Below are positions 1 through 64,000 of a stretch of DNA of 64,000 nucleotides, piece after piece. The position numbers and the translations under genes were made by a program. Every line of letters starts with the position of its first letter. The stretch's first letter is position 1. This DNA comes from a virus: positions 1-64,000 of the IMG/VR virus record IMGVR_UViG_3300027852_000039, one strand, 5' to 3'. The notes under the pieces were generated by a model, which did not search any database, was not told the origin of the DNA, and saw only the letters and a program-made list of their open reading frames with translations.

Positions 1-2
1 CA

Positions 3-1439
3 TTAAAGCCTATTGGAGTTACCCTTGGAACTACAATAGGCTTTAATGAACCGGTCTGTGCGTTCAAGCCCGAGCCGATAGCAAAGAGAATCATCGCAGA
101 ATGGCGAGCGGGAACACTCGCCTTCGCAACGTTCAAGATCATCCCCGGACTTGAGCAAGCTTCGGAGTATTGGGCGAACTACATAGGAGTAATCGGAAGC
201 CAACAATACGTCCACAGAGGGAGCGCGGCGGTCGATTGTGATCCTCGTACATCTGACGGACATTTCGCTCATTTGGGATGGACATCCAGCTACACGCTCG
301 GAGGTTCAAGCCCCTTCCCAGGCGATCATGATTGGTTCGAGACGAAAACAAGTTTAACCGCCGTTGCCGTTTACCGAGCGACAGCGACGGGTCCATGGAA
401 TGAACTCGTCTCGGACGGGTCGTCTCTCATCATGCACGACATCTATGACGGCGCGACGTGGGCACAAGACGAAGCGCTGTACGCGGGAGCGACTCTTTAC
501 GGGTCGACGAGGAGCTTTCCGTTTTCCGGTGGAGTGGATCAAGGGGATAGGATTGAATTTACATCGATGTACGGCGTCTATATGCGGTGGACAGATGATT
601 ACGAAGCCGCGTCGATTGATTGGGTCACTGGAGTTCAGGCGGATGCGAGCGCGTGGGTCGCCCTGAACAACGGAGTGTACATTAAGTTTTCTCACGCTGT
701 CGCTTCCGCGTTCAACGAGGGAGATTACTGGAGATTCTTCGGTTCGTACAGATACAGGCCAGAGAACATATACAACTACAATCAGCGCGAGTCATGGAGA
801 TCGACCGATGGATCGGGCGAGTACGTCTTGATCGATCTCGGAAGCGGGAATACTCGCGCGTGCGATGGCGTCGGGATCCTGAACTCAAACCTCACTCCGG
901 AGTCGACTGTAAGACTCCAGGGAGGAGACGGTTCGTCGTGGGATTATCCTCCTTTGAATGAGACGCTCACGGTCGGAACCGATGGGACGCTGTTGACAAG
1001 GATTACGAACTCGACCGCGTATAGATACTATCGTCTATACCTGGACGATTCCGAACTGAGCTTCTTCGAAGTCGGAGCGTTCTTCCTCGGACGGGCGATC
1101 GACTTTTCTTACGAACCCGCTCCTCCGTTCGGACTAACTGAGCGAGACTCCATCCTGATCGGAGAAACACCGTACGGTCAGAGAAGTGCGAGACATCAAA
1201 CGGACAGGGAGATGTTTCAGCTTTCATGGAACCCGATCGATCCCGAAGATTATACACGACTCGTGGACCTTCGAAGAGTTGTCAAGGGCGGGAAACAGCC
1301 GTTTATTTTTGGACTTGCCGGGGAGACTCATTTCGTCCGATGGATGAGCGATTTTACGAGAACGCGTCGAGTCGAGGCTGACGGATCAAACGCGCTGCAT
1401 TCAGGCGTTCAGGTGATCTTCGAAGAGGAGCTTCCCTAG
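3..1439 (+). CDS. Tail or tail-tip structural protein, 5'-truncated
   Basis: The frame is already open at the window edge, so the N-terminus lies outside; 478 residues remain. No family can be named with certainty. Codons ~265-345 have the look of a discoidin/galactose-binding fold (LIDLGSG followed later by YRYYRLYL). The last ~110 residues are an alpha/beta segment (YTRLVDLRRVV, then FIFGLAGE) of the kind seen in siphovirus tail proteins. The gene ends one base before a 62-codon ORF and just upstream of the propeller-bearing tail protein, so a virion role is inferred from position. The first TTG inside the window (273) is not a real start because coding continues upstream of it. Confidence 0.7.
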   Translation, partial: LKPIGVTLGTTIGFNEPVCAFKPEPIAKRIIAEWRAGTLAFATFKIIPGLEQASEYWANYIGVIGSQQYVHRGSAAVDCDPRTSDGHFAHLGWTSSYTLGGSSPFPGDHDWFETKTSLTAVAVYRATATGPWNELVSDGSSLIMHDIYDGATWAQDEALYAGATLYGSTRSFPFSGGVDQGDRIEFTSMYGVYMRWTDDYEAASIDWVTGVQADASAWVALNNGVYIKFSHAVASAFNEGDYWRFFGSYRYRPENIYNYNQRESWRSTDGSGEYVLIDLGSGNTRACDGVGILNSNLTPESTVRLQGGDGSSWDYPPLNETLTVGTDGTLLTRITNSTAYRYYRLYLDDSELSFFEVGAFFLGRAIDFSYEPAPPFGLTERDSILIGETPYGQRSARHQTDREMFQLSWNPIDPEDYTRLVDLRRVVKGGKQPFIFGLAGETHFVRWMSDFTRTRRVEADGSNALHSGVQVIFEEELP

Positions 1440-1440
1440 T

Positions 1441-1629
1441 ATGCCTCTCGACATCTCTGCGGACATGTGGGATGCAATCCGCGATCGCAACAGAAAATTC
1501 CAAATCGTCGTCAAGATCGAGTGGCCTAACGGGACGAAGGTCTACGGAGGAAAGGCGGGGGTCTATATTGCTGATATTGGCGGGACGGAACCGATCATCG
1601 ACCGAGACGAGCTGGAAGGGAAGTATTGA
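1441..1629 (+). CDS. Small tail-module protein or split N-terminus of the next gene
   Basis: A 62-residue ORF with an ATG two bases after the previous stop and a GAGGAG upstream. Its stop overlaps the next start as TGATG. The sequence (FQIVVKIEWPNGTKVYGG in the middle) reads like the first beta strands of a tail hub protein rather than a complete fold. The following gene begins with a propeller and only then continues with a tail-like domain. It may be the original N-terminal segment of that protein, separated by insertion of the propeller. Function is not known. Confidence 0.6.
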   Translation: MPLDISADMWDAIRDRNRKFQIVVKIEWPNGTKVYGGKAGVYIADIGGTEPIIDRDELEGKY

Positions 1630-4556
1630 TGTCGACAAGAGCGTGGAACTTTACGGAATGGGATCTTTACGTTCAGAAGCTCGTCGCGCAGGGAACGAAC
1701 GCGCGGATTGCGAACGACTATTTCGGTAGAAGGAACTTCAACCCTGCGGACTACGGTCGAGGGAGCGCGTTCGCGGCGCATAATCTGTACATGGGAATCG
1801 GAGCGTGTGAGCACGATTACGACGAAGACGGCGTGGACGCTCTCTCGAATGCTGGAGCCGTATGGATCTTCGAGAGAGCGGACTATGAACAGGCGACACA
1901 GTACGAATTCAAACAGAAAGTAACGGGGTTCGGTACGAACGGAAGAGCGGCGGGAGACCTGTTCGGCGCTGCGCTTGACATCTATCTCGATCGCATGGTC
2001 GTTGCCGCTCCTGGACAGGACTACGACGAGGACGGAGACAATTTCCTCGGAAGCGCTGGAGCGGCATACGTTTTTCAAAGACACTCGATCACTGGAGCGT
2101 GGACAGGAATTCAGAAGCTCGCGGGAAGCGGGTTCGGAACAAACGATCGGATCGCAGGAATGTATCACGGCGGATCCGTCGCGATGTCCGAGGAGTGGCT
2201 TTTCGTCGGAGCGGAAGAACACGAATACGACAGGAACGGGGAGAACTACTTTCAGAGCGGGGGACACGGACCCGGAGTCATCTTCGTTTACAAGTGGAAC
2301 CAGAGCTTGAATCAGTACGAAGCGCATTCTCGGATTTCTCTTCCTGCTGTTTATCGGAACGCGAACTGTCTGTATTTCGGACTGAACTGCGCTGCATGGT
2401 ATCCGCATATGATTTCATCCGCGTGGATTCATGGTCTCGACGAAAACCTCGACCCCTTGTCGACATGCGGAGCGGCATATGTTTTCAAGTACAATACAGG
2501 AGCGGACGAGTGGGGGTTCCTTCAGAGGTTGATTCCATATTTCAGCGACCATGAGACAGTCGATTACGAAGCGGTTCAACGATTCGGGTCTGACTGCGAT
2601 ATCCTCGACGAATTGATAGTCGTCGGTCATCTTCAGAACAACCACGACGAAGACGGCGGTTTCTCTGCGGCGACGACGGGAGCGGCGCATATTTACGAAC
2701 TGAACGCAACGAGCGGACTGTATGAACACACGAAGAAGCTCGTCAAGTTCGGAGCGTACTCGGAGCTAAACTTCGATTGGATGGGAGACGGCGTTTGCTG
2801 TATGCATAGAGATCTCGTCGCGGTTGGAGTTCCTCATCACGGGTACGACCAGGACGGAGACGACTTCGTCTATCGGTCCGGAGCGGTCTATGTCTACGAA
2901 AAGGTCAACGGCATCTGGACGGACAAGCTGAAACTCGCAGCGGCGGACACAGCGAACTTCAGAAACGCGAGCGACTATTTCGGGAAACAGGTCCAGTCGG
3001 ATCGAGCGGGAGGGCTTTACGCTGCTTCTACGCAACAGTATTTCGACGAGAACGGAGAGAACAGCATTCAATACGCGGGAGCGATTTATCTCCTCGGTGG
3101 TCAAGATCCGATCGTTGATTATCAGGTCTACCATTTTAACCCGGATGCAAACCTTCTCGGAAAGCTGAAGAGCGTCCAGGGAGTAATCTCTCGAGAAGTG
3201 AATTTCGCAACGGGAGAGATTCCAGCGAACTCGATCACGATGGTCTTCGATAATACGGACGATCATTTTTGGAGAGAAGACATCGAGCAAAACATCGTGA
3301 ACACCCCGGTCTCATTAAAGCTGTACATGGACGGCGTAACGGGATCCGGTCTTCTCATTCACAAGGGAAGGATCGTCGACTATACCTTCGGGGAGGGGGA
3401 GTTTCAGTGCGTGGTCGCGGACGTCGGCGCGGAGATCCGGAACAAGATCATTCCCACGAGAGCGGTGTCCCCCTCGACAGGGTTCACGCAAGCGGGACAA
3501 CACGTCATCGATCGGTTGTCGCAGGACTCGCGTCCGGTCATGATTCCGTACGGGAGTCTGTACGATGAAGAGGGCGCATGTCCGACCGTTCTGTACGATA
3601 CGGAAAGCTACAGATATCTCTGTGCGGGTTGTACGATCAGCCTGATCGACCAGGTCTATGTCGATGGCGTGTCACAGACGAGCGGGTTCACAACCAACCT
3701 CGGATCCGTGGGCCCGGACGGCGAGATCGTCGCGTTCATCGAGTTTGCTGCGGACAAGGGACAGAGCGTCGTTACGTGGAACGGGGAAGGGAAACTCGAT
3801 TACAAGGACGAACTCATGGAGAACGGGGTCGACATCATGGTCGACGTTCTTCAGACGCTTGCGGGACTGACGAGCGGGGATTTCGATCTCGGGAGCTTGA
3901 CGGGAGCGAAGGACAAGGTCACGGGTCTGAAGTATGCCGGGGTCGTGGGATCCCAAACGTTCGAGCGGGTCGGGGAAGTGATTGCGAATCTGTCTCTGTC
4001 CATGAACGCGAGGAGCTTCTTTAACTACGATGATCGATTCTCCTGTCGTGTGGTCGACGGATCAACTCAGGATACGGTCCTTCCGTTGAACGTACACTAT
4101 GACTTCACGCAAGAACCGAGGATCCGGCGCGCCACCGAGGAGTTCATCTCCGGGGTTCGGGTCATGACGAGACAGGTGATCCAATACAAGCGCCGATACC
4201 AGGAAGGTCAATACAAAGGATACAAAGAGATCTCTTCCGAGGTCTTCCGTAAGCAATACGGATTCCGGTCCCACTCCTCGGGAGTCCTTCAATCGAGTTG
4301 GATCCGCGACGACGACACAGCGGATTGGTTGATTCAAACCCGCTTCGTCCGGTTCCGGAAGCCGTTGTACTATCTCTCGGGGAACCTCTTCTTCGAGGCG
4401 CTCGAAGGGGAGATCGGGGATACTGCGGAGATCACGCGAGCGAGCGTCCCCGCTGATTCGGGTCGATACGATTGGAACGGGAAAGCGTTCGAGATCGTCC
4501 GGGTATCCGTGGACCCGAACAACATCGGCGTTCAGATGGCATTCCTTGAGATCTGA
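1629..4556 (+). CDS. Tail protein with seven FG-GAP-like propeller repeats and a C-terminal tail domain
   Basis: 975 residues. Residues ~30-490 hold seven repeats of the integrin-alpha FG-GAP type. Each has a hydrophobic strand, an acidic DxDxDG-like calcium loop (DYDEDG near residues 63 and 131, EYDRNG near 199, NHDEDG near 338, GYDQDG near 404, YFDENG near 471; the fourth blade lacks a clear loop), then AGAVYVF-like strands. Seven repeats would close a beta propeller. Residues ~490-975 have no recognised motif but look like a tail hub or tip domain. FG-GAP propellers commonly bind extracellular ligands, so attachment to the cell surface is a reasonable inference. It starts at the ATG in TGATG; an in-frame TTG at 1626 precedes it. 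Confidence 0.75.
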   Translation: MSTRAWNFTEWDLYVQKLVAQGTNARIANDYFGRRNFNPADYGRGSAFAAHNLYMGIGACEHDYDEDGVDALSNAGAVWIFERADYEQATQYEFKQKVTGFGTNGRAAGDLFGAALDIYLDRMVVAAPGQDYDEDGDNFLGSAGAAYVFQRHSITGAWTGIQKLAGSGFGTNDRIAGMYHGGSVAMSEEWLFVGAEEHEYDRNGENYFQSGGHGPGVIFVYKWNQSLNQYEAHSRISLPAVYRNANCLYFGLNCAAWYPHMISSAWIHGLDENLDPLSTCGAAYVFKYNTGADEWGFLQRLIPYFSDHETVDYEAVQRFGSDCDILDELIVVGHLQNNHDEDGGFSAATTGAAHIYELNATSGLYEHTKKLVKFGAYSELNFDWMGDGVCCMHRDLVAVGVPHHGYDQDGDDFVYRSGAVYVYEKVNGIWTDKLKLAAADTANFRNASDYFGKQVQSDRAGGLYAASTQQYFDENGENSIQYAGAIYLLGGQDPIVDYQVYHFNPDANLLGKLKSVQGVISREVNFATGEIPANSITMVFDNTDDHFWREDIEQNIVNTPVSLKLYMDGVTGSGLLIHKGRIVDYTFGEGEFQCVVADVGAEIRNKIIPTRAVSPSTGFTQAGQHVIDRLSQDSRPVMIPYGSLYDEEGACPTVLYDTESYRYLCAGCTISLIDQVYVDGVSQTSGFTTNLGSVGPDGEIVAFIEFAADKGQSVVTWNGEGKLDYKDELMENGVDIMVDVLQTLAGLTSGDFDLGSLTGAKDKVTGLKYAGVVGSQTFERVGEVIANLSLSMNARSFFNYDDRFSCRVVDGSTQDTVLPLNVHYDFTQEPRIRRATEEFISGVRVMTRQVIQYKRRYQEGQYKGYKEISSEVFRKQYGFRSHSSGVLQSSWIRDDDTADWLIQTRFVRFRKPLYYLSGNLFFEALEGEIGDTAEITRASVPADSGRYDWNGKAFEIVRVSVDPNNIGVQMAFLEI

Positions 4557-4568
4557 ACCCCTCTTTCC

Positions 4569-4587
4569 GGGAAACCTCGGGTTTCCC
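4569..4587 (+). terminator. Hairpin after the tail gene, possible terminator
   Basis: GGGAAACC and GGTTTCCC form an 8-bp stem with a 3-base TCG loop, starting 13 bases after the stop codon at 4556. It is followed by CC-rich sequence rather than a T run, so it may be a weak or factor-dependent terminator or an mRNA-stabilising end. Confidence 0.45.
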
Positions 4588-4616
4588 CCTCAGAAGCACA
4601 AGAACCCCTCAAATTT

Positions 4617-4674
4617 GCGTTGACCCGAACCCACGTCCGATCATCGCGTTGACCCGAGGTCGTCCGTTTGACCC
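4617..4674 (+). repeat. Three direct copies of a TTGACCC element
   Basis: GCGTTGACCCGA occurs at 4617-4628 and again, identically, at 4646-4657; a shorter CGTTTGACCC is at 4665-4674. The copies lie upstream of the HTH gene at 4854, as expected of a repressor or activator binding array, but the binding protein is unknown. Confidence 0.5.
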
Positions 4675-4780
4675 TGTACGGGGGCCCTCCTATGGGGTCG
4701 ACCGCGCGCGATCCCCCTGAGAGACGCAACCCCGCGTCGATCGACAGATCTCGACAGAGTTCTCTGTTCTCCAATCGAGA

Positions 4781-4809
4781 TTGACTCTCGACCGAGACTA
4801 GGCGAAAAT
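4781..4809 (+). promoter_or_regulatory. Possible sigma-70-like promoter
   Basis: TTGACT at 4781-4786 and GAAAAT at 4804-4809 are separated by 17 bp. The -35 matches 5 of 6 consensus positions, the -10 only 4 of 6. It would drive the HTH gene at 4854. Weak evidence taken alone. Confidence 0.3.
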
Positions 4810-4853
4810 AGACTTTGATAAGGTTTAATAACATCGGAAAGGAGGTGAGATGG

Positions 4854-5060
4854 ATGGAGGACAAGCTCTTGACGGCGGCGCAAGTGGCGAAGCTCCTGGA
4901 CGCGGGAGAACAGTACGTCCGGGAACTCGTCACGAAGGGGGAGATCCCGCATCTGTTCCTACCAGGGAAGAAGCGGGGACTCAGGTTCCGGGAGTCGGAG
5001 ATTCAGGGATGGATCGCGAAGCTCTCGGAGGAACAGCGGGAAGAAAGGAAGATCGGATGA
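4854..5060 (+). CDS. Excisionase/MerR-type helix-turn-helix DNA-binding protein
   Basis: 68 residues. The pattern LLTAAQVAKLLDAG..YVRELVTKGEIPHLFL....LRFRESEIQGWI (gaps shortened) is that of the helix-turn-helix domain shared by phage excisionases and MerR-like regulators: two helices followed by a winged strand that reads the target site. The ATG at 4854 is chosen because GGAGGTGA sits 5 bases upstream; in-frame upstream codons have no ribosome site. It is the first gene after the control region and is followed by a terminator-like hairpin, so it may be transcribed alone. An excisionase role is not supported because no integrase is visible; a transcriptional regulator is equally likely. Confidence 0.75.
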   Translation: MEDKLLTAAQVAKLLDAGEQYVRELVTKGEIPHLFLPGKKRGLRFRESEIQGWIAKLSEEQREERKIG

Positions 5061-5079
5061 GCGGTCCCCGAAAAACAGA

Positions 5080-5108
5080 ACGCTCCCCGGAGGGAGCGTC
5101 CTTTCTTC
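5080..5108 (+). terminator. Rho-independent-type terminator after the HTH gene
   Basis: ACGCTCCC (5080-5087) pairs perfectly with GGGAGCGT (5092-5099) around a 4-base loop, followed by a pyrimidine run CCTTTCTTC. It starts 20 bases after the HTH gene stop. Confidence 0.65.
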
Positions 5109-5201
5109 GGAGGAGCTTCACGAAGACCGCGAAGCGGTGAAGAGGATTTCACCGTAACCCAAAACGAAGACACTGTCAACGGAAAAACGGAGGAGAAGAG
5201 C

Positions 5202-6137
5202 ATGACGAACGGCGAGCGTAGTGGAATGGATCCGGAAGACCCCGGATACGATGGAGAGTACATCGAGGATGAGGCGTCGGTAGATACGCAAATCATGAAG
5301 TACGATCCGCACCTTCTCGAAAAGCTGGAGGTCACGCATCTCGCGGCGAAGAAAGCGATCGAGATGATCGACGATCTTGTGAAGACATCTCTTCGCATGA
5401 CCAAGTCGCGCCATTGGTACGACTACGAAGGGAAACCCTACCTGAAGGAATCCGGAGTCATGATCGTCAAGCGCGGTCTTCCGGTCGAGATCGAACCGCT
5501 CGGGGAAGTGAAGTGGGAAACCTTTGACGACGATCGTGGACCGTACTATGTGGGATCCCGAGATTTCAAAGCGTCCTGGACGAACGGGATGTTCGGGTCG
5601 GTGACGGTCACGGGGACCGCGTCCTCGCGAGATGCTCTCGTCGGAAGGAAGGGAGGAGAGGACGTCCCCATTCAGGAGATTGACCGAACAAAGGTTATGA
5701 GGAAGCTTGACACGAACGGACGACGTCGAGCTTTGATGCGTCTTCTCGGAGTGGACGATATCTCGTGGAAGGAATTCGAAGAACTGACAGGGGTCAAGCG
5801 TGACGAACTGGAGAAAGTGTCGTACGCGGGAGCGGGAGCGGACAAGACTGAAGGATGGTCGGAGGAACAGAAAGACAAGGGCGAGAAAATGCGAGCGTGG
5901 ATTTTGGAGATGCACGGCAACAACGCTCAGACGGCGCAACAGTACCTCGAAGATCTCACGACCTGGACTCCTCGGGGAAAGAGCGAACCTGTCAAGGGAA
6001 AGAGGACAGTCAAGGCGCTCACGGGAAAACAGATCGACATTCACTTCAAGAAGGTCAAGAACGACTTCGATAGCTTCCAGCGCGGACAGGATCGCGGCGG
6101 GAAGGAGACGGGCGAGCGAAAGGATCTGTTCGACTAG
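5202..6137 (+). CDS. Putative single-strand annealing/recombination protein
   Basis: 311 residues, start preceded by GGAGGAGAAGAGC. The central part (WYDYEGKPYL..SG near residue 75, then a GSRDF..VTVTGTASSRDAL strand region and TNGRRRALMRLLGV near 175) follows a layout I associate with phage ssDNA-annealing proteins: an initial G-K-P-Y-L element, a beta region and a final R-L-L-G helix. The assignment is tentative because the superfamily is very divergent. A nuclease of the Cas4/RecB type lies 1.4 kb downstream, as expected for an exonuclease/annealing pair. The last ~100 residues are charged and probably flexible. It could instead be a general DNA-binding protein. Confidence 0.5.
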   Translation: MTNGERSGMDPEDPGYDGEYIEDEASVDTQIMKYDPHLLEKLEVTHLAAKKAIEMIDDLVKTSLRMTKSRHWYDYEGKPYLKESGVMIVKRGLPVEIEPLGEVKWETFDDDRGPYYVGSRDFKASWTNGMFGSVTVTGTASSRDALVGRKGGEDVPIQEIDRTKVMRKLDTNGRRRALMRLLGVDDISWKEFEELTGVKRDELEKVSYAGAGADKTEGWSEEQKDKGEKMRAWILEMHGNNAQTAQQYLEDLTTWTPRGKSEPVKGKRTVKALTGKQIDIHFKKVKNDFDSFQRGQDRGGKETGERKDLFD

Positions 6138-6149
6138 GAGGGGACGACG

Positions 6150-6284
6150 ATGGAGACACCGGAAAGTATCGCGCAATTTTTGATCGAAATCGCTGCGGAT
6201 ATCAAGAACGGGAAACCCATTCCTTCGGCGCTCGACGAACTAGAGGAAGCTCTCGTAGAGTGGAGAGAGGAGTTCGGTGAATGA
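6150..6284 (+). CDS. Small acidic protein, unknown
   Basis: 44 residues beginning METPESIAQF and ending EWREEFGE. GGAGGGG stands 6-9 bases upstream, and the stop overlaps the next start (ATGAATGA). It is mostly helical with an acidic C-terminal half. No family recognised; coding is supported by the ribosome site and the tight coupling. Confidence 0.6.
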   Translation: METPESIAQFLIEIAADIKNGKPIPSALDELEEALVEWREEFGE

Positions 6285-6802
6285 ATGAAGGCGAACACTT
6301 CTATATCGAGACGTTCGTGAATCCGGACGCGTGGGACTTTGCAGCGGAGGACGCCGATCTGTTTATGGACTTGCTCTTCAGGCTGCTCTTCGAAGAGTTT
6401 CAGAAGACCATGAAGAAGATGAGGTTCAAAGGAGACGTGTCGCTTCGATGCAAGGTCGACACGGTCCTTTTCCCTCCGCATTCGACGGAGACGACGATCG
6501 AACAGATCGAGGTCAAGGCGAAACCTTTTGTCCGGATCCGGATGTTCGTCAAGATGCTGAAGACCCACGATCGAGAGCGAGCGTGGAAGTACGGGATCCC
6601 GGAACCCTGGATCGAACGAAACACGCTCGCGGGGCAGGCGCGTATCCTCGCGGTTCGATGGGAAGAGCTTTGTACAGAGCTCTCGAAAACAAGAGAGGGT
6701 CGCTTCGTCCTTTGGATTGCGGAGATCCTCGGGAGGTTTTTGGAATGGACAAGGAGAGTTGTTCACCGTCGCCGGCCGATTCCACGGCGTTCTCGACGCT
6801 GA
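6281..6802 (+). CDS. Hypothetical protein with arginine-rich C-terminus
   Basis: 173 residues; the start overlaps the previous stop. The N-terminal ~60 residues are acidic and amphipathic, the middle is alpha/beta, and the last 20 residues are very arginine-rich (RRVVHRRRPIPRRSRR). The tail overlaps the next gene in another frame, so its composition may partly reflect that overlap. No function assigned. Confidence 0.6.
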   Translation: MNEGEHFYIETFVNPDAWDFAAEDADLFMDLLFRLLFEEFQKTMKKMRFKGDVSLRCKVDTVLFPPHSTETTIEQIEVKAKPFVRIRMFVKMLKTHDRERAWKYGIPEPWIERNTLAGQARILAVRWEELCTELSKTREGRFVLWIAEILGRFLEWTRRVVHRRRPIPRRSRR

Positions 6803-6939
6803 CAGAGGAGATGATCCTCGACCTGTTCGAGATGGTTCCGAAGAACGGGGATCCTCCTCGTCTCTGGATTCGTTACGACGGAGATCTCTTCCCATTTGAA
6901 GAGGTCGTTCGGGGAGCGCTCCCTCAATTCTGGTTTTGA
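6745..6939 (+). CDS. Hypothetical 64-residue protein
   Basis: Starts MDKESCSPSP, with GGGAGG 9-14 bases upstream, and overlaps the end of the preceding gene by 58 bases. The second half (LFEMVPKNGDPPRLWIRYDGDLFPFEEVV) looks like a small folded domain. No family recognised. Confidence 0.55.
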   Translation: MDKESCSPSPADSTAFSTLTEEMILDLFEMVPKNGDPPRLWIRYDGDLFPFEEVVRGALPQFWF

Positions 6940-6948
6940 TTTACTACT

Positions 6949-6977
6949 ATCTGATTAGCTAATATGTTATTAGCTAC
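6949..6977 (+). promoter_or_regulatory. AT-rich repeat of ATTAGCTA
   Basis: ATTAGCTA occurs at 6954-6961 and 6969-6976, 15 bp apart, the first inside the palindrome TTAGCTAA. This short AT-rich island in a GC-rich genome sits just before the ribosome site of the gene at 6995, suggesting an operator or promoter. Confidence 0.35.
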
Positions 6978-6994
6978 GGAAGGCGGAGGAACTT

Positions 6995-7222
6995 ATGATC
7001 TACACGGACGGAGCGCACTATATGAGGATCAAGGGCAACAGAGGACCAGGAAGAGAGGTCTTCGCAATCTATCGAACCCCGGATCTGAAGAAGAAGGGAA
7101 CGGGGGTGAAGATCCGGACTGATTCATTTCAAGGTATTCGGCTAAACCAAGAGAGCGCGGAGACGGCGCTCGCGGAGTATGCGGTAAAGCGAGGATGGAA
7201 ACCTTTGAGCGAGGGGGGATGA
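6995..7222 (+). CDS. Hypothetical 75-residue protein
   Basis: Begins MIYTDGAHYMRIKG and has GGCGGAGGAACTT before the start. It is basic and glycine-rich in the centre (KKKGTGVKIR), with a helical end. It is followed three bases later by another small gene. No function recognised. Confidence 0.6.
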   Translation: MIYTDGAHYMRIKGNRGPGREVFAIYRTPDLKKKGTGVKIRTDSFQGIRLNQESAETALAEYAVKRGWKPLSEGG

Positions 7223-7225
7223 ACA

Positions 7226-7597
7226 ATGGAGCTTATTGACAGGATGAGAGACAACCGGACGAGAAAGGGGGATGGACCGCGCGCGGAATGGAGATGTTCG
7301 GAGAGCGGATGTGCGGAGCGCGTGACTCATATTATTTTTCATCCGGACAACCCGCGTTACTGGAAAGTCTGTCTCGGGTGCGGGGAGCGACTTCAGAGCG
7401 CTCGGGATAAAGCGACTCCGAGGGGTTTGGTTTTGGAAGGAGTCGACAGCTACTATTATCGAAAGGACTGGAGGGTGTTCAAGCGAATCGCTCTTCGACA
7501 CCCTGAGTTCCTTTCCCCGAGGATGGTCGACAAGTGTCACGATGAGAACCGCAAGTCGGAGGAACGAAGAGATGAGCGACGAAGAGGTAACGGTTAA
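7226..7597 (+). CDS. Zinc-ribbon-like hypothetical protein
   Basis: 123 residues. Cysteines in CSESGC (residues ~25-30) and CLGCG (~51-54), with HP dipeptides between, suggest one zinc-binding ribbon. The last third is highly charged and overlaps the nuclease gene start by 26 bases. Could be a nucleic-acid-binding accessory to the adjacent nuclease. Confidence 0.6.
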   Translation: MELIDRMRDNRTRKGDGPRAEWRCSESGCAERVTHIIFHPDNPRYWKVCLGCGERLQSARDKATPRGLVLEGVDSYYYRKDWRVFKRIALRHPEFLSPRMVDKCHDENRKSEERRDERRRGNG

Positions 7598-8633
7598 AGC
7601 GGAGGAGGTCGAGGATCTCTCGAAACAGAAACCGACGAGGAGGATCATTCGTCCGAGCGAGCTTCCTCCGAGAACGGTCACGCTGAAGCGACCGGACATT
7701 ATCGGGAGACTCGTCGAATCCAAGGCGAAGAAACAGGAGCGTTATCCGGTCTACTCTAATTGGGCTTCTATGATGGGAAGCCCCTGTATCCGGGAACTGT
7801 TTCATCATAGAGTGAACTGGAAGTTCCGGGAGATGCCTGATCCCGAGAAACAGTTCCTCTTCGAAGGTGGAGCGTGGATCGAAGACAAGGCGTACAGGGA
7901 TCTTCAGGACGCGGGGTTCCGCATTGAGGCGCAAGGCGCACGCTTTGAGATCAAAGACCGTAAGGAGAACATCACGGGAAAGATCGACATGCGTCTGATA
8001 TGGGAACGTCTCACGATCCCCGTCGAGGTCAAGGGTCTTCAGATGTGGGACGCGGAGAAGCTCAACAGCGTTCACGACTTTTGGGAGTCCTCGAAACCCT
8101 GGATCAAGAAGTATCCGTGTCAATTGCTTTTGTACATGTTCGCGCATGGGTCCGAGTGGGGTTTCTTCTACGTCGTGAATAAGCTCACGATGTTTCCGAA
8201 CGTGATATGGGTCAACCTGTACGATCATCTCGATTACGTGACGGAACGTCTCGAAACGGCGATCCTCGTGAACAAGTGCATCAAGAACCCGAAGCTTCTC
8301 GACAAACAACCGAACAAGGGGTTCAACACGGACCCGGACTACTGTAAGAACTGCGATTACTTCGCGGTCTGCGGTCCTCCGGAAGCGTACGAAGGCGCAG
8401 CGATCGAAAACGATCCGGAGATCCTGAAGCTCCTGGACACGAGGGGAGCGAACGAGAAAGCTCATAGGGCGTTCGAGCAAGCGGACCGGATATTAAAACC
8501 AAAGATCAGGGAAAGGGAATTCCGCTGTGGAGACTGGATCGTGACCGGGAAGAAGGGGTCTCGTCCGAAGATGGTCGCTCACGAGACGGAACGAAACGTG
8601 ACATGGACAGCAAGGATTAAGAGGATTGAGTAA
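7572..8633 (+). CDS. PD-(D/E)XK exonuclease with Fe-S-type cysteines (Cas4/RecB-like)
   Basis: 353 residues from ATG 7572. Visible PD-(D/E)XK elements: Glu104 in GGAWIEDKA, Asp139 in GKIDMRL, Glu152-x-Lys154 in VEVKG, and a QLLLY helix near 184. Cys72 plus Cys258, Cys261 and Cys267 (CKNCDYFAVC) have the spacing of the 4Fe-4S cluster in Cas4 and AddB nucleases. It probably resects DNA ends for recombination with the annealing protein at 5202. There is no CRISPR array nearby, so adaptation is unlikely. The N-terminus carries TRRIIRP at residues 22-28, the motif shared with several other proteins here. Confidence 0.8.
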   Translation: MSDEEVTVKAEEVEDLSKQKPTRRIIRPSELPPRTVTLKRPDIIGRLVESKAKKQERYPVYSNWASMMGSPCIRELFHHRVNWKFREMPDPEKQFLFEGGAWIEDKAYRDLQDAGFRIEAQGARFEIKDRKENITGKIDMRLIWERLTIPVEVKGLQMWDAEKLNSVHDFWESSKPWIKKYPCQLLLYMFAHGSEWGFFYVVNKLTMFPNVIWVNLYDHLDYVTERLETAILVNKCIKNPKLLDKQPNKGFNTDPDYCKNCDYFAVCGPPEAYEGAAIENDPEILKLLDTRGANEKAHRAFEQADRILKPKIREREFRCGDWIVTGKKGSRPKMVAHETERNVTWTARIKRIE

Positions 8634-8942
8634 GTCGGGGAAGAGAACTCTGAAAAAGGAAAGAGCGGAGGATCCGTCCCCCGCTCTTTCTGGTAGCGCG
8701 TTTAAGGACGTCACTACCGCTCCGCATTCCAGGTTCGAGAGAATGCGTACACGATCACGAACGAGATGTCAAGGAAAATCAGGTCGAATCTTTTTCGAGA
8801 ATTCTCTTTACAAGCTTGGCAGATTCCGCTAATCTCTACCGCATCCAACAATCCCACGGTCAAGTCGAAGTTCAGGAAATAATCCAGCCATACGAAACAA
8901 TCAGAACAGGTCCGTTCAAACGGCGCTCGGGGAGACGAGTGA
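8634..8942. other. Non-coding on the + strand; hairpins and possible minus-strand gene
   Basis: 309 bases without a + strand gene. They contain three hairpins: 8660-8689; 8692-8719 (GGTAG..CTACC with an inner GCGT/ACGT); and 8722-8747 (CGCATTC..GAATGCG). The opposite strand has an open frame with CxxC motifs. A tRNA was considered because of GGTAG and GGTTCGAG, but no acceptor or T stem forms. Confidence 0.4.
8660..8689 (-). terminator. Terminator-like hairpin best read on the minus strand
   Basis: AAAGAGCGG (8660-8668) pairs perfectly with CCGCTCTTT (8681-8689), 9 bp. On the minus strand it is followed by CCTTTTTC, a canonical T run; on the + strand the sequence after it is CTGGTAG. This fits termination of a leftward transcript, though it also lies 26 bases after the nuclease gene. 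Confidence 0.5.
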
Positions 8943-8968
8943 ATGGGGGGGCTCCGAAAATGGTTCAA
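8714..8968 (-). CDS. Possible leftward small CxxC protein, start unclear
   Basis: The only minus-strand frame here that is not opposite a gene for most of its length. It reads CSDC, then 27 residues, then CQAC followed by KENSRKR, as in small phage zinc-ribbon proteins. It ends 25 bases before the minus-strand terminator. Against it: the first start is TTG, there is no ribosome site, and the first ~9 codons overlap the initiator gene on the other strand. Confidence 0.25.
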   Translation of the reverse strand: MNHFRSPPIHSSPRAPFERTCSDCFVWLDYFLNFDLTVGLLDAVEISGICQACKENSRKRFDLIFLDISFVIVYAFSRTWNAER

Positions 8969-10004
8969 GGTTCCGGTAGAGCTTTTGATGTCAACGCGGT
9001 TTCAACGTCTGTCAGACGAATACGCGGGAAGGCTGTTCAGACTTCTCGGGTTCGTTTGGAGAGACTCTCCCGATCAATTTTCCATACCCTACGACACAGA
9101 GGATCTCTGCAACCTTCTTCGGGGGATCTCCGAGGAAGAGCTTGAGAGAACTCTGTCCAAGCTGGCGAACGGCGATGATCCGATCATTCTGGTCGAGAAC
9201 GATCGTCTCGTCGTCCCATTCCTTCAAGAACAAGCTGAAGACAACGAGAAGGCGGTCGAGCAACGACGGAACGCGGCGCGGTCCCGGTGGGGATCGAGCG
9301 CGTCCGACGATGCGGGAGACATGCGGTCCGCATCCGGGTCGCATACGGGTCGGAATGCGGGTCGCAATGCGGGAGGTGTGCGGTCCGGTATGCGGGGAGG
9401 CATACGGGGATCATGCGGTCCGCAGCAGAATAAAGATGAAAAGATAGAGAGAGAAAGAGAAAGAGAGGTTGAGATGTGTAATAAGGGGGAGATAGGGGGG
9501 AGTGTGAGGGGGGAAAGAGGGGGGGACAACGCTCCCGTCGCTGACGCTTCGGGGTCGTCAGAAAAAAACGCTGACGACACGCTTCCAGGGATCCCGCCTT
9601 CGCGCTCTCGGAAGAAGTTCCCGGATTGTCCTTGCGCGAAGATCATCGAGTCGTATCGGGAGAGACTCGTCCCTCCCCTGGAGGACGCGGTCGATGAGGC
9701 GGTCCTTCGCACTCAGATCCGGAATCGATGGAGGGACGAGAAGGATCGACAGTCGCTTGAATGGTGGGACGCATACTTCGACATCGTCTCCGGGTGTCCG
9801 TATCTCATAGGGAAGGTGAAGGACTGGAGAGCGACGCTCTTGTGGTTGACCGGGAAAAAGAACACGGCGAAGGTTCTCGCGGGTCAGTACGTCCCGAACG
9901 AACTGAAGGGTAAATTCACGACGAAGGGTCTGAAGAACATGAACGTCGCAGCGGACATCATTCGCAAGCTCAGAGAGCAAGAGGAAGGAGAGAAGACAGG
10001 ATGA
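8943..10004 (+). CDS. Replication initiator (lambda O/DnaD-like) containing the probable origin
   Basis: 353 residues. Residues 1-100 look like the winged-helix domain of phage replication proteins (KWFKVPVELLMSTRFQRL..., GRLFRLLGFVW). Residues ~115-215 are a low-complexity Arg/Gly/Ser/Glu linker. Residues ~225-330 match the C-terminal domain of phage replication organisers: W.AYFDIVSGCPYLIGKV..W...LLWLTGKKN...VLAGQY. The protein would bind the iterons encoded in its own linker and recruit the loader or helicase; the start of the next gene overlaps its stop (ATGA). As in lambda O, the origin inside the linker explains its odd composition. Confidence 0.75.
   Translation: MGGLRKWFKVPVELLMSTRFQRLSDEYAGRLFRLLGFVWRDSPDQFSIPYDTEDLCNLLRGISEEELERTLSKLANGDDPIILVENDRLVVPFLQEQAEDNEKAVEQRRNAARSRWGSSASDDAGDMRSASGSHTGRNAGRNAGGVRSGMRGGIRGSCGPQQNKDEKIEREREREVEMCNKGEIGGSVRGERGGDNAPVADASGSSEKNADDTLPGIPPSRSRKKFPDCPCAKIIESYRERLVPPLEDAVDEAVLRTQIRNRWRDEKDRQSLEWWDAYFDIVSGCPYLIGKVKDWRATLLWLTGKKNTAKVLAGQYVPNELKGKFTTKGLKNMNVAADIIRKLREQEEGEKTG
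9310..9418 (+). repeat. Ten phased ATRCGG-like iterons
   Basis: Hexamers start at 9310, 9321, 9332, 9343, 9355, 9367, 9378, 9390, 9402 and 9413. They read ATGCGG six times, ATACGG twice, and ATCCGG and GTGCGG once each. Spacing is 11 or 12 bp throughout, about one helical turn, and is not a multiple of three, so the array is maintained at DNA level, not as a peptide repeat. Confidence 0.75.
9310..9535. other. Probable replication origin
   Basis: The iteron array is followed at ~9428-9529 by a nearly pure purine tract of about 100 bases, AT-richer at its start (AATAAAGATGAAAAGATAGA), as expected of an unwinding element. The arrangement of iterons plus an adjacent easily melted tract inside the initiator gene parallels lambda ori. 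A 7-bp hairpin (TCGTCAG..CTGACGA) lies just beyond, at 9555-9577. Confidence 0.6.
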
Positions 10005-10705
10005 AAGAGATTGAGTCGATGACCAGGGAGGAGCGGATCCAGTTCGAGGAGTTCATCCTCATCATGACGGCGATCGCGGAGGAGTACGGGGAAGAGATGT
10101 CTGAACGAAGACACCTTCTCCGATGGCAAGCGTTGAAGCAATACGGGATCATCCGGATCCGGGACGCCACGTCGGAGCATCTCTCGAAGTCGAACTTCTT
10201 CCCGAGGATCCACGACCTTGTCGATCTGATCGAGGGGACCGGAAGAGACGAACTCACCGAAGGCGGGGCGCTCGCGTGGGACGAGTTCATCCGAGCGATG
10301 GAAGGAGTCGGCCGATACAACAGCGTCCGGTTCTTGAACAGAAGGATCAACGCGATCGTTCAAGAGTGGGGAGGATGGGAGCGCGTCTGTACCCTGGAGT
10401 ACGACGAACTCAAATTCAAGCGGAAGGAATTCATCGAACTGTACAAGGCGTTCACGCGTCGAGATTCGGAGACGCTTCCGGAGAGATGCGCGGGTTTGAT
10501 CGAGGGACACAATCAGGGAAGAGAGGATCGCTTGATTGAGACTCCTCCGGACAAGATTGTCGGAAGAGTCGGCGCGATGATCGAGATCCAGGAAGGGGAG
10601 AGTCCGGTCTTGATTAGAGTTGATCTCGCGAAAGAGGGAAGCGAGAAGACGGTTCAGGTTCCGGTACGAGAACTCTTGAGTAAGATCGGGAGGACGAAGA
10701 AATGA
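10001..10705 (+). CDS. Probable helicase loader / replication protein (DUF6475-like)
   Basis: 234 residues; its ATGA overlaps the initiator stop. The central pattern ALAWDEFIRAMEGVGRYNSVRF, then INAIVQEWGGWERV, then FIELYKAF, is typical of a phage protein family encoded directly after O-like initiators, with a role like lambda P. The N-terminal helix bundle (RHLLRWQALKQYG) would contact the helicase. It presumably loads a host or phage helicase at the origin 600 bp upstream; no helicase gene is visible in this window. Confidence 0.55.
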   Translation: MKEIESMTREERIQFEEFILIMTAIAEEYGEEMSERRHLLRWQALKQYGIIRIRDATSEHLSKSNFFPRIHDLVDLIEGTGRDELTEGGALAWDEFIRAMEGVGRYNSVRFLNRRINAIVQEWGGWERVCTLEYDELKFKRKEFIELYKAFTRRDSETLPERCAGLIEGHNQGREDRLIETPPDKIVGRVGAMIEIQEGESPVLIRVDLAKEGSEKTVQVPVRELLSKIGRTKK

Positions 10706-11040
10706 AAGAGGGAGAGCTTCGTAAATTGGAATTGACGACCGAGAGAATCGATCTCATGAACTCGTTTGTTGAACTTTTTGAGCTTGCCGACTGGTCCGCA
10801 ACGCAGATCTTCAAGCAACTTTGTCAGAAGGCGATCGAGGGAAAGCACGGATGGAGAGACAGCGGCTATCATAGAGAGCTTGAAGGAGATATCAGCTACA
10901 ACGTGAAGGATATCCTCGATCATTTCGAAAAGGTGAAGATGTTGCAGTTCGACAGCAAGACCACGATCGTCGATCTCGTGAATTTGTTGATCTTTCGTCT
11001 GTGGTGGCTTTACGAAACGAACGGAGCGAATGAGGAATGA
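10702..11040 (+). CDS. Hypothetical 112-residue protein
   Basis: Coupled to the gene before and after by ATGA overlaps. All-helical appearance, acidic C-terminus, one tryptophan-rich helix (FRLWWLYE). No family recognised. Position suggests a replication accessory. Confidence 0.6.
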   Translation: MKEGELRKLELTTERIDLMNSFVELFELADWSATQIFKQLCQKAIEGKHGWRDSGYHRELEGDISYNVKDILDHFEKVKMLQFDSKTTIVDLVNLLIFRLWWLYETNGANEE

Positions 11041-11426
11041 ACGGACAACACGATTCCGATTGGGATGTTGATACAGACGGATTTCGGACAATCTCAGAAG
11101 TGAAGATCACGCTCGTCGACGGGACACGTCTGACCATGAGTCCGAAGGCATTCCGGATGCAAATGTCGATCGTTGATTCCAAGAGGAAAGCGAACGCGCT
11201 CCGGATCCCGCTGTACTTCAAGAGCGAGATGGATCGTGTCCACAAGAAACCGGACGACGTCGCATTCAGAATTACGCTTGCGACCGAATACATCAAGCAA
11301 GAAAAGATCGGGGAAGACCCCGTTCACATAGTTTCGAATTCGCTGAAGAAGAAGATCCCGAAAGACCGGACTCGAAGGATCGTTCGTCCCAATCAACCCG
11401 AAGAAGAAGAGGAGAAGGAAGAATGA
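11037..11426 (+). CDS. Hypothetical protein with C-terminal RRIVRP motif
   Basis: 129 residues, overlapping both neighbours by 4 bases. An alpha/beta N-terminal domain (FRTISEVKITLVDGTRL) is followed by a helical part and then a disordered tail: TRRIVRP (motif 11373-11390) and an acidic run of Glu residues. The motif recurs in several unrelated proteins of this phage. Function unknown. Confidence 0.6.
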   Translation: MNGQHDSDWDVDTDGFRTISEVKITLVDGTRLTMSPKAFRMQMSIVDSKRKANALRIPLYFKSEMDRVHKKPDDVAFRITLATEYIKQEKIGEDPVHIVSNSLKKKIPKDRTRRIVRPNQPEEEEEKEE

Positions 11427-11899
11427 AACCAGGATTAAAATCGTACGAGTCCGCTATCGTTCTTGCTCTCGTCTGTTGCGTTCTTGCCACCGTGGTCGTG
11501 GCGAACCGATGTGAGGAGAAGGGGGAAATTCAGGGGGACTTTCCGACAGAGATGTCGGGAGACTCAGAGTTCATTTATCAGGACGATCCGAAATATGATT
11601 ACGTCCCTCCCGGAGATCTCCCGGACACGTCGGACATTGCTCCGATCAGGTTCGCTGTGGAAGCAACGACCGCCAAGATCGCGGCGATGGCATCGGACGA
11701 TCTTGCAACCATACATTTCTATTTCGAAGGCGAAGAGGTCGGGATCATGTCGTGGAAGGACAGCGACGGCGACGGCGAACTCGAACTTACGTGGGAAGGG
11801 ATCTCTGTTGAGAAGAGCGGACAAGCTCTCATCGAATGGTTGAAACAGAGCGGACGTGTCTGTACGTGTCCGCAGAAAGGAGCGTCTATGGTCGACTGA
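11423..11899 (+). CDS. Membrane-anchored hypothetical protein
   Basis: 158 residues. Residues ~10-28 are a single hydrophobic segment (IVLALVCCVLATVVVAN) with a short N-terminus before it, so it is an anchor or a signal peptide. The rest is acidic, with one possible calcium loop DSDGDGE near residue 113. A Cys-Thr-Cys pair is near the end. Probably exported or periplasm-facing. Confidence 0.6.
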   Translation: MKPGLKSYESAIVLALVCCVLATVVVANRCEEKGEIQGDFPTEMSGDSEFIYQDDPKYDYVPPGDLPDTSDIAPIRFAVEATTAKIAAMASDDLATIHFYFEGEEVGIMSWKDSDGDGELELTWEGISVEKSGQALIEWLKQSGRVCTCPQKGASMVD

Positions 11900-11987
11900 C
11901 TCAGTGACGCAGCGACGACAGGGAATCAAGAAGGTAGGGGAGGTTGAATCTTTAGACGGGTGGGTTTGGTGGGACAAAGGAGAAACC

Positions 11988-12566
11988 ATGACGAAAAAGA
12001 AAGATGGAAAGATCACCGAAAAGGAACAGATTCCTGGAGAGAAGCTCAACTTCATGACGACTGTTCTCGGAAACGGAATCGCGGATATGCTTTTTCTATT
12101 CGAACAGAAAACAGGAGTCGAAGTTCTCGCGCTGGATATTCACAGAAGAAGAGGACGGACGTGTAATCATTGCCAAATGCGAAACATCAAAATCGTGGTC
12201 CACGTTCACACAAACTATCCGGGACGATTAGATCCGGACAACGTTCCTCGTGAACATCGCCATCTCGTCAACGTAGATCTCGAACGGAAGATGGTAAAAA
12301 AGATCGTCCGAAGACGAGAAAAGAGTTCGTTCTCATCGGGTACACGGAAAAGGAGAAGGCGAGGCTCCGACGCGCAATCGTGGCGGCGTCGAATCAGGGA
12401 TACACGGAAACTCCAGAAGAAATGGGGCGATGTCTTGACAAGGAACGGGTTCTCGCGCTCGCCGTTCGGAAGGAGGTCGGGATGTGTCTTGGGCGATTCA
12501 GGAATCGGACGAAAGATTTCGCGTGGATTGAAGCAATCCGAGATGCGAACGGACGCCATAGAATGA
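11988..12566 (+). CDS. Hypothetical protein with probable -1 frameshift site
   Basis: Starts MTKKKDGK with AAAGGAG upstream. The first ~105 residues look like a real protein and include CNHC and an HLVNVDLERK segment. At 12296-12302 the message reads A-AAA-AAG in phase, the classic -1 slippery heptamer. After it the zero frame becomes arginine-rich nonsense-like sequence to the stop at 12566, while the -1 frame continues as ordinary protein to 12679. The functional product is therefore probably the 11988-12679 fusion, made by programmed shifting or split by a sequencing error in A6. Confidence 0.6.
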   Translation: MTKKKDGKITEKEQIPGEKLNFMTTVLGNGIADMLFLFEQKTGVEVLALDIHRRRGRTCNHCQMRNIKIVVHVHTNYPGRLDPDNVPREHRHLVNVDLERKMVKKIVRRREKSSFSSGTRKRRRRGSDAQSWRRRIRDTRKLQKKWGDVLTRNGFSRSPFGRRSGCVLGDSGIGRKISRGLKQSEMRTDAIE

Positions 12567-12679
12567 ACCTCGAAGCGCTCGTAAAAGAACTCGGACATCT
12601 CAAATGGTCGATCGAAAGTTATCTTGAGGACCAGGGAGCCGAGATTCAACGCAGGATCGTATTGGAGGGGGGCACATGA
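12380..12679 (+). CDS. Downstream half of the frameshifted gene, or separate GTG-start gene
   Basis: Open from 12254 in the -1 frame; the first possible start is GTG 12380, without a ribosome site. Protein-like sequence already precedes that GTG (EFVLIGYTEKEKARL), which argues for entry by frameshifting from 11988. The last ~50 residues (ALVKELGHLKWSIESYL) resemble the next gene, pointing to a duplication. Confidence 0.5.
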   Translation: MAASNQGYTETPEEMGRCLDKERVLALAVRKEVGMCLGRFRNRTKDFAWIEAIRDANGRHRMNLEALVKELGHLKWSIESYLEDQGAEIQRRIVLEGGT

Positions 12680-12918
12680 ACAAGACACTCGAAACCCTCG
12701 TCGACGTCGTCAAAGACCTAGAATTCATGAGACAGAAGGTTCGGTCCTATGCGTTCGTTCAAGACTACATCGATCAGAACGGGGTTCCGATGGTTACTGT
12801 TGAGAGCGTGCTCCGAGAACTCTGTTATCTTCAATGGGCGATGGAGTTCGTTCTCGTTCAACAGGGAATCACAATCAAGAGGGAGCTTCTTGTCGAGGAA
12901 ACCGAGGAGACTTTTTGA
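12676..12918 (+). CDS. Hypothetical 80-residue protein, paralogue of the preceding C-terminus
   Basis: ATG at 12676 overlaps the previous stop, with GGAGGGGGGC upstream. The order of residues VESVLRELCYLQWAMEFVLVQ parallels LEALVKELGHLKWSIESYLED of the previous gene, so the two probably arose by tandem duplication. Helical; function unknown. Confidence 0.6.
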   Translation: MNKTLETLVDVVKDLEFMRQKVRSYAFVQDYIDQNGVPMVTVESVLRELCYLQWAMEFVLVQQGITIKRELLVEETEETF

Positions 12919-13748
12919 TGAACAAGACGGGGATAGAGTGGGCGACCAAGACGGTGAATCCGATCGTAGGATGTACAGAGATCTCTGAAGCGTGCGAGAA
13001 TTGCTACGCGAGATTTTGGGCTTATCGACAGTACAGGATCTCGAAGGCGCTCGACGAACATGTTCGAGCGGCGCGATACAAGAAGACCGTCACGGAGAAG
13101 GGAAGAGCATGGACGGGACATCTGTCGTGGTTTCCCGAGCGATTGTCCGACATGAGGAAGCGGACGAAAGGAAAGAGAGAGCACGTGTTCGTCGGGTCGC
13201 TTACGGACCTGTTCCACAAGAACGTCGAGGACGAATGGAGAGACAAGATCTTCAGCGCGATCCGTCAATCTCCGGGGAACACGTACATGATCCTCACGAA
13301 GCGAGAGCGCGCGATGCAAAGGTACTGGAAGAGCTTGAAGGAAAAGGAGCGTCCTCGGAACCTATGGTTAGGAGTGACCGCAGAAAACCAGAAGCGCGCG
13401 GATCAACGGATTCCTGTCTTGCTCTCTCTTCCGGGAGTGTCCATGTACTTCGTGAGCGGAGAACCTCTCCTTGAGGATGTCGACTGGCGTCCGTATCTTG
13501 CGAAACGCTTGCGCGGACTGCGAAGCGGGGGATCCACGCACGACTGCGATCCAGGCGCGCGCGTGAATTGGTTGATCGTGGGAGCGGAGACGGGATCGAA
13601 CAAGCGAGAATTCCGGGTCGAATGGGGATACTCGTCGCTCGCGCAAGCGAGGAACGCGGGGATCCCGTTCTTCTTCAAAGGGATGAGAGGACGGAAAGAT
13701 CCTCCGAAGGATCTACTCGTCCGGGAATTTCCGAAGGTGAGAAAATGA
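12918..13748 (+). CDS. Phage Gp37/Gp68 family protein (DUF5131)
   Basis: 276 residues starting at the ATG of TGATG. Family hallmarks: IEWATKTVNPIVGC, then C-x6-C-x2-C (Cys19, Cys26, Cys29) with CYARFWA, FVGSLTDLFH, YMILTKR, NLWLGVTAEN and LIVGAETG. The family is widespread in phages and mobile elements. The three N-terminal cysteines suggest a metal or Fe-S site and the later barrel-like strands recall radical SAM proteins, but the reaction is not established. Confidence 0.85.
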   Translation: MNKTGIEWATKTVNPIVGCTEISEACENCYARFWAYRQYRISKALDEHVRAARYKKTVTEKGRAWTGHLSWFPERLSDMRKRTKGKREHVFVGSLTDLFHKNVEDEWRDKIFSAIRQSPGNTYMILTKRERAMQRYWKSLKEKERPRNLWLGVTAENQKRADQRIPVLLSLPGVSMYFVSGEPLLEDVDWRPYLAKRLRGLRSGGSTHDCDPGARVNWLIVGAETGSNKREFRVEWGYSSLAQARNAGIPFFFKGMRGRKDPPKDLLVREFPKVRK

Positions 13749-14014
13749 GAATGAACAACAGAAGAGGAACGAGCGTGGGAAAGAAACCCATTCGTGCGAA
13801 GATCGAGACGTGTCCGACTTGTGAGGGGAAAGGAAAGATCAGCGTTATCGCGACAGAGAGTCTTCGCGAGATGCGCGAGTCGCGGGGGATCACGATGACC
13901 GAGGTTGCGCGGCGCTTGAAGCTCTCACTCCCTTACCTCTCAGACGTTGAAAAGGGGAACCGTCAACCAACAAGAAAGATCCTGGATATGTATAGGGAGA
14001 TCGAAAGGCAATGA
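13745..14014 (+). CDS. XRE-type HTH regulator with a zinc-knuckle-like N-terminus
   Basis: 89 residues from ATG 13745 (a second ATG follows at 13751). CPTCEGKGKI at residues ~28-37 is a half zinc ribbon of the DnaJ type. It is followed by a classic Cro/CI helix-turn-helix: LREMRESRGITMTEVARRL, then LPYLSDVEKGNR. Likely a transcriptional regulator of this early region. The ATGA stop-start overlap with the next gene indicates translation as one unit. Confidence 0.75.
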   Translation: MRMNNRRGTSVGKKPIRAKIETCPTCEGKGKISVIATESLREMRESRGITMTEVARRLKLSLPYLSDVEKGNRQPTRKILDMYREIERQ

Positions 14015-14178
14015 CACAAACAAGGCAATCGCTGCAATTCGAGGACGTCGTTAAAGTCACTCTGGAGATGTCAAGGGGAGACAAGCTCGAGCTTAAGCCC
14101 GCGCGATGTAGAGGGGAACTATCTTGTATGACGGACACAAGAGAATTCTTCACCATACCTGTGATCTTGAACTCTTGA
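14011..14178 (+). CDS. Hypothetical 55-residue protein
   Basis: Starts MTQTRQSLQF and ends FFTIPVILNS; its start overlaps the HTH gene stop (ATGA). One basic, one beta-like half, two cysteines. No family recognised. Coding support is the overlap alone. Confidence 0.45.
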   Translation: MTQTRQSLQFEDVVKVTLEMSRGDKLELKPARCRGELSCMTDTREFFTIPVILNS

Positions 14179-14208
14179 GAGAGAAAGACGACGAACTTCG
14201 GGAGAGAC

Positions 14209-14706
14209 ATGGACGGATCTGAACTAAACGATGTTTGCTTCTTCTGTGAAGTGGAGAAGAAGTCCCGAATCGATGGTCGGAAGAAGATCATTCACAAGGG
14301 GATCGACACGGAGAGACTGAAGTTTCCGAGCGGAGATCTCGAAAGAGCTTTCGCGAGGCTATGGGAAAAACAGAACAAGCGTCGTCCAGGCTTGAACTAC
14401 GGAATGGGGACACTTCAAGATCTCATGGTTCGACGAAGCGAGTCCGCTCCGTACGGTCATTCGGTCCCGTATTGGATAACGCAGAGGGAAGCGACGATCG
14501 TCGCGACTATCATTCAGTGGCTCGGAACGAATTGTGGGTTCGCCTTTCTGTGTCAAGCGCTTGGAGATTGCGATATTCACGTCGAGAGCACGGAAGCTTA
14601 TAACGAGAGACTCAAAAAGACCAACAGGAAGTTCCGAGAAGCAGAGGAGCATAAACGAACGCGGACGCGACGAGTCGTCCGTCCAGGAGGAGCGAGCGAT
14701 GAGTAA
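14209..14706 (+). CDS. Hypothetical protein with C-terminal RRVVRP motif
   Basis: 165 residues. A CFFC pair near the start (residues 10-13), an alpha/beta core (SVPYWITQREATIVATIIQWLGTNCGF in outline) and a charged tail with TRRVVRP (14665-14685) six residues before the end. The codons used for the motif differ from those in other tagged genes. Function unknown. Confidence 0.6.
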   Translation: MDGSELNDVCFFCEVEKKSRIDGRKKIIHKGIDTERLKFPSGDLERAFARLWEKQNKRRPGLNYGMGTLQDLMVRRSESAPYGHSVPYWITQREATIVATIIQWLGTNCGFAFLCQALGDCDIHVESTEAYNERLKKTNRKFREAEEHKRTRTRRVVRPGGASDE

Positions 14707-14911
14707 GAAGGGAGAAGACACTCCGATAACGATGCAAGTGAAGGAGTCAGATCTTCGTATGATTCAGAGTAAATGTAACGAGATCCTTCATCCATCTTGT
14801 GCGTGGAACAAAGATCCGCTGAAGACAGCGGAGCAAGCGATCGAGAACATGAAGGCGTCGGCAATAACGATCCTACAGACTGTAACGAGGATATTTCCCA
14901 GCCGTGCCTAG
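14699..14911 (+). CDS. Hypothetical 70-residue protein, dispersed paralogue
   Basis: Starts MSKKGEDTP within the previous gene, after CCAGGAGGAGCG. The segment CNEILHPSCAWNKDPLKTAEQAIENM resembles LMEIIHVKVDYSEDPLLMANDAIRRM of the protein at 28242, in the same spacing, so the two are probably related. Helical. Function unknown. Confidence 0.6.
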   Translation: MSKKGEDTPITMQVKESDLRMIQSKCNEILHPSCAWNKDPLKTAEQAIENMKASAITILQTVTRIFPSRA

Positions 14912-15116
14912 CGAAACGTACATGAGGGTTTCAAGAATCGTGGGATGGAGCGAGAAAGAAATCTATAATTATCCTCTGATCGATCGAGTTCGGAGCGAGA
15001 AGGATATGACGAAGTTTCTTCGATGGCATCGCTTCTTGAGACATCCGAGGACGGAGGAAGAGGAAGAGATCATCGCAATCATAAAAGAAAAGCTGGAGGA
15101 TCTGTGGAATGACTAA
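14904..15116 (+). CDS. Hypothetical 70-residue protein
   Basis: GTG 14904 lies in the end of the previous gene; ATG 14922 is an alternative, and neither has a strong ribosome site. Helical and charged (RTEEEEEIIAIIKEKLEDLW), its stop region overlapping the next start. No family recognised. Confidence 0.5.
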   Translation: MPSETYMRVSRIVGWSEKEIYNYPLIDRVRSEKDMTKFLRWHRFLRHPRTEEEEEIIAIIKEKLEDLWND

Positions 15117-15393
15117 AAAGCGCAAAAAGGAAGAGAGAAGAGGAAAGCCCGTGTTCGCTATTTCACAAGTGGATGACCTTCTGAAGGATGGATATGTTCA
15201 AGACTGTCCGTTCTCGATAAATGAGCGCCCTTGTGGAAACTGGTGTCCGTTCTTCGAGAAGCTCATGGAGCCGACGCGCGGGCTGATCATAATCTTCAAT
15301 TGCAACGAGTCCATCAGTGGCACCTTCCAGGTCGATATTTCGGAAAGCGAGACTCCGAAGATCGGGAAGGAAGCGGAGGAACCCAAACAGTGA
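15109..15393 (+). CDS. Small cysteine-containing hypothetical protein
   Basis: 94 residues, basic start (MTKKRKKEERR), then CPFSINERPCGNWCPFF, three cysteines that could hold a metal. Beta-rich second half. The resolvase gene starts inside its stop codon (GTGA), so the two are translationally coupled. Confidence 0.6.
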   Translation: MTKKRKKEERRGKPVFAISQVDDLLKDGYVQDCPFSINERPCGNWCPFFEKLMEPTRGLIIIFNCNESISGTFQVDISESETPKIGKEAEEPKQ

Positions 15394-15968
15394 GGATTTG
15401 TGCAATTGATACGGATACGCGCTCCCCCGGTTACGCGATTTTCGACGGTGTCAAGTGTATCGAACATGGAATCATCCCGCTCAAGAGAGGGAATCGAATC
15501 AGAGATGTCTTCGCAAAGTGGATGCTGGACCTTGTGTCTCGATCTGATATTCTGGTCATAGAGGATCAGTTCATCCCGAAGAAGAAACCGAATGTCGCGA
15601 AGTCGATGTTGTACCTTGCGGCGGCGAGAGGGAAGCTCGAACTCTTTTTCGAACTGGAAGGGAAGCGCGTCGTTCGCTTGATGGCGTTCAAGTGGCAGAG
15701 CGATGTTCTGTGGACGACCGCGCGGAAAAACAAACCCTGGATGAACCGGGAGGAAGCGGAGCGACGGACGAAGATGGTCGCGGAGGAGATCGTCGGAGGG
15801 GGGGTCACGAACGCGGACGTCGCGAGCGCGATCTGTATCGGGAGCTATTTCGCGAGACTCTATCAGGTCCACGGGGATCTCGCGCTCGATATAGCGACAC
15901 AGTCGAAGAAGAAAACCAAGGTGAGCGCAACGAAAAGGGGTCAAACAAGAGGAGGAAAGAAAAGATGA
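15390..15968 (+). CDS. RuvC-like Holliday junction resolvase
   Basis: 192 residues from GTG 15390, which overlaps the previous stop; GCGGAGGAA lies upstream. RNase-H-like features: Asp7 in ICAIDTDT on strand 1, Glu58 in ILVIEDQ, a helix AKSMLYLAAARGKLELF, and Asp143 in NADVASAICIG, close to the acidic set of RuvC-type enzymes. It is expected to cleave branched replication or recombination intermediates before packaging. The C-terminal ~30 residues are basic (KKKTKVSATKRG), suited to DNA binding. Confidence 0.7.
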   Translation: MRICAIDTDTRSPGYAIFDGVKCIEHGIIPLKRGNRIRDVFAKWMLDLVSRSDILVIEDQFIPKKKPNVAKSMLYLAAARGKLELFFELEGKRVVRLMAFKWQSDVLWTTARKNKPWMNREEAERRTKMVAEEIVGGGVTNADVASAICIGSYFARLYQVHGDLALDIATQSKKKTKVSATKRGQTRGGKKR

Positions 15969-16411
15969 GTACGAAAACCCTCAGACAAGAATGGACATTC
16001 TTACACACGATTCTCGTGACGATGGCGGCGCTTATTAGCGTTCTGTTGCTTTTTCAGGGACGCGTCTCGGGAGCGGATATCGAAGCGTGGGTTACTCCGG
16101 GGGAACCGTTCAATATTGGGTGGGCGGCGGCGAATCCTCCGGGAGATGGATACGAGGTCGAGCGATCGATGAACGGCGCAGCATGGGCGCTCCTTGGACA
16201 GACGACCGAGCAAGCTCAGTTCACGGAGATGCTCACCGGAGGAGCGGCGCAGTACAAGGTCAAAGCGTACAACCTGATTTCGTACACGGATCTCGACGGG
16301 ACGCACGAGTCGAGACAGTACGGACCTTATTCAGAGATCTCTTTGACGTTCATCGCGGGAGAGGAACCCGAAGAGCCTGGACCTTGCGGAAGACCCGGAC
16401 TTCTCCAATAG
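15965..16411 (+). CDS. Exported protein with a fibronectin-III-like domain
   Basis: 148 residues. An N-terminal hydrophobic segment (LVTMAALISVLLLF) is followed by GRVSGADIEAW, a plausible signal peptidase site or anchor boundary. Residues ~45-130 look like one beta-sandwich domain (YEVERSMNGAAWALLGQ, YKVKAYN), typical of fibronectin III modules. The end is proline-rich (EEPEEPGPCGRPG). Likely acts at or outside the membrane. Confidence 0.6.
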   Translation: MSTKTLRQEWTFLHTILVTMAALISVLLLFQGRVSGADIEAWVTPGEPFNIGWAAANPPGDGYEVERSMNGAAWALLGQTTEQAQFTEMLTGGAAQYKVKAYNLISYTDLDGTHESRQYGPYSEISLTFIAGEEPEEPGPCGRPGLLQ

Positions 16412-16423
16412 GAGGGAGATCGA

Positions 16424-16885
16424 ATGCCCGATCCCGGATCCATTCCTCCGTTCGAGATCTACGTTGACGAGATGGCGATGTTCACGAGGAACGTTGTCCG
16501 GATCTACGTGAAGGTCAGAGCGAACTATTCCCTCGGGATGATCTCAAACCCGGACGTCATTGAAGCGAACAAGGAACACCTTCTCCGACCGGACGGGAAG
16601 GGAGAGTTTGAAGTCGTCCCCTACGATCAGACGATGGTCAGAACGATCGACGAGAACGATTACTTCCTGGACATCCCTCGTCCGTTATTCGAGCATCTTC
16701 TCGAAGCGATGCTGAAGTATGCGAAGAGGAACGGAATCGAACCCGATTCTCTTGCGGACCTGAAAGCGACACTGAGGGCGAAGGAAGAACATCTCGAAGA
16801 CTTCCGGAATCTCGTTCAACAGAAGTTCAACATCACGCTTCCTCAACGTCGTGTCGTGAGGGGAGGTTCTGAGAATGGAAAGTGA
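16424..16885 (+). CDS. Hypothetical protein with C-terminal RRVVRG variant motif
   Basis: 153 residues, GGAGGGAGATCGA before the ATG. The N-terminal half is beta-rich, the second half helical (RPLFEHLLEAMLKYAKR). It ends QRRVVRGGSENGK, a variant of the recurring motif with Gly in place of Pro (16847-16864). Function unknown. Confidence 0.6.
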   Translation: MPDPGSIPPFEIYVDEMAMFTRNVVRIYVKVRANYSLGMISNPDVIEANKEHLLRPDGKGEFEVVPYDQTMVRTIDENDYFLDIPRPLFEHLLEAMLKYAKRNGIEPDSLADLKATLRAKEEHLEDFRNLVQQKFNITLPQRRVVRGGSENGK

Positions 16886-17285
16886 TCGAGAATACATCGA
16901 CATCGAGGTCGTCATGGACTGGAGCGATCCGGGTCCGGAGGGGATGTCTGTTCGTCCTGGAGCGCTGAAGGTCGACGAGTACATGAAGAACTCCGTCGTT
17001 CTTTCGAGCTTCGATGTGAGGACTCCTCCGGTCGGAAAGACGACGGAGATCGAGTTCGGTGAGGACGGGAAGTGTCGGATCAAGATGAAGATCGAACGCA
17101 CGTACGCGGAAGCGATCCTCGAAGGCGCGATGTTTGCGAACCCTGGATTCATCGCGAAGAAGTGGACCGAGAAGGACGACGGGACGAAGGAGTACGAAGA
17201 GGGCGATCTTCTCTCCATTGGACTCGTCGCGAAACCTCCCGCTGAGAGTCAAGACAATGGCGAAGATCCCGGATCTAAAGGCTAA
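16875..17285 (+). CDS. Hypothetical 136-residue protein
   Basis: Overlaps the previous gene by 11 bases; GGGGAGG lies 9 bases upstream. An alpha/beta pattern of acidic strands (IDIEVVMDW, MKIERTYAEAILEGAMF) suggests a compact domain. The tail overlaps the next ORF start. It lies directly before the clamp region and may act with it; no family recognised. Confidence 0.6.
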   Translation: MESDREYIDIEVVMDWSDPGPEGMSVRPGALKVDEYMKNSVVLSSFDVRTPPVGKTTEIEFGEDGKCRIKMKIERTYAEAILEGAMFANPGFIAKKWTEKDDGTKEYEEGDLLSIGLVAKPPAESQDNGEDPGSKG

Positions 17286-17640
17286 GGTTGACGTGTCGTT
17301 GTCCGAACAGTTGAAGATTTTTGTTGAGATAATGAGGGCGTTCGGGATCTCGACAGTGGATGCGGCGAAGAACTTCGAAGAGTTCGGGAAAGCGATGAAG
17401 AAGATTCAGCCGAAGAACCCGGACGCGGTTGAGATGGATCTCCCCCCTTACGATGACGGTCTTTCGGATTTCTGCAAGAACACGGTCGCGATAGGAGAAC
17501 AGGGAAAACCGCAACAGGTCACGAGCTGGAAGGCCACGATCGGACCGACCGGAAGATTTCCCGCGACCTTCCCGATGGAAGCATCCAAAGGAAGCGACGG
17601 ATTGTACAACCCACAAACGGAAAAGAAGGAGGAGTCGAAG
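17257..17640 (+). CDS. N-terminal ORF running without a stop into the sliding clamp
   Basis: 128 codons from ATG 17257 (MAKIPDLKAK) in the same frame as the clamp, with no stop between. It is not part of the canonical beta-clamp fold: a helical first half (FVEIMRAFGISTVDAAKNFEEF) and a glycine/proline-rich second half. Either translation gives a 541-residue fusion as well as the clamp, or the upstream reading is a minor product. No strong ribosome site stands before 17257. Confidence 0.45.
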
Positions 17641-18882
17641 ATGAATGTTGAGTTTTCACGCGACGTACTCGAAGAAAAACTCTCATACGCGAGGGTCTTC
17701 ACAGAAGCAAAGGGATCGATGCAACGACTCGACGCGGTCCTCTGTGAAGCGAAGAAGCTGGAGGGAGGAAGAACCGTCCTTCAGATCACAACGACAAACC
17801 TTGAGACGTCCTATGTCGGTCTAGTCGACTGCGATGTGAAGGAGGAGGGGACGGTCTGTCTCAACGCTGCGAAGCTTCTCGATATTGTGAAGACGTTGAA
17901 CCGAGAAGCGGCGGCGTCTCTCACCGTGACGAAGAAGGATCCGGAGACGGTCCTCCTGAAGAGCGGTCGATCGAAGTTCAAGCTGAAACTGTTTCCTCCG
18001 GAGGAGTTCCCGAAGCTCTCGAAGGTCAAGTACACGGAGGGGATCCCGATCAACCCGTTCACGCTGTCGAGAGCAATCCGGAAAGCGAAGAAGGGAACGT
18101 CCAAACAGTTACAGACGGGTCGGGTCGGACTGGAGTCTCTTCTCTTCCGGTTCGAGGGAAAAGACTTGAAGAAGCTCTTTCTCGTGAATGTCGGGACGGA
18201 CGGTCATCGTTTGGCATACGTGAGGAACAAGATCCCTCTCGACGAATCTCAGATCGCTTCACAAGAGCTTCCTCCCTGGATCAAGGGAGCGGAGGACGGA
18301 AAAGCGCGAGAGTACGTTCTTCCGATCTCAGGACTCCTTCAGCTTGAGAGGGTCGTCACGGACTATCTGTCGTCACTGAAGGAGGGAGACGAGGAGATTC
18401 CGGTCGAGGTTGCTCCGGATGAAGAAACCCGAGCGATTGCGTTCGCGATCAACGACTCGATTCTTCATCTTCAATGTATCAACATGATGTATCCGGATTT
18501 CGAGGCGATCAGGAAGCACGAGTTCGGTGTGACGCTCCACGTGGATCTCCCGCAAATATCGGCGGCGCTGAAGCGGGTTGCGGTCCTCACAGATTCCAAG
18601 CATCGCGAGGTCACGCTGAAGGCGAGATCGACCGAGCTTGATATGAAACACGTCAGCGCGGAGATCGGAGAAGCTCAGGACACGGTCGCTTGTGAACTCA
18701 TGGGGGAACCGTGGGAACTGAACTTCAACGTTACGTATCTCCGAGAAGGCGTCCAGGGGATCGCGGAGGAGGAGGACGTCTTGATCGAGATCGCGGAGGG
18801 AGGAAAACCCGTCCGGATCCGGGGATCGAAAAATGCGTACGCGGACGAGTTCGAGTATATCTTGATGCCGCTCAGGATATAG
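17641..18882 (+). CDS. dnaN: DNA polymerase III beta-type sliding clamp
   Basis: 413 residues from ATG 17641, chosen for its AAGGAGGAG ribosome site. The three-domain DnaN pattern is visible: EFSRDVLEEKLSYA at the start, LQITTTNLETSYVG, LLDIVKTLNREA, PEEFPKL, then LLFRFEGK.....VNVGTDGHRLAYV (the typical domain 2 strand with TDGHRLA), INMMYPDFEAI, and a C-terminal FEYILMPLRI where family members end in (Y/F)V(V/I)MP(M/L)R-like strands. It tethers a polymerase to DNA; no polymerase gene is in the window. Slightly longer than the usual ~370 residues. Confidence 0.9.
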   Translation: MNVEFSRDVLEEKLSYARVFTEAKGSMQRLDAVLCEAKKLEGGRTVLQITTTNLETSYVGLVDCDVKEEGTVCLNAAKLLDIVKTLNREAAASLTVTKKDPETVLLKSGRSKFKLKLFPPEEFPKLSKVKYTEGIPINPFTLSRAIRKAKKGTSKQLQTGRVGLESLLFRFEGKDLKKLFLVNVGTDGHRLAYVRNKIPLDESQIASQELPPWIKGAEDGKAREYVLPISGLLQLERVVTDYLSSLKEGDEEIPVEVAPDEETRAIAFAINDSILHLQCINMMYPDFEAIRKHEFGVTLHVDLPQISAALKRVAVLTDSKHREVTLKARSTELDMKHVSAEIGEAQDTVACELMGEPWELNFNVTYLREGVQGIAEEEDVLIEIAEGGKPVRIRGSKNAYADEFEYILMPLRI

Positions 18883-18900
18883 CGGCGCGGAGGAACAGAG

Positions 18901-19335
18901 ATGTCTGAAGAGAAGAGGGAGAAGCGCTTCAAGGTCTGGAAGGTGTCCACGATCGCGGCGGGTCTGTTCTTTTGGGGGATCCTTATTCTGTGGGGATACT
19001 CGGTCATAAGAATGGCGATCGCGGTTACGCTCGAAGAAACGCTCTCTGAGAGGACGATCTTCTTTCTGTTGGGTCAAGGGTCTATCATCTCCTTGCTGGT
19101 CCTTTTTGTTGGGACTCCGTTCGCGTGGCGGCGCTTCAAGAAGTGGCGCGCGTGGAGAAGGCGAATCATCAAGGACGATCGCCCTCCCACGGTCCAGGAG
19201 ATTCATGAAGCGATGCTTGACGCGATCGAACGTCTGACGGGCCGGCGACCGAACACGACCGAGATCCAGTTCCCCGGAACACCTCCGGAGTTCCTTCCGA
19301 AGTTCAATCCAGGACCGCCATATGGGAGTGCATAA
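18901..19335 (+). CDS. Membrane protein with two transmembrane helices
   Basis: 144 residues. Helices near residues 17-40 (VSTIAAGLFFWGILILWGYSV) and 50-72 (FFLLGQGSIISLLVLFVG in part), then a basic cytoplasmic stretch (FKKWRAWRRRIIKDD) and a proline-rich end. GCGCGGAGGAACAG precedes the start. Holin activity is possible but it is far from the amidase. Confidence 0.6.
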   Translation: MSEEKREKRFKVWKVSTIAAGLFFWGILILWGYSVIRMAIAVTLEETLSERTIFFLLGQGSIISLLVLFVGTPFAWRRFKKWRAWRRRIIKDDRPPTVQEIHEAMLDAIERLTGRRPNTTEIQFPGTPPEFLPKFNPGPPYGSA

Positions 19336-19349
19336 AGGAGGACCAGGAA

Positions 19350-19646
19350 ATGAAGAAGCACGAATTGAAGACGGACCCGATCGTGTTCGCGGAGACGTGG
19401 TCGGGAAAGAAGAACTTCGAGGTCCGCGTGAACGATCGAGACTTCCAGGTCGGAGACGCTCTCGATCTTTGGGAGACGAGCTTTACGGGCGAGGAGATGA
19501 AGAAAGGGTCGTCTCTCATCTATACGGGGAGATACATCGAGGTCGAGGTCGAGTACATCCTTCACGGTCCGATCTATGGACTCGCGGAGGGATGGGTCAT
19601 CATGGCGACACGGTTCATCACGAGAGGAACGAAGGATCGCAAATAG
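19350..19646 (+). CDS. DUF3850 / ASCH-like protein
   Basis: 98 residues. The pattern HELKTDPIVFAETWSGKKNFEVRVNDRDFQVGDAL (shown here in outline) is the signature of the DUF3850 family within the ASCH/PUA-like fold: H-x2-K-T, then FE-R-NDR-F-x-VGD. ASCH domains are thought to bind RNA or modified nucleotides. GGAGGACCAGGAA precedes the start. Confidence 0.8.
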   Translation: MKKHELKTDPIVFAETWSGKKNFEVRVNDRDFQVGDALDLWETSFTGEEMKKGSSLIYTGRYIEVEVEYILHGPIYGLAEGWVIMATRFITRGTKDRK

Positions 19647-19657
19647 GAGGATTGATC

Positions 19658-19921
19658 ATGGATCCTGAAACCTTCTGGACGAAGTTTCTTCCGGGAGTTC
19701 TTACAGTCCTCTTCCTGATTTGGGTTCTGTGGTACGTGGGGATCGACTTGCTAAGATGTTACCTTCGACGGCGACGGTTGATCTGTCCGAAGTGTAAGCA
19801 TCGAGGAAGCGATGGAGGAGGGAACCCCTATTGCGAAGCGCTCGACAGGAAGCTGTACGAGTACGTCGAGCGATGTTGTAGCTTCGAACGGGGACGAGGG
19901 AGGTACGGTCGGATATGCTAG
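19658..19921 (+). CDS. Membrane-anchored zinc-ribbon protein
   Basis: 87 residues, AGGAGGATTGATC before the ATG. One transmembrane helix (residues ~11-30, VLTVLFLIWVLWYVGIDLL) followed by basic residues and a cysteine cluster CPKC..C..CC. The cytoplasmic ribbon could bind a partner or nucleic acid at the membrane. No family recognised. Confidence 0.6.
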   Translation: MDPETFWTKFLPGVLTVLFLIWVLWYVGIDLLRCYLRRRRLICPKCKHRGSDGGGNPYCEALDRKLYEYVERCCSFERGRGRYGRIC

Positions 19922-19959
19922 GACTGATCCGTGAAATGGAGAGGAGGAGGGAGCGAGAG

Positions 19960-21000
19960 ATGTTGATCGAAGAGAAGCAATGGACGCCGTTCTTCCCCTG
20001 GAAGGCGCTTCTGTACCCGAGAGAATGCGAGGGGATCGTCAAGGGAGACTTCCTCCCTCCTGTCGTGTTGCATATCTACGTGACGAACAAGTGTAACTCT
20101 AATTGTGCGTGGTGCATCATGCGCGAGGAGCGCGCTCTCGGAGGGGAACTCGACAGAGATGTTTTTAGAGACATCGTCGAGCAAGCGATCAAGCTCGGAG
20201 TGAAAGCGATCCATATCAGCGGAGGAGGGGAGCCGCTTCTTTACAAACATCTCCATATCCTCGACAGATTTCCGGGGAAGAAGATCCTCTCGACGAACGG
20301 GATCGCGATCCGGGACACATACAGCGCGCGAGATCTTTGGAAGCTCTTCGATCGCATCCGGATCTCGATCGACGCGGGATCGTCCGGAGTATACGACGAT
20401 GTCAGAGGGGGAGAGCTAACGTTCTGCAAAGTACTCGACAACTGTCGCGCGTTGTCTGAGGACGACGGGAGGGACGGGACAAAGACGCTCGGACTCGGGT
20501 TCGTCCTGGATCATAATAACTGGAAGGACACGTTCGACTTCTGTCAGATTCCGAAGGTCAGAGATTTTGATGCGGACTTCCTTCACATTCGACCCGCATA
20601 TTACCCGAGAGGATCGGAAGAGGATCGGATGGTCCGCGAGATTATCCGTCCCGCGTATCATCTCTGTGAAGCGGCAAGGGGAGCAACGAACGTTCCGATC
20701 TTTGCTATCTCGGACAAGTTCCGGGGATACTGGACCCCGAGGTCGACCGTGTATTGTTACGCAACCCCGCTTCACGCGGTCGTGACGGCGACCGCTGAGT
20801 TCATCGTCTGTCAAGACGTCTTCATCCGGTTTGGAGACTTGAAGAGACAGCGGTTCGGGGAGATATGGGGGGGACACGAACACAAGGAAGCGATCGCGAG
20901 AATCGGGACCGATAAGTGTCCGCGATGCGTAATGAACAACGCGAACGAAATTATCGAAAAAGTATTTGTCGAGGATCAAATCATGAAGGAGCTACTATGA
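19960..21000 (+). CDS. Radical SAM enzyme
   Basis: 346 residues from ATG 19960, chosen for GGAGGAGGGAGCGAGAG upstream (ATG 19915 is an in-frame alternative). Cys45-x3-Cys49-x2-Cys52 in TNKCNSNCAWC binds the 4Fe-4S cluster. HISGGGEPLL is the glycine-rich SAM-binding GGE motif, and ILSTNGI follows. Late cysteines (CQD near 280, CPRC near 325) suggest a SPASM-like auxiliary site. The start of the epimerase gene overlaps its stop, so the two probably act on one substrate, possibly a sugar or a ribosomal-type peptide. The reaction cannot be read from the sequence. Confidence 0.8.
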   Translation: MLIEEKQWTPFFPWKALLYPRECEGIVKGDFLPPVVLHIYVTNKCNSNCAWCIMREERALGGELDRDVFRDIVEQAIKLGVKAIHISGGGEPLLYKHLHILDRFPGKKILSTNGIAIRDTYSARDLWKLFDRIRISIDAGSSGVYDDVRGGELTFCKVLDNCRALSEDDGRDGTKTLGLGFVLDHNNWKDTFDFCQIPKVRDFDADFLHIRPAYYPRGSEEDRMVREIIRPAYHLCEAARGATNVPIFAISDKFRGYWTPRSTVYCYATPLHAVVTATAEFIVCQDVFIRFGDLKRQRFGEIWGGHEHKEAIARIGTDKCPRCVMNNANEIIEKVFVEDQIMKELL

Positions 21001-21770
21001 CCGATCAGAAGAAAGTTCTCGTAACGGGAAGCGAAGGGTTCGTCGGGAAGTACGTATGCGAGGGACTGAGGAGCGCGGGGATCGACGTCGTTCGGTTTGA
21101 CTTGGCTTTAGGGAACGACGTCTTCGACCCGAAGCATCTATCGACGGCGCTGTGGGAGAAGGGGATCGACGCGGTTGTTCATCTTGTCGCGCATCCGCAT
21201 CGACATAGCGTCTATACGAAATGGGGCAAGTCGAAGGACAGCGTTGACAAACGAGAGGAGTTCCTTGAATTCGTGCGGTTGAACTCCGAAGGAGCGAAGC
21301 TCGTATACGACGAATGTGATCGAGCACGGACGCGTCGGCTCGTTTACTGTTCTTCTGGAGCGGTCTATGGATTCGAGGATGGATTCGGGACTCCGGTCGG
21401 ACGGATCAAGACGACCGACGTTCCGGATCTTGCGGACGACCGACTTCACTCGTATCCGCGATCGAAGCTTCTCGCGGAGCAATATCTCGGTCTCGCGACG
21501 GAAGCGTTGTCGGCGATCGACAACAAGGTTCCCGAGGTCGTGATCCTTCGCTTGAACTGGATCCAGCATCCGACACTCGGAGACGGAAAGAGCGGACCGG
21601 AATGGAAGGGCGCGACGTGTTCAATCCCGAGGATGGTTCAGGGGTTCGTGAACGCCGTCGATGCGGACGTCTCGGGTTACGTGAATCCGATCGTCATGGA
21701 TCTGATCGAGAAAAACGACGCATGGGAGGGATCGCTTCTTGCGAGCGAGATCCTGTTCGGAGGGGAATGA
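20997..21770 (+). CDS. NAD-dependent epimerase/dehydratase (extended SDR)
   Basis: 257 residues, ATGA overlap with the radical SAM gene. VLVTGSEGFVGKYV is the Rossmann TGxxGxxG; VVHLVA, then RLVYCSSGAVYG carries the catalytic Ser region, and SYPRSKLLAEQYL contains the YxxxK pair. It probably modifies a nucleotide sugar. Shorter than most (~300 residues) but with both conserved parts. With the glycosyltransferase at 24840 it suggests a glycan pathway, once contiguous before the small-gene block at 22.4-24.8 kb. Confidence 0.8.
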   Translation: MTDQKKVLVTGSEGFVGKYVCEGLRSAGIDVVRFDLALGNDVFDPKHLSTALWEKGIDAVVHLVAHPHRHSVYTKWGKSKDSVDKREEFLEFVRLNSEGAKLVYDECDRARTRRLVYCSSGAVYGFEDGFGTPVGRIKTTDVPDLADDRLHSYPRSKLLAEQYLGLATEALSAIDNKVPEVVILRLNWIQHPTLGDGKSGPEWKGATCSIPRMVQGFVNAVDADVSGYVNPIVMDLIEKNDAWEGSLLASEILFGGE

Positions 21771-22036
21771 AAATGAGAGTGATTATATGTTTATGGGAGG
21801 ATCTTCCAGATGATGTTCCCGACGAGCCTGGAGGGTTTGACGAGTGGTCGTTTGGACGAGGAGGGGACGGACTTCCTGACGGGACATGGCATCTTCACAA
21901 GGTCGTGGAAGAGGAGGGAAGGATTGTCGATTATATTTACCCGTTTCCCCCGTGCGTTCAGTACGTCATCAAACAAATAAAGGAAGGGGAGAGAGAAAAG
22001 GTAAAGAGCGAAATACGTCGAGCGCTTGGACTTTGA
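21767..22036 (+). CDS. Hypothetical 89-residue protein
   Basis: The start overlaps the epimerase stop (ATGA). MKMRVIICLWEDLPDD is followed by an acidic loop and an amphipathic C-terminal helix (KQIKEGEREKVKSEIRRAL). No family recognised. Last gene with the ordinary phage base usage before the foreign block, apart from the next two. Confidence 0.55.
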   Translation: MKMRVIICLWEDLPDDVPDEPGGFDEWSFGRGGDGLPDGTWHLHKVVEEEGRIVDYIYPFPPCVQYVIKQIKEGEREKVKSEIRRALGL

Positions 22037-22051
22037 CGGAGGGGATTAAAC

Positions 22052-22267
22052 ATGGACACAAGGACCGGACACATTTACTCGCCGGAAGAGGTCGCGGAAC
22101 TCAAGAAGAAGGGACTGGATACTTCTCACTTGAAACAGATGGAGCTTCCCCCTACGGACAAACAGATGAAGCGACGTCCCCCGAAGGTTGGACGGAATGA
22201 ACTTTGTCCGTGCGGGAGCGGGAAGAAGTTCAAGAAATGCTGTCTCGATCTACAGAGGAGACCGTAA
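22052..22267 (+). CDS. SEC-C motif protein
   Basis: 71 residues. The C-terminus [18 protein letters not shown] is the SEC-C zinc-binding motif found at the end of SecA and in many small phage and bacterial proteins. The basic N-terminal part (MKRRPPK) may contact a nucleic acid or a chaperone. GACGGAGGGGATTAAAC precedes the start. Confidence 0.85.
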
Positions 22268-22268
22268 G

Positions 22269-22430
22269 ATGAGCAAGAACTGTATTCAATGTGTGAAGAA
22301 TGAAAGGACTGGACCGGATCTCCTTTGCGATAAGTGTCGGGAGCGAGAGAGCATTCCTGGAAGAAACGAAGAGCATGCGGCTCTCGTAAAGGCGACAGCA
22401 GCCAAGAGAGGATTTCGGATAGACGGTTGA
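22269..22430 (+). CDS. Small zinc-finger protein, paralogue of the 23686 gene
   Basis: 53 residues. CIQCVKNERTGPDLLCDKC holds two CxxC pairs. The first 23 residues differ by only a few changes from the product at 23686 (CIQCVKNKRRGPDLLCDAC), showing duplication or recombination within this region. A strong ribosome site is lacking; the gene begins one base after the preceding stop. Confidence 0.65.
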   Translation: MSKNCIQCVKNERTGPDLLCDKCRERESIPGRNEEHAALVKATAAKRGFRIDG

Positions 22431-22573
22431 AGAGAATAATCAAAATTGTAACTACAGAGTTGGCCGAGATGCCCTATCGCGAAAGAAGGAAGGTGTTCAA
22501 CCGCATGTTGGCGGTGAAGGGCTGGCACTATTCAGAATCTGGTCCTCGACTGCGCCCCTTGCTCCCACTGTAA
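22427..22573 (+). CDS. Hypothetical 48-residue protein
   Basis: TTG 22427 overlaps the previous stop (TTGA). The residues IVTTELAEMPYRERRKVFNRMLAVKG look like a genuine helical protein; the last 15 residues are less convincing and may result from a frameshift into the cysteine-rich frame that follows. First gene of the block with foreign base usage. Confidence 0.4.
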   Translation: MKRIIKIVTTELAEMPYRERRKVFNRMLAVKGWHYSESGPRLRPLLPL

Positions 22574-22826
22574 CAAGTTCCATGCAGCCCCAAGAAACGA
22601 GGGGTGAAAAAATCCGAAGTGGATAAATCCGAATCAGAGGTATGGTCCTTGCCCCTACAGTGCGGAGGAGCAAGCGGAACACAAAAAGGACTGCGGAATC
22701 TTTCGCAGTTCAGCCTGTACTTGTGGGCAGCATGAGCAAGAGACATGTTGCCACGCCTGGCATCACCCGGATGGCCTGATGGTCAAGATCAAGAAGAAGG
22801 ACTTCGGTTTGAAGCGGAATGCGTAG
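22518..22826 (+). pseudogene. Cys/His-rich gene remnant interrupted by TGA
   Basis: The frame ending at 22826 has no start codon in a usable place and one internal TGA (22605-22607). On both sides the translation is rich in metal-ligand residues: CAPCSHCNKFH before the TGA, and CPYSAEEQ...DCGIF...CTCGQH..TCCHAWHH after it. It looks like a decayed zinc-binding protein, perhaps once continuous with the 22427 ORF. Confidence 0.4.
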
Positions 22827-22862
22827 TGTATCGGTATTATGTTCGATTCGGGAGGGGGAATA

Positions 22863-23081
22863 ATGTCAGATCCAGACAGGAAAGCAATGAGAGAATACCG
22901 CCGAAAGTACTTTGCCGTCAGGATCGAGGAGGGCCGCTACTTCTTGGATGAGGGGGAGGTGCTGGTATCCATCACGTCGAACGGGAAACAGTGGCAGAGT
23001 TTAGGGCTCTACCTGGACGACGAAGTGCCCCAGGTGATTGCAGCCCTACAGAGGACACAGATACCACAGAAAGTACAGTGA
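22863..23081 (+). CDS. Hypothetical 72-residue protein
   Basis: Starts MSDPDRKAMREYRRKYFAVR with GGGAGGGGGAATA upstream. Alpha then beta, acidic. Part of the foreign-composition block (frequent GGC and CTG codons). No family recognised. Confidence 0.6.
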   Translation: MSDPDRKAMREYRRKYFAVRIEEGRYFLDEGEVLVSITSNGKQWQSLGLYLDDEVPQVIAALQRTQIPQKVQ

Positions 23082-23107
23082 CAAATATACAGGATGCGGA
23101 GGACGAG

Positions 23108-23314
23108 ATGGGATATTTCAGAGAGCTGCACGGAATTCGTAGCCCCGAGTTCTTCGAGGGCGTAGTGGCAGGCATGACAGCCTATGCTGTTTGGCGTGAC
23201 GGAACGCAGTGGGTGGGAGATCCGGCGAAATCCCTCAAGGTTGCTATCGAAGAGGCAAGGCGGGATCTGCTCGAGCACGATGACCAAAATACATGTCACC
23301 GGGAGGAGCCATGA
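23108..23314 (+). CDS. Hypothetical 68-residue protein
   Basis: ATG 23108 has GGAGGACGAG just before it; GTG 23078, which overlaps the previous stop, is the alternative. Starts MGYFRELHGI and ends LLEHDDQNTCHREEP. That end belongs to a sequence repeated at gene junctions in this block. No function recognised. Confidence 0.55.
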   Translation: MGYFRELHGIRSPEFFEGVVAGMTAYAVWRDGTQWVGDPAKSLKVAIEEARRDLLEHDDQNTCHREEP

Positions 23315-23514
23315 GAAACCGCAAGGGCTGGAAAGAGTACCCACTCAGGCGGTGCCGATGGCTGAATGGGTGTTGCGTCTGCGGTAAAGACATCGTATCC
23401 GGCGAGCTCTACTACGATGGAGGGTACAGTAGGCGGGCGCACAAACTGTGTGTAGATATTATGGCAAAGTATAGCAACCCAGACACACGTGGAGGAACTG
23501 ATGAGCGATCTTAG
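23311..23514 (+). CDS. Small zinc-finger-like protein
   Basis: 67 residues, GGGAGGAGCC before the ATG, which overlaps the previous stop. CCVCGKDIVSGELYY and later RRAHKLC give a C-x2-C...H-x2-C arrangement, likely one zinc site. Ends in the repeated junction sequence. Confidence 0.6.
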   Translation: MRNRKGWKEYPLRRCRWLNGCCVCGKDIVSGELYYDGGYSRRAHKLCVDIMAKYSNPDTRGGTDERS

Positions 23515-23689
23515 ATCCCCGCTGGCAAAGGCCAGAGATGCCTTCCTTGAAAGAGATGAGGGCAAGAAGCTCCTGGAGGGCTCTGCGAGCGGCCAATACC
23601 TGAAGAACAGAATCGAGGCCGCATGGTTGGCTGGCGTGAGGTATGGCATGGTGCTGCATGACCCAGATACATGTGGAGGTAACGAATGA
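23501..23689 (+). CDS. Hypothetical 62-residue protein
   Basis: ATG 23501 follows GGAGGAACTG and overlaps the previous gene. Helical (ARDAFLERDEGKKLLEG, RIEAAWLAGVRYG), ending HDPDTCGGNE in the junction repeat. No function recognised. Confidence 0.6.
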   Translation: MSDLRSPLAKARDAFLERDEGKKLLEGSASGQYLKNRIEAAWLAGVRYGMVLHDPDTCGGNE

Positions 23690-23970
23690 GCACTAATTGT
23701 ATTCAATGCGTGAAAAACAAAAGGAGGGGACCAGACCTGCTCTGTGATGCTTGCCGGGAGAAGCAAATGCAAGCATCCGGCAGCGAGGCCAACTACTCTA
23801 TGGAAGAGCCGGAATTTTTAAGGTATGTGAAATTACTCTCGTCGATGTGCCTCGACTACCAGATGGACGGTATCAGCCGGGAAACGTTCATATCAAATCT
23901 GGACATCATATCGAGACAGATTGGGGAGCAATATGACCACAAGACGTGTTCGCAAGGAGACGAGGAATGA
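23686..23970 (+). CDS. Zinc-finger protein, longer paralogue of the 22269 gene
   Basis: 94 residues; the start overlaps the previous stop with GGAGGTAACGA before it. CIQCVKNKRRGPDLLCDACREK is nearly identical to the 22269 product. It then has an extra ~55-residue helical domain (FLRYVKLLSSMCLDY, FISNLDIISRQIG) that the shorter copy lacks. Ends in the junction repeat. Confidence 0.65.
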   Translation: MSTNCIQCVKNKRRGPDLLCDACREKQMQASGSEANYSMEEPEFLRYVKLLSSMCLDYQMDGISRETFISNLDIISRQIGEQYDHKTCSQGDEE

Positions 23971-24155
23971 GGCGGCTACTTGAGAAAAACCTGCCAATCT
24001 ATATTCGCTTCTGGCCTACGCAGTTTTGGCTGGCAGTGTGGTCGGCTCCGTCCCGGCAGGGGGGAGAAACAGACTGGAAGGCCCTCCGAATCACCATAAG
24101 GAGAGGCCGTCACCATTCTTTGCTCGTTGCGGTCATAAAGGCCGGAACAATATGA
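23967..24155 (+). CDS. Hypothetical 62-residue protein
   Basis: Start overlaps the previous stop after GGAGACGAGGA. Tryptophan-rich (FWPTQFWLAVWSAPSRQG), possibly membrane-associated, with a basic C-terminus. No family recognised. Confidence 0.45.
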   Translation: MRRLLEKNLPIYIRFWPTQFWLAVWSAPSRQGGETDWKALRITIRRGRHHSLLVAVIKAGTI

Positions 24156-24185
24156 CCCAGACTCACTTGACCCTACGGAGGGGTG

Positions 24186-24443
24186 ATGCAGTTATCAAGA
24201 GAAGTCCCCAAGCACACAAAGACGGAACACTTCAACTGGTGCAAGAAGGGTTGGCTCAAAATGACCCCGAGATTCCGGGAGCTTCGGTCGATATGTAGCA
24301 ACAAGATGGACACATGCTTCTGGTGCCGTCACAAATTCAAAGATGGCGAAGAAATGGCGCTGGCGCAACCCAAGAAGAGAAGAAATAAGGTTCTCTGTGA
24401 TGGGTGTGCCGACGCTCTTTTGCGTAGTGATACGGAGTCATAA
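24186..24443 (+). CDS. Small zinc-ribbon protein
   Basis: 85 residues, ATG 24186 after CGGAGGGGTG. CFWCRHKFKDGEEMAL...VLCDGC is a two-CxxC ribbon near the C-terminus. The basic N-terminal half may bind nucleic acid. The start of the next gene overlaps the stop as TAATG. Confidence 0.6.
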   Translation: MQLSREVPKHTKTEHFNWCKKGWLKMTPRFRELRSICSNKMDTCFWCRHKFKDGEEMALAQPKKRRNKVLCDGCADALLRSDTES

Positions 24444-24802
24444 TGTCTTCTGAAACGATCTACCGCATTCAAGATAACGAAGGCCGAGGGCCGTTCAGGC
24501 CGGGCTTTTCCAGGCGATGGGTGGAGCCCCGACCGGATCATGAAAACCTGATGCCCTGGACGATGGAGTTTGGCCGAGTGGACAGGGCTCTCCTCTTCGG
24601 CGAAATGGCTGGTAGTGGGTGTCGGACCCTGGAGCAGCTACGTCGCTGGTTCACTCAGTCCGAGTACGAGACGCTCGTGAAATACGGATACAGGGCGGTG
24701 AAGATGGGAATAGGCCGCGTCCTGGCCGAGCCAGAAAAGCAATGTATGTTCGGTCGGGCCGAGCCGTTGAGAGAGGACGTGGAAGAAGTACAACTGTACT
24801 AG
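24443..24802 (+). CDS. Hypothetical protein, end of the foreign block
   Basis: 119 residues. IYRIQDNEGRGPFRPGFSRRWV at the start and FGRVDRALLFGEMAGSGCRTLEQLRRWF in the centre look like a compact domain. GGCC tetramers are dense here, unlike the phage core. I recall similar small phage proteins beginning with IYR-QD--GRGP, but no function. Confidence 0.6.
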   Translation: MSSETIYRIQDNEGRGPFRPGFSRRWVEPRPDHENLMPWTMEFGRVDRALLFGEMAGSGCRTLEQLRRWFTQSEYETLVKYGYRAVKMGIGRVLAEPEKQCMFGRAEPLREDVEEVQLY

Positions 24803-24839
24803 GCGACATGACTCACAATCTTGATGCTCGGAGGAAACA

Positions 24840-25739
24840 ATGAAGATCGGAATCATGTACTCGGGAATCGGACAGAGAAACGGAGCGGACTTCGTTGCGG
24901 AGTTCATGATAAACGCAGTCAAACTTCTCGGACACGAGTGCGTTGTGTTGGGATCGCACGGAGGTCCGCAAGCGACGGAGATCCCGGACGGACTTGACTT
25001 CATCGTCCATTCATCCGGGAGGGAACTGAAACTCGGGCTCGTGTACAAGCTCAAGAAGAAGACGAAGGTCGTCCTCTGGACCCATAACGACGAGATGGAA
25101 GACTGGAGACAGATCATCGCTCCGATCTCTCCTGTGGTTGACATTCATTTCTCGTATACGAAAGGACATCCGTATGGAGATCACGTCCGATACTTACCGC
25201 TCGCAGCGGACGAAACGATCTATCATCCGATCGACGCATGGGAAGCGTTCTATGAATACGATGTCGCTCTGATCGGAGCGCGGCGCTCCTGGAGAGAGAA
25301 GTTCGCGGAGGGAATTCAAAAGAGCTTCCCGAAAGCGTTCTTTCATTTCGAGATGGCGCTCACGCACGAGGAAGTGAACCGCATATACAACTCGACAAGA
25401 GTTGTTCTCGCTCCCGTCCAGGATTGCGACGAGGACTCTCCCGCTCGCGCGTGGGGTTGTCCCTGTAGAACCTTCGATGTCCCCGCGTCCGGAGCTTTTC
25501 AGATCCAGGTCGCGCGGGGAGGACTGTACGACGTTTATCCTGAAGCAATCGTGATCGACCCGATCGAGGACGTCGACGTCGCGGTCGATGCGTGGTCGGA
25601 AGTGATCGACTACTACATCACGCACGAGGAAGTCCGGTTGTACAAAGCGACTGAGTTGTGGGTCCGGACCCGCGCGCAACATAAGTACACTCACAGAATT
25701 CAAACCATGATCGACGCGATCGAGGAGCTTGCGGGATGA
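24840..25739 (+). CDS. Glycosyltransferase, CgeB-like / GT-B fold
   Basis: 299 residues, GGAGGAAACA before the ATG. The first half is Rossmann-like (KIGIMYSGIGQRNGADFV, CVVLGSHGG, FIVHSSG, VVLWTHND). The second half has DVALIGARRSWREKFAEGI, YNSTRVVLAP and GCPCRTFDVPASGAFQIQ, the segment that in CgeB/GT1-type proteins contacts the nucleotide sugar. It probably transfers a sugar to a virion, cell-surface or DNA target. Confidence 0.7.
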   Translation: MKIGIMYSGIGQRNGADFVAEFMINAVKLLGHECVVLGSHGGPQATEIPDGLDFIVHSSGRELKLGLVYKLKKKTKVVLWTHNDEMEDWRQIIAPISPVVDIHFSYTKGHPYGDHVRYLPLAADETIYHPIDAWEAFYEYDVALIGARRSWREKFAEGIQKSFPKAFFHFEMALTHEEVNRIYNSTRVVLAPVQDCDEDSPARAWGCPCRTFDVPASGAFQIQVARGGLYDVYPEAIVIDPIEDVDVAVDAWSEVIDYYITHEEVRLYKATELWVRTRAQHKYTHRIQTMIDAIEELAG

Positions 25740-26473
25740 TAACAACGGATACGATCTACACGATGAAGCATGAAGAGCTTGATCGATGGATTATCGAGAA
25801 CGTCATGGAATGGAGAGCGCTCCCCTTCGACGCGCTTCAGGGACTCTTCGACCCGGAGGTATACATCGAGTTCCCCGCGTGCGTGTTCAATCCGAGGACT
25901 GAGGTCTATGAGATGTTTCCGCATTCGAAGGCGAGACATCCGATCCCCTTCTCGCCGTCGACGTTTCCGGAATCAGCGACGGCGGCACTCGACAAGATCT
26001 CCGATCGAGACGGATGGACCTACTCGATTCTTCGCGGATCCGCGAGCGAGCGACAGGCGATCCTCCGCGCGCTGAAGTGGAAGCTCGCGACGGAGGACGA
26101 GGAGAGAGACGGAGAGGGGATCTTCGTGGTTCTCGCGAGGAAAGGTCTTTGCGTCCTTGGACACGGTCCCCTCCTTCCACTTGCAGCGGCGCGCGCGGTC
26201 TGTCAGACCTTCGGGAAACCGGACGAGAGAGGTTTCGTCACGTCGAAGGAGATCCTCGAACAGACGGGAGTCAAGAGCGTTCAGACCCTCATGAACTGGA
26301 CGAAGCTCGGGATCCTTCCGTCTCCAAGAGTGACCGCTCAGAAGAACGGGCGCGGGTCGATCGCATGGTTCCCGTACTTCGCGCTCGACCGCGTGTCGAT
26401 GATCCTGGACCTAAAGAGGCAAGGGTACGGGATCCGGAGGATCAAGAAGATCCTGGACGTCGTCGGGCGCTGA
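25736..26473 (+). CDS. Phage ABA-sandwich-like domain fused to a MerR-like HTH
   Basis: 245 residues; ATGA overlap with the glycosyltransferase. The N-terminal part (ELDRWIIENVMEWR, then FSPSTFPESATAALDKI) resembles the small phage ABA sandwich domain. The C-terminal ~75 residues form a MerR-type helix-turn-helix (SKEILEQTGVKSVQTLMNWTKLGIL, then RVSMILDLKRQGYGIRRI). It is the last gene before the large control region and could regulate it. Confidence 0.6.
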   Translation: MITTDTIYTMKHEELDRWIIENVMEWRALPFDALQGLFDPEVYIEFPACVFNPRTEVYEMFPHSKARHPIPFSPSTFPESATAALDKISDRDGWTYSILRGSASERQAILRALKWKLATEDEERDGEGIFVVLARKGLCVLGHGPLLPLAAARAVCQTFGKPDERGFVTSKEILEQTGVKSVQTLMNWTKLGILPSPRVTAQKNGRGSIAWFPYFALDRVSMILDLKRQGYGIRRIKKILDVVGR

Positions 26474-26485
26474 TCTCGACGTTCT

Positions 26486-26503
26486 ATCTCGTGCGAGATT
26501 TGT
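26486..26503 (+). terminator. Small hairpin with T-rich 3' side
   Basis: ATCTC pairs with GAGAT (26486-26490 and 26495-26499) around GTGC, followed by TTGTTC, 13 bases after the stop at 26473. A weak terminator at best. Confidence 0.35.
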
Positions 26504-26691
26504 TCTACGAAGCACAGAACGATCGTTATATTCCTGGATTTCTGAGCGCGGCGAATTGGGCCGGTTAAACGCCGAAAAACGTGAATGCTGAAAAATCAAA
26601 GGCATAGCAAAAAGTCTCATTTTGAGAAAAATCTCTAAGCAGGAATCGCTCCTGTCTGAACGGGGTTAATTGTAAAAGTTTTGTAAAAAGA

Positions 26692-26717
26692 CGGATATCA
26701 ACGATCCGCGATATCCG
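26692..26717. promoter_or_regulatory. 8-bp inverted repeat, possible operator
   Basis: CGGATATC (26692-26699) and GATATCCG (26710-26717) are perfect inverted copies separated by 10 bases. The spacing suits a dimeric repressor binding one face of DNA. It lies in the AT-rich part of the control region. Confidence 0.45.
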
Positions 26718-26783
26718 GTCGAACAAAGTCTCATAGAATCAACCGTTCGGATTGGGCCTATTCCTGACCCCCCCCTATGCGTA

Positions 26784-26880
26784 GAGCGTCACTTTCCCGT
26801 CCCCAAAAAAGAAGCCCATCCATCGAGGCATAGCTCGATCGGTGACGCTCGCCGTCACTCGGTTGACGCTCGTGGTCACT
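26784..26880. repeat. GTGACGCTC repeats, one inverted
   Basis: GTGACGCTC at 26842-26850, TTGACGCTC at 26863-26871, and the inverse GAGCGTCAC at 26784-26792. The two direct copies sit in 20-22 bp units that continue as GCCGTCACTC and GTGGTCACTT, each able to fold on itself (GTGACG..CGTCAC). Confidence 0.5.
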
Positions 26881-26941
26881 TCCCCGAGATCTCTGCGGGG
26901 GTCTATTCTCGCAAGTCCCCGGCGATGGGCCGCTTTTTTTT
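26803..26941 (+). ncRNA. Folded element of about 140 nt ending in T8, candidate structured RNA
   Basis: AAAAAAG and GCCCATC (26805-26820) pair with GATGGGC and CTTTTTT (26924-26939), enclosing hairpins ATCGAG/CTCGAT (26822-26839), GTGACG/CGTCAC (26842-26858), a weaker copy at 26864-26878, and CCCCG/CGGGG (26882-26900). On the + strand the closing stem is followed by CGC and eight T, on the minus strand by TTC and six T, so either strand could end here. Could be a small RNA, a leader or a bidirectional terminator. Confidence 0.4.
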
Positions 26942-27062
26942 CGGCGCGCTCTGGCACGGTTCCTGCTCTATTTCTCGGGTAATGAATACATCTCTTAACT
27001 TTTGTTCGACAGGCATATACCACAGACCGCGCGGGAACGCGCAAGACGAAAAGGAGAACATC

Positions 27063-27362
27063 ATGAAGACGTTGACCGAGGGGACGAGGATCTTCAATCG
27101 CGGCGACATGGCGAACATCGAACACTTCGGAACGATTATCAAGGTCAAGACGGATCGATGGGGAACGCATTACAGGATCAGGATCGACGAGGAAGACAGA
27201 ACGACAGAGAGAGAAGAGTACGAAGTTCCGAAGTGCATGGTTCACGAAGTCGACAAGGGTCACGGGGGAACGAGGATCGTGACCGAGGAAGCGTACAACA
27301 GGTTGGGAGAGGAAAGGATCAGGGAGTTCAAGGAACGATACGGAAAGAAGGAGGTCGCGTAA
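27063..27362 (+). CDS. Hypothetical 99-residue protein
   Basis: First gene after the control region, AAAGGAGAACATC before the ATG. A beta-rich domain (GTRIFNRGDMANIEHFGTIIKVK.. in outline) resembles small SH3-like barrels, then acidic strands and a helical C-terminus. Function unknown. Confidence 0.6.
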   Translation: MKTLTEGTRIFNRGDMANIEHFGTIIKVKTDRWGTHYRIRIDEEDRTTEREEYEVPKCMVHEVDKGHGGTRIVTEEAYNRLGEERIREFKERYGKKEVA

Positions 27363-27547
27363 TGCGTTGTCCGAATTGCCCGAACATGGTCGACACGGTT
27401 GTCGTCGAGGAGAGAGAGGGGACCAGGGGAGCGATGATCGAGTGTCCCCTCTGCAAAGTCCGCGCTCGGGAATTTACGTGGGCGAACGCGAGCGCAAGGT
27501 ACGAAGAAGAATACGGACCGGACGAAGACGAACCTGTCAACGTGTAA
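27362..27547 (+). CDS. Small zinc-ribbon protein
   Basis: 61 residues starting inside TAATG. CPNC near the start and CPLC near residue 30 form a simple two-CxxC ribbon; the C-terminus is acidic. Likely metal-bound; partner unknown. Confidence 0.65.
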   Translation: MRCPNCPNMVDTVVVEEREGTRGAMIECPLCKVRAREFTWANASARYEEEYGPDEDEPVNV

Positions 27548-27581
27548 CCCGAAAGAAGTAAAGCGCAGCAAACCACAAACA

Positions 27582-27616
27582 GGAGAGCGGGGCGTCGACG
27601 GAGGAACCCGCTCTCC
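27582..27616 (+). promoter_or_regulatory. 10-bp hairpin just before a ribosome site
   Basis: GGAGAGCGGG (27582-27591) pairs perfectly with CCCGCTCTCC (27607-27616). There is no T run after it, and the GGAGG of the next gene follows within 5 bases, so regulation of that message or RNA protection is more likely than termination. Confidence 0.45.
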
Positions 27617-27631
27617 CCTGGAGGATGGAAC

Positions 27632-27808
27632 ATGACGATGCAAGCGAGAGAAAGAATCGAAGAGAGACTCGACGCGATCGAGAGAGAGATCGAAGAAGAG
27701 AAGAACGAAGTCCGCAAGGTTCTTCTTCGGCGCGAGCATAGGATTCTCTCGGGTTGGGATCACGTCGAGCAACAGTGTAAGAGAGACGGAATAGTCGAGG
27801 TATGGTGA
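27632..27808 (+). CDS. Small coiled-coil protein
   Basis: 58 residues. A charged helix (ARERIEERLDAIEREIEEEK) leads into a short tail ending RDGIVEVW; GGAGGATGGAAC precedes the ATG. Function unknown. Confidence 0.6.
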   Translation: MTMQARERIEERLDAIEREIEEEKNEVRKVLLRREHRILSGWDHVEQQCKRDGIVEVW

Positions 27809-27862
27809 ACGATCCTTGTCGGAGGGGATTGCTCACATCATAGAAGGATGGAAGGAAGGACA

Positions 27863-28168
27863 ATGAAGAGCGACACAAAAGACGAGATCATGGAACTAGT
27901 CAAGGAAGCGGAAGCGATGATGCTGGACGACACGTCAAGGTATTTCCTGAGCGGGTTGAGAAAGAAGCTAAAGGATCCGAACCTGAGAGCGGCGAACGCG
28001 TTCTCATGGAGCGAGGATCCGGAGAAGACGATCTTCGACGGGATCACCGGGATCCCGATCGAGAATTACGAAGGTCTGGTCCTCGTGTTCTTCAGCGACG
28101 GGTCGTGTTTCATGAGGACTTGGATCGAGAACCGCGAACGGAATTGGAGAGCGCTCGGAACCGACTAG
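27863..28168 (+). CDS. Hypothetical 101-residue protein
   Basis: ATG 27863 with GGAAGGACA upstream (in-frame ATG 27848 is weaker). A helical first half (MELVKEAEAMMLDD) and a beta-rich second half (GLVLVFFSDGSCFMRTW). No family recognised. A probable promoter or operator follows. Confidence 0.55.
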   Translation: MKSDTKDEIMELVKEAEAMMLDDTSRYFLSGLRKKLKDPNLRAANAFSWSEDPEKTIFDGITGIPIENYEGLVLVFFSDGSCFMRTWIENRERNWRALGTD

Positions 28169-28192
28169 ACATCTCTGTCAAACATGGTACAC

Positions 28193-28214
28193 TAGAATTA
28201 TGCGAATCGCATAA
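28193..28214. promoter_or_regulatory. TAGAAT box joined to an inverted repeat
   Basis: TTATGCGA (28198-28205) and TCGCATAA (28207-28214) are 8-bp inverted copies around one base, right after TAGAAT (28193-28198), a possible -10. The core TTATGC-N5-GCATAA recurs at 33638-33654, also in a gap before a gene start. Confidence 0.5.
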
Positions 28215-28241
28215 CAACATGAACGAAGTACGGAGGAAGCA

Positions 28242-28514
28242 ATGAAAAAAGCGAGTGCGAAGAAAAAAACGGAGAAGAGGAACGATGAGATGTTCAACGA
28301 GAATGCTTCGGTCTTTGCAATCAAATATAAACGGTATGGAGAACTCAGCGATAGACTCATGGAGATTATCCATGTGAAAGTGGATTACTCCGAAGATCCT
28401 CTCCTTATGGCGAATGACGCGATTCGAAGGATGAGGAATCGCGCTGCGGATGCTCATCGGATCCTTGAGTCAGCATACGTCCTGAAAAACTTCGAAGCAA
28501 AGAAAGGAGACTGA
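28242..28514 (+). CDS. Hypothetical 90-residue protein, dispersed paralogue
   Basis: Lysine-rich start (MKKASAKKKTEKR), then a helical domain similar in order to the product at 14699 (LMEIIHV...DPLLMANDAIRRM). Sits directly before the AAA+ gene, 3 bases apart, with CGGAGGAAGCA as ribosome site. May be a partner of the ATPase by position only. Confidence 0.6.
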   Translation: MKKASAKKKTEKRNDEMFNENASVFAIKYKRYGELSDRLMEIIHVKVDYSEDPLLMANDAIRRMRNRAADAHRILESAYVLKNFEAKKGD

Positions 28515-28517
28515 ATC

Positions 28518-30068
28518 ATGAGAACACAAGACTTGAACTTCACGCATTATCACAACGCGGGGTTTCCGTACATTTGGATCGAGACGTTCGAAGCGGACCG
28601 ATTGATCCGAGACATGACCGCGATGATCCCCGAGGAGGAGGAGGTCTTTCAGTGGGACATGGTCGACGGGATCTACGAAGCGCGGTCCGGGAAGCACATC
28701 GAGATCGAGAGGAGCGACGATGATGATGACAAAGACGAGGGACCGAAGGCGCAAGACATGATCGATCTTCTCGTGTCAAGGGACGGACCCGCGATCATGT
28801 TCGCGGTGAACTTTCATTTCGTCCTGGACGAGAGGGTCAACCCGGAGGAGAGAGCGGAGATCATTCAGAAGCTCGTCAACGCGCGAGACGAGCTTCAGAG
28901 AAAGGGGAACTGCCTCGTCGTTGTCTGTCCGGTCCTGGAGATTCCGCTCGAACTGTCCAAGATATTTCAGACGATCGAGTTCGATCTCCCCACGAAAGAA
29001 AAGCTCCGAGAGGTCTTCGAGCAGCAAGCCAAGAACGCGAAGCTCCCGGAATCGAGCAATGACCACATGGAGAGCGTTCTCGAATCGGCGGTTGGTCTGA
29101 CAGCACACGAAGCGGAAAACGCTGCGGCGCTCTCTATTGCGGCGATCGACGCTCTCGACCCGAAGATCATCTCTCATCTTCGCGCGGATATGATTCGTCA
29201 GAGCGCGACTCTTGAGGTTGGAAGGTTCGAGAAGACGCTCGATGACCTGAAGGGGATGGACGCCGTCAAGGGATACATTCTCGATTCCCTGAAGAGCGAC
29301 AAGTACAAGGGGATCCTCCTCATCGGGATGGCGGGAAGCGGGAAAACGGAACTCGCGAAGACGATCGGAGCGCACGTCGAGCGGGACACGATCATCGCGG
29401 ATATCAACAAGATCATGTCGGAAGGAAAGGCGCTTGTCGGTCAAGCGGAGACGAAAGCGTATCAGTCGACGAAGATCATCGACTCGCAAGGAAGTCCGAT
29501 CGTCATGTTCGACGAGATCGAGAAGGGACATCCGGGAGCGCGCGCGCACGAAGGAGACGGGGGATCGAGAAGCGGCGTCGGCGCGATTCTTCTGAAGTGG
29601 TTGTCGGACCGTCCTCGCGGAAAGGCGTACGTGATTGCGACGTGTAACGCAATCGACAAGCTCCCTCCGGCATGGAAGCGCGCGGGACGATGGGACGCGA
29701 TCTTCTTCGTGGACTTCCCGGACAAGGAGACGCGGGACGAGATCCTCGATCATTACTGCAAGATTCACGACGTCGATAACTTCGACGCTCCCGAGATGGA
29801 AGGATGGACCGGAGCGGAGATCGAGCAAATGGTCCTCAACGCGTCGATGTTGAATCGGACCCTGAAGGACGCGAGCATGTTCGTGACTCCGATCGTGGAA
29901 GTGGATCCCGAGGGAGTGAAGGAGCTTGAAGACTGGGCATTCCCGAAGGGGAGAGACAAGAAGGGGCGATGTGTCCTTGCGACCACGAGGAAGAATCCGA
30001 AGGACAAGAAGATCGATCCGTCCGGATCGACCAGGAGAATCAAGCGGGACGGCGAGAGCGTCAACTAG
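28518..30068 (+). CDS. AAA+ ATPase, Ycf46-like
   Basis: 516 residues. An N-terminal domain of ~230 residues includes an acidic loop (DDDDDKDE near 67), a FAVNFHFVLDE strand and a CLVVVCPVLEIPLEL segment. It is followed by a single AAA+ module: Walker A GMAGSGKT at 270-277, Walker B IVMFDEIE at 328-335, a sensor-1 strand YVIATCNAIDKLPPAW, and an arginine finger region RAGRWDAIFFVDFP. The layout (inactive-looking first half, then one active module) matches Ycf46-type ATPases. With the next two genes it repeats a conserved trio of unknown function. The C-terminus has TRRIKRD, a weak variant of the shared motif. Confidence 0.75.
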   Translation: MRTQDLNFTHYHNAGFPYIWIETFEADRLIRDMTAMIPEEEEVFQWDMVDGIYEARSGKHIEIERSDDDDDKDEGPKAQDMIDLLVSRDGPAIMFAVNFHFVLDERVNPEERAEIIQKLVNARDELQRKGNCLVVVCPVLEIPLELSKIFQTIEFDLPTKEKLREVFEQQAKNAKLPESSNDHMESVLESAVGLTAHEAENAAALSIAAIDALDPKIISHLRADMIRQSATLEVGRFEKTLDDLKGMDAVKGYILDSLKSDKYKGILLIGMAGSGKTELAKTIGAHVERDTIIADINKIMSEGKALVGQAETKAYQSTKIIDSQGSPIVMFDEIEKGHPGARAHEGDGGSRSGVGAILLKWLSDRPRGKAYVIATCNAIDKLPPAWKRAGRWDAIFFVDFPDKETRDEILDHYCKIHDVDNFDAPEMEGWTGAEIEQMVLNASMLNRTLKDASMFVTPIVEVDPEGVKELEDWAFPKGRDKKGRCVLATTRKNPKDKKIDPSGSTRRIKRDGESVN

Positions 30069-30116
30069 AAGTTGAACAGAGATCTCTAACGACTTAGGAA
30101 ACAGGAGGAGAACATC

Positions 30117-30584
30117 ATGAGTCACGTCGACGTAATGGAAGTCGATTGTTCCGACCTGGACGTGGTCGAGGCGGCGATCAAGCGGTTGCACCCTGGAGCG
30201 GAACTTCGGAGGAATCAGAAGACATACGCATGGTGGGGACACTCGATCGGAGACTATCCGATCCCGGACGGGTTCACGGAGAAGGATCTCGGGAAGTGCG
30301 ATCACGCGATCAGGATCCCCGGCTGCGCGTATGAGATCGGGATCGTCAAGCATCCGAAGACCGGACAGTACGTCTTCATCGCGGACTTCTTTCAAACGGG
30401 AAGCTTGAAAAGGATTTGCGGCGCTCACGGAAATCTGTTGAAGCAAGCGTACACCGTCGAGAAGACGACGAAGGCGGCGAAGGCGAAGGGGTTCAAGGTG
30501 AAGGAGACGAAGCGGTCCAAGCTGCGGCGCTTCTTGAGCCGCGACAAACAATCGCTCGGGATTCAACTAAAGATCACGAGGTAA
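30117..30584 (+). CDS. DUF1257 (Ycf35-like) protein
   Basis: 155 residues starting MSHVDVMEVDCSDLDVVEAAIK, the usual DUF1257 opening (MSH followed by a D-L-D helix). It continues with YEIGIVKHPKTGQYVFIADFF and GNLLKQAYTVE, which fit the family's beta strands and C-terminal A-Y helix. The basic end (AKAKGFKVKETKRSKL) is common. The gene follows the AAA+ gene after 48 bases. Confidence 0.7.
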   Translation: MSHVDVMEVDCSDLDVVEAAIKRLHPGAELRRNQKTYAWWGHSIGDYPIPDGFTEKDLGKCDHAIRIPGCAYEIGIVKHPKTGQYVFIADFFQTGSLKRICGAHGNLLKQAYTVEKTTKAAKAKGFKVKETKRSKLRRFLSRDKQSLGIQLKITR

Positions 30585-30598
30585 CGGAGGTCAACATC

Positions 30599-30805
30599 AT
30601 GACGAGAAGACTCAAAAAAGGCGAAGAGATCATCGTGAATTGTTACGATGACGGTGAAGTCGAGGTCAAGGCGAAAGGGTTCAAGGGAGGATCCTGTTAT
30701 GAGGCAACGCAATTCCTGGAGAAAGCTCTCGGACGCGTTAAGAAAACGAGGAAGACTTCCGATTACTTCAAACAGCGGAAAGAACGAGAGCGTGTCCGGG
30801 GATGA
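30599..30805 (+). CDS. DUF2997 protein
   Basis: 68 residues: EEIIVNCYDDGEVEVKAKGFKGGSCYEATQFLEKALG in outline, the defining DUF2997 pattern (strand, DG, strand, KGFKG-x-C, then a T-x3-LE-x-LG helix). It always travels with DUF1257 and the AAA+ partner in the genomes I know of. CGGAGGTCAACATC precedes the ATG. Confidence 0.75.
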   Translation: MTRRLKKGEEIIVNCYDDGEVEVKAKGFKGGSCYEATQFLEKALGRVKKTRKTSDYFKQRKERERVRG

Positions 30806-30962
30806 GATCACGATGTTCTGTCGAGACGATGGAAAGCTCGAAATCCCGTGGTCGACACCGGAATCTCGGGACGTCCTTTGTGGCGTCTGCGAGAAGTGCG
30901 CGGGATGGAGAACGGAGAGTCGTCCAAGAGATTGTGTGGTCGGGAATCCGTGGTGCGGGTAA
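30792..30962 (+). CDS. Small CxxC protein
   Basis: About 56 residues from GTG 30792, or 49 from ATG 30813. CGVCEKC and two later cysteines (RDCVVGNPWC) suggest one metal site. It overlaps the DUF2997 gene. No family recognised. Confidence 0.45.
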   Translation: MSGDEITMFCRDDGKLEIPWSTPESRDVLCGVCEKCAGWRTESRPRDCVVGNPWCG

Positions 30963-31000
30963 ATTTCAAGACAATGTGATGTGCAACGGAGGAGAGAATC

Positions 31001-31963
31001 ATGAAGACGAAGAAGAAAGAAAAGTCTGAAGAGAAGAAGATCCCCGAGGTCTTCGAGTGCGGTCGACTCCTGAAGCTCCGCTTCTCCCAATGGCAAGGGA
31101 GGAAGAAGGTCGATCAGGATAAAGTCGAGTGCAAACCAGGAGATGACGGGGCGGTCGCGAAAGAAGGGACGTGGGACGCGAGGAAGTCCCTTGTCGATCG
31201 AGACAAGGCGATCCTTCCAATCAACAGGGTAAAGGGACAAACCGTCGCAGAAGTCGAGAGAAGGATGGTTCCCGGATGGGATGACCGCGCAAGCTTCTTC
31301 ATCGCGAAGAACGACATCCTGTCGACGGAAGCGTTACTGAAGGAAATGAGCGTCCTGTTTTATGAGAAGGTCGAGACGCTCCATAAGGAGATGGAGAATC
31401 TCAAAGCGGAAGCGCGAGTGAACCTCGGTCCACTCTACAATCCGGAAGACTATCCGGACGACGTCCGGAATCACTTCAAGATGTCTTGGAACTGGTTGAA
31501 GGTCACTCCCGAGAACGGTGACGACGTCCTCCCTCCCGAGATGCAAGCGAACGAGATCGACAAGTTCAAGGACATGATGGGAGAGTTCCGAGAGACGGCG
31601 ATGTTCAATCTTCGTCTCGCGTTCAAGGAGGTCGTCGGGGAGATCGTCGAGGGTCTGACGTCCGGATCGAAGGACGGGAAGCGGAAGGTCATCCGTGGGG
31701 ACTTCGTCGAGTCCAGGGTCGAGAAGATTCAACACCTGTCCTCCCTGAACGTCTTCCAGGACGGCGATCTTGAGAAGGAGATCGAGAACCTTCAGCGGAT
31801 CCTGAACGGCGTCGACATCGAGGATCTGAAGGAGGACGAGAAGTTCAAGAAGCGGGTCCGGACCGAGGTCGGGAAGATCTCGAAAGCGGTCCGTCCCTGG
31901 ATGGACGACGCTCCGATTCGGAGGATCATCCGTCCGTCCAGGTTGAAGCACCTGGATAAGTAG
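31001..31963 (+). CDS. DUF3150-like protein with C-terminal RRIIRP motif
   Basis: 320 residues. LRFSQWQGRKKVDQDKV near residue 26 matches the family opening (strand, W-x-GRK). Later helices include TAMFNLRLAFKEVVGEIVEGL, then FVESRVEKIQHLSSLNVFQD. DUF3150 proteins occur in phages and mobile elements, often near AAA+ ATPases, as here. The last residues are PIRRIIRPSRLKHLDK (motif 31919-31936). GGAGGAGAGAATC precedes the start. Role unknown. Confidence 0.6.
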   Translation: MKTKKKEKSEEKKIPEVFECGRLLKLRFSQWQGRKKVDQDKVECKPGDDGAVAKEGTWDARKSLVDRDKAILPINRVKGQTVAEVERRMVPGWDDRASFFIAKNDILSTEALLKEMSVLFYEKVETLHKEMENLKAEARVNLGPLYNPEDYPDDVRNHFKMSWNWLKVTPENGDDVLPPEMQANEIDKFKDMMGEFRETAMFNLRLAFKEVVGEIVEGLTSGSKDGKRKVIRGDFVESRVEKIQHLSSLNVFQDGDLEKEIENLQRILNGVDIEDLKEDEKFKKRVRTEVGKISKAVRPWMDDAPIRRIIRPSRLKHLDK

Positions 31964-31976
31964 GATCCCCGAGAAT

Positions 31977-32010
31977 GGGGAAGGGGGACAAGGCGCTCCC
32001 CTTCCCTTTC
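31977..32010 (+). terminator. Terminator-like hairpin
   Basis: GGGAAGGGG (31978-31986) pairs with CCCCTTCCC (31998-32006), a 9-bp stem, followed by TTTC. It begins 13 bases after the DUF3150-like gene and would end the AAA+/DUF1257 transcript. Confidence 0.55.
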
Positions 32011-32064
32011 GGGAGCGGGGGACATGCTCAGAATCGATTCTCGTAAGCGAGGGAGGACATTCAG

Positions 32065-32334
32065 ATGACGGACGACGTCGTACAGAAAAACCGGAGGAAA
32101 TACCTCGGATACAAGGTCCAGGGAACAGGAGTCGACGCGAAGATCATCGCCGTGGATCTCCGCGATGCAACGGGGGTCACGCTTCAGGAAGCGAAGAGTC
32201 AACTCCGGATCTATCATCTCGCGCAAGCGGAGCGTCTCGCGGGACTCGCGAGGATGCACAAGGACGCGGCGAAGAATGTCCGGTCGATCCGGAAGAAGGA
32301 CATTCCGAAACGAGACAGGAGGAAGAAGAAATGA
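32065..32334 (+). CDS. Basic hypothetical protein
   Basis: 89 residues, AGGGAGGACATTCAG before the ATG. An alpha/beta start (YLGYKVQGTGVDAKIIAVDL) and a long basic helix ending KRDRRKKK, suited to nucleic acid binding. Start of the next gene overlaps its stop. Confidence 0.6.
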   Translation: MTDDVVQKNRRKYLGYKVQGTGVDAKIIAVDLRDATGVTLQEAKSQLRIYHLAQAERLAGLARMHKDAAKNVRSIRKKDIPKRDRRKKK

Positions 32335-32612
32335 AGGCGATACTTCTCGAAGATCTGTCTCCGTCTTGTCATCGCTGCGGGGGACGGATGGAGTTTCACA
32401 GATGGAAGGACGGAGCGAACATTTGTCAAAGGTGTCAGACCGAGGTCGCGAATCTCAAGGACGAGAGCGAGGAGTTTCTCAATTCGGAGGAGACGTGTAC
32501 GGATTGTGGGGACACGGTCCGGATGGGAGACATCTCGATCGACAACGGCGGTTTGATGCTCTGCGAGTTGTGCGCTTCGTGGAAGAGAAGACCCGATCAG
32601 AGGAGGAACTGA
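32331..32612 (+). CDS. Double zinc-ribbon protein
   Basis: 93 residues. CHRCGG and CQRC in the first half, CTDCGD and CELC in the second: two ribbons in tandem. The first resembles the ribbon used by rubredoxin-like knuckles. ATGA overlap with the preceding gene. Confidence 0.65.
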   Translation: MKAILLEDLSPSCHRCGGRMEFHRWKDGANICQRCQTEVANLKDESEEFLNSEETCTDCGDTVRMGDISIDNGGLMLCELCASWKRRPDQRRN

Positions 32613-32614
32613 AC

Positions 32615-32932
32615 ATGAAGGACTCGGAGTTATTGAAGGCGCTCAACGCGCATAGAGCGGTAACGAGCGAAGTGAGCCTCCTTCTTCAGACATACAGGGA
32701 CTCGGAGATCGAGCAAGGAGAGGACTCGTACGGAACCTTCGCGGAGAGGATTGCTTGTGCGTGCGAGGATATCGTAACGCGTCATCGGTCGGAGTGGGAG
32801 TCGATGACGAAAGAGGAACGGAAGATCGCAGCGTCGCAGATCTTGAGCGCTCGAATGTTATTCATGAAGGTCGTCCCGGAAGGATACGTCTCCGGATACG
32901 AGGGGAAGGTAATCACAGAGATTCCTTTTTGA
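32615..32932 (+). CDS. Hypothetical helical protein
   Basis: 105 residues from ATG 32615 after GAGGAGGAACTGAAC. Helices throughout, CAC pair at ~49-51, end LITEIPF-like beta strand (KVITEIPF). No family recognised. Confidence 0.6.
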   Translation: MKDSELLKALNAHRAVTSEVSLLLQTYRDSEIEQGEDSYGTFAERIACACEDIVTRHRSEWESMTKEERKIAASQILSARMLFMKVVPEGYVSGYEGKVITEIPF

Positions 32933-32950
32933 AGGACGGAGGATCTGAAC

Positions 32951-33343
32951 ATGATGGAGACGAAGAAAGGATCCGCGCTCCCGCTTGCGGAGTCGGTCGA
33001 GGCGTTCCTGTCGGAAGCGGAGTGCGCGCTCCACGAGCGCGATGTGATCGAGGCGAACGGGCGAACGTACTTGACCGCGTTCGGAATGCGACGGATCGCG
33101 AGAATGTATGCGAAGTATCATCCGAAGGAAGACCCGGAGGAGCAAACCATGAAGACGCATCGTACGGATCAGGAAGGTCGGTTCAGAATGTGGATCCCGG
33201 AAGTATCGGAGGAGATCTTCGATCACTTCGCCGTGAAGAAGATCGTCGTCCAGGTCGAGAAGGATGGTCGTCCGACGAGCTTCGTCTTTTATCGAACGGA
33301 AGGAGAACAATATGCCTTCTCAGGCAAAATGCACAACCTGTAA
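32951..33343 (+). CDS. Hypothetical protein with an internal in-frame start
   Basis: 130 residues; GGAGGATCTGAAC before ATG 32951. A second strong ribosome site (CCGGAGGAGCAAACC) precedes an in-frame ATG at 33149, which would give a separate 64-residue product starting MKTHRTDQEG. The two halves look like different domains, helical then beta. Its end overlaps the zinc-ribbon gene at 33312. Confidence 0.55.
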   Translation: MMETKKGSALPLAESVEAFLSEAECALHERDVIEANGRTYLTAFGMRRIARMYAKYHPKEDPEEQTMKTHRTDQEGRFRMWIPEVSEEIFDHFAVKKIVVQVEKDGRPTSFVFYRTEGEQYAFSGKMHNL

Positions 33344-33632
33344 AGTCCGGTTCGTTTGGGATCCTGAGTATCTTCCGAAGGACGTCGACGCGGCGACGCG
33401 GAGGAAGGTGACGACGAGGATCAATCAACGGGGGAGCGACAACTCGATCACGAATGAACCACTCCGGAAGCTCGCGTGTCGGCACTGCAACGGCGCGCTC
33501 GAAGCGACGTCGTATCATTCGAAGCTTCTGGTATCCACGGATCTTCCGGTCTATCGCGAGGGTGTCGAGGGAAAGCATCGGTCGTTCCCTCCGGAGTTTC
33601 GGAAGAGATCTCGGGGACAATTCTCTTCTTGA
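33312..33632 (+). CDS. Zinc-ribbon protein
   Basis: 106 residues, GGAGAACAAT before ATG. CTTC (residues ~7-10) and CRHC (~56-59) frame a basic loop. The long separation suggests a ribbon with an inserted helix (PKDVDAATRRKV). Probably binds nucleic acid. Confidence 0.65.
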   Translation: MPSQAKCTTCKVRFVWDPEYLPKDVDAATRRKVTTRINQRGSDNSITNEPLRKLACRHCNGALEATSYHSKLLVSTDLPVYREGVEGKHRSFPPEFRKRSRGQFSS

Positions 33633-33637
33633 TCTCT

Positions 33638-33654
33638 TTATGCAATCCGCATAA
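33638..33654. promoter_or_regulatory. Second TTATGC-N5-GCATAA inverted repeat
   Basis: TTATGC (33638-33643) and GCATAA (33649-33654) with a 5-base spacer, the same arms and spacing as at 28198-28214. It lies in the 63-base gap between genes at 33632 and 33696. Confidence 0.5.
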
Positions 33655-33695
33655 ACTGAAGTCATACCCTGAGACGAACCGGAGGAAAGGAAGAG

Positions 33696-33953
33696 ATGTC
33701 GAACGGATGCATCAAGAAGAGAAAGAGGAAGCTCGTTCCGTGGGATCGTGAATGGAAGAACGTCAAGGAAGATGCGCGCTCGCTTACGAAGGAACTCGAT
33801 TTTCTCGGGGTCGACAACCTGATCGTTCGGAAGCTCGATCTCAAAGAACTTCGAACTCTCCGCGCGGCGCTCCTGAATCTGTTTGTTCGCGCGGATCTGT
33901 ACTATTCGATGAGACTGGAAGAGTCAATCGACAAAGGAGGGAAGAAAAAATGA
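33696..33953 (+). CDS. Basic helical hypothetical protein
   Basis: 85 residues, CGGAGGAAAGGAAGAG before ATG. Basic N-terminus (KKRKRKLVPW) and leucine-rich helices (LKELRTLRAALLNLFVRADLYY in outline). No family recognised. Confidence 0.6.
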   Translation: MSNGCIKKRKRKLVPWDREWKNVKEDARSLTKELDFLGVDNLIVRKLDLKELRTLRAALLNLFVRADLYYSMRLEESIDKGGKKK

Positions 33954-34189
33954 ATGTCATGGGCGCTGTGTGTGATGCGTGCGAGGTTGCGTTCGAGTCG
34001 AGGTCGGTCCCTTTCGACGTGAGGAAGGCGCAGTGTCTGTACTGCGGGGGGAAACTTCGACCGCTGTCGTTCAAGGACGAGTACCCGAAGCTCACCGTCA
34101 ATCCTCCGAGTCAGTACGGGAGAGCGACAGAGAAGACGGATCGGATCTTCGGGAAACCTGAGAAGTCAAGAGCATGGGGGACGGTATGA
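33950..34189 (+). CDS. Zinc-ribbon protein
   Basis: 79 residues; ATGA overlap and AAAGGAGGGAAGAAA before it. CDAC and CLYCGG form one ribbon; PLSFKDEYPKL follows. It shares its outline with the 33312 product (two CxxC, a loop with K-A/V, then P-L-SFKDEYPKL versus SYHSKLLVST), so the two may be distant relatives. Confidence 0.6.
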   Translation: MNVMGAVCDACEVAFESRSVPFDVRKAQCLYCGGKLRPLSFKDEYPKLTVNPPSQYGRATEKTDRIFGKPEKSRAWGTV

Positions 34190-34536
34190 AGACACCTAAA
34201 TGGGTTTGGATTGTGATCGGGATCGCGGCGCTCGCGACGGTTGTGTCGATCGTCCTGGACTTCATGAGTGTCGCGGAAGGATCCGAGGTCGGGACGATCT
34301 TCTGTTCCGGAAGAATCGTGGATGTCGGAGATCCGGAGATCGAGCTTCTCTCGAAGTGTGGAAGTCCGACGACGTCCTCGCCGTGCGATCAGGACTATTA
34401 CTTCGAACCGAACCACGTCCGGAGGAAGTGTGTCGTCACGCATTACTACAACCGAGGGTCCGGACAGTTCATGAAGGCGGTTACGGTGAGCGGCGGGAGA
34501 GTGATCGGAATCCAGGATCTCGACTATGGGAACTGA
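34186..34536 (+). CDS. Membrane-anchored DUF2845-like protein
   Basis: 116 residues from ATG 34186 (34174 is an in-frame alternative). One hydrophobic segment (VWIVIGIAALATVVSIVL), then an exported-looking domain: VDVGDPEIELLSKCGSPT, a Cys pair, and a G-x-V-x-G-IQDLDYGN end. This order matches DUF2845 envelope proteins (GD, CG-P, and a final G-Y-G). Probably in the cell envelope. Confidence 0.55.
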   Translation: MKTPKWVWIVIGIAALATVVSIVLDFMSVAEGSEVGTIFCSGRIVDVGDPEIELLSKCGSPTTSSPCDQDYYFEPNHVRRKCVVTHYYNRGSGQFMKAVTVSGGRVIGIQDLDYGN

Positions 34537-34608
34537 ACCCAAGAAGCCTATCCTTATCTCTATCGTGAACTTGACACGATGACTAAACCAAAAGGAGGAT
34601 GTGAAGAG

Positions 34609-35025
34609 ATGTCTGAAAAGAATCTGAGTCTGAAGAGGGTCGCGAGGGAAGTTCTCGAAGCGTATCGACTCCGAAAGTGGATCCCTCGGGATCTCCTCGT
34701 GGACCTGGAGACGGCGATCAAGGAACCGAAAGCGACCGAGAAGGAAAAGGCGAAGGACGCTCCCTTCGAATGGGACAAGATCTCGAAGCTTACCGCACGC
34801 GGGAGGAACGGAAACTTCGCGGTTCAGGGGATCGAGATTGACCGTACGGCGCTCGTCGACGGCGAGGGAGTGGGGACTGTCGCCCTCTTCTCGAAACAGC
34901 GCGGAAAGACCGCTCCCGTTCTTCTCACGGGGGAATCTCACGAGCTTGTCCCCATGTTCCGAGCGATCGCGGACATCCTCGAAGGGGACCATTCTCAGAC
35001 GATCGCGCTCAAGTTCAAGATCTGA
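34609..35025 (+). CDS. Hypothetical 138-residue protein
   Basis: ATG 34609 has AAAGGAGGATGTGAAGAG upstream; ATG 34579 in frame is weaker. Helical start (VAREVLEAYRLRKWIPRDLL), beta-rich centre (GNFAVQGIEIDRTAL, PVLLTGESHELVPMFRAIADIL). No family recognised. Confidence 0.6.
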   Translation: MSEKNLSLKRVAREVLEAYRLRKWIPRDLLVDLETAIKEPKATEKEKAKDAPFEWDKISKLTARGRNGNFAVQGIEIDRTALVDGEGVGTVALFSKQRGKTAPVLLTGESHELVPMFRAIADILEGDHSQTIALKFKI

Positions 35026-35038
35026 AGGAAGGGAGGAC

Positions 35039-35275
35039 ATGAACAAGAAGAGAAGAAAGATCAACAGGATCCTTACGAACCCGTTCATGAAGGGAGAGGA
35101 TCTCCGGAACCTCCGGGAGACGTTCGGGTGGACGCAATTTCAGGTAGCGACCATCTTGGGGGTGGATCAATCTCAGATCTCGCGATGGGAGACGAGGAGC
35201 GAGTATGTCCCGAACATGGCGCGGAAGCTCCTTCAAGATCACTGCGATGTTGTTCGGGAGAAGTACGGAGTATGA
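35039..35275 (+). CDS. XRE-family HTH regulator
   Basis: 78 residues, GGAAGGGAGGAC before ATG. LRNLRETFGWTQFQVATILGVDQSQISRWE is a textbook Cro/CI helix-turn-helix (WTQFQVA, then SQISRWE as recognition helix). It is followed by a non-coding stretch, so it may control the transcript beginning near 35.5 kb. Confidence 0.8.
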   Translation: MNKKRRKINRILTNPFMKGEDLRNLRETFGWTQFQVATILGVDQSQISRWETRSEYVPNMARKLLQDHCDVVREKYGV

Positions 35276-35592
35276 CAGGAGAGGAGAGAACGGTACAGAA
35301 ATGACAACGGGAGATCTCGGGGAGGAGGTCGGTCCGATCACGGTCCGTTCTCGCTTCCTGAGTCTCCCGCTGTACGTTTGAGAGGATACCTCACCGAAAA
35401 AGTTCGGGTCAAGAGAAATTCGAGCTTGACAAGGCGACCCTCCATCTGAGAGACTTCCCGTCGTAATCCCCTTTCTTGATTCAAAACGATTCCCTCATGA
35501 AGCTCCGTCGCTTCGAGTCGACGATACGATTCGGCACGCTCGGAGCTTTTCTTTTTTCAGGGGGAATCAACCGCGTCAGAGGAGGAGAAGAG
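35276..35592. other. Non-coding region with a terminator
   Basis: 317 bases. A 26-codon ATG frame at 35301-35381 has no ribosome site and is not called. A perfect -35 box TTGACA is at 35426-35431 but no good -10 lies 16-18 bases beyond. A strong hairpin with a T run is at 35500-35558, just before the ParB-like gene. Confidence 0.4.
35500..35558 (+). terminator. Long hairpin with T run
   Basis: AAGCTCCG (35500-35507) pairs with CGGAGCTT (35541-35548); the 33-base interior can form a smaller hairpin; TTCTTTTTTC follows. The strongest terminator-like site on the + strand of the window. Because it stands only 35 bases before a start codon it could also be an attenuator. Confidence 0.65.
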
Positions 35593-36246
35593 ATGTCGAA
35601 AAAGAAGACAGCACGTCCGGATCCCTCCGGACTTCCCGTCGAATGGGTTCCTCTCGACAAGATCATCGAGTACGAACACAACCCGAAGAAACATCCCGAA
35701 CATCAAGTGAAGAAGATCGCGGAACAGATTGAACTGTATGGGTTCCATCCCGCGATCGAGCTTGACAGGGACGGGGTTATCATCGCGGGTCATGGTCGCA
35801 AGCTCGCAGCAAAGCGACTCGGACGGAAGGAAGCTCCGTGCGTCCGAAGAAAGGATCTCACGGCGAGGGAAGCAAGGGGCCGGCGATTAGGGGACAACGT
35901 TGTCGCGGAATCCCCGTGGGACGAGGATCTTCTCCGGACGGAGTTCGATGTCCTCGCAACCGAGGAAGGGATGAGTCACGAAGAGATCGCGAAGATGAGC
36001 GGGTTCGACAAGGACGTGGTCGAGGATCTCTTGAAGGCGAGCGGGGAGGCGACGATCCCTCCGGACGGTTCGGAAGGTTCGGAAGGTGAGGACTCCTCGG
36101 GAGTGAAGACATACAAGAAGGATCCGAACATCATAATCCGGATCTCGGTTCATCCGGGATTGTGGGCGGGGAAGCGGGACGAGATTCGTCAAGTTCTCTT
36201 TGACATGGAAAAGGCGTATAACTGCAAGATCTCGATCGAGGAGTAA
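35593..36246 (+). CDS. ParB/Srx-fold protein
   Basis: 217 residues; GGAGGAGAAGAG before ATG. The N-terminal ParB/Spo0J-like domain is clear: EWVPLDKIIEYEHNPKKHPEHQVKKIAEQI in outline, then IIAGHGRKLAAKRLG, the GH-R nucleotide-binding core. A helical DNA-binding-like middle (SHEEIAKMSGFDKDVV) follows, and a C-terminal strand domain. Phage proteins of this type are often linked to DNA methyltransferases or packaging; none is adjacent here. Confidence 0.8.
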   Translation: MSKKKTARPDPSGLPVEWVPLDKIIEYEHNPKKHPEHQVKKIAEQIELYGFHPAIELDRDGVIIAGHGRKLAAKRLGRKEAPCVRRKDLTAREARGRRLGDNVVAESPWDEDLLRTEFDVLATEEGMSHEEIAKMSGFDKDVVEDLLKASGEATIPPDGSEGSEGEDSSGVKTYKKDPNIIIRISVHPGLWAGKRDEIRQVLFDMEKAYNCKISIEE

Positions 36247-36247
36247 C

Positions 36248-36490
36248 ATGGAGTTTGTAGGTTCCAAGGAATCGAGGGAATGCTGTCAGGTCGGATCGTA
36301 CGAACATCAAGTCCCGATGCCGATCAACGGAAGGCGGCAAGACATTGATTTTTGCATCGCGGACATAGTCGCGGCGCTGAACGCTGCGAACATCGTGACC
36401 ATTGCTTTATGCTGTGGACATGGAATCATGGAAGCGAGGATCGACCTTCGGGACGGAAGACGAATGATCGTGACGAATCCGAAAAGATGA
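36248..36490 (+). CDS. Small conserved phage protein
   Basis: 80 residues. DFCIADIVAALNAANIVTIALCCGHG followed by IDLRDGRRMIV (in outline) is an arrangement I recognise from many actinobacterial-type and other phage proteins without known function: a CI-DIV--LN helix, a CCGHG turn and a final DGR strand. Cys and His could bind a metal. Confidence 0.6.
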   Translation: MEFVGSKESRECCQVGSYEHQVPMPINGRRQDIDFCIADIVAALNAANIVTIALCCGHGIMEARIDLRDGRRMIVTNPKR

Positions 36491-36500
36491 GGAGTGGTCC

Positions 36501-37154
36501 GTGAGCGATCCGTACGACGCCGACCGTTACGACTGGAAGCATTGTCCGGGGAATTGCGAGGAGTGTGAATTCGATCCCGAGAAGAGTTTGATAAAGGAGG
36601 GGTTGAACATGGGAGACGGAAACCGAAGGAGAGAAGAGATCCAGAAGCAAGAAGAGGAAGCGCGCGAAGCGTGGGGACTCCCTGAACTCGACGGACCGGA
36701 ATGGAGAAAGCTCTTCGTCTACGAGGGGGAGATCCAAATCATCACCGATCGCGATCGCGCGGTCATGGAGTATCAACGGAACCTCTTGATGGACTATCTC
36801 CCGATGATTCTGAACATGCTTCTTGAGATCCATCCCATCACGTACGAAGAGTTCAACAGGGTCGTGGTCACGCAACCCGGAGTCCAGGAGAAGGCGCTCC
36901 TTTCTCTTGAGGAGAACTATCCCGCGATCGGAATAACGAAGGTCGGGGGATTGTGGGGATGGTCGACCCTGTCCCTGATCGCAACGATCACGGAGATCCT
37001 CGTCGGGGATCGTCTTGCATTCCTCATCGACACACCCTCCAAGAAGGGAGGACGGTTGTACGCGTGCGAATGGTACAACCGGGACTCCATCCCTCGACAG
37101 AACTTCCTGAACTGGATCACACCGAAAAGATGGAACACGACGGAGATCGGATGA
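36501..37154 (+). CDS. Hypothetical protein with an internal in-frame start
   Basis: 217 residues from GTG 36501 (GAGGAGTGGTCC upstream). The first 36 residues carry C-x3-C-x2-C (CPGNCEEC). A strong site AAAGGAGGGGTTGAAC then precedes in-frame ATG 36609, so a 181-residue product is also likely. The main part is helical, then has IGITKVGGLWGW and a beta-rich end. Function unknown. Confidence 0.55.
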   Translation: MSDPYDADRYDWKHCPGNCEECEFDPEKSLIKEGLNMGDGNRRREEIQKQEEEAREAWGLPELDGPEWRKLFVYEGEIQIITDRDRAVMEYQRNLLMDYLPMILNMLLEIHPITYEEFNRVVVTQPGVQEKALLSLEENYPAIGITKVGGLWGWSTLSLIATITEILVGDRLAFLIDTPSKKGGRLYACEWYNRDSIPRQNFLNWITPKRWNTTEIG

Positions 37155-37531
37155 CCGAGTTCGTGCGAGTGTATCTCTGTACGCGGGAATCTTGTCGCGC
37201 GTTCTTCAATCTGAGCACGGAGGGGTTCGACTTCTGTCCGGGAGGTTACATGCTTCCGTGTCGAGACTGCGGCGGGGTCACGAAGTACAGGATCATTCCG
37301 AAAGAACTTCTCGAAGTCGAGCATATCGCGGGGAGAATCCGGAGGACGGAGAAGTCTCCGCTTGTATCGAACGACGGGGGAGTGTTGCTCCCGAAAGAAC
37401 TCGCGGACTACCTGAAGGGATCGTTCGCGAAAACGCGTAACAGAGCGAAGGGGGACAGCCATGCAGAAAAACAAAGAACGATTCATCAGAAAGTATTGAG
37501 AGTCGGGGGGAAGTATGTTCGTCGCATGTAG
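37151..37531 (+). CDS. Cysteine-rich hypothetical protein
   Basis: 126 residues; the ATG overlaps the previous stop. C-x4-C, then CPGG and CRDCGG suggest zinc sites in the first 45 residues. The last ~24 residues overlap an HTH reading frame on the same strand (37461-37664) and may be partly determined by it. Confidence 0.55.
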   Translation: MTEFVRVYLCTRESCRAFFNLSTEGFDFCPGGYMLPCRDCGGVTKYRIIPKELLEVEHIAGRIRRTEKSPLVSNDGGVLLPKELADYLKGSFAKTRNRAKGDSHAEKQRTIHQKVLRVGGKYVRRM

Positions 37532-37664
37532 ACACGCGGGGATCCCGAGAACCGTCTTCTACCGATGGCGCAAAAGCGACGAGGAGTTCCGGAAAGAGAT
37601 CGAGAAGGTCAACGCGGAGAACGTTGACAAGATCATGGACGCCCTTCAAAGGACGGGGACATGA
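37515..37664 (+). CDS. Homeodomain-like HTH protein, possibly interrupted by TGA
   Basis: 49 residues from ATG 37515 (GGGGGGAAGT upstream): CRHAGIPRTVFYRWRKSDEEFRKEI is the helix-turn-helix of small terminase-like or homeodomain-like phage proteins. The frame extends upstream to ATG 37461 (KNKERFIRKY) through one TGA at 37497. That upstream part matches the first helix of the family, so the full gene is probably 37461-37664, with a nonsense codon or readthrough. Confidence 0.5.
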   Translation: MFVACRHAGIPRTVFYRWRKSDEEFRKEIEKVNAENVDKIMDALQRTGT

Positions 37665-39040
37665 AGATCGGGTATCTATCATTCGGGCGCGACGACTTCT
37701 CGTACGGACTCGCGCTCGTCCTGTCCAGGATCAAGGACAAGTGCGAGACGTTCCGGGTGTCACCGAAAACCGCGAGGTACGCGGACGAGATCTTCTTCTC
37801 CCTATTTTGGTGGGAACACCTTTACCTTCTCGCGGACTTCCTCCGGAAAGCGGGTATCTCGAAGAACGAGGATCTCAAAAGTCGACCGCGTATCCGGATC
37901 GGAGGATATCAAACATTCAACCCTGTCCCTCTCCTCGCGTATGGTGACGAGGTCTTCGTCGGTGACGGCGAGGAGGGGTTCCCTCTTCGACTCTTCAAGA
38001 ACGAAACTCCTCCCTCCCTTTATCTCTCGCACAAACAGAAGTCGGTCGAGTACGCTTGTGTCGAGAGTCTCCGAGGATTCTCCCACATCACGAACGACTT
38101 CACGCGCGTCGAGATCGCGCGCGGATGTCGCTACCGCTGTAAGTTCTGTCTCGTCTCCCATCTGAAACCATACCGCGAAGTTCCGATCGAGGAGCTTCGT
38201 CCGCTCGTGCGGCGCTGCAAGACGAAGCGGATCTCTCTCTTCGCCCCTGAAGTCACGGCGTATTCGTCGGCAGAAGAGCTTGATTACCTCTGCGCGGAGA
38301 AGAAGCTCGTCCGGAGCGAACAGGACACGCGGATCGAGAACGTTCATCTCCGACAACAGAAGACGCTCCCGCAAGTGGGGATCGAGGGGATCTCCGAGCG
38401 ATTGCGGAAGAGCGTTCGGAAAAACATCTCTGACGAGATTCTTCTCGAACAGGTCGCGAGGATGATCTCGCAAGGCAAGCGGGGACTCCGCGCATACTAC
38501 ATCCTCGGACTACCGGGAGAGACGTCGGAGGATTGGGACTCCTTCAAGGAGTTCCTCGTGAAGATGGGAAATCTTCCAGGAGCGGAGAAGTTCTCGTTCT
38601 TCCCGTACCCGAACGCGTTCAACGCGAACCCTCATACTCCGTTCGAGATGGAACCCGTCCGATGGGAGGTCGACTATCGAAAGAAGTGGACCGATCTCTT
38701 TTTCCTGAGAGGGTGCTCCATGGAGTCTCTTCCCTGGAAAATGAAAATCATGGCGTTCACGAGGATGCACGGACCCGCGTCCAGGATCCTCGCTCAGATC
38801 GCGTTGAGAGCGGGAGAGGAGTTCTTCGACCTGGAGAGGGACTTGTCTCGGAGAGGAGTGATCCGGATCCAGAAGACCCGCGTCGTCTGCAAGAGTGCAG
38901 ACGCGCTCGTCGATGCGTTGAAGAAGTGGGGAGGGGTTGAGCGATATTGCGGAGTCCCGAAGGAAACTCCATGGAAGAAGGTCAAGCTTCAGAAACCCAA
39001 AGAGAAGGGGAAAGACAATGGGGATACTACAGGACGTTAA
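37661..39040 (+). CDS. Radical SAM protein, B12-binding-like
   Basis: 459 residues; ATGA overlap with the HTH gene. Residues 1-130 look like a Rossmann-type N-terminal domain (IRIGGYQTFNP, EVFVGDGEEGFPLRLF), as in B12-binding-type radical SAM proteins, though no DxHxxG cobalamin motif is seen. Cys156-x3-Cys160-x2-Cys163 (GCRYRCKFC) binds the cluster. SLFAPEVTAYSS and VGIEGISERLRKS follow, then YYILGLPGETSEDWDSF, typical of methylthiotransferase-like members. It may modify a tRNA, protein or lipid; substrate unknown. Confidence 0.8.
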   Translation: MKIGYLSFGRDDFSYGLALVLSRIKDKCETFRVSPKTARYADEIFFSLFWWEHLYLLADFLRKAGISKNEDLKSRPRIRIGGYQTFNPVPLLAYGDEVFVGDGEEGFPLRLFKNETPPSLYLSHKQKSVEYACVESLRGFSHITNDFTRVEIARGCRYRCKFCLVSHLKPYREVPIEELRPLVRRCKTKRISLFAPEVTAYSSAEELDYLCAEKKLVRSEQDTRIENVHLRQQKTLPQVGIEGISERLRKSVRKNISDEILLEQVARMISQGKRGLRAYYILGLPGETSEDWDSFKEFLVKMGNLPGAEKFSFFPYPNAFNANPHTPFEMEPVRWEVDYRKKWTDLFFLRGCSMESLPWKMKIMAFTRMHGPASRILAQIALRAGEEFFDLERDLSRRGVIRIQKTRVVCKSADALVDALKKWGGVERYCGVPKETPWKKVKLQKPKEKGKDNGDTTGR

Positions 39041-39449
39041 AAGCTTCATTCAGGAAGTCGTCGAGTATCTCACGAGCGAAGAGGGACAGGAGAAGGTGAG
39101 CGATACAGTGAAGAACCTTGTCGATCTCGCGAAGGCCGCGATCTTCATCCTGTCGTTATTCAACCATCCGCTGACACCGACAGAGAAGCGGGAACTTCTC
39201 CGGAGGTTTTTTGAGATCCTCCGCAAGATGGATCCGCGAGACTTGGACCTGTTGATCGAGGTCGTCCAGTCCAGAGCGATTCGATCGATGAGCGATGCGG
39301 AACTCGATGCGCTCGTCGGGATCGTCCTCGCGATCACGCTGGAGGATCAAGTCATCGATACCTTCGCGTCTTCCGAGATGGGAGGAAAGAGGATGAAAGG
39401 ACCGCTTCCAACCGAGTTCAAGAGGAGAGGGAAAACCCACAAGAAGTAA
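39018..39449 (+). CDS. Hypothetical protein with hydrophobic segment
   Basis: 143 residues; starts within the radical SAM gene with GAAGGGGAAAGACA upstream. A hydrophobic helix (LVDLAKAAIFILSLF) lies at residues ~34-48; the rest is helical (LLRRFFEILRKMDPRDLDLLIEVV in outline), ending basic. No family recognised. Confidence 0.6.
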   Translation: MGILQDVKSFIQEVVEYLTSEEGQEKVSDTVKNLVDLAKAAIFILSLFNHPLTPTEKRELLRRFFEILRKMDPRDLDLLIEVVQSRAIRSMSDAELDALVGIVLAITLEDQVIDTFASSEMGGKRMKGPLPTEFKRRGKTHKK

Positions 39450-39461
39450 AGGGAGGGAGTC

Positions 39462-39734
39462 ATGTCAAAGACGGAAGCAATCTATGAAGGTCTTCTGTGG
39501 GTCGGAGCGGCGTTGCTCCTGTATTTCTGCGGGAAGCATGGACTCGCAGACACGAAGACGCTCTCGACGCTCCTCGGGGTTCTGATCGGCGCTGTTGCGA
39601 GACAGTTCGGGTCAACGTGGTCGAACGCGAAGCAAGGCGCGGCGCTCACGAAAGAAGACATCGAGGCGCTTCTCAGGCAACCGATTCCATTGGACGTAAC
39701 GGCGCTTCGAGAAGCTCTGAGGGAACAAGGATGA
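39462..39734 (+). CDS. Small membrane protein
   Basis: 90 residues, AAGGGAGGGAGTC before ATG. One or two hydrophobic helices (LLWVGAALLLYFCG, LSTLLGVLIGAVARQFG), then a soluble acidic-basic end. The form would suit a holin or holin-like anchor, but the amidase is 22 kb away. Confidence 0.5.
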   Translation: MSKTEAIYEGLLWVGAALLLYFCGKHGLADTKTLSTLLGVLIGAVARQFGSTWSNAKQGAALTKEDIEALLRQPIPLDVTALREALREQG

Positions 39735-40072
39735 GACACCAACAGTACAATCTCCGGATAGAGGTCGAGGAGAAGCGGACCGTCATTCGGATGTCCAAGC
39801 TCGGGATGTTGGACATCCTGTCCGCGTTGAGCAATCTGAACCGGATGTCGACAGAGATCTCGGAGAAGGAGTGGAGGGAGAGGGACGAACCGTTCGTCGT
39901 GCGGTTTCTGAGTAAACCGCTCGGAAACATCGAATGGATACTCGATCCGAAATTCGAGCGCGAGATCCTGGAGCAACAGCGCGCGGAAATCGAGGAAAGA
40001 GTCCGCAAGACATGGGGAGCGGCAAATGAGACGAAGGTATTGTCCATGCGGAGCAAGGATCGCGGAGGATGA
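39731..40072 (+). CDS. Hypothetical 113-residue protein
   Basis: The ATGA overlaps the previous stop. Alpha/beta start (YNLRIEVEEKRTVIRM), a central WRERDEPFVVRFL, then a charged helix. Overlaps the next gene by 47 bases. Confidence 0.55.
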   Translation: MRHQQYNLRIEVEEKRTVIRMSKLGMLDILSALSNLNRMSTEISEKEWRERDEPFVVRFLSKPLGNIEWILDPKFEREILEQQRAEIEERVRKTWGAANETKVLSMRSKDRGG

Positions 40073-40532
40073 CAACCCGTGTCCTTTTTGTGGGAAGGAG
40101 CGGGAGACGAAGCCGTCGATGTTCACGACGCCGACGTTCTTTCAGGAGAAGGATCCCGTCAAACTTCTCACAGTGATCGAGGACTACATTGACAAAGGAC
40201 CGTTCGACGATTCACACATCACGAAGTCGTTTCCGATGATCCCCTTCGTGGAGATCATCGGAAACGACATGGGGTTAGGGTGCGAGATAACGAAAGACCT
40301 GATCTCGAAGACGACGAGTAACTCGCCCATCATGTACTACAAAATGCTTCAGGCGCAAAAGGACAAGGAGATCGAGAAGCTCAAGGAAGAGATGCGCGGG
40401 GAGATCATCAAGGAGCTTGGAATCCCGAAGTCGATCCTGAACATGCGGACTGGACCGGCGAAGAAGGAGAAGCGAAGACCCACGGAGCGAACCCGGAGGA
40501 TCATTCGTCCGGGGATGAAGAAGGAGGAATAA
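40026..40532 (+). CDS. Zinc-ribbon protein with C-terminal RRIIRP motif
   Basis: 168 residues. An N-terminal two-CxC/CxxC ribbon (YCPCGARIAEDDNPCPFCG) is followed by a helical middle and a charged coiled coil (KDKEIEKLKEEMRGEIIKEL). It ends RTRRIIRPGMKKEE (motif 40494-40511). Function unknown; the tag is shared with seven other proteins. Confidence 0.65.
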   Translation: MRRRYCPCGARIAEDDNPCPFCGKERETKPSMFTTPTFFQEKDPVKLLTVIEDYIDKGPFDDSHITKSFPMIPFVEIIGNDMGLGCEITKDLISKTTSNSPIMYYKMLQAQKDKEIEKLKEEMRGEIIKELGIPKSILNMRTGPAKKEKRRPTERTRRIIRPGMKKEE

Positions 40533-41032
40533 TGCGATATCCCAAACCGAAGACGTACTTCATCGAGGTCGACCATTATCTTTCGGACGAGGAACACGAC
40601 AGGATGCTTCACGAGTGGGGGATGCGAAACCGGAGAATGGGATTCAAGGATGAGCTTATCCTCCTGGACGGCGGGATGCGTCTCGCGAATCCGGGATCCG
40701 TCTGGAAAGCGTTCGTCGGTGGGTTCCTCGTGGCGGCGATGGCGGCGCTCGTGTTCGCGGTCGTCATGGCGGCGGTCGAGGCAGAGGGAGCAATGCTTCG
40801 AAATCCCTTTGAGAGCAACGAGGATGCCGAAAACGAGGGGAATCTCCCTGGACAGATACAAGTGATCCAGGATTGGAAGGGGGACGATCTGACCTGTATT
40901 CCGTGGGAAGTGGCGTGTGTCGAGGACGGAGGGGAGAAGCTTCTCTGTATAATCCCATGCGGCGACGTCCGCGCGGATCCGGGGGATCTCCTCGTCTGTC
41001 CGGACGGACGTCAATACATAGCGGACCCATAA
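40532..41032 (+). CDS. Membrane protein with cysteine-containing outer domain
   Basis: 166 residues, AAGGAGGAATA before ATG. Cytoplasmic N-terminus, one hydrophobic segment (FVGGFLVAAMAALVFAVVMAAV), then an acidic domain with five cysteines (LTCIPWEVACVED, LLCIIPCGDV, LLVCPDG). Export and disulphides are plausible. Confidence 0.55.
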   Translation: MRYPKPKTYFIEVDHYLSDEEHDRMLHEWGMRNRRMGFKDELILLDGGMRLANPGSVWKAFVGGFLVAAMAALVFAVVMAAVEAEGAMLRNPFESNEDAENEGNLPGQIQVIQDWKGDDLTCIPWEVACVEDGGEKLLCIIPCGDVRADPGDLLVCPDGRQYIADP

Positions 41033-41095
41033 GAAACAGACATCGACCGGAATCGATGTTGTAAAACGACGTACAGAAAGAGAGGAGAGTAAAAC

Positions 41096-41566
41096 ATGGC
41101 GAAATCAGGAAAGACAGCGGGAGCGGGAAGGGGAGGGGGAGGAGCGGCAGGGACGACAGTAAGCTCTGACGTCCTGGATATGCTCAAGAACATTCAACAG
41201 CTTGTGTCCTCGATGGCGACGAGAACCGTCACGAGTTCCGAGCAATACAGTGTCGGACAGGACATCGGAATCGACGAAGTACAGAAGACCGCGAGCGGCG
41301 TCCTGTCAACGGTCATGGCACAGGAAGCGCAAAAGATCCAGGCGCACGCGGACGGACTTCGGGACGCGCGGAACCTGTCGATCCAGTGTCACCTTGCATC
41401 CTTGCAAGCGATCGCGGGAGTGGGGAACGCGGTGGACAAGCTTCAGAACATCAACGAGACGGACGCGATCGCGGCGACGATGGTCGAGGCGATGCAGCGG
41501 AATCCCGCGCTCATGGAGCTTGTTCTTGCAAAGCTCGGATCCGATCTTCTGGAGAAGAATAATTAA
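41096..41566 (+). CDS. Gly-rich N-terminus, helical hypothetical protein
   Basis: 156 residues, GAGAGGAGAGTAAAAC before ATG. The start is low-complexity (GAGRGGGGAAG), the rest alpha-helical and free of aromatic residues, suggesting a coiled or elongated structure. It is followed by an 80-base gap with a T run but no hairpin. Confidence 0.55.
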   Translation: MAKSGKTAGAGRGGGGAAGTTVSSDVLDMLKNIQQLVSSMATRTVTSSEQYSVGQDIGIDEVQKTASGVLSTVMAQEAQKIQAHADGLRDARNLSIQCHLASLQAIAGVGNAVDKLQNINETDAIAATMVEAMQRNPALMELVLAKLGSDLLEKNN

Positions 41567-41649
41567 CAAACCCACAATATGATTCCGGTCGGTGTTCTTT
41601 TTTTGGAGGACGACGAAAGCGCGAGGCGACGAAGGGTTGAGGGCTAATT

Positions 41650-41805
41650 ATGAGGGTATATTGTCCAGCTTGTGGGGAATGGATCGATCAATCTGAGGAA
41701 ATAGATCTATGTCCTGGAGACTCGATTCCGTGGGAATGCCCGGATTGCGGAATGAGGTTCTATATCGATGTGGAGTTCGACCAGACGCAGGGTGTTTTCG
41801 AATAG
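41650..41805 (+). CDS. Small zinc-ribbon protein
   Basis: 51 residues: CPAC near residue 5 and CPDCG near 30 with an acidic loop between. Clear ribbon; no strong ribosome site, which is unusual here. Confidence 0.6.
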   Translation: MRVYCPACGEWIDQSEEIDLCPGDSIPWECPDCGMRFYIDVEFDQTQGVFE

Positions 41806-41819
41806 CGGGGGATAGAAGG

Positions 41820-42008
41820 ATGGCGATCGTAAAGACTTCTCAGAGAATAACGAACCTGTCGTTGACGCTCGAACACGAGGACGAGGTTTGCGCATTCGCA
41901 GAGATCATCGAATACGCAAAGTCGTACATGCACAAGCATTCGACGGGATCCCCCGGAGCGATGGATTTGATCCGGAAGATCGAGGAGGGCGGGGTCAAGA
42001 GGAAATGA
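41820..42008 (+). CDS. Hypothetical 62-residue protein
   Basis: ATG 41820 follows GGGGGATAGAAGG. Begins MAIVKTSQRITNLSL and ends RKIEEGGVKRK. The next gene starts within its stop (ATGA). Helical; no family recognised. Confidence 0.55.
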   Translation: MAIVKTSQRITNLSLTLEHEDEVCAFAEIIEYAKSYMHKHSTGSPGAMDLIRKIEEGGVKRK

Positions 42009-42511
42009 GAGCGGACCTGTTTGACTGGAGAGGCGCGCTTTTCTCGGAGGACCGGAAGCATCGGTTCGCCTTGTGGCGATTGTGGCGTCCTTCCGGAGCG
42101 TACGTGACGTTCGTTCTTCTGAACCCATCGACAGCGGACGAGGAGCGGGACGACCCTACGATCCGAAGGTGTATCGGGTACGCGGAGAAGTGGGGGTTCG
42201 GGGGAGTCGTGATTCTGAACCTGTTCAGCTTCCGGACGTACAACCCGAAGGAGATGAGGGAGCAAGGCGCGGGAGCGAATCTCCCGGAGAACGACGACTT
42301 CATTCGATGGTTTAATCGCGGATCGTGGGAGACGGTTTGCGCGTGGGGAGCGCACGGGAACTTCCTCGGGAGAGCGCACGAGGTCTTCCCGATGATAAGT
42401 AATCCGAGATGTCTGTCGAGAACGAAGGACGGCGAACCCTCGCATCCGCTTTACCTGAAGAAAACACTCAGGACAAGGAGATATCACCGTGAAGGAAGAG
42501 GACAAGGTTGA
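42005..42511 (+). CDS. DUF1643 family protein
   Basis: 168 residues. The family pattern is strong: RFALWRLWRPSGAYVTFVLLNPSTADEERDDPTIRRCIGYAE in outline, then VILNLFSFRTYNPKEM, VCAWGAHG, and DGEPSHPLYL. Widespread in bacteria and phages; function not established, perhaps nucleotide-related. The reading frame continues past the usual end with a basic tail (RTRRYHREGRGQG) that overlaps the next gene. Confidence 0.85.
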   Translation: MRADLFDWRGALFSEDRKHRFALWRLWRPSGAYVTFVLLNPSTADEERDDPTIRRCIGYAEKWGFGGVVILNLFSFRTYNPKEMREQGAGANLPENDDFIRWFNRGSWETVCAWGAHGNFLGRAHEVFPMISNPRCLSRTKDGEPSHPLYLKKTLRTRRYHREGRGQG

Positions 42512-42815
42512 TTTCAAGATGCCGTCAGACGAGGAGATCGCGCTCGTCGGAGACGGAACCGAGGGGTTGACGACCCACGAGCGGAAGGGATGGTTCGACT
42601 CCGGACGACTGAGGGGATTCATCGATCTCGCGCGGATGGTCGTCTCCTCGCGGAAGCGGGAACCGAAGCACGGCGTAAAGGCGTCGCGTGGAAGGAGGAT
42701 GAGGAGATCCGATCGACGTCACGCGGCGAACAAGGTCGCGCGGCGATCGCGGAAGACGAGCGCGAAGAGTGGAGCGACGGGGAGTTCCCGTCAGACCTGG
42801 AGGAAGAAGCGGTGA
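42489..42815 (+). CDS. Hypothetical protein; C-terminal frame uncertain
   Basis: 108 residues from GTG 42489. The first ~60 residues (DFKMPSDEEIALVGDG, GFIDLARMVVS) look normal. The last 40 are extremely basic (RRMRRSDRRHAANKVARR), while the -1 frame over the same bases reads WKEDEEIRS...EWSDGEFPSDLEEE, more typical of a protein. A frameshift near 42660 would join this gene to the next. Confidence 0.45.
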   Translation: MKEEDKVDFKMPSDEEIALVGDGTEGLTTHERKGWFDSGRLRGFIDLARMVVSSRKREPKHGVKASRGRRMRRSDRRHAANKVARRSRKTSAKSGATGSSRQTWRKKR

Positions 42816-43006
42816 GCGTAAACAAGGAGATGTTCGTCCCTGTGGATCTGTGGGAAGAGATCATGAAGACGCTTCGGACGTATGCGTCTCCACTCATGTA
42901 TCGGGGACATTGGAATCGGCCGGCGACTATTCTCGTCCACGACAAAGGGGAGCAAGCTCGCGCGATCCTGGAGAGGATCAAGGAGAAAGGACTCCCCACA
43001 AAATGA
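42812..43006 (+). CDS. Hypothetical protein, possibly the end of a frameshifted gene
   Basis: 64 residues from GTG 42812, which overlaps the previous stop. EMFVPVDLWEEIMKTLRTYASPLM is a plausible start of a helical domain. The frame is open upstream without a stop to beyond 42600, so it may be the C-terminal part of a longer protein. Confidence 0.5.
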   Translation: MSVNKEMFVPVDLWEEIMKTLRTYASPLMYRGHWNRPATILVHDKGEQARAILERIKEKGLPTK

Positions 43007-43020
43007 AGGAGGAAAAAGAG

Positions 43021-43527
43021 ATGAAGACATTCCAGAAACCAGTCGGACCCGGAACGGTCCGGACAGAGACGATCGAGATCTACGAGGGGGAGGACGCGTG
43101 TCCGGAGTGTGAGGGATGGAAGTATATCGCGAACGACGAGGAGGGAACGTCGTGGCGTGCGTGGGACGAGCTTCCGGGGATGTCGAAGGGAGCGATCCGC
43201 GCGGGAGTGGTTCGTCCTCTCCCGTGTCCGAGATGCCGGGGAGAAGGGAGAGAACCGATTGAAGAGGAGGAGGTTCCGACCCTGGACATTGAACCGAAGC
43301 GTCCGAAGCTCTCGGTCGACTTTCTCTTCGAGATCGGGGAGATGGTTCGGACGCCGTTCAAGACAAGAGGGATCGTGAGGATGCTCGGGTTCGATGACGG
43401 GGGAGCGAAGATCAACGTTCAGACGGAGAAGGGAGCGGAGTGGTTCACTCAGGACGAGCTTGTCGCGGCGTATGTGGACGCGGAGGTCGAGAGGAAGATC
43501 CCCTGTACGGTTGAGGCGGTACGATGA
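43021..43527 (+). CDS. DnaJ-like zinc-knuckle protein
   Basis: 168 residues from ATG 43021 (GAAGGAGGAAAAAGAG upstream; ATG 43003 in frame is an alternative). CPECEGWKYI and CPRCRGEGRE are the CxxCxG-type knuckles of the DnaJ central domain. The second half is a small beta-rich domain (GEMVRTPFKTRGIVRMLGF, a KOW- or Tudor-like strand set). Probable protein or RNA binding. Confidence 0.65.
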   Translation: MKTFQKPVGPGTVRTETIEIYEGEDACPECEGWKYIANDEEGTSWRAWDELPGMSKGAIRAGVVRPLPCPRCRGEGREPIEEEEVPTLDIEPKRPKLSVDFLFEIGEMVRTPFKTRGIVRMLGFDDGGAKINVQTEKGAEWFTQDELVAAYVDAEVERKIPCTVEAVR

Positions 43528-43895
43528 AGACGGGTCCATGCACGGAGCGCTGTCCGGACGATTGTCCATACAGAGATCTCGTGAAATCTGAGTGTCGGAA
43601 GTTCGACCCGAGGAGACTGAAGGGGGAGTGTTCCCTCTACGTCGCGAGCGAGGCGGGGGTCGTGCATGGAGAGGAGGACTTCTTGGTTGCGAACAAGGAG
43701 AACCGCTTCTCCCCGTGGAAGTGGAAAGCTCCGAAGAATCAGGGGAGGGTCAAGAGATTGCGGAGTGGAGAGTCGATCGGGGACGTGTCCAGGGACACGG
43801 GGATATCGGCGGCGAAGCTCGGAAAGTGGATGAAAGAAGACGTCATCGGAGAAGCAAGAGAAGAGGAACGAAAGGAGGTGGTTTGCGATGAGTGA
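43524..43895 (+). CDS. Cysteine-rich protein with a terminase-small-like HTH
   Basis: 123 residues; ATGA overlap. Cysteines at 6, 10, 14, 24 and 36 (CTERCPDDCPYR) suggest a zinc-bound start. RLRSGESIGDVSRDTGISAAKLGKWM is a helix-turn-helix of the homeodomain type. It might be a packaging or regulatory protein; the terminase lies 4 kb downstream. Confidence 0.6.
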   Translation: MKTGPCTERCPDDCPYRDLVKSECRKFDPRRLKGECSLYVASEAGVVHGEEDFLVANKENRFSPWKWKAPKNQGRVKRLRSGESIGDVSRDTGISAAKLGKWMKEDVIGEAREEERKEVVCDE

Positions 43896-44451
43896 GGACA
43901 TTCGAGCGCGATGCGCGATCCATACGAACAACTCTCTCGGGATCGTTGAATACGAGGGAGAGGACGGAATCCGGACCCTGAGCGTGGGACAGTGCGGAAC
44001 GTGCATGAAGAACCGGGAGAAGTGGGCGAAAGACAAGGCGATCTCTGCGATGGTTCTCGCGATCGATTCCTTCAAACTGGAGGACATTATGAAGATCGTC
44101 GAGGGGATTCTCGCGCGGTTGAGTCCGGACAGCAACTTGAAGATCGCGGAGGACATCGTCCTGTCCCTGGGCATGGACAGGTTGATCGCTTTGGAGGGAA
44201 CGGTCGGGACACAACAGGCGGCCCTTCACGCGAGGGAAGGAGGTAAGCGTGATTCTGGGGATCCTCTCGTCATGAACAGGATCGTCAAGGAGATCGTCGA
44301 TAGATCGGACATGCTCCGACCTGGAGGGGTCGTCGAGGTAGCGAACAGGATCGTGAAGGAGATGGATCTTGAGGCTCTCGCGGAGTTTGATTTCGAGATC
44401 TCTGCAAGAATGTCGGAGCTTGAAGCAAAAAGGAAGGAGTCGGAGCGATGA
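43888..44451 (+). CDS. Hypothetical 187-residue protein
   Basis: AAAGGAGGTGGTTTGCG before ATG. C-x2-C (CGTC) and an H/C pair near the start, then two helical repeats around IVKEIVDRSDML and RIVKEMDLEALAEF. No family recognised. Overlaps both neighbours. Confidence 0.6.
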   Translation: MSEDIRARCAIHTNNSLGIVEYEGEDGIRTLSVGQCGTCMKNREKWAKDKAISAMVLAIDSFKLEDIMKIVEGILARLSPDSNLKIAEDIVLSLGMDRLIALEGTVGTQQAALHAREGGKRDSGDPLVMNRIVKEIVDRSDMLRPGGVVEVANRIVKEMDLEALAEFDFEISARMSELEAKRKESER

Positions 44452-44714
44452 AAACGAAGGAGATCAGGAACGATACGCAGTTAATGCAATACGCGATCTC
44501 GATCATCGAGGAACTGAGGGACGAGAAGTCCGGACACGTCTGGACGGTGAGGATTCAACTCGGGGGGATGCGCGCGAGACTCGATCGGTTGACCTACGAA
44601 GAAGTGACGCATTTGTCCGGGTTCCTCTTGAACATCCAGGGGATAGAGGTCGAGGTTGTCAAGACGAAGGAGCTTCAAGAGAGGGAGGAAGAGGAGAAGA
44701 GCGGGGGAGATTGA
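44448..44714 (+). CDS. Hypothetical 88-residue protein
   Basis: ATGA overlap. Helical, then a beta strand pair (HVWTVRIQLGGMRARL, IEVEVVKTKEL) and an acidic tail. No family recognised. Confidence 0.55.
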   Translation: MKTKEIRNDTQLMQYAISIIEELRDEKSGHVWTVRIQLGGMRARLDRLTYEEVTHLSGFLLNIQGIEVEVVKTKELQEREEEEKSGGD

Positions 44715-44756
44715 GGGACGGAAAAGGGGTTGAAGCGAAGCATGTAGACAAAACGA

Positions 44757-44835
44757 CGGACTTGTGAACTCTCGGAATGAGGCAAAGTCCGCGATTCCAA
44801 ACGAGAAGCATGAATGATGTGTACACTTCTATAAA
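44757..44835 (+). promoter_or_regulatory. Hairpin and TATAAA box before the packaging genes
   Basis: CGGACTT and AAGTCCG (44757-44763 and 44785-44791) form a 7-bp stem. TATAAA at 44830-44835 is a good -10, but no matching -35 is seen. The next ATG is at 44844 with no ribosome site, so a transcript starting here would be nearly leaderless. Confidence 0.35.
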
Positions 44836-44843
44836 AAAGATCA

Positions 44844-45323
44844 ATGGCGACGACGAAACGCGAGCGACAAGAGGAGTTCCTTTTCCTGTATCCTCAATGC
44901 GGGTATTCGATCACTCGGACGATCCGGAAGATGAGTCCTCCTCTTCATCGGAATCAGGTCTATCGATGGAAGTCGGAGAAGGGCTTTAAGGAAAAACTCG
45001 CGGCGCTCGACATGGAGCAAGCGGACATCGCAAAGGATCAGATGTGGAGATGGTTCATCGTTCCCACGAAGGTCAAAGAGGACAAGGACGGAAACCCGGA
45101 GATAGATCCGGAGACGGGAGAGGAGAAGCGGATCCCCGCGAAACCGAATCTCACAGCGTTGATCTTCTGGATGAATATGACGGGAGACTTCGTCGGGTTC
45201 GACTTGGAGAAGGTACTCAAACAGGAAGAGCTTCAGCGGAAGAACAAGGAGCGGACGAAGAAGAAGGGTCGGAGGATCGTTCGTCCATCTGACGTGAAAG
45301 CGGTGAAGAAGGAGAAGTCATGA
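44844..45323 (+). CDS. Probable small terminase-like HTH protein with RRIVRP motif
   Basis: 159 residues. ERQEEFLFLYPQCGYSITRTIRKM followed by HRNQVYRWKSEKGFKEKL (in outline) is the homeodomain-like fold found in many phage small terminase or terminase-associated proteins. A helical oligomerisation region and a basic tail follow, with GRRIVRPSDVKAV (motif 45270-45287). Gene order, about 2.4 kb before the large terminase, supports a packaging role; a regulator is the alternative. Confidence 0.6.
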   Translation: MATTKRERQEEFLFLYPQCGYSITRTIRKMSPPLHRNQVYRWKSEKGFKEKLAALDMEQADIAKDQMWRWFIVPTKVKEDKDGNPEIDPETGEEKRIPAKPNLTALIFWMNMTGDFVGFDLEKVLKQEELQRKNKERTKKKGRRIVRPSDVKAVKKEKS

Positions 45324-45622
45324 CGGTCGACCTGTTGCATATTTCTCTCGTCGGTGCGTGCGTCGTGTTCGTTGCGCTCGTCTTCTATCTTGGACAGAGG
45401 AGGGAGCGCTCGATCTGGATCCGGAGCGGTCGAGAGAACAGGTTCATGGTGTTCGGAGACAGGAGGTTTTTCGTGTTCAACGCGACAGAATTTGATATAG
45501 TCGACCGCAAGACAGCGGAGGTAGTTGCGGAAGCGGCGCAACGGGGAGAGAATCCCGTCAAGCGAATCACGAAGGCGTTCCGAGCTTTTCGGGAAGAGAT
45601 GTCTTCGAAGAAGGAGTCGTAG
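45320..45622 (+). CDS. Single-pass membrane protein
   Basis: 100 residues; ATGA overlap. Hydrophobic helix at 7-25 (ISLVGACVVFVALVFYLG), then a basic, beta-rich cytoplasmic part. No family recognised. Confidence 0.6.
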   Translation: MTVDLLHISLVGACVVFVALVFYLGQRRERSIWIRSGRENRFMVFGDRRFFVFNATEFDIVDRKTAEVVAEAAQRGENPVKRITKAFRAFREEMSSKKES

Positions 45623-45624
45623 TC

Positions 45625-45888
45625 GTGGCGAGGAAAGACGTCTCTGATCTTCAAGTCTGTTTCGTCTATTGGTTGAGATCGGACTTCCACTTCAAGCAAT
45701 GGCCGGAACAGATCCTCTCGACGATCACGGGAGAACCGGAGAAGGTTTGCTTCCGAGCAATGGAGCGCGCTTACGATCGTGATCTGATCGAGTACGGCAT
45801 GTCGCTCCGAGCGGGATGGTTGAGCGATAAGGGGAGGGAGCTTCTCTCGAACGCTTCAGGAGAGGATCTCGGGAGGACCATCCATTGA
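45625..45888 (+). CDS. Winged-helix-like hypothetical protein
   Basis: 87 residues from GTG 45625. The order of helices and the final LIEYGMSLRAGWLSDKGRELL recall a small winged helix. No ribosome site stronger than AAGAAGGAG. DNA binding is a guess. Confidence 0.5.
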   Translation: MARKDVSDLQVCFVYWLRSDFHFKQWPEQILSTITGEPEKVCFRAMERAYDRDLIEYGMSLRAGWLSDKGRELLSNASGEDLGRTIH

Positions 45889-46412
45889 CGTTGACAGATG
45901 CGATCAAGCGACACGGACTCGGGAGCGATGAGACAGGAAGGGCGCTCCTTGCTTACGTGCGCGGAATTGTGTACAACAAGATGAACGCGGACAACGAGAA
46001 ACAGCGGGAGATGATCGCTCGATGTGTCGCGGGAGGATGGGAAGCATTATCGAAGAACCGGAAGAAGCTTCAGACGGAGAATCATCACTTCGCGGAGCGG
46101 GTCGTCCGGTCGAGGGTTGCGAGTGTCTTCAGGACGTACAGAGCGGAGCGGAAGAGGGAGGGGATCTTCCTGTCGCTCCTGGACGTCGAGGAGTATGAAC
46201 TCGCGACGAAACAGGAACTCCTTCTCGTGAGGATCCGAGACGAGATTCTTGACGAGATCGGAATCAAGGCGAAGTGCAAAGCGCGGAAGATGGCGCTCGA
46301 CGTATTGCAAGGAAGGCGAGAGATCTCTTCGTATAGTGCGGAGGATCAACGAACCATCAAAACTTTCGTATGGAGGATTATCGATTATGTCGATCCTGAT
46401 CCGTCCCCCTGA
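45885..46412 (+). CDS. Possible sigma-factor-like protein
   Basis: 175 residues from TTG 45885, overlapping the previous stop (TTGA). ALLAYVRGIVYNKM, then FAERVVRSRVASVFRTYRAERKREG, then LSLLDVEEYE has the helical spacing of sigma region 2, and a C-terminal helix pair (ALDVLQGRREISSYSAEDQRTIKTFVWRI in outline) could be region 4. Similarity is to pattern only. If true it would switch on the packaging and structural genes that follow. Confidence 0.4.
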   Translation: MTLTDAIKRHGLGSDETGRALLAYVRGIVYNKMNADNEKQREMIARCVAGGWEALSKNRKKLQTENHHFAERVVRSRVASVFRTYRAERKREGIFLSLLDVEEYELATKQELLLVRIRDEILDEIGIKAKCKARKMALDVLQGRREISSYSAEDQRTIKTFVWRIIDYVDPDPSP

Positions 46413-46806
46413 GAAGAGCGCGGAGGAAGTCTTCATCAAGCTCCTGGCGCACGAGATGAAGGACACGTTTATGATGGATCTGTTCCAAGCACTTCAGTAT
46501 CCCGACATGAAAGCGTCCAAGGGGAAAGGAAAGAAGGAGGAGGACGAAGACGCAAAAGCTCAGACCCCGGACAAGAACTTCCCCGCTGAGTTCTATCACA
46601 TCCTGTCGCATGGGGTCGGAAGGAGACTCATAATCCCGAGGAAAAACACGATCGACTCGTTGATTTCAAAAGCGGAGATGTACGTGTTCATCCGGGACCA
46701 GAAGAACCCGGATGAGGCGTATCGCGCGGCGATGGCGAGATACAAGCTTTCCCGAGGAGACATTGATCGGATCTTTAGGATGGTCCGGAGCATTGCGGAG
46801 AAATAG
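46387..46806 (+). CDS. Hypothetical 139-residue protein
   Basis: ATG 46387 after TATGGAGGATTATCGATT. Helical with a charged middle (KGKGKKEEDEDAKAQ) and a final three-helix part (DEAYRAAMARYKLSRGDIDRIF in outline). No family recognised. Confidence 0.55.
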   Translation: MSILIRPPEKSAEEVFIKLLAHEMKDTFMMDLFQALQYPDMKASKGKGKKEEDEDAKAQTPDKNFPAEFYHILSHGVGRRLIIPRKNTIDSLISKAEMYVFIRDQKNPDEAYRAAMARYKLSRGDIDRIFRMVRSIAEK

Positions 46807-46808
46807 AC

Positions 46809-47216
46809 ATGCCGATGTTAGATCTTCGACAGGTTCTCGCTCGCGTGAGCGAGGCACAGTTCAATCGGATCGAGCGCCTTATGTCGTTCGTGGAGGCGAT
46901 CGAGAAGAAGGAGTTCGATCCGCTCATGGTCAAGAGTAACGGATACAAGGCGCACGAACTCGAACGAGGATACAAGATCGCATCGAAGGCGCTCGTCGAT
47001 ATTTGGAAGGCGACGTTGGCGCAACAAGTCTCCTCGATTTCGGAGGATGTCCCGGACGATCTCGAAGCGCTGTACTACGAACTCTTGTCAATGTCCGAGA
47101 AAGATGTCGGTCGTCTTCAGGCGGCGGTCAAGCTCTTCCGGAGCGATGTGGACATCGAGCAATTCCTCGCGCTCGCGGAGAAGATCGAAGGAGGGAAGGA
47201 TGGGAAAGAGCCTTGA
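46809..47216 (+). CDS. Hypothetical helical protein
   Basis: 135 residues. All-helical (VSEAQFNRIERLMSFVEAIE, LYYELLSMSEKDVGRLQAAVKLF in outline). Two bases after the previous gene; the next gene begins inside it. No family recognised. Confidence 0.6.
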   Translation: MPMLDLRQVLARVSEAQFNRIERLMSFVEAIEKKEFDPLMVKSNGYKAHELERGYKIASKALVDIWKATLAQQVSSISEDVPDDLEALYYELLSMSEKDVGRLQAAVKLFRSDVDIEQFLALAEKIEGGKDGKEP

Positions 47217-47475
47217 CGAAAAGCTCCGCAACAAACCGAGGAAAGAGTACATAGCGTTCCTCTGTCCATTCCAGGAGATAGAGGACAGAATGAACTTTCA
47301 TGCGGAACAAGGTTATTGGTATCTCGACGCGAAGGAGTCGCGGCAACCCTGGAGAGGAGGAAGCGAACCACAGTGGTTGATTATCATGAGGTATCGACCG
47401 AAGGAAGCAATGACTAAGCAAGGTGGGACGAAAACCAAACCCGTTATTCCCTACGGAGGAACTCGTGAGCAATAG
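47200..47475 (+). CDS. Hypothetical 91-residue protein
   Basis: ATG 47200 follows AAGGAGGGAAGG. A small alpha/beta domain with IAFLCPFQEIEDRMNFHAEQGYWYL. The same outline (a residue pair F-x-E-x-L/M-N-H/F-x-A-E-x-GY) appears in the next gene, so the two may be duplicates. Confidence 0.55.
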   Translation: MGKSLDEKLRNKPRKEYIAFLCPFQEIEDRMNFHAEQGYWYLDAKESRQPWRGGSEPQWLIIMRYRPKEAMTKQGGTKTKPVIPYGGTREQ

Positions 47476-47716
47476 ACTGTACAACTACATCGCGAAGACG
47501 GTTCCGTTTGGAGGGCTTGAAGAGTTCCTGAATCATTTTGCTGAACATGGATACGTCCTCGTGAGCAATCATCCGGCGACGATCGATGTGTCTCATCGAG
47601 AAGCAGAAACCGAAGACGGGAAGGAAGGAGCTACCGGAACGCTCGTGTACGACAAGTTCAATGTCGTCATGGCTCAGTACGTCGGACCGAGAGGTCCAGA
47701 AGTCCAGGGGAACTAA
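47465..47716 (+). CDS. Hypothetical 83-residue protein
   Basis: GTG 47465 with GGAGGAACTC upstream. FGGLEEFLNHFAEHGYVLVSNHPATID in outline is similar in plan to the preceding gene (IEDRMNFHAEQGYWYL). Located just before the terminase. Function unknown. Confidence 0.55.
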   Translation: MSNRLYNYIAKTVPFGGLEEFLNHFAEHGYVLVSNHPATIDVSHREAETEDGKEGATGTLVYDKFNVVMAQYVGPRGPEVQGN

Positions 47717-47718
47717 TC

Positions 47719-49494
47719 TTGACGGACTCAATCCTCGAAGCACTTGACACCCTCCGAAGAATCAAGTCTCCCAAAACAGCGAAACAGGTCCGCGAGATCG
47801 TTCCTATATCGGAGTGGCTTGAATCTCCGTACTACGTCGGGGAAGACGGTCTGAAGCTCTACGACGTATGGAAGGACGAGCTTGCGAAGGTCTTCGACGA
47901 GGACAAGCCGAAATCCGAGTGGATCGTAACAGGATCCCTCGGGAGCGGGAAGTCGACGGCGGGGGAGTTCGCGGAAGTCCGGAAGGTCTACGAGCTTTCA
48001 TGCTTTGAACCGATCCCGTATCTGTTCAATTTCATGAAATCGTCGACGATCATGTTCATCTATTTCTCGATCACTCTGGAGCAAGCTCAGAGAACGGGGT
48101 TCGGGGAGATCCGGAGAAGGGTTGACTCGATCCCGTACTTCACAAGGCGCTTCGGTAGAAACCGAGACAAAGACAAAGCGCTCGAATTCAAGAACCTCTC
48201 GATCATCTACGGATCGGACGTCGGTCATCAAGTAGGAACCCATCTGATTAGCGCTCTACTGGACGAAGCGAACTTCATGGATCGGAAGTTCGATGCGATG
48301 AAAAAAAACTACTCAAAAGCTCAGGCGCTTTACAATAGCGTCCTGAACCGGAGACTGAACCGCTTTGTGATTGACGGCGTCGATCATGGTCTGTCCGTTC
48401 TTGTGTCTTCAGCGGCAACGACGTCGAGCTTCACGGAAGAGCGCATCGAGGCGGCGAGGGACAACTCGCGATCGCACGTCTCTGAAGTGACGGCGTTCAA
48501 GGTCAAGCGGAAAGAATACGACCTGAACGAGTTCCTCGTGTTCGTGGGGACGGAGCTTGTCGACCCGTGTCTGATCGACAACTATGGAGACTTGACCCGG
48601 ACGTGCGAAGCGCTCGGGACCGAATGTCCGGAGCATGGATCCCTGAGACGGAGAGTCCGAAGGATCGAAGAGAAATACAGAGATCTCTTTCAATGGGTTC
48701 CCTCCGAACAGTTCCGGGACAGCTTCGAGAAGAACCTCCTCGATTCGATTCAAGACGTCCTCGGGATCTCGACGCGACCGCTCGGGAAACTCTTTCAGAG
48801 TCATTCGAAATACGCGAAGGTAATCGAGCTTGCGGACTATCTCGAAGCGAGACATCCGTTCACGAGCGAGGTCATCACGATCTCGACCGAGAACAACAAG
48901 ATGATCCAGGACTTCATAATCGAGGAACGGATGGGTCCGAAGAACAAGGCGCGATGTATCCACGTCGATCAATCCAAGTCGAACGACTGGACGGGGATCG
49001 CAAGCGCATACGTGGACGGATACATCGACATTCAGGTCGGAGAGAAGAGTCAGAGGGTTGCGCTCGTCCGGGTTGAATTCGTGATCGTGATCGAACCTCC
49101 AAAGAAACCCGCAGAGATCCCGATCGAGCGAACACGTCTCTTCGTCAATTGGTTGAAAGACAATAAGTACAGAGTCTCTCGTGTGACCTATGACGCATGG
49201 GGATCCGTGGAGTCGATTCAGATTCTTCAGCGTCAAGGGATCGCGGCGTCTCACTATTCCGTCGACAAGGACGACGAACCATACAAGCAACTCGTCACGA
49301 TGATAAACCAGGGTCCGAGGATCCTCCTGTACGATCATCCGATTTTCAGGCGCGAGCTTTTCAACCTGGATCATGATCGGATGAAAGGGAAGGTCGACCA
49401 TCCGGAGAAGGGATCCAAGGACGCAGCGGACGCGGTTTGTGGCGCGGTGAACAACGCTCTCCTCGCAATTCTCCCCGAACCGAGGATTCGGTAA
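47719..49494 (+). CDS. terL: Terminase large subunit
   Basis: 591 residues from TTG 47719. ATPase: Walker A TGSLGSGKST at residues 71-80, Walker B LISALLDEANF with Asp182-Glu183. RNase-H-like nuclease: Asp417 in IHVDQSKSNDWTGIA, and Asp565-region in GSKDAADAVCGAVNNAL, where the family has its last catalytic acid. It cuts concatemeric DNA and drives it through the portal encoded next. No ribosome site is obvious, so translation is probably coupled to the upstream gene. Length is typical. Confidence 0.92.
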   Translation: MTDSILEALDTLRRIKSPKTAKQVREIVPISEWLESPYYVGEDGLKLYDVWKDELAKVFDEDKPKSEWIVTGSLGSGKSTAGEFAEVRKVYELSCFEPIPYLFNFMKSSTIMFIYFSITLEQAQRTGFGEIRRRVDSIPYFTRRFGRNRDKDKALEFKNLSIIYGSDVGHQVGTHLISALLDEANFMDRKFDAMKKNYSKAQALYNSVLNRRLNRFVIDGVDHGLSVLVSSAATTSSFTEERIEAARDNSRSHVSEVTAFKVKRKEYDLNEFLVFVGTELVDPCLIDNYGDLTRTCEALGTECPEHGSLRRRVRRIEEKYRDLFQWVPSEQFRDSFEKNLLDSIQDVLGISTRPLGKLFQSHSKYAKVIELADYLEARHPFTSEVITISTENNKMIQDFIIEERMGPKNKARCIHVDQSKSNDWTGIASAYVDGYIDIQVGEKSQRVALVRVEFVIVIEPPKKPAEIPIERTRLFVNWLKDNKYRVSRVTYDAWGSVESIQILQRQGIAASHYSVDKDDEPYKQLVTMINQGPRILLYDHPIFRRELFNLDHDRMKGKVDHPEKGSKDAADAVCGAVNNALLAILPEPRIR

Positions 49495-49545
49495 AGAATC
49501 CAAGGACTTGCCGAAGACATCTCTGAAACTCCCTGATCGCGCGCG

Positions 49546-49591
49546 CACTATATCTTGAATAGGAGGCCCGTTTCCTATGCAAGATATAGTG
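49546..49591 (+). promoter_or_regulatory. Hairpin enclosing the portal ribosome site and start codon
   Basis: CACTATATCTTG (49546-49557) is the perfect inverse of CAAGATATAGTG (49580-49591). Inside it ATAGGA (49559-49564) pairs with TCCTAT (49573-49578) around an 8-base loop. AGGAGG (49561-49566) and the ATG (49577-49579) are therefore inside an 18-bp stem, with one A-G mismatch. Translation of the portal would need this to be opened. Confidence 0.7.
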
Positions 49592-51655
49592 TCCGGTTCG
49601 AAGGCGCTCGCACCCTTCAATCCTGGAATCCCCCTGTCAAATTACCGAATCATCCCTCGATCCCCTGTCGTCGCGGATCGTCTTCGGTCAGTCGCGAAAG
49701 CGCATAAGCTGACGGATCCAGGATGGGCGCAAGTGTTCGGGTCCGGGAAGTGGTCTATCTCGGAAGAGAACTTTTACAAACAACACCTTTGGGTCTACGC
49801 GTGCATAAATCGGATCTCGTCCAACGTCGGCGGCGTCCCCTACGAAGTGTACAAGGGGGACACGGAAGTTCCGGTCGATGACGAGAAGGACGATTGCTTC
49901 CGACTCTTCCGAGATGTCAACCCGCACCTTTCCCGATACCAGCTATTCGAAGGAACTTCGATCTTCCTCTATGGGTGGGGCGAAGCGTTTTGGGTTCTTG
50001 AGAAACTCGGGATGCCGACCGTCCAAGAGATTTGGATGTTCCGTCCGGATCACTTCAAGCATGTCGTCAAAGACGGGAAGCTCATCGGATGGGTATACGA
50101 CCGGGGAGTGAAACAGGTTCCGCTCGAACTCGACGAAGTGATTCATTTCCGACTGTTCAATCCGTACGACGACATTCGCGGATTCAATCCGATGCAAGTC
50201 GCAAAGCTCACGGTCGAGACGGATTACTTCGCGCAAAAGTTCAACTGGAATTTCTTCAAACAGGGTGCGACCCCTGGACTCTCTCTCACGACAGAGCAAG
50301 CACTCGACGACGATCAGTACGATCGCGTCATGGCGCAATGGGAACAGAAGTATTCCGGACTGTCGAAGTCTCATTCGATCGCGATCCTCGATGGAGGACT
50401 CAAGTTCGACAAGATGCCGATCACGCAGAGGGACATGGACTTCGGAGGTCTTCGGAAGATGGCGAGGGAGGAGGTCTGTGCAATCCTCGGAGTTCCTCCC
50501 GCTGAAGTCGGGATCCTCGAATACTCTCGCGCGTTCGCGAACACGAAGTCGCAAGACAAAGGGTTTTGGCAGAAGACCCTGATCCCTCGGATGCATTACT
50601 TCGAAGACATCCTGAACACGAATTTCTTTCCCGTCCATTTCCCGGAACATCAAGGGTACTTCGATCTGTCGGTTGTCGAAGCGCTTCAAGCGGATCTCCA
50701 TGAGAAGGCGAAGACGGCGAAGACCTTTCATACGATGGGATATCCGATCAACGTTATCAACGAGAGCATGGGTCTCGGGTTCCCGGAAATCAACGGGGGA
50801 GAGTTCGGATACCTTCCGCAAAACTACATCCCCGTTACGGCGGTGAAGGACGCGAAGAAGACGGTCGACAAGGTGCGCGAGGAGATCGGAGAGAAGATCA
50901 CGCGACGGATCGTTCGACCGAAAAGGAAGTACACGAAGGTCGGTTCTCTCAACACGCGGAAGATCGAAGCGATGAGAGTGCGGTACGCGGAAGAACTTCG
51001 CCTTGAGATCGAGAGCGCTAAGGAGCGGATCCGCGATCATCTGAAGGGTGTCTTCGGATACGGAAAGAAGATGCGGACGAAAGGACCGAAACAGTACGCT
51101 CCCGAAGTCATCGAGGGAATCTTTTCCGATTGGGTCAAGGGATGGAAGGAGAAGGGTGCGGAGTACCTCAAGGAAGCGTTCGAGTTTGGTCTGTCTTCTG
51201 CAGAGGAACTCATGGGAGACTTGCTCACGAGCGAGACGTTCCGAGAGACGGTTCTCATTCAATTGACGTCGAAGAACGACGCGTTCGTCCAAAAGAGGAT
51301 CGATTCAATCCTCGCACAACTCGCGAGCGAGCTTTCAGATATAGGATGGGAAGGCGAAGGGGCGGCGTCGGTCGCGGTTGATCTGTTGAACCGACACACC
51401 TTCCGCGCTGAAACCTTCGCGAATTTTGTTCTCTCTGTAGCGCACCATTCCTTCGTAGCGGAGGGGGCAGAGAGAAAGTATCAAGGCATCTGGCACACAA
51501 CCGGAGACGGGAACGAGTGTCCCACTTGCGAGGGGATGCCTTCCGGAAATCCGTGGAAGCTCGGAGAGATGACGACGCTTCCGGGAGAGGACGTCATCTG
51601 TAACGGTCGGTGTCGATGCTATGTGGAGATCGTGAATCCAGAAGAAGGGGGTTAG
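49577..51655 (+). CDS. HK97-type portal protein fused to a MuF-like head morphogenesis domain
   Basis: 692 residues. Residues ~50-430 are the portal: FYKQHLWVYACINRISSNVGGVPYEVY in outline, then VIHFRLFNPYDDIRGFNPM, ALGVPP-type ILGVPPAEVG, and the NESMGLGFPEINGGEFGYLP end that portals share. Residues ~465-692 are MuF-like, with CPTCEGMPSGNPWKLGE and CNGRCRCYVE, the cysteine and final C-R-C elements of that domain. RRIVRP at residues 443-448 (50903-50920) is exactly in the linker. The portal forms the dodecameric DNA gate of the capsid. Confidence 0.9.
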   Translation: MQDIVSGSKALAPFNPGIPLSNYRIIPRSPVVADRLRSVAKAHKLTDPGWAQVFGSGKWSISEENFYKQHLWVYACINRISSNVGGVPYEVYKGDTEVPVDDEKDDCFRLFRDVNPHLSRYQLFEGTSIFLYGWGEAFWVLEKLGMPTVQEIWMFRPDHFKHVVKDGKLIGWVYDRGVKQVPLELDEVIHFRLFNPYDDIRGFNPMQVAKLTVETDYFAQKFNWNFFKQGATPGLSLTTEQALDDDQYDRVMAQWEQKYSGLSKSHSIAILDGGLKFDKMPITQRDMDFGGLRKMAREEVCAILGVPPAEVGILEYSRAFANTKSQDKGFWQKTLIPRMHYFEDILNTNFFPVHFPEHQGYFDLSVVEALQADLHEKAKTAKTFHTMGYPINVINESMGLGFPEINGGEFGYLPQNYIPVTAVKDAKKTVDKVREEIGEKITRRIVRPKRKYTKVGSLNTRKIEAMRVRYAEELRLEIESAKERIRDHLKGVFGYGKKMRTKGPKQYAPEVIEGIFSDWVKGWKEKGAEYLKEAFEFGLSSAEELMGDLLTSETFRETVLIQLTSKNDAFVQKRIDSILAQLASELSDIGWEGEGAASVAVDLLNRHTFRAETFANFVLSVAHHSFVAEGAERKYQGIWHTTGDGNECPTCEGMPSGNPWKLGEMTTLPGEDVICNGRCRCYVEIVNPEEGG

Positions 51656-51659
51656 GAGA

Positions 51660-53183
51660 ATGGACAAGAAGCAAGTCTTCGCTCACATCAAAGAAATGAA
51701 GGACAGGAAGTTCTTCGCTTATGCTTCGACACGATCTCTCGACCGGGACGGGGAGGTCATCCTTCCCGAAGCGTTCAACAACATAATTGAGTTCATGAAG
51801 AACCCGGTTCTCTTGCAGATGCACGATTACCAGAAACCCTCTGCCGGAAAGATTTTGAACCTCGACATCGATTCGAAGGGACTCCTTTTCGAGGGGGAGT
51901 TCGCTCCCACGGACGAAGGTCGAATGTTCAGGACCTTGTACGAAGAGGAATTCATGAACGCGTTCTCGATCGGGTTCATTCCGAACTCCTGGACCGAGAT
52001 CGATCCGGAGAACAACGAGACGGTCTATCGTCTGACCACTCCGAACGGAGTCGTTGAGTTCAACCTTGACGACTACAAGAAAAGCGGGACGGTTTATCGC
52101 GTGTACACGGACGTCGAACTTCTCGAAGTATCGGTCGTTCCTGTCCCCGCTAACCCGGACGCGCTTCAGCGGATGCACCAGCTTTCCGTAAAGCTCAAGG
52201 AGTGGGTCAACAAGCTGGACGTAAAGGGGAAGGACGCGAAGACCGGAGACACGGACGATCCGAACAAGGACAAGGAGCTTCCCGGACGTGAGATCGAAGT
52301 GGGGGACGTGGTTCAACTCGAAACCGAACACGGGTATTTCCTCACGGAAGAGCTTGAAGGATTCAAGAGCTTCCGGCGAGTAGACGACGCGGAGGTCGTC
52401 GATCACAAGGGAGTCGACGCGATCCTCGGATTCGACGAGGAGAGGAAGGAGACGACCGTCTGTTACCTGTACAGCGCGGAAGCGTGGACGGAAGAGAAGG
52501 CGACCAAGGACGTCAACGCGCGCGAGGTCGAAGGACAGATCGGGAACTTCTACGCGGCGAAGGGAGAAGGAGAGTCCGAGGGGGGAGACGACAAGGAGGA
52601 AAGGAAGCGAGTCATCCCCTACAAGAAGTATCCGACCATCGATCGTTCGTGGGATGCTGGCGCGGCAAGGAAGCGCCTTGTCTCGTGGGCGGGAGGTCCG
52701 GAGAAGGAGGACATCGACTTCTCGAAATTCCGTCTCGGGTTCGGGTGGTACGACGAGTCGAAAGCGGATGCTGTGACGGCGTACAAGTATCCGCATCACG
52801 ACGTCATTGACGGCGCGCTGAAGACGAACATTCGCGGTGTCGTCGCGGCGATGCAAGTCGTCAACGGTGCGCGAGGAGGGGACTCTCTCTCCGACGCGGA
52901 TAGGAAGAAGCTGTACAACCATCTCGCGAAGCATTATCGAGACGCGGACATGGAACCTCCCGAGCTGAAGGAGTTCGATGATCCGGAACTCGACCCTGCT
53001 CTTGACGCTCTCTTCGAGGTCAAGCGAGAGGTCGCGGACCTTGCGAAGATGGTCAGTGAGATCAAAGAGAAAATGGTCCCGAAGTCCGAAGGATCAGGAG
53101 ATCCGTCTGAGGACACAAAGGACGCGGAAACGTGGGACGCAATCGCGAACGGAGTGAAAGAGATCTCTGAAGCGGTTCAGTAA
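51660..53183 (+). CDS. Prohead protease with long C-terminal extension
   Basis: 507 residues. The HK97 protease fold is at 1-185: FFAYASTRSLDRDGEVI, His55 in LLQMHDYQ, Ser103 in NAFSIGF, and ELLEVSVVPVPANP, where the third acidic residue lies. The extension, ~200-450, has a charged linker, then FGWYD...AYKYPHHDVIDG and an NHLAKHYRDADMEPPEL repeat-like element known from other phage proteases and head proteins (DUF2213-like). A final coiled coil (VKREVADLAKMVSEIKEKM) could act as a scaffold. Such fusions serve as protease-scaffolds. Confidence 0.88.
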   Translation: MDKKQVFAHIKEMKDRKFFAYASTRSLDRDGEVILPEAFNNIIEFMKNPVLLQMHDYQKPSAGKILNLDIDSKGLLFEGEFAPTDEGRMFRTLYEEEFMNAFSIGFIPNSWTEIDPENNETVYRLTTPNGVVEFNLDDYKKSGTVYRVYTDVELLEVSVVPVPANPDALQRMHQLSVKLKEWVNKLDVKGKDAKTGDTDDPNKDKELPGREIEVGDVVQLETEHGYFLTEELEGFKSFRRVDDAEVVDHKGVDAILGFDEERKETTVCYLYSAEAWTEEKATKDVNAREVEGQIGNFYAAKGEGESEGGDDKEERKRVIPYKKYPTIDRSWDAGAARKRLVSWAGGPEKEDIDFSKFRLGFGWYDESKADAVTAYKYPHHDVIDGALKTNIRGVVAAMQVVNGARGGDSLSDADRKKLYNHLAKHYRDADMEPPELKEFDDPELDPALDALFEVKREVADLAKMVSEIKEKMVPKSEGSGDPSEDTKDAETWDAIANGVKEISEAVQ

Positions 53184-53243
53184 CCCACGGCGGCGCGGAT
53201 CGGGAAAGACGGTTTTCAACTCTGAAGGATGGAGGGAAGCGAA

Positions 53244-54380
53244 ATGGATGAGAAAGTACAGGAGGTTCTTCAGTCCTTGGAGGAACTGAAGGGACTCGCG
53301 GGGAAGATCACAACCCTGGAGGAAATGCACAAGGCGACGGACGCGATCGCACAGAAGGCGTACGGCGCGATCGAGAGTCTGAAAGCCGCGAGGAAGATCG
53401 GGATCACCGACTTTGACTCCGAAGGCGAGTCGAAGAAGTTCCTCGAATGGTTCATGCACGCGGCGAACGACTTCAAGTTCGTGGACCCGGAGAAGAAAGC
53501 AACGATGGTCGGAGACTCGGCGGCGAGCGGTGGATACCTCGTCCCGGAGGAGTTCCTTCCGACACTGATCCGGATCATCTACAAGTACGGGAAGTTCCGA
53601 CAGGGTGCGACCGTGGTCCCCATGAACACGGACACGCTCAAGATCCCTTCCCTCGCTTCTGAGCTTACGGTTCAGTGGTTGTCCACTCAGGCGTCCTCAA
53701 TGAACGAGGTCGCTCCGACGTTCTCCGAGGTCGAACTCGCCGTCAAGACGATGGCGTGTCTCGTCCCGGTCGCGAACGAACTCATGATGGACTCCATGAT
53801 CGACGTCGCGAACCTTCTCGCGACCCTCATGGGCGAAGCGGTCGCGAAGGAGGAGGACAGGATCGGGTTCGCCGGGGACGTGACTGGAAACGGCGATCCA
53901 TACAACGGGATCCTGAACGCGACAGGCGTGAACATCGTTACGCTCGGGACCGGAAGGACGAAGTTCGCTGATCTGACCGCTGACGATATCGCGGACATGA
54001 TCGACGCAGCGGAGGACGACGACAACGCGGTGTTTGTCCTTCATCGTACGATCTTCAACGTGATCCGGAAGCTGAAGGATCAGAACGGGAATTACATCTA
54101 TCAGTCTCCGGACGCGGGAGAACCCGGAACCATTTGGGGATACCCGTACGTTAAGTCGAACGTCATGCCGAAGATCTCGCAGAGCGCCGCAGATACCTCG
54201 TATGTGATCTTCGGGAACCTTCGGTATGCGTACCTCGGGAACCGTCAACAGATGCAGATCGCTTCCTCCCCGCACGCGGGTTTCACGAAGAACGTCACGT
54301 ACGTTCGAATGATTGAGAGGATCGCGATCGCTGTCGGTGCCGGGGATGCTTTCTCGGCTCTGAAGACTGCCGCGCAATAG
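53244..54380 (+). CDS. HK97-fold major capsid protein
   Basis: 378 residues; GGAGGGAAGCGAA before ATG. The first ~85 residues are a charged helix (delta domain) expected to be removed by the protease; VGDSAASGGYLVPEEFLPTLIRII in outline then begins the mature shell protein, with the usual GGYLVP signature. VPMNTDTLKIP, EVELAVKTMACLVPVANELMMDS and DPYNGILN are further hallmarks. Ends with a long beta strand and YVRMIERIAIAV. Confidence 0.93.
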   Translation: MDEKVQEVLQSLEELKGLAGKITTLEEMHKATDAIAQKAYGAIESLKAARKIGITDFDSEGESKKFLEWFMHAANDFKFVDPEKKATMVGDSAASGGYLVPEEFLPTLIRIIYKYGKFRQGATVVPMNTDTLKIPSLASELTVQWLSTQASSMNEVAPTFSEVELAVKTMACLVPVANELMMDSMIDVANLLATLMGEAVAKEEDRIGFAGDVTGNGDPYNGILNATGVNIVTLGTGRTKFADLTADDIADMIDAAEDDDNAVFVLHRTIFNVIRKLKDQNGNYIYQSPDAGEPGTIWGYPYVKSNVMPKISQSAADTSYVIFGNLRYAYLGNRQQMQIASSPHAGFTKNVTYVRMIERIAIAVGAGDAFSALKTAAQ

Positions 54381-54422
54381 TCGACAGGCCTGGAGAGTGG
54401 TTGCTGAAGGAGGGGTCGGGTC

Positions 54423-54617
54423 GTGGAATCTATGGAGTGTGTTGTCAAGCGCCCGTTCTTTCATCGTCGGGTCGGCCGGCGACTGGAGAAGGACGAGCGG
54501 ATTGACTTGACCCCTCACGAAGCGAAAGCAATCGGACCGAGGTTTATATCGATCACGACGAGAGGTCTGAAAGGACCGCATTCGCACAAGATGATCGAGA
54601 ACGCTTCCAACAAGTAA
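54423..54617 (+). CDS. Small basic head-region protein
   Basis: 64 residues from GTG 54423 (AGGAGGGG upstream). Basic, with IDLTPHEAKAIGPRFIS. Similar small proteins occur after the capsid gene in many siphoviruses; role unknown. Confidence 0.55.
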   Translation: MESMECVVKRPFFHRRVGRRLEKDERIDLTPHEAKAIGPRFISITTRGLKGPHSHKMIENASNK

Positions 54618-54638
54618 AAAAGAAAAGAGGAGGTTCTC

Positions 54639-55181
54639 ATGGGAACACAAGTCTTCGGTGACAGCGTTTATGTGAACGTTGCTTCCGCAGTGATCGCGAG
54701 CGTTGTTGCCACGATTCCGGGTCGCGATGCGTCCGCGATCAACATCAACACGATCGACGTTACGGGAGACAACGCATCCCAAACCCTTGACGTCTACGTC
54801 GAGACGGGGCGCACGCGCGCGAGCATGGCAATGGCGGCGGGTCAGAGCGTCTGTTACGTCGGCGTGACGAGCGGGTTCGAAGCGGACGACAACGTGATCG
54901 TTCAGCACAAGAGCGGGAAGTATCAGAAGACAACCGTCCTGTCGGTCGGTACGACTTCGATCACGCTCGGGGCGAACCTCACGAACGCGTTCGCGTACGA
55001 CACCGATCGTCCGGATGAGATCATCGAGCTTGAGAAGAAAGCTCAACTCATCATCGGAGCGGGGACGTTGCAAAAGTACGGAGACAAGCAGCTTTGGATT
55101 CCGAGGGGATCCCCCGCGTACTTCGCCGTCTCGAACGGAACGACCGCTGCGATCAATGCGATCGCGGGAGTTTACACGTAG
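54639..55181 (+). CDS. Probable virion (decoration-type) protein
   Basis: 180 residues, AGAGGAGGTTCTC before ATG. Beta-rich and Thr/Ala/Val-rich (VYVNVASAVIASVVATIPG, DVYVETGRTRAS), one helix. The position after the capsid and the composition suggest a surface protein of the head. No family recognised. Confidence 0.5.
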   Translation: MGTQVFGDSVYVNVASAVIASVVATIPGRDASAININTIDVTGDNASQTLDVYVETGRTRASMAMAAGQSVCYVGVTSGFEADDNVIVQHKSGKYQKTTVLSVGTTSITLGANLTNAFAYDTDRPDEIIELEKKAQLIIGAGTLQKYGDKQLWIPRGSPAYFAVSNGTTAAINAIAGVYT

Positions 55182-55212
55182 AAGATCGGCGCGCAAGCGC
55201 TTACCTCACTCG

Positions 55213-55247
55213 GGGGTCCGCTTTGATGTGGGATCGAAACGGACCCC
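55213..55247 (+). terminator. Hairpin after the decoration-type gene
   Basis: GGGGTCCG (55213-55220) pairs with CGGACCCC (55240-55247); the 19-base interior can pair further (TTTGAT with ATCGAAA, one bulge). Followed by TTATCCCCC. Probably separates head transcripts from the fibre genes. Confidence 0.55.
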
Positions 55248-55301
55248 TTATCCCCCTTCTGGAAGTTAGCTCCTCAACCATGAACGCGAGGAGTCCGTTC
55301 G

Positions 55302-55637
55302 ATGTTAAAAGAGAACGCGAGTTACTTTCCGCTTCAAAGAAACGCCACGGCCCAGGGTACGGATCAAACGGTTGACGCTGTCCCTGTTGCTTCGGCGTCC
55401 GGGTGCATCTGGACGTATCTCGCGGTCAGTGGAGGGAACCGACAACTCGGGAAGATGGAAGCTTCATGGAACTTAGATGGATCGACGATCAGCTATTCGC
55501 GAGAACGGATCGAGGACGTCGGGAATTGTGATGGACTCTCCTCGATGGATGTCGCGTTGAGCGGATCGGATATCGTCTTCCGGTCCTCGTCAAGTAACGA
55601 ATGGACGATCTATTACAGAAGGAGTCGAATCGGATGA
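55302..55637 (+). CDS. Hypothetical virion protein
   Basis: 111 residues, GCGAGGAGTCCGTTCG before ATG. Beta-rich (WTYLAVSGGNRQLGKMEASW, DIVFRSSSSNEWTIYYRR). The next gene begins within its stop. Possible capsid-accessory or fibre chaperone. Confidence 0.5.
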   Translation: MLKENASYFPLQRNATAQGTDQTVDAVPVASASGCIWTYLAVSGGNRQLGKMEASWNLDGSTISYSRERIEDVGNCDGLSSMDVALSGSDIVFRSSSSNEWTIYYRRSRIG

Positions 55638-58600
55638 TACGGAAGAGATCTCTTTTCATACTGCTTCTGATCCTCTCGTTCGTCTCGTCTGCGATCGCCG
55701 GGGACAAGATCTTCGACGAAGGGATCCGGATCGGAACATCGGACGAAACCAAGGACGGGACGGTCCGATACAACGGATCGAACTTCCAGGGATACAAGTC
55801 CGGATGGACGAACCTGGACGACACGGTCGCGGGTGGCGGCGCTCCCTCGGACTCCCTGTATCTGACGCTCGGGTACGACGCGGATCTCAGCGGGGAGCGT
55901 CTGTTCACACCGGGGACCGGACTCTCCGCGACAGACGCGGGAGCGAACTCAACGTACACTCTCGACGTCACATTGTCCCCATTTTCGACGACAAATCTTT
56001 CGGAGGGGTCAAACCTTTACTTTACGGATGAACGCACGGATGACCGCGTCTCGTCGCTCATACAGAACGGAACGGGGTTGACCTGGACGTACGTCGACGC
56101 TTCGAACACCTTAACCGGAAACGTCGCGCTTGTCGCGGGAGAAGGGATCGATGTCTCCGGAGTCACGATCTCCGGGGAAGACGCAAGCGACACGAACAAG
56201 GGGATCGCGACCTTTGATTCCTATTGGTTCAAGGTGACGACTGGGGATGTCTCCGCGTCCGACGATGTCGCGTTATCGTACGATACGCTTGACGGGATGG
56301 CTTTCGATAAACCCGATATGACGATCGTCGACGATGTTGGATTGAAGCTCGATATCGAGAAAGTCGGGGGAGGGGACATGAAGTTCCTCGTCGACGGAGT
56401 CATCTCGACTTTGGATTGTACGACGGGGAGCGGAGCGGGAGGGAAGGCGCGCGTATCGTTGACCGCAGGATCGGACGCTAATACTCCCGCGACGAATTAC
56501 ATTTACATCACGGGCTCGGGAGGGACCGCGACCTTGTCCGCGTCGACGTCTCTTCCGACTGGAGCGTTTGCGTGGATAGGAAAGATCATCGTTCCGGATG
56601 CGACGACCTGGACGTCGACCGGAGCATACGGATTCCAAAGATATACAGAAGCATTTCAGAACGATACGCGGGGACTTCTATCCCACGAGCGAGAGAAGCT
56701 TCGAGCGTTTGGAGCAGTCTATATTAGCGGAGTGTCTCAGAGTCTCGCGATAACGACGAACGTCGGAACTCCGGACAACGTACATCTCGTGACCGGATCG
56801 GGGTCGGTATATCAACTACATCGACAGGCGTTTCCCGCCTTCTCGACCGGACCGTATTACTACGGGAACGGGTCCAATATCTACGAAGAGATCTCTGATC
56901 TGAACGAGCTTCTGACAGATGCGGACGGGGGGTCGATGTCCGGGAAGAAGTTCAACCTTGTCGTATGGGGAGCGGTCAATGTCTCTTCAGGAGAGTGCAA
57001 ACTGTTTGTAAACCTCCCGAACGATTCGTACGTCCGGAACTCGCAAGCGATCTCGGACGTCGACAACACTTCGGACTACACGGTTCCCGACGATATGCGA
57101 TCAGTCGCGTTCATGATCTCCCGGATCGCGCTCGCGCATACGACGACGAGCGGGGGAACCTGGGTGGAACTCGGGACGTATTCCCTTCTTGGATCTCCAT
57201 ACGGAGCTAGGAGCGGAGGAGCGGGAGCGGTCGCGTCAAATGAGTTCGACGACTCGCAGTTCAGGATCTATGACGACGCGGACAATACGAAACTGATTGC
57301 GTTTCAAGCGAGCGGAATCACGACCGCGACGACGCGAACGCTCACGGCTCAGGACTCTGACGGAACGATCGCGTATCTGACGGACATCCCGACAGACATC
57401 TCGGGAGAACCTTTCTATACAGTTTCCCTTTCGGGAAATCTTTCAAATGAAACGATCTTATCAGCCGGTGAAGGAATCGATCTTGCGACGGGTGCTATCT
57501 CGGGAGAAGATGCAAGTTCATCCAACAAAGGGATCTTGTCTATTTCCGACACAGGAAACTTCACGATCACAACGGGGGATATGGTTGCCAATCTTGCGAA
57601 TGGTTCGACCTATTCAAACTTTGGTGTGGTGGGGGATGACACGTTTGATGAACTGTTTGCTGCAATAGATACGGCTTGGCCTTCGGCAACATCACCTGCT
57701 GGAAACGATGGAAATGTCCAATATAACAACGGTGGGGTGTTTGGAGGAGAGGATGAATTTTTTTGGAATGATACTAATAAGTCTCTTTCTCTTGGTACTT
57801 CTTCAAATCCCACTTCTAGTGTAAGACTTCTTGTTCAAGAAGATGATGGAACGAATGCCGCTATTCGTGTAACGACATATTCTAGTTCAGAGGAAGCTTA
57901 CGGTGGGTTACAACTTAGTCACGCACGTGGAACACCAACAATTCCATCTGCCGTTCTCGATCAAGATCACCTTGGTATTTTAGGATTTCTTGGTCACAAT
58001 GGGACCGGCATGCTACCCGGACCTCAGATTGTTGGTGCTGCAACAGAAGATTGGAGTGTTGGCAATCAGGGCTCGGGCATACTTTTGAAAACCATGATTA
58101 ATAATTCAACAACTGCGAATGCAGCCCAATGGATCGACCACGATGGCAATGTTCATATAGGTAATAATATTGATAGAACAACTAATCCTATTATTCGCCT
58201 TGAAGTATCAGAAGATGCAGCCCAAGCTCGGCAATTAATAATTGCTTATGCAGACACAGCAACATATCAATCAGGGGTTCTTGCTTTGGCACGGGGACGA
58301 GGTACAAGAGCTTCTCCAGAAGCAATTGACCTGGATGATAGTCTTGGATATTTGTTGTTTCAGGGACATGACGGGTCTGCAATCGGGCCTGGAGCTTTCT
58401 TTTATGCTGCTGCTACAGAAAACTGGTCTGGAAGTGGTCACGGTGCAAAATTAATTTTAAGGATGGTTGCAAATACTTCTACTACACCTGCTGATGCGAT
58501 AATTATTGAAAACGATGGAGCGGCACAGTTACTTGGTCAAGACGCGAACGCAGTGTCGTATTCCGTCGCTGGGTCAGGCCTGTGTCGAGAGCTTGCAGTC

Positions 58601-58651
58601 GACGAGAACGGAAATCTTATTGTCGGAAGCTCGGACGTAGCATGTCCGTGA
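55634..58651 (+). CDS. Large secreted fibre-like protein with a composition change in its C-terminal third
   Basis: 1005 residues from ATG 55634, which overlaps the previous stop; GATC-type site only. Residues 1-22 are a clear signal peptide (RKRSLFILLLILSFV, then SSAIAGDK). RYNGSNFQGYKSGWTNLDD is a common element of phage fibre repeats. The middle repeats strands with GEGIDVSGVTISGEDAS and GEGIDLATGAISGEDAS, so duplicated shaft segments. Codons ~600-970 are AT-rich and use other codons, suggesting an exchanged receptor-binding part; the last 30 residues (NAVSYSVAGSGLCRELAV) return to the core style. Confidence 0.7.
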   Translation: MIRKRSLFILLLILSFVSSAIAGDKIFDEGIRIGTSDETKDGTVRYNGSNFQGYKSGWTNLDDTVAGGGAPSDSLYLTLGYDADLSGERLFTPGTGLSATDAGANSTYTLDVTLSPFSTTNLSEGSNLYFTDERTDDRVSSLIQNGTGLTWTYVDASNTLTGNVALVAGEGIDVSGVTISGEDASDTNKGIATFDSYWFKVTTGDVSASDDVALSYDTLDGMAFDKPDMTIVDDVGLKLDIEKVGGGDMKFLVDGVISTLDCTTGSGAGGKARVSLTAGSDANTPATNYIYITGSGGTATLSASTSLPTGAFAWIGKIIVPDATTWTSTGAYGFQRYTEAFQNDTRGLLSHEREKLRAFGAVYISGVSQSLAITTNVGTPDNVHLVTGSGSVYQLHRQAFPAFSTGPYYYGNGSNIYEEISDLNELLTDADGGSMSGKKFNLVVWGAVNVSSGECKLFVNLPNDSYVRNSQAISDVDNTSDYTVPDDMRSVAFMISRIALAHTTTSGGTWVELGTYSLLGSPYGARSGGAGAVASNEFDDSQFRIYDDADNTKLIAFQASGITTATTRTLTAQDSDGTIAYLTDIPTDISGEPFYTVSLSGNLSNETILSAGEGIDLATGAISGEDASSSNKGILSISDTGNFTITTGDMVANLANGSTYSNFGVVGDDTFDELFAAIDTAWPSATSPAGNDGNVQYNNGGVFGGEDEFFWNDTNKSLSLGTSSNPTSSVRLLVQEDDGTNAAIRVTTYSSSEEAYGGLQLSHARGTPTIPSAVLDQDHLGILGFLGHNGTGMLPGPQIVGAATEDWSVGNQGSGILLKTMINNSTTANAAQWIDHDGNVHIGNNIDRTTNPIIRLEVSEDAAQARQLIIAYADTATYQSGVLALARGRGTRASPEAIDLDDSLGYLLFQGHDGSAIGPGAFFYAAATENWSGSGHGAKLILRMVANTSTTPADAIIIENDGAAQLLGQDANAVSYSVAGSGLCRELAVDENGNLIVGSSDVACP

Positions 58652-58737
58652 ACCTTGTCCGATCTTTGCGCGGAGGGTTCGTGTTAGGACTGGAGGATTA
58701 CAAAGGACCGAAGAGTCCGAAGAAAGGAGAGAGGGGA

Positions 58738-59064
58738 ATGAAAGCATCAACGAGACAATGGATCTTCCTCGCGATCATGGCAACGATGTTGATTTCGACG
58801 ACGTGCATCGCCGGGGACAAACCGGACCAGGAGCAAACGGTCGAACAGAAGGATCCGCGCGACTTTCTTCAACCATTCGATCAGTTGAACATGAAACGAT
58901 CGAACATCCTCGCTCAGATCCTCGTGAAAGAGAAAGAGATCGAAGTGCTCGAAGAACGTCTGAAGGTGAACGAGACGCGGATCCGCGTACGACAGGAAGA
59001 AGAGAGAAACATCCGACAGTATGAGGAAGAACTCCGGAGACAGGAAGAGGTCGAGAGTGAATGA
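58738..59064 (+). CDS. Secreted coiled-coil protein
   Basis: 108 residues. Signal peptide (RQWIFLAIMATMLISTTC, then IAGDKPDQ) with the same A/C-IAGDK end as the fibre protein, and a Cys that might be lipidated. The rest is a charged coiled coil (EVLEERLKVNETRIRVRQEEE in outline). GAGAGAGGGGA before ATG. It may assist or anchor the fibre protein in the envelope. Confidence 0.6.
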   Translation: MKASTRQWIFLAIMATMLISTTCIAGDKPDQEQTVEQKDPRDFLQPFDQLNMKRSNILAQILVKEKEIEVLEERLKVNETRIRVRQEEERNIRQYEEELRRQEEVESE

Positions 59065-59846
59065 AGTTCGCGATCAAAGACTTTCCTGTTTACGATTACT
59101 TCCCGGTCGTCGACTCGGAACTCGCGCAACGGGTCGACGGCCTGACGACGGGACTGTTTCAGACATCCCTGTACGATCCGGACGGAGAGACAAGCGGACA
59201 ATCCGTGACGCTCTCCGTCCTTCCGAACGGACTGTTCGCGGTCGAGTTCACTCCGAACGAGGAGGGGACATGGATTCTCAACGTCGATCATCCGACGTAT
59301 TTCCCTTACGGAAAGAGCGAAGCGTATCACGCTTTGGAGACGCTCTCGGGAGCTTTCGTTTCTACGGGATCGACCTTTTACGACGGGGTTCAGATAGTGG
59401 ATCTCGTCGACGGGGAGAGGATCGGAGGACTGGCGTCGAGCGACTTGACGATCACGTTGTACGAACCGGACGGAACGACGTCCTCGCTTCCGGTACATTT
59501 CGAGGAGATCCCAAACAAGATCTATCGAGCGGGGTTCAATCCGGACGAAGACGGACGATGGATCCTGAACGTTGACAGCGCGACGTATTTTCCGTTCGGC
59601 AAGAGCGCGGGATACGAAGCGGGGACGCACAGCGCAAGCGGACAGACTCAGATCGTCACGGTCGGATCGACAGTGTACGTCCTCGATCGACAGATCAATG
59701 CGTCGGTCAAGAAGAAAGACGTGACGGCGTCCAGGACGGGAACGGAATCGATCGTCGTGAATAAGAGGTTGACAACCGTTGTCGATTTAACATCCAGGGA
59801 AGTAACGATCTCGACCACGAAGCGACAGATAACGATCTCTCAATAA
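59061..59846 (+). CDS. Protein with two tandem beta-sandwich repeats
   Basis: 261 residues; ATGA overlap. The segment LYDPDGETSGQSVTLSVLPNGLFAVEFTPNEEGTWILNVDHPTYFPYGKS (outline) returns as LYEPDGTTSSLPVHFEEIPNKIYRAGFNPDEDGRWILNVDSATYFPFGKS ~110 residues later. Such paired Ig-like modules are usual in tail or capsid accessory proteins. The end is a strand-rich tail. Confidence 0.65.
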   Translation: MKFAIKDFPVYDYFPVVDSELAQRVDGLTTGLFQTSLYDPDGETSGQSVTLSVLPNGLFAVEFTPNEEGTWILNVDHPTYFPYGKSEAYHALETLSGAFVSTGSTFYDGVQIVDLVDGERIGGLASSDLTITLYEPDGTTSSLPVHFEEIPNKIYRAGFNPDEDGRWILNVDSATYFPFGKSAGYEAGTHSASGQTQIVTVGSTVYVLDRQINASVKKKDVTASRTGTESIVVNKRLTTVVDLTSREVTISTTKRQITISQ

Positions 59847-59859
59847 CGGGGGCATAGAG

Positions 59860-60195
59860 ATGGCACTCAACGACACTCCTTTCGATTTTTACATGGGGGA
59901 TTCGGACAGCGTCACGTTCAGGTTGAGGGAGGACGGCGCGAACAAGAACATGGATGGATTGACGGCGCGCTTTGTCGGGAAGACTGCGTTTGCCGATGCT
60001 GCGACGGAATACGTATTCGATATCGAATGTACGAATCTCGGAGAAGGAAGGGTGCGCGCGAGCTACACAGGGGACGACATGTCGGAAGAAGTGAAGGCGG
60101 GAGTCTGCGAGGTCGTCGTCATCAATGTCGATGGATCACACAAGACTTTCGATCAATGGGGATTCATTATCAACCCGGACGTATACAGGGGATAA
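59860..60195 (+). CDS. BppU-like or Ig-like virion protein
   Basis: 111 residues. GDSDSVTFRLREDGANKNMDGLTARFVGK (outline) and GVCEVVVINVDGSHKTFDQWGFII follow the plan of small N-terminal domains of baseplate and tail proteins. GGGGGCATAGAG before ATG. Virion role inferred. Confidence 0.5.
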   Translation: MALNDTPFDFYMGDSDSVTFRLREDGANKNMDGLTARFVGKTAFADAATEYVFDIECTNLGEGRVRASYTGDDMSEEVKAGVCEVVVINVDGSHKTFDQWGFIINPDVYRG

Positions 60196-60199
60196 GACC

Positions 60200-60772
60200 A
60201 TGTCTTCTCTTTGCACTCTCGACGATATTCGAATGGTGATTGACGTCGCTGACGGAGACACGAGGGACAACAGACTCCTCGAACGATTGATCGTGTTCAC
60301 GTCCGGGGTCTTCTCAAAGCTGACGAGAAGGATCTACGACGAGCGCATTCATACCGAATACTTCAACACGACTCACGGACAGAAGAAGCTCCTTCTGAAG
60401 CAATATCCCGTCACGTCCTGGAGCGGGTTGACCAGGGTCGAGGACAACGAAGCGTATGCGTCCTCAGAGTTTCAGGTCAACACGAGCGCGGGAATTGTGA
60501 TGTTGCTCGACGACACGTTCCCCGTGGGAGATCGCGAGATCGTCTTCACGTACGTCGCGGGATATACGACGTCGAACGTTCCGGACGAGATCGCGGCGGC
60601 GGTTGCAATTCAGACCGTTTCCTTTTTCAACAGCGTCAAGGAGCGTGGGTTCGAGACAGAGAAGCTCGACGCACATTCGTACAAGGCGCTCGGGGATCTC
60701 GAACCCGAATTCAAACTCGCGATCGCGGACAACATGAAGATGGGACACGCGAGCGGGTTCAACTCTCAATAA
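60200..60772 (+). CDS. Head-tail connector (gp6-like)
   Basis: 190 residues. LCTLDDIRMVIDVADGDTRDNRLLERLIVFTSGVFSKLTRR (outline), then YPVTSWSGLTRVEDN and DEIAAAVAIQTVSFFN match the helical-plus-hook pattern of HK97 gp6/SPP1 gp15-type connectors that cap the portal. Expected length and position. Confidence 0.7.
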   Translation: MSSLCTLDDIRMVIDVADGDTRDNRLLERLIVFTSGVFSKLTRRIYDERIHTEYFNTTHGQKKLLLKQYPVTSWSGLTRVEDNEAYASSEFQVNTSAGIVMLLDDTFPVGDREIVFTYVAGYTTSNVPDEIAAAVAIQTVSFFNSVKERGFETEKLDAHSYKALGDLEPEFKLAIADNMKMGHASGFNSQ

Positions 60773-60810
60773 GACTCCGACGAAGGAGCGAACGAGAGAA
60801 AGGAACGATC

Positions 60811-61548
60811 ATGGATAATCGAACGGTGTCAGTCGTGACGTGTCTTTGGAACAACATGGAATATTGGGATCTCTTCTATTCCTCGCTGAAGAGACTGTCC
60901 GCGAGGATCGATGAGCTTATCGTCGTGGACAACGGGTCGGAAGACGACACGGCGAGGATCCTCGAACAATGTCCGGACGTCACGTTCGTACGACTGGAGG
61001 AAAACCTCTTTGAAGGCGGCGGGGTTCGGTGTGCGATGAAGAAGGCGACCGGAGATCTCGTCTTCAAGTGCGACCCGGACATCGAGTTCACGAGCAACGA
61101 ATGGCAAGAACAAATGATCGAGATGTTGGACAAGGGCGAGGAGATCGGCGGCGTGGTCTGTGAGCCTTATTTCTGGCATCGATGCAAGCATAACGAGTAT
61201 CAGGAAGCGAGCGTCCTGATCGGGACTCTGTTCCTCCTGGAGAGGAAGGTTCTTGATGCGTGCGGGTATTGGGACGCGGCGCTCAAGTATGGGACGAACG
61301 AGTTCGATTACGCGGTGCGGATGCGGCGTGAGGGGTTCCGGATCGCGATCGCGGACTTCATCCCGATCAATCATTTTGTAAACCATGCAAGACTCCGAGA
61401 GATCGGAACATTCGATGTCGGTCCTCTTATTCAAGAGTCCTGGAGGGCGCTCTTCGAGAAGCTCGGGACAATGGAGTATTGGGAGATCGACGTGAACACG
61501 AGGTTCAACGGGGAATGGGACAGAGCTTCCAAACCTCCGGAGGTCTGA
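60811..61548 (+). CDS. Family 2 glycosyltransferase
   Basis: 245 residues, GAGAGAAAGGAACGATC before ATG. VSVVTCLWNNMEYWDLFYSSLK and DELIVVDNGSEDDTARIL are the GT2 nucleotide-binding start. FKCDPDIEF holds the DxD-like metal site, and a second acidic motif is in TNEFDYAVRMRREGF. Encoded among virion genes, so it may glycosylate virion proteins or change host surface sugars. Confidence 0.8.
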   Translation: MDNRTVSVVTCLWNNMEYWDLFYSSLKRLSARIDELIVVDNGSEDDTARILEQCPDVTFVRLEENLFEGGGVRCAMKKATGDLVFKCDPDIEFTSNEWQEQMIEMLDKGEEIGGVVCEPYFWHRCKHNEYQEASVLIGTLFLLERKVLDACGYWDAALKYGTNEFDYAVRMRREGFRIAIADFIPINHFVNHARLREIGTFDVGPLIQESWRALFEKLGTMEYWEIDVNTRFNGEWDRASKPPEV

Positions 61549-61552
61549 GAAC

Positions 61553-62011
61553 ATGAGAGCGGATTCAATCGTACTTCACCATAGTTTGACGCGAGACGGA
61601 AAGACGGTGTCGTGGGGTCCGATCCGGAAATGGCACACGGGACTACATCCCGAGAGTCCATACGTCAACGACCCGATGATCGATATCGGGTATCACGCGG
61701 GGATCGAATTGATTGGAGACAGACACGAGATCCTCGTCGGAAGAATGTTCGACGAAGACGGTGCTCACTGTAGACAACAGGGAATGAATAGGCGATCACT
61801 CGGGGTTCTCTTGATCGGGAACTTCGACCTTGCTCCTCCTCCTATAGACATGTGGACGCTTGCGATCAGGTTCGTTCGATCTATGTGTGATGTTCTGTAC
61901 ATCCCGAGGAATCGGGTATACGGACATCGCGAATTCACTTCCTACAAGACGTGTCCCGGAAGATTGTTCGATCTCGATAGATTCAGATCTGATCTTCTCA
62001 ACGCAGCATGA
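61553..62011 (+). CDS. N-acetylmuramoyl-L-alanine amidase (endolysin)
   Basis: 152 residues. SIVLHHSLT begins the Amidase_2/PGRP fold, with His9 or His10 as a zinc ligand. WHTGLHPES, IGYHAGIE and the closing VYGHREFTSYKTCPG, carrying the other His and the Cys ligand, follow. It cuts the bond between peptidoglycan sugar and peptide at lysis. No signal peptide, so a holin is needed; the next gene is a membrane protein. Confidence 0.9.
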   Translation: MRADSIVLHHSLTRDGKTVSWGPIRKWHTGLHPESPYVNDPMIDIGYHAGIELIGDRHEILVGRMFDEDGAHCRQQGMNRRSLGVLLIGNFDLAPPPIDMWTLAIRFVRSMCDVLYIPRNRVYGHREFTSYKTCPGRLFDLDRFRSDLLNAA

Positions 62012-62038
62012 AAACACATTCGCAAGGAGGACCGTACT

Positions 62039-62494
62039 ATGTGGGAAGGCGTATTCAAAGCTGTTGCTGGATACCTCGGACCGGGGATTGCGCTGATTCT
62101 TTTTGGGGTCGTGATCGGAATAGTCTATATGCAGCGGCGCTGCAAGGCGACACAAGAATGGTGTCAAGCGGTTAGGGAGAGGAACAAGGAGGAGGTCATG
62201 TCGAAAATCGGAGAAGCGAAAAACGGAGCGAAACAGGAGATCGACGCGCACTATCCCGCATGTCCGAACACCGGAATCCTGACCGAGCTAAGAACCAAGG
62301 TTGACGGAGAGATCGAACGCATTCATCACAGAATCACGGATGCGGAGGAACATGCGAGAGAGATCAAAGGCGACGTAAAAAGAGAGCTTGAAAGCACGAG
62401 AGGACAGATCAACACAGCGCTTACCGAGCAACAAAGATTCCTGAACGATCTCGCGCTGAAGCTTATGAATGGGGAAAGCAAAGGGAAGGGATGA
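62039..62494 (+). CDS. Membrane protein with coiled coil, possible holin or spanin-like
   Basis: 151 residues, CGCAAGGAGGACCGTACT before ATG. One transmembrane helix (YLGPGIALILFGVVIGIVYM) then a long charged helical domain (ERIHHRITDAEEHAREIKGDVKREL in outline). Position right after the amidase suggests a part in lysis; a canonical holin would be shorter. Confidence 0.55.
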   Translation: MWEGVFKAVAGYLGPGIALILFGVVIGIVYMQRRCKATQEWCQAVRERNKEEVMSKIGEAKNGAKQEIDAHYPACPNTGILTELRTKVDGEIERIHHRITDAEEHAREIKGDVKRELESTRGQINTALTEQQRFLNDLALKLMNGESKGKG

Positions 62495-62551
62495 TCCCGC
62501 TCCCTTATCGAACAAGAATACGCTTCGACGCGTGAGAAAGGCGAGAAGACG

Positions 62552-63175
62552 ATGAAGCATCGTTTACTCACTGACCGAGCTATTCTCAGGCGATCGTCGA
62601 ACATTCTTCTCGATTCGGTCGATGGCAATACGACGGCGACGTTGACTCTCGATTTGGAGATGCCCGATCCCGCTTATCTCCTGATCGAAGCGGACGACGG
62701 GGGGTCCGGATTCATCACCGGGGTCGTGAGCGGCGTCACGATGACGGAAGCGCTGACGGAAGCGCTGACAATCCCCTCGGACGGGATCCTGAAGTCGGAG
62801 AACGAGTTCGCATCCGTTGTAGGGATGACGTTCTCGAATATCGCGGGAGAGATCTCGATCCGAGCGGTCGAACGACAGGGTCAACCGAAGATGTTTTACG
62901 AAGACGTTTGCGGAATTGTTCCGTGTCGAGTGTTCGACAAGAGTTCGGTGATCGTCCCGTCTGGCCGTGGAGAGACCAGGGAGGATCAGAACAAGGTCTA
63001 TGTCGATTGGGATCATGACCGATATCGACTTTACAACAGAGATGTCTTGTACGTCTATGATCCGAAGACGCCGTCAATTCCGGGTATCACGATTGCTCTG
63101 AAGGGGGTCCGGGTGCAACGAGGGAAGAGAGGAAGACCGAGCTTCTATTCGGCGCGAGGAATACAGATCAACTAG
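62552..63175 (+). CDS. Probable virion protein
   Basis: 207 residues. An N-terminal beta-rich domain (TTATLTLDLEMPDPAYLLIEADD), a central glycine/threonine-rich part, and a final RPSFYSARGIQIN. The two cysteines at ~119 and 124 are separate. No family recognised; placed between lysis and sugar genes. Confidence 0.5.
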   Translation: MKHRLLTDRAILRRSSNILLDSVDGNTTATLTLDLEMPDPAYLLIEADDGGSGFITGVVSGVTMTEALTEALTIPSDGILKSENEFASVVGMTFSNIAGEISIRAVERQGQPKMFYEDVCGIVPCRVFDKSSVIVPSGRGETREDQNKVYVDWDHDRYRLYNRDVLYVYDPKTPSIPGITIALKGVRVQRGKRGRPSFYSARGIQIN

Positions 63176-63188
63176 GAAAGGAACATCG

Positions 63189-64000
63189 ATGAAAACATTC
63201 GCGCTCGTCATTGCAACGATCAGGGACGTCGGGTTCCTCGGGGAGTGGGACAGACATCTCGGAGGAGATACGACTGTGTACATCGTCGAAGATCGGGAGG
63301 AGAAGACCGTACAAATCCCGGAGGTTCGACAGAAAGTCGTTCATCTCTGTCACGAGGATATCGACAGGGATCTCGGAAAGGATTCATGGATCATCCCGAG
63401 GAAGACGAGCGGGATCAAGTCGTACGGAATTCTGAAAGCATGGAGGGACGGACATGAAGGGATCGCGATTCTTGACGACGACTGCTTTCCTTCCGAAAGT
63501 TCTCCGCATTGGGAAACCGATCACAAACGAATCCTCAACTCGTACGCCGTCGTCGGACAAGGCGTCTTCAATACGGTCTTCGGATTCTATCCTCGCGGGT
63601 ATCCGTTCGGACCAAGGGAAAGGGAATCGAAAATAGTGTTGAGCGTGGGAGGATGGGAACAATACCCGGACATCGACGCGAAGACCGAACTCACAAAGGG
63701 AGTGCCGGGAATATGGTGGATGACAGACGCGATCGTTCCGTACGGACAATACTTCCCGCTGTGCGGAATGAACATCGCGTTCAGGCGAGAGATCGCTCCC
63801 TTGATGTACTTCGGACTTCAGGGGAAGGGATATGAGTTCGATCGATACGATGATATTTGGATGGGAATCTTCGCGAAAGCGGTGATCGATGGGATGGGAC
63901 AAGCGATCCACGTCGGACGACCGATCGTCAGACATTCGCGCGCAAGCGACCCGAGAGAGAACCTGAAGAAAGAGACGGCGGGATATCCGGTCACGGAAAG
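63189..64000 (+). CDS. RGP/GT75-like protein (UDP-arabinopyranose mutase family), 3'-truncated
   Basis: The frame runs off the window edge; 270 codons are visible from ATG 63189 (GGAAAGGAACATCG). The family pattern is unusually complete: TFALVIATIRD, GIAILDDDCFP (the DDD metal site), FYPRGYPFGPRERES, GGWEQYPDIDA, PLCGMNIAFRR, YEFDRYDDIWMG and GRPIVRHSRAS. RGPs interconvert UDP-arabinopyranose and arabinofuranose in plants and are also found in some bacteria and archaea; self-glycosylation is known. A phage copy suggests arabinose or related sugars on virion or host. Confidence 0.85.
   Translation, partial: MKTFALVIATIRDVGFLGEWDRHLGGDTTVYIVEDREEKTVQIPEVRQKVVHLCHEDIDRDLGKDSWIIPRKTSGIKSYGILKAWRDGHEGIAILDDDCFPSESSPHWETDHKRILNSYAVVGQGVFNTVFGFYPRGYPFGPRERESKIVLSVGGWEQYPDIDAKTELTKGVPGIWWMTDAIVPYGQYFPLCGMNIAFRREIAPLMYFGLQGKGYEFDRYDDIWMGIFAKAVIDGMGQAIHVGRPIVRHSRASDPRENLKKETAGYPVTE

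Follow-up and report, generated by a model that had tools for sequence, protein, structure and literature searches.

Hairpins over ribosome-binding sites (RBSs) have been described for genes e, soc, 49, I-TevI, and segB of phage T4 and for mobE of the Aeromonas phage Aeh1 (PMC3014915, PMC2988022). In hairpins of the T4 type, a helix formed on read-through transcripts sequesters the Shine-Dalgarno (SD) sequence and/or the AUG codon (PMC3014915, PMC2988022). Hairpins of gene e occur in the T-even phages, while gene e of Aeh1, 44RR, 25, 31, and FelixO1 has no apparent structure (PMC3014915). A long perfect stem can also be created in one step by a template-switch mutation (PMC8794818). Here, we describe a near-perfect 46-base hairpin (49546–49591) at the start of the portal gene of an uncultured phage, identified from the sequence and by repeat search. 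As in the T4 genes listed above and Aeh1 mobE, its 5′ arm lies upstream of the RBS and its 3′ arm lies at or after it. Unlike in T4, the gene concerned encodes the portal protein, and the phage has no detected T4-like structural genes.

The analyzed window consists of bases 1–64,000 of a 75,760-base virus record (54% G + C); genes were predicted on the plus strand only, and all genes used here are on that strand. The two arms of the hairpin, 49546–49564 and 49573–49591, are complementary at 18 of 19 positions and are separated by 8 nt. The left outer arm (49546–49557, CACTATATCTTG) pairs perfectly over 12 bp with the right outer arm (49580–49591, CAAGATATAGTG), and the left inner arm (49559–49564, ATAGGA) forms 6 bp with the right inner arm (49573–49578, TCCTAT), around a terminal loop of 8 nt (49565–49572, GGCCCGTT). 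The single mismatch is A49558 opposite G49579, and folding gives the inner stem one extra G-U pair. The SD sequence AGGAGG (49561–49566), of which AGGA is in the stem and GG nominally in the loop, lies 10 nt before the ATG; motifs of the GGAG/AGGAGG kind are found upstream of most predicted genes in this genome. The right inner arm runs on into the start codon (49577–49579), so that AT is in the stem and G is the mismatched base. The right outer arm corresponds to portal codons 2–5 (Q D I V) and contains ATA, which accounts for 8% of the Ile codons of this phage. The original prediction of a 12-bp outer stem and a 6-bp inner stem enclosing AGGAGG and the ATG, with the second arm within the first portal codons, was thus confirmed. 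The folding energy was −23.4 kcal/mol for the hairpin alone and −32.5 kcal/mol in an 86-nt context (z = −3.4; 1 of 200 shuffled sequences was as good). An intrinsic terminator was ruled out, as had been claimed, because the stem is followed by TCCGGTTCG with no T run and the site was not among the terminator sites found. The hairpin had no Rfam match. It is single-copy, with no further copies of the repeat in the genome; a partial match at 18853–18884 lies across the end of a sliding-clamp gene (17134–18882) and is probably a coincidence.

The portal gene (49577–51655) encodes a protein of 692 aa that matches Pfam PF04860 (Phage_portal, 2.1e-64) and PHROG 12 (portal, 4.1e-74). The protein is long for a portal, and a similar one in Arthrobacter phage Brynnie is annotated as a portal and MuF-like fusion. 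Since an in-frame TGA (49556–49558) closes the portal frame upstream, the start candidates are the ATG at 49577 or later codons. Codon preference in 49577–49732 favors the portal frame, although with a value near the bottom of what genes show, and the predicted N-terminus (MQDIVSGSKALAPFNPGIPL) has a G(I/V)PL stretch in common with that of the portal of a distantly related locus, L015 (MPQILDHTGVPL). Frame statistics, the upstream stop, and the L015 N-terminus favor a start at 49577, while an alternative later start, such as GTG 49733, would take the hairpin off the RBS. Upstream, the gene for the terminase large subunit (47719–49494) ends with a stop codon 51 nt before the hairpin. Its product shows 26–29% identity to annotated phage terminases over 87–97% of its length, and its tblastn matches, at 26–29% identity, were in SIO-2-like Vibrio phages, Rhizobium and Rhodobacter phages, and Thermus phiLo; no Pfam or usable PHROG model matched it. 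Downstream follow the genes for the prohead protease (51660–53183) and the major capsid protein (53229–54380), giving the consecutive order terminase, portal, prohead protease, and major capsid. The protease gene begins 4 nt past the portal stop (51655–51660) without a recognized SD sequence, which suggests that its translation may be coupled to that of the portal gene.

To assess rarity, the hairpin was compared with order-2 Markov genomes of the same trinucleotide make-up, in which ungapped inverted repeats with at least 18 of 19 pairs and a loop of 3–20 nt were counted. A single repeat as good as the portal hairpin appeared in 682 such genomes of 75,760 bases. By energy alone the hairpin is not extreme, as about 20 other 46-nt sites in the genome match or exceed its stability. 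What sets it apart is where it lies and how far its near-perfect pairing extends, not its folding energy, and the hairpin is real and far beyond chance. An assembly artefact was also considered. A fold-back read would put the same gene on both sides of the repeat; because two different genes, terminase and portal, lie on either side of it, arranged as in L015, 49546–49591 is not such an artefact. The ends of the record overlap by 126 bases, indicating that the genome is circular or terminally redundant. At the contig start (window 1–48), bases 1–14 are complementary to bases 35–48, forming a 20-bp hairpin. The far-end copy of the 126-base repeat, within the region L003 12620–12760 (record 75620–75760), is preceded by different sequence, and for this reason the contig-start hairpin is best read as false, a fold-back artefact.

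The extent to which the hairpin could hide the portal start was estimated by calculating an opening cost, namely, the start-region ensemble energy when the stretch from SD to start codon is forced open compared with when it is not, for 117 predicted starts. The portal start ranked first, at 21.5 kcal/mol (median, 8.9; sd, 3.5), in line with the claim that the ribosome site is hidden. When the 5′ untranslated region was shuffled, the mean cost was 12.0 kcal/mol, and the native cost was not reached in any of 500 shuffled sequences. For 74 portal starts, nearly all from relatives, the mean cost was 10.9 kcal/mol (sd, 3.7), and the one that was higher, in L179, has an uncertain start position. Moreover, no other hairpin scoring at least 13 over an SD sequence and start codon was present in this window and approximately 1.4 Mb of related loci. 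As expected for an RBS-sequestering hairpin, the SD sequence and start codon are predicted to be paired in a stable helix, and removing the 5′ arm in the computation makes the site accessible: RNA 5′ ends at 49558–49565, which remove the left arm, lowered the predicted cost from 21.6 to 8.3–3.1 kcal/mol. A ribosome footprint over 49541–49571 reduced it to 1.9 kcal/mol, and either change brings the predicted occlusion down to that of an ordinary start.

Bacterial RNA thermometers such as ROSE and FourU also place a hairpin over the SD sequence and start codon, as the portal hairpin does, and a temperature switch had been proposed for this site. The structure is too stable for such a role: the portal start remained the most occluded of all starts at 37, 50, 60, and 70 °C, and Rfam, as noted above, returned no match.

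No close relatives were found in the collections scanned with the portal, terminase, and capsid proteins and the hairpin sequence. The most similar sequences from alignment-based scans had terminases of up to 44% identity and portals of up to 39% identity. L015, whose terminase is 42% and portal 21–26% identical, has the same terminase-portal order; its portal start lies 15 nt past the terminase stop, its AGAGGA motif is open, and its start region folds no better than shuffled sequence. L099 and L100 have adjacent portals with ordinary starts. Thus, the portal hairpin is absent from relatives at about 40% identity (terminase 42%; other portals 38–39%), from which the hairpin appears to be recent or lineage-specific. 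The original prediction had named relatives with the same start region and no inverted repeat as evidence against a function. Such relatives exist at large distance only, as in L015 with its ordinary start, and none is close enough to judge conservation. Because gene e hairpins are likewise confined to some relatives, absence in distant relatives is no bar to function; at this sequence distance, lineage specificity is still compatible with one. Long near-perfect hairpins also occur in four loci with distant terminase relatives (L105 4881–4933, L109 4888–4919, L119 4771–4829, and L123 4919–4950), at most about 70 nt past the terminase stop. They were rejected as counterparts of the portal hairpin since the likely SD sequence of the next gene lies outside the stem, and they are probably terminators or 3′ stabilizers.

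Taken together, the structure and folding predictions suggest that the 46-nt element acts in cis in the mRNA, where its hairpin would sequester the portal SD sequence and start codon, a reading to which we give about an even chance as far as sequestration as such is concerned. The portal would be poorly translated from transcripts reading in from the terminase gene, in which the SD sequence and ATG would be sequestered; we infer both that the hairpin is adopted during infection of the host cell and that portal synthesis falls as a result. A counterpoint to sequestration is that, with an essential gene so strongly blocked, some step would have to relieve the block. Relief would most likely come from an RNA 5′ end in or after the left arm, produced by initiation or processing there. 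In T4, a late promoter at the 5′ arm of the e and I-TevI hairpins yields short RNAs that escape the structure, whereas none is recognizable at the portal hairpin. No sigma-70-like promoter was found in 44000–56000, though phage-specific promoters would not necessarily match; the left-arm motif was not repeated at other gene starts of the genome, and a Pfam search detected no phage sigma factor or RNA polymerase. As a second choice, a ribosome moving into the left arm might open the site. Either relief route is proposed more tentatively than sequestration itself.

Ribosome-driven opening could also take the form of translational coupling, a variant of the sequestration model in which ribosomes on the terminase gene or on a possible leader ORF (49508–49558) would open the site and tie portal synthesis to upstream translation. 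This speculative ORF of 16 codons (TTG...TGA) has its stop codon in the left arm, immediately upstream of the SD sequence, and could deliver a ribosome to 49541–49571, the region whose coverage brings the predicted opening cost to 1.9 kcal/mol. However, its start is poor, with an SD sequence only 1 nt from the TTG, and chance alone is expected to yield such short ORFs; the terminase stop, 51 nt upstream of the stem, is too far away for direct opening. We consider coupling very unlikely.

The main rival to portal control is a recent template-switch (quasi-palindrome) mutation that copied one arm, leaving a tolerated or mildly harmful by-product with no regulatory role. The portal hairpin resembles the hairpins created by such events in its near-perfect long stem, its short loop, and its absence from relatives, and the claim that its sequence was selected does not follow, since a long stem without mismatches can result from a single template switch (PMC8794818). 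A second near-perfect palindrome (40226–40268), with 16 bp perfect and 18/19 overall, lies inside a coding sequence (40026–40532), where no ribosome-site role was seen for it; at −31.7 kcal/mol, its fold is more stable than any other 46-nt fold in the genome. The two palindromes together are far beyond chance, and the second shows that causes unrelated to a ribosome site can give rise to long palindromes in this genome, which is a further counterpoint to sequestration. On the other hand, a parental sequence is needed to see a switch, and none is known for the portal hairpin. A by-product would also have to fall exactly over the SD sequence and start codon of a gene that is essential, and occlusion as predicted there should be costly if unused; no other start-covering hairpin of such quality occurs in the approximately 1.4 Mb of related loci. 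On this evidence, a template-switch origin without regulation appears possible but unlikely.

The palindrome might instead act as DNA, either as an operator for a dimeric regulator or as a packaging or recombination site between the terminase and portal genes. The hairpin sequence folds almost equally well on both strands, several helix-turn-helix proteins are encoded in the genome, and the terminase gene adjoins the site. Nevertheless, no promoter-like site was seen nearby, and the single copy of the repeat in the genome speaks against a DNA-level role; no support was found for a packaging site, nor for the antisense RNA or protein ligand of the original prediction. A tyrosine recombinase core site was rejected, as a tyrosine integrase (Pfam PF00589) is absent from the 75,760-base record, which likewise speaks against binding at the DNA level. 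A DNA site would also leave the overlap with the SD sequence and ATG unexplained, and we regard it as improbable. An element for mRNA processing or stability between the terminase and portal genes, such as a stem of the RNase III type that sets mRNA ends instead of blocking ribosomes as such, would suit the length of about 19 bp with one mismatch, and the hairpins soon after the terminase stop in L105, L109, L119, and L123 could be cited in its favor. Those hairpins, however, look like terminators or 3′ stabilizers with the likely SD sequence of the next gene outside, and cutting both strands of the portal stem would cut portal codons, which makes this reading highly improbable.

As judged from the folding predictions, the portal hairpin is most probably a translational brake of a type known from phage T4, though with an unusual target. 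A tailed-phage head normally contains hundreds of capsid subunits but a single portal ring, and it is poorly understood how the supply of portal protein is adjusted to this ratio. In a bolder version of this reading, which we consider quite unlikely, the phage would set the amount or timing of its portal by a hairpin switch whose opening would depend on a ribosome, on a phage protein, or on RNA processing, perhaps with the prohead protease included, so that capsid nucleation would be controlled at portal translation. A hairpin over the start of this gene would offer a direct point of control, in a phage that does not belong to the T4 group.
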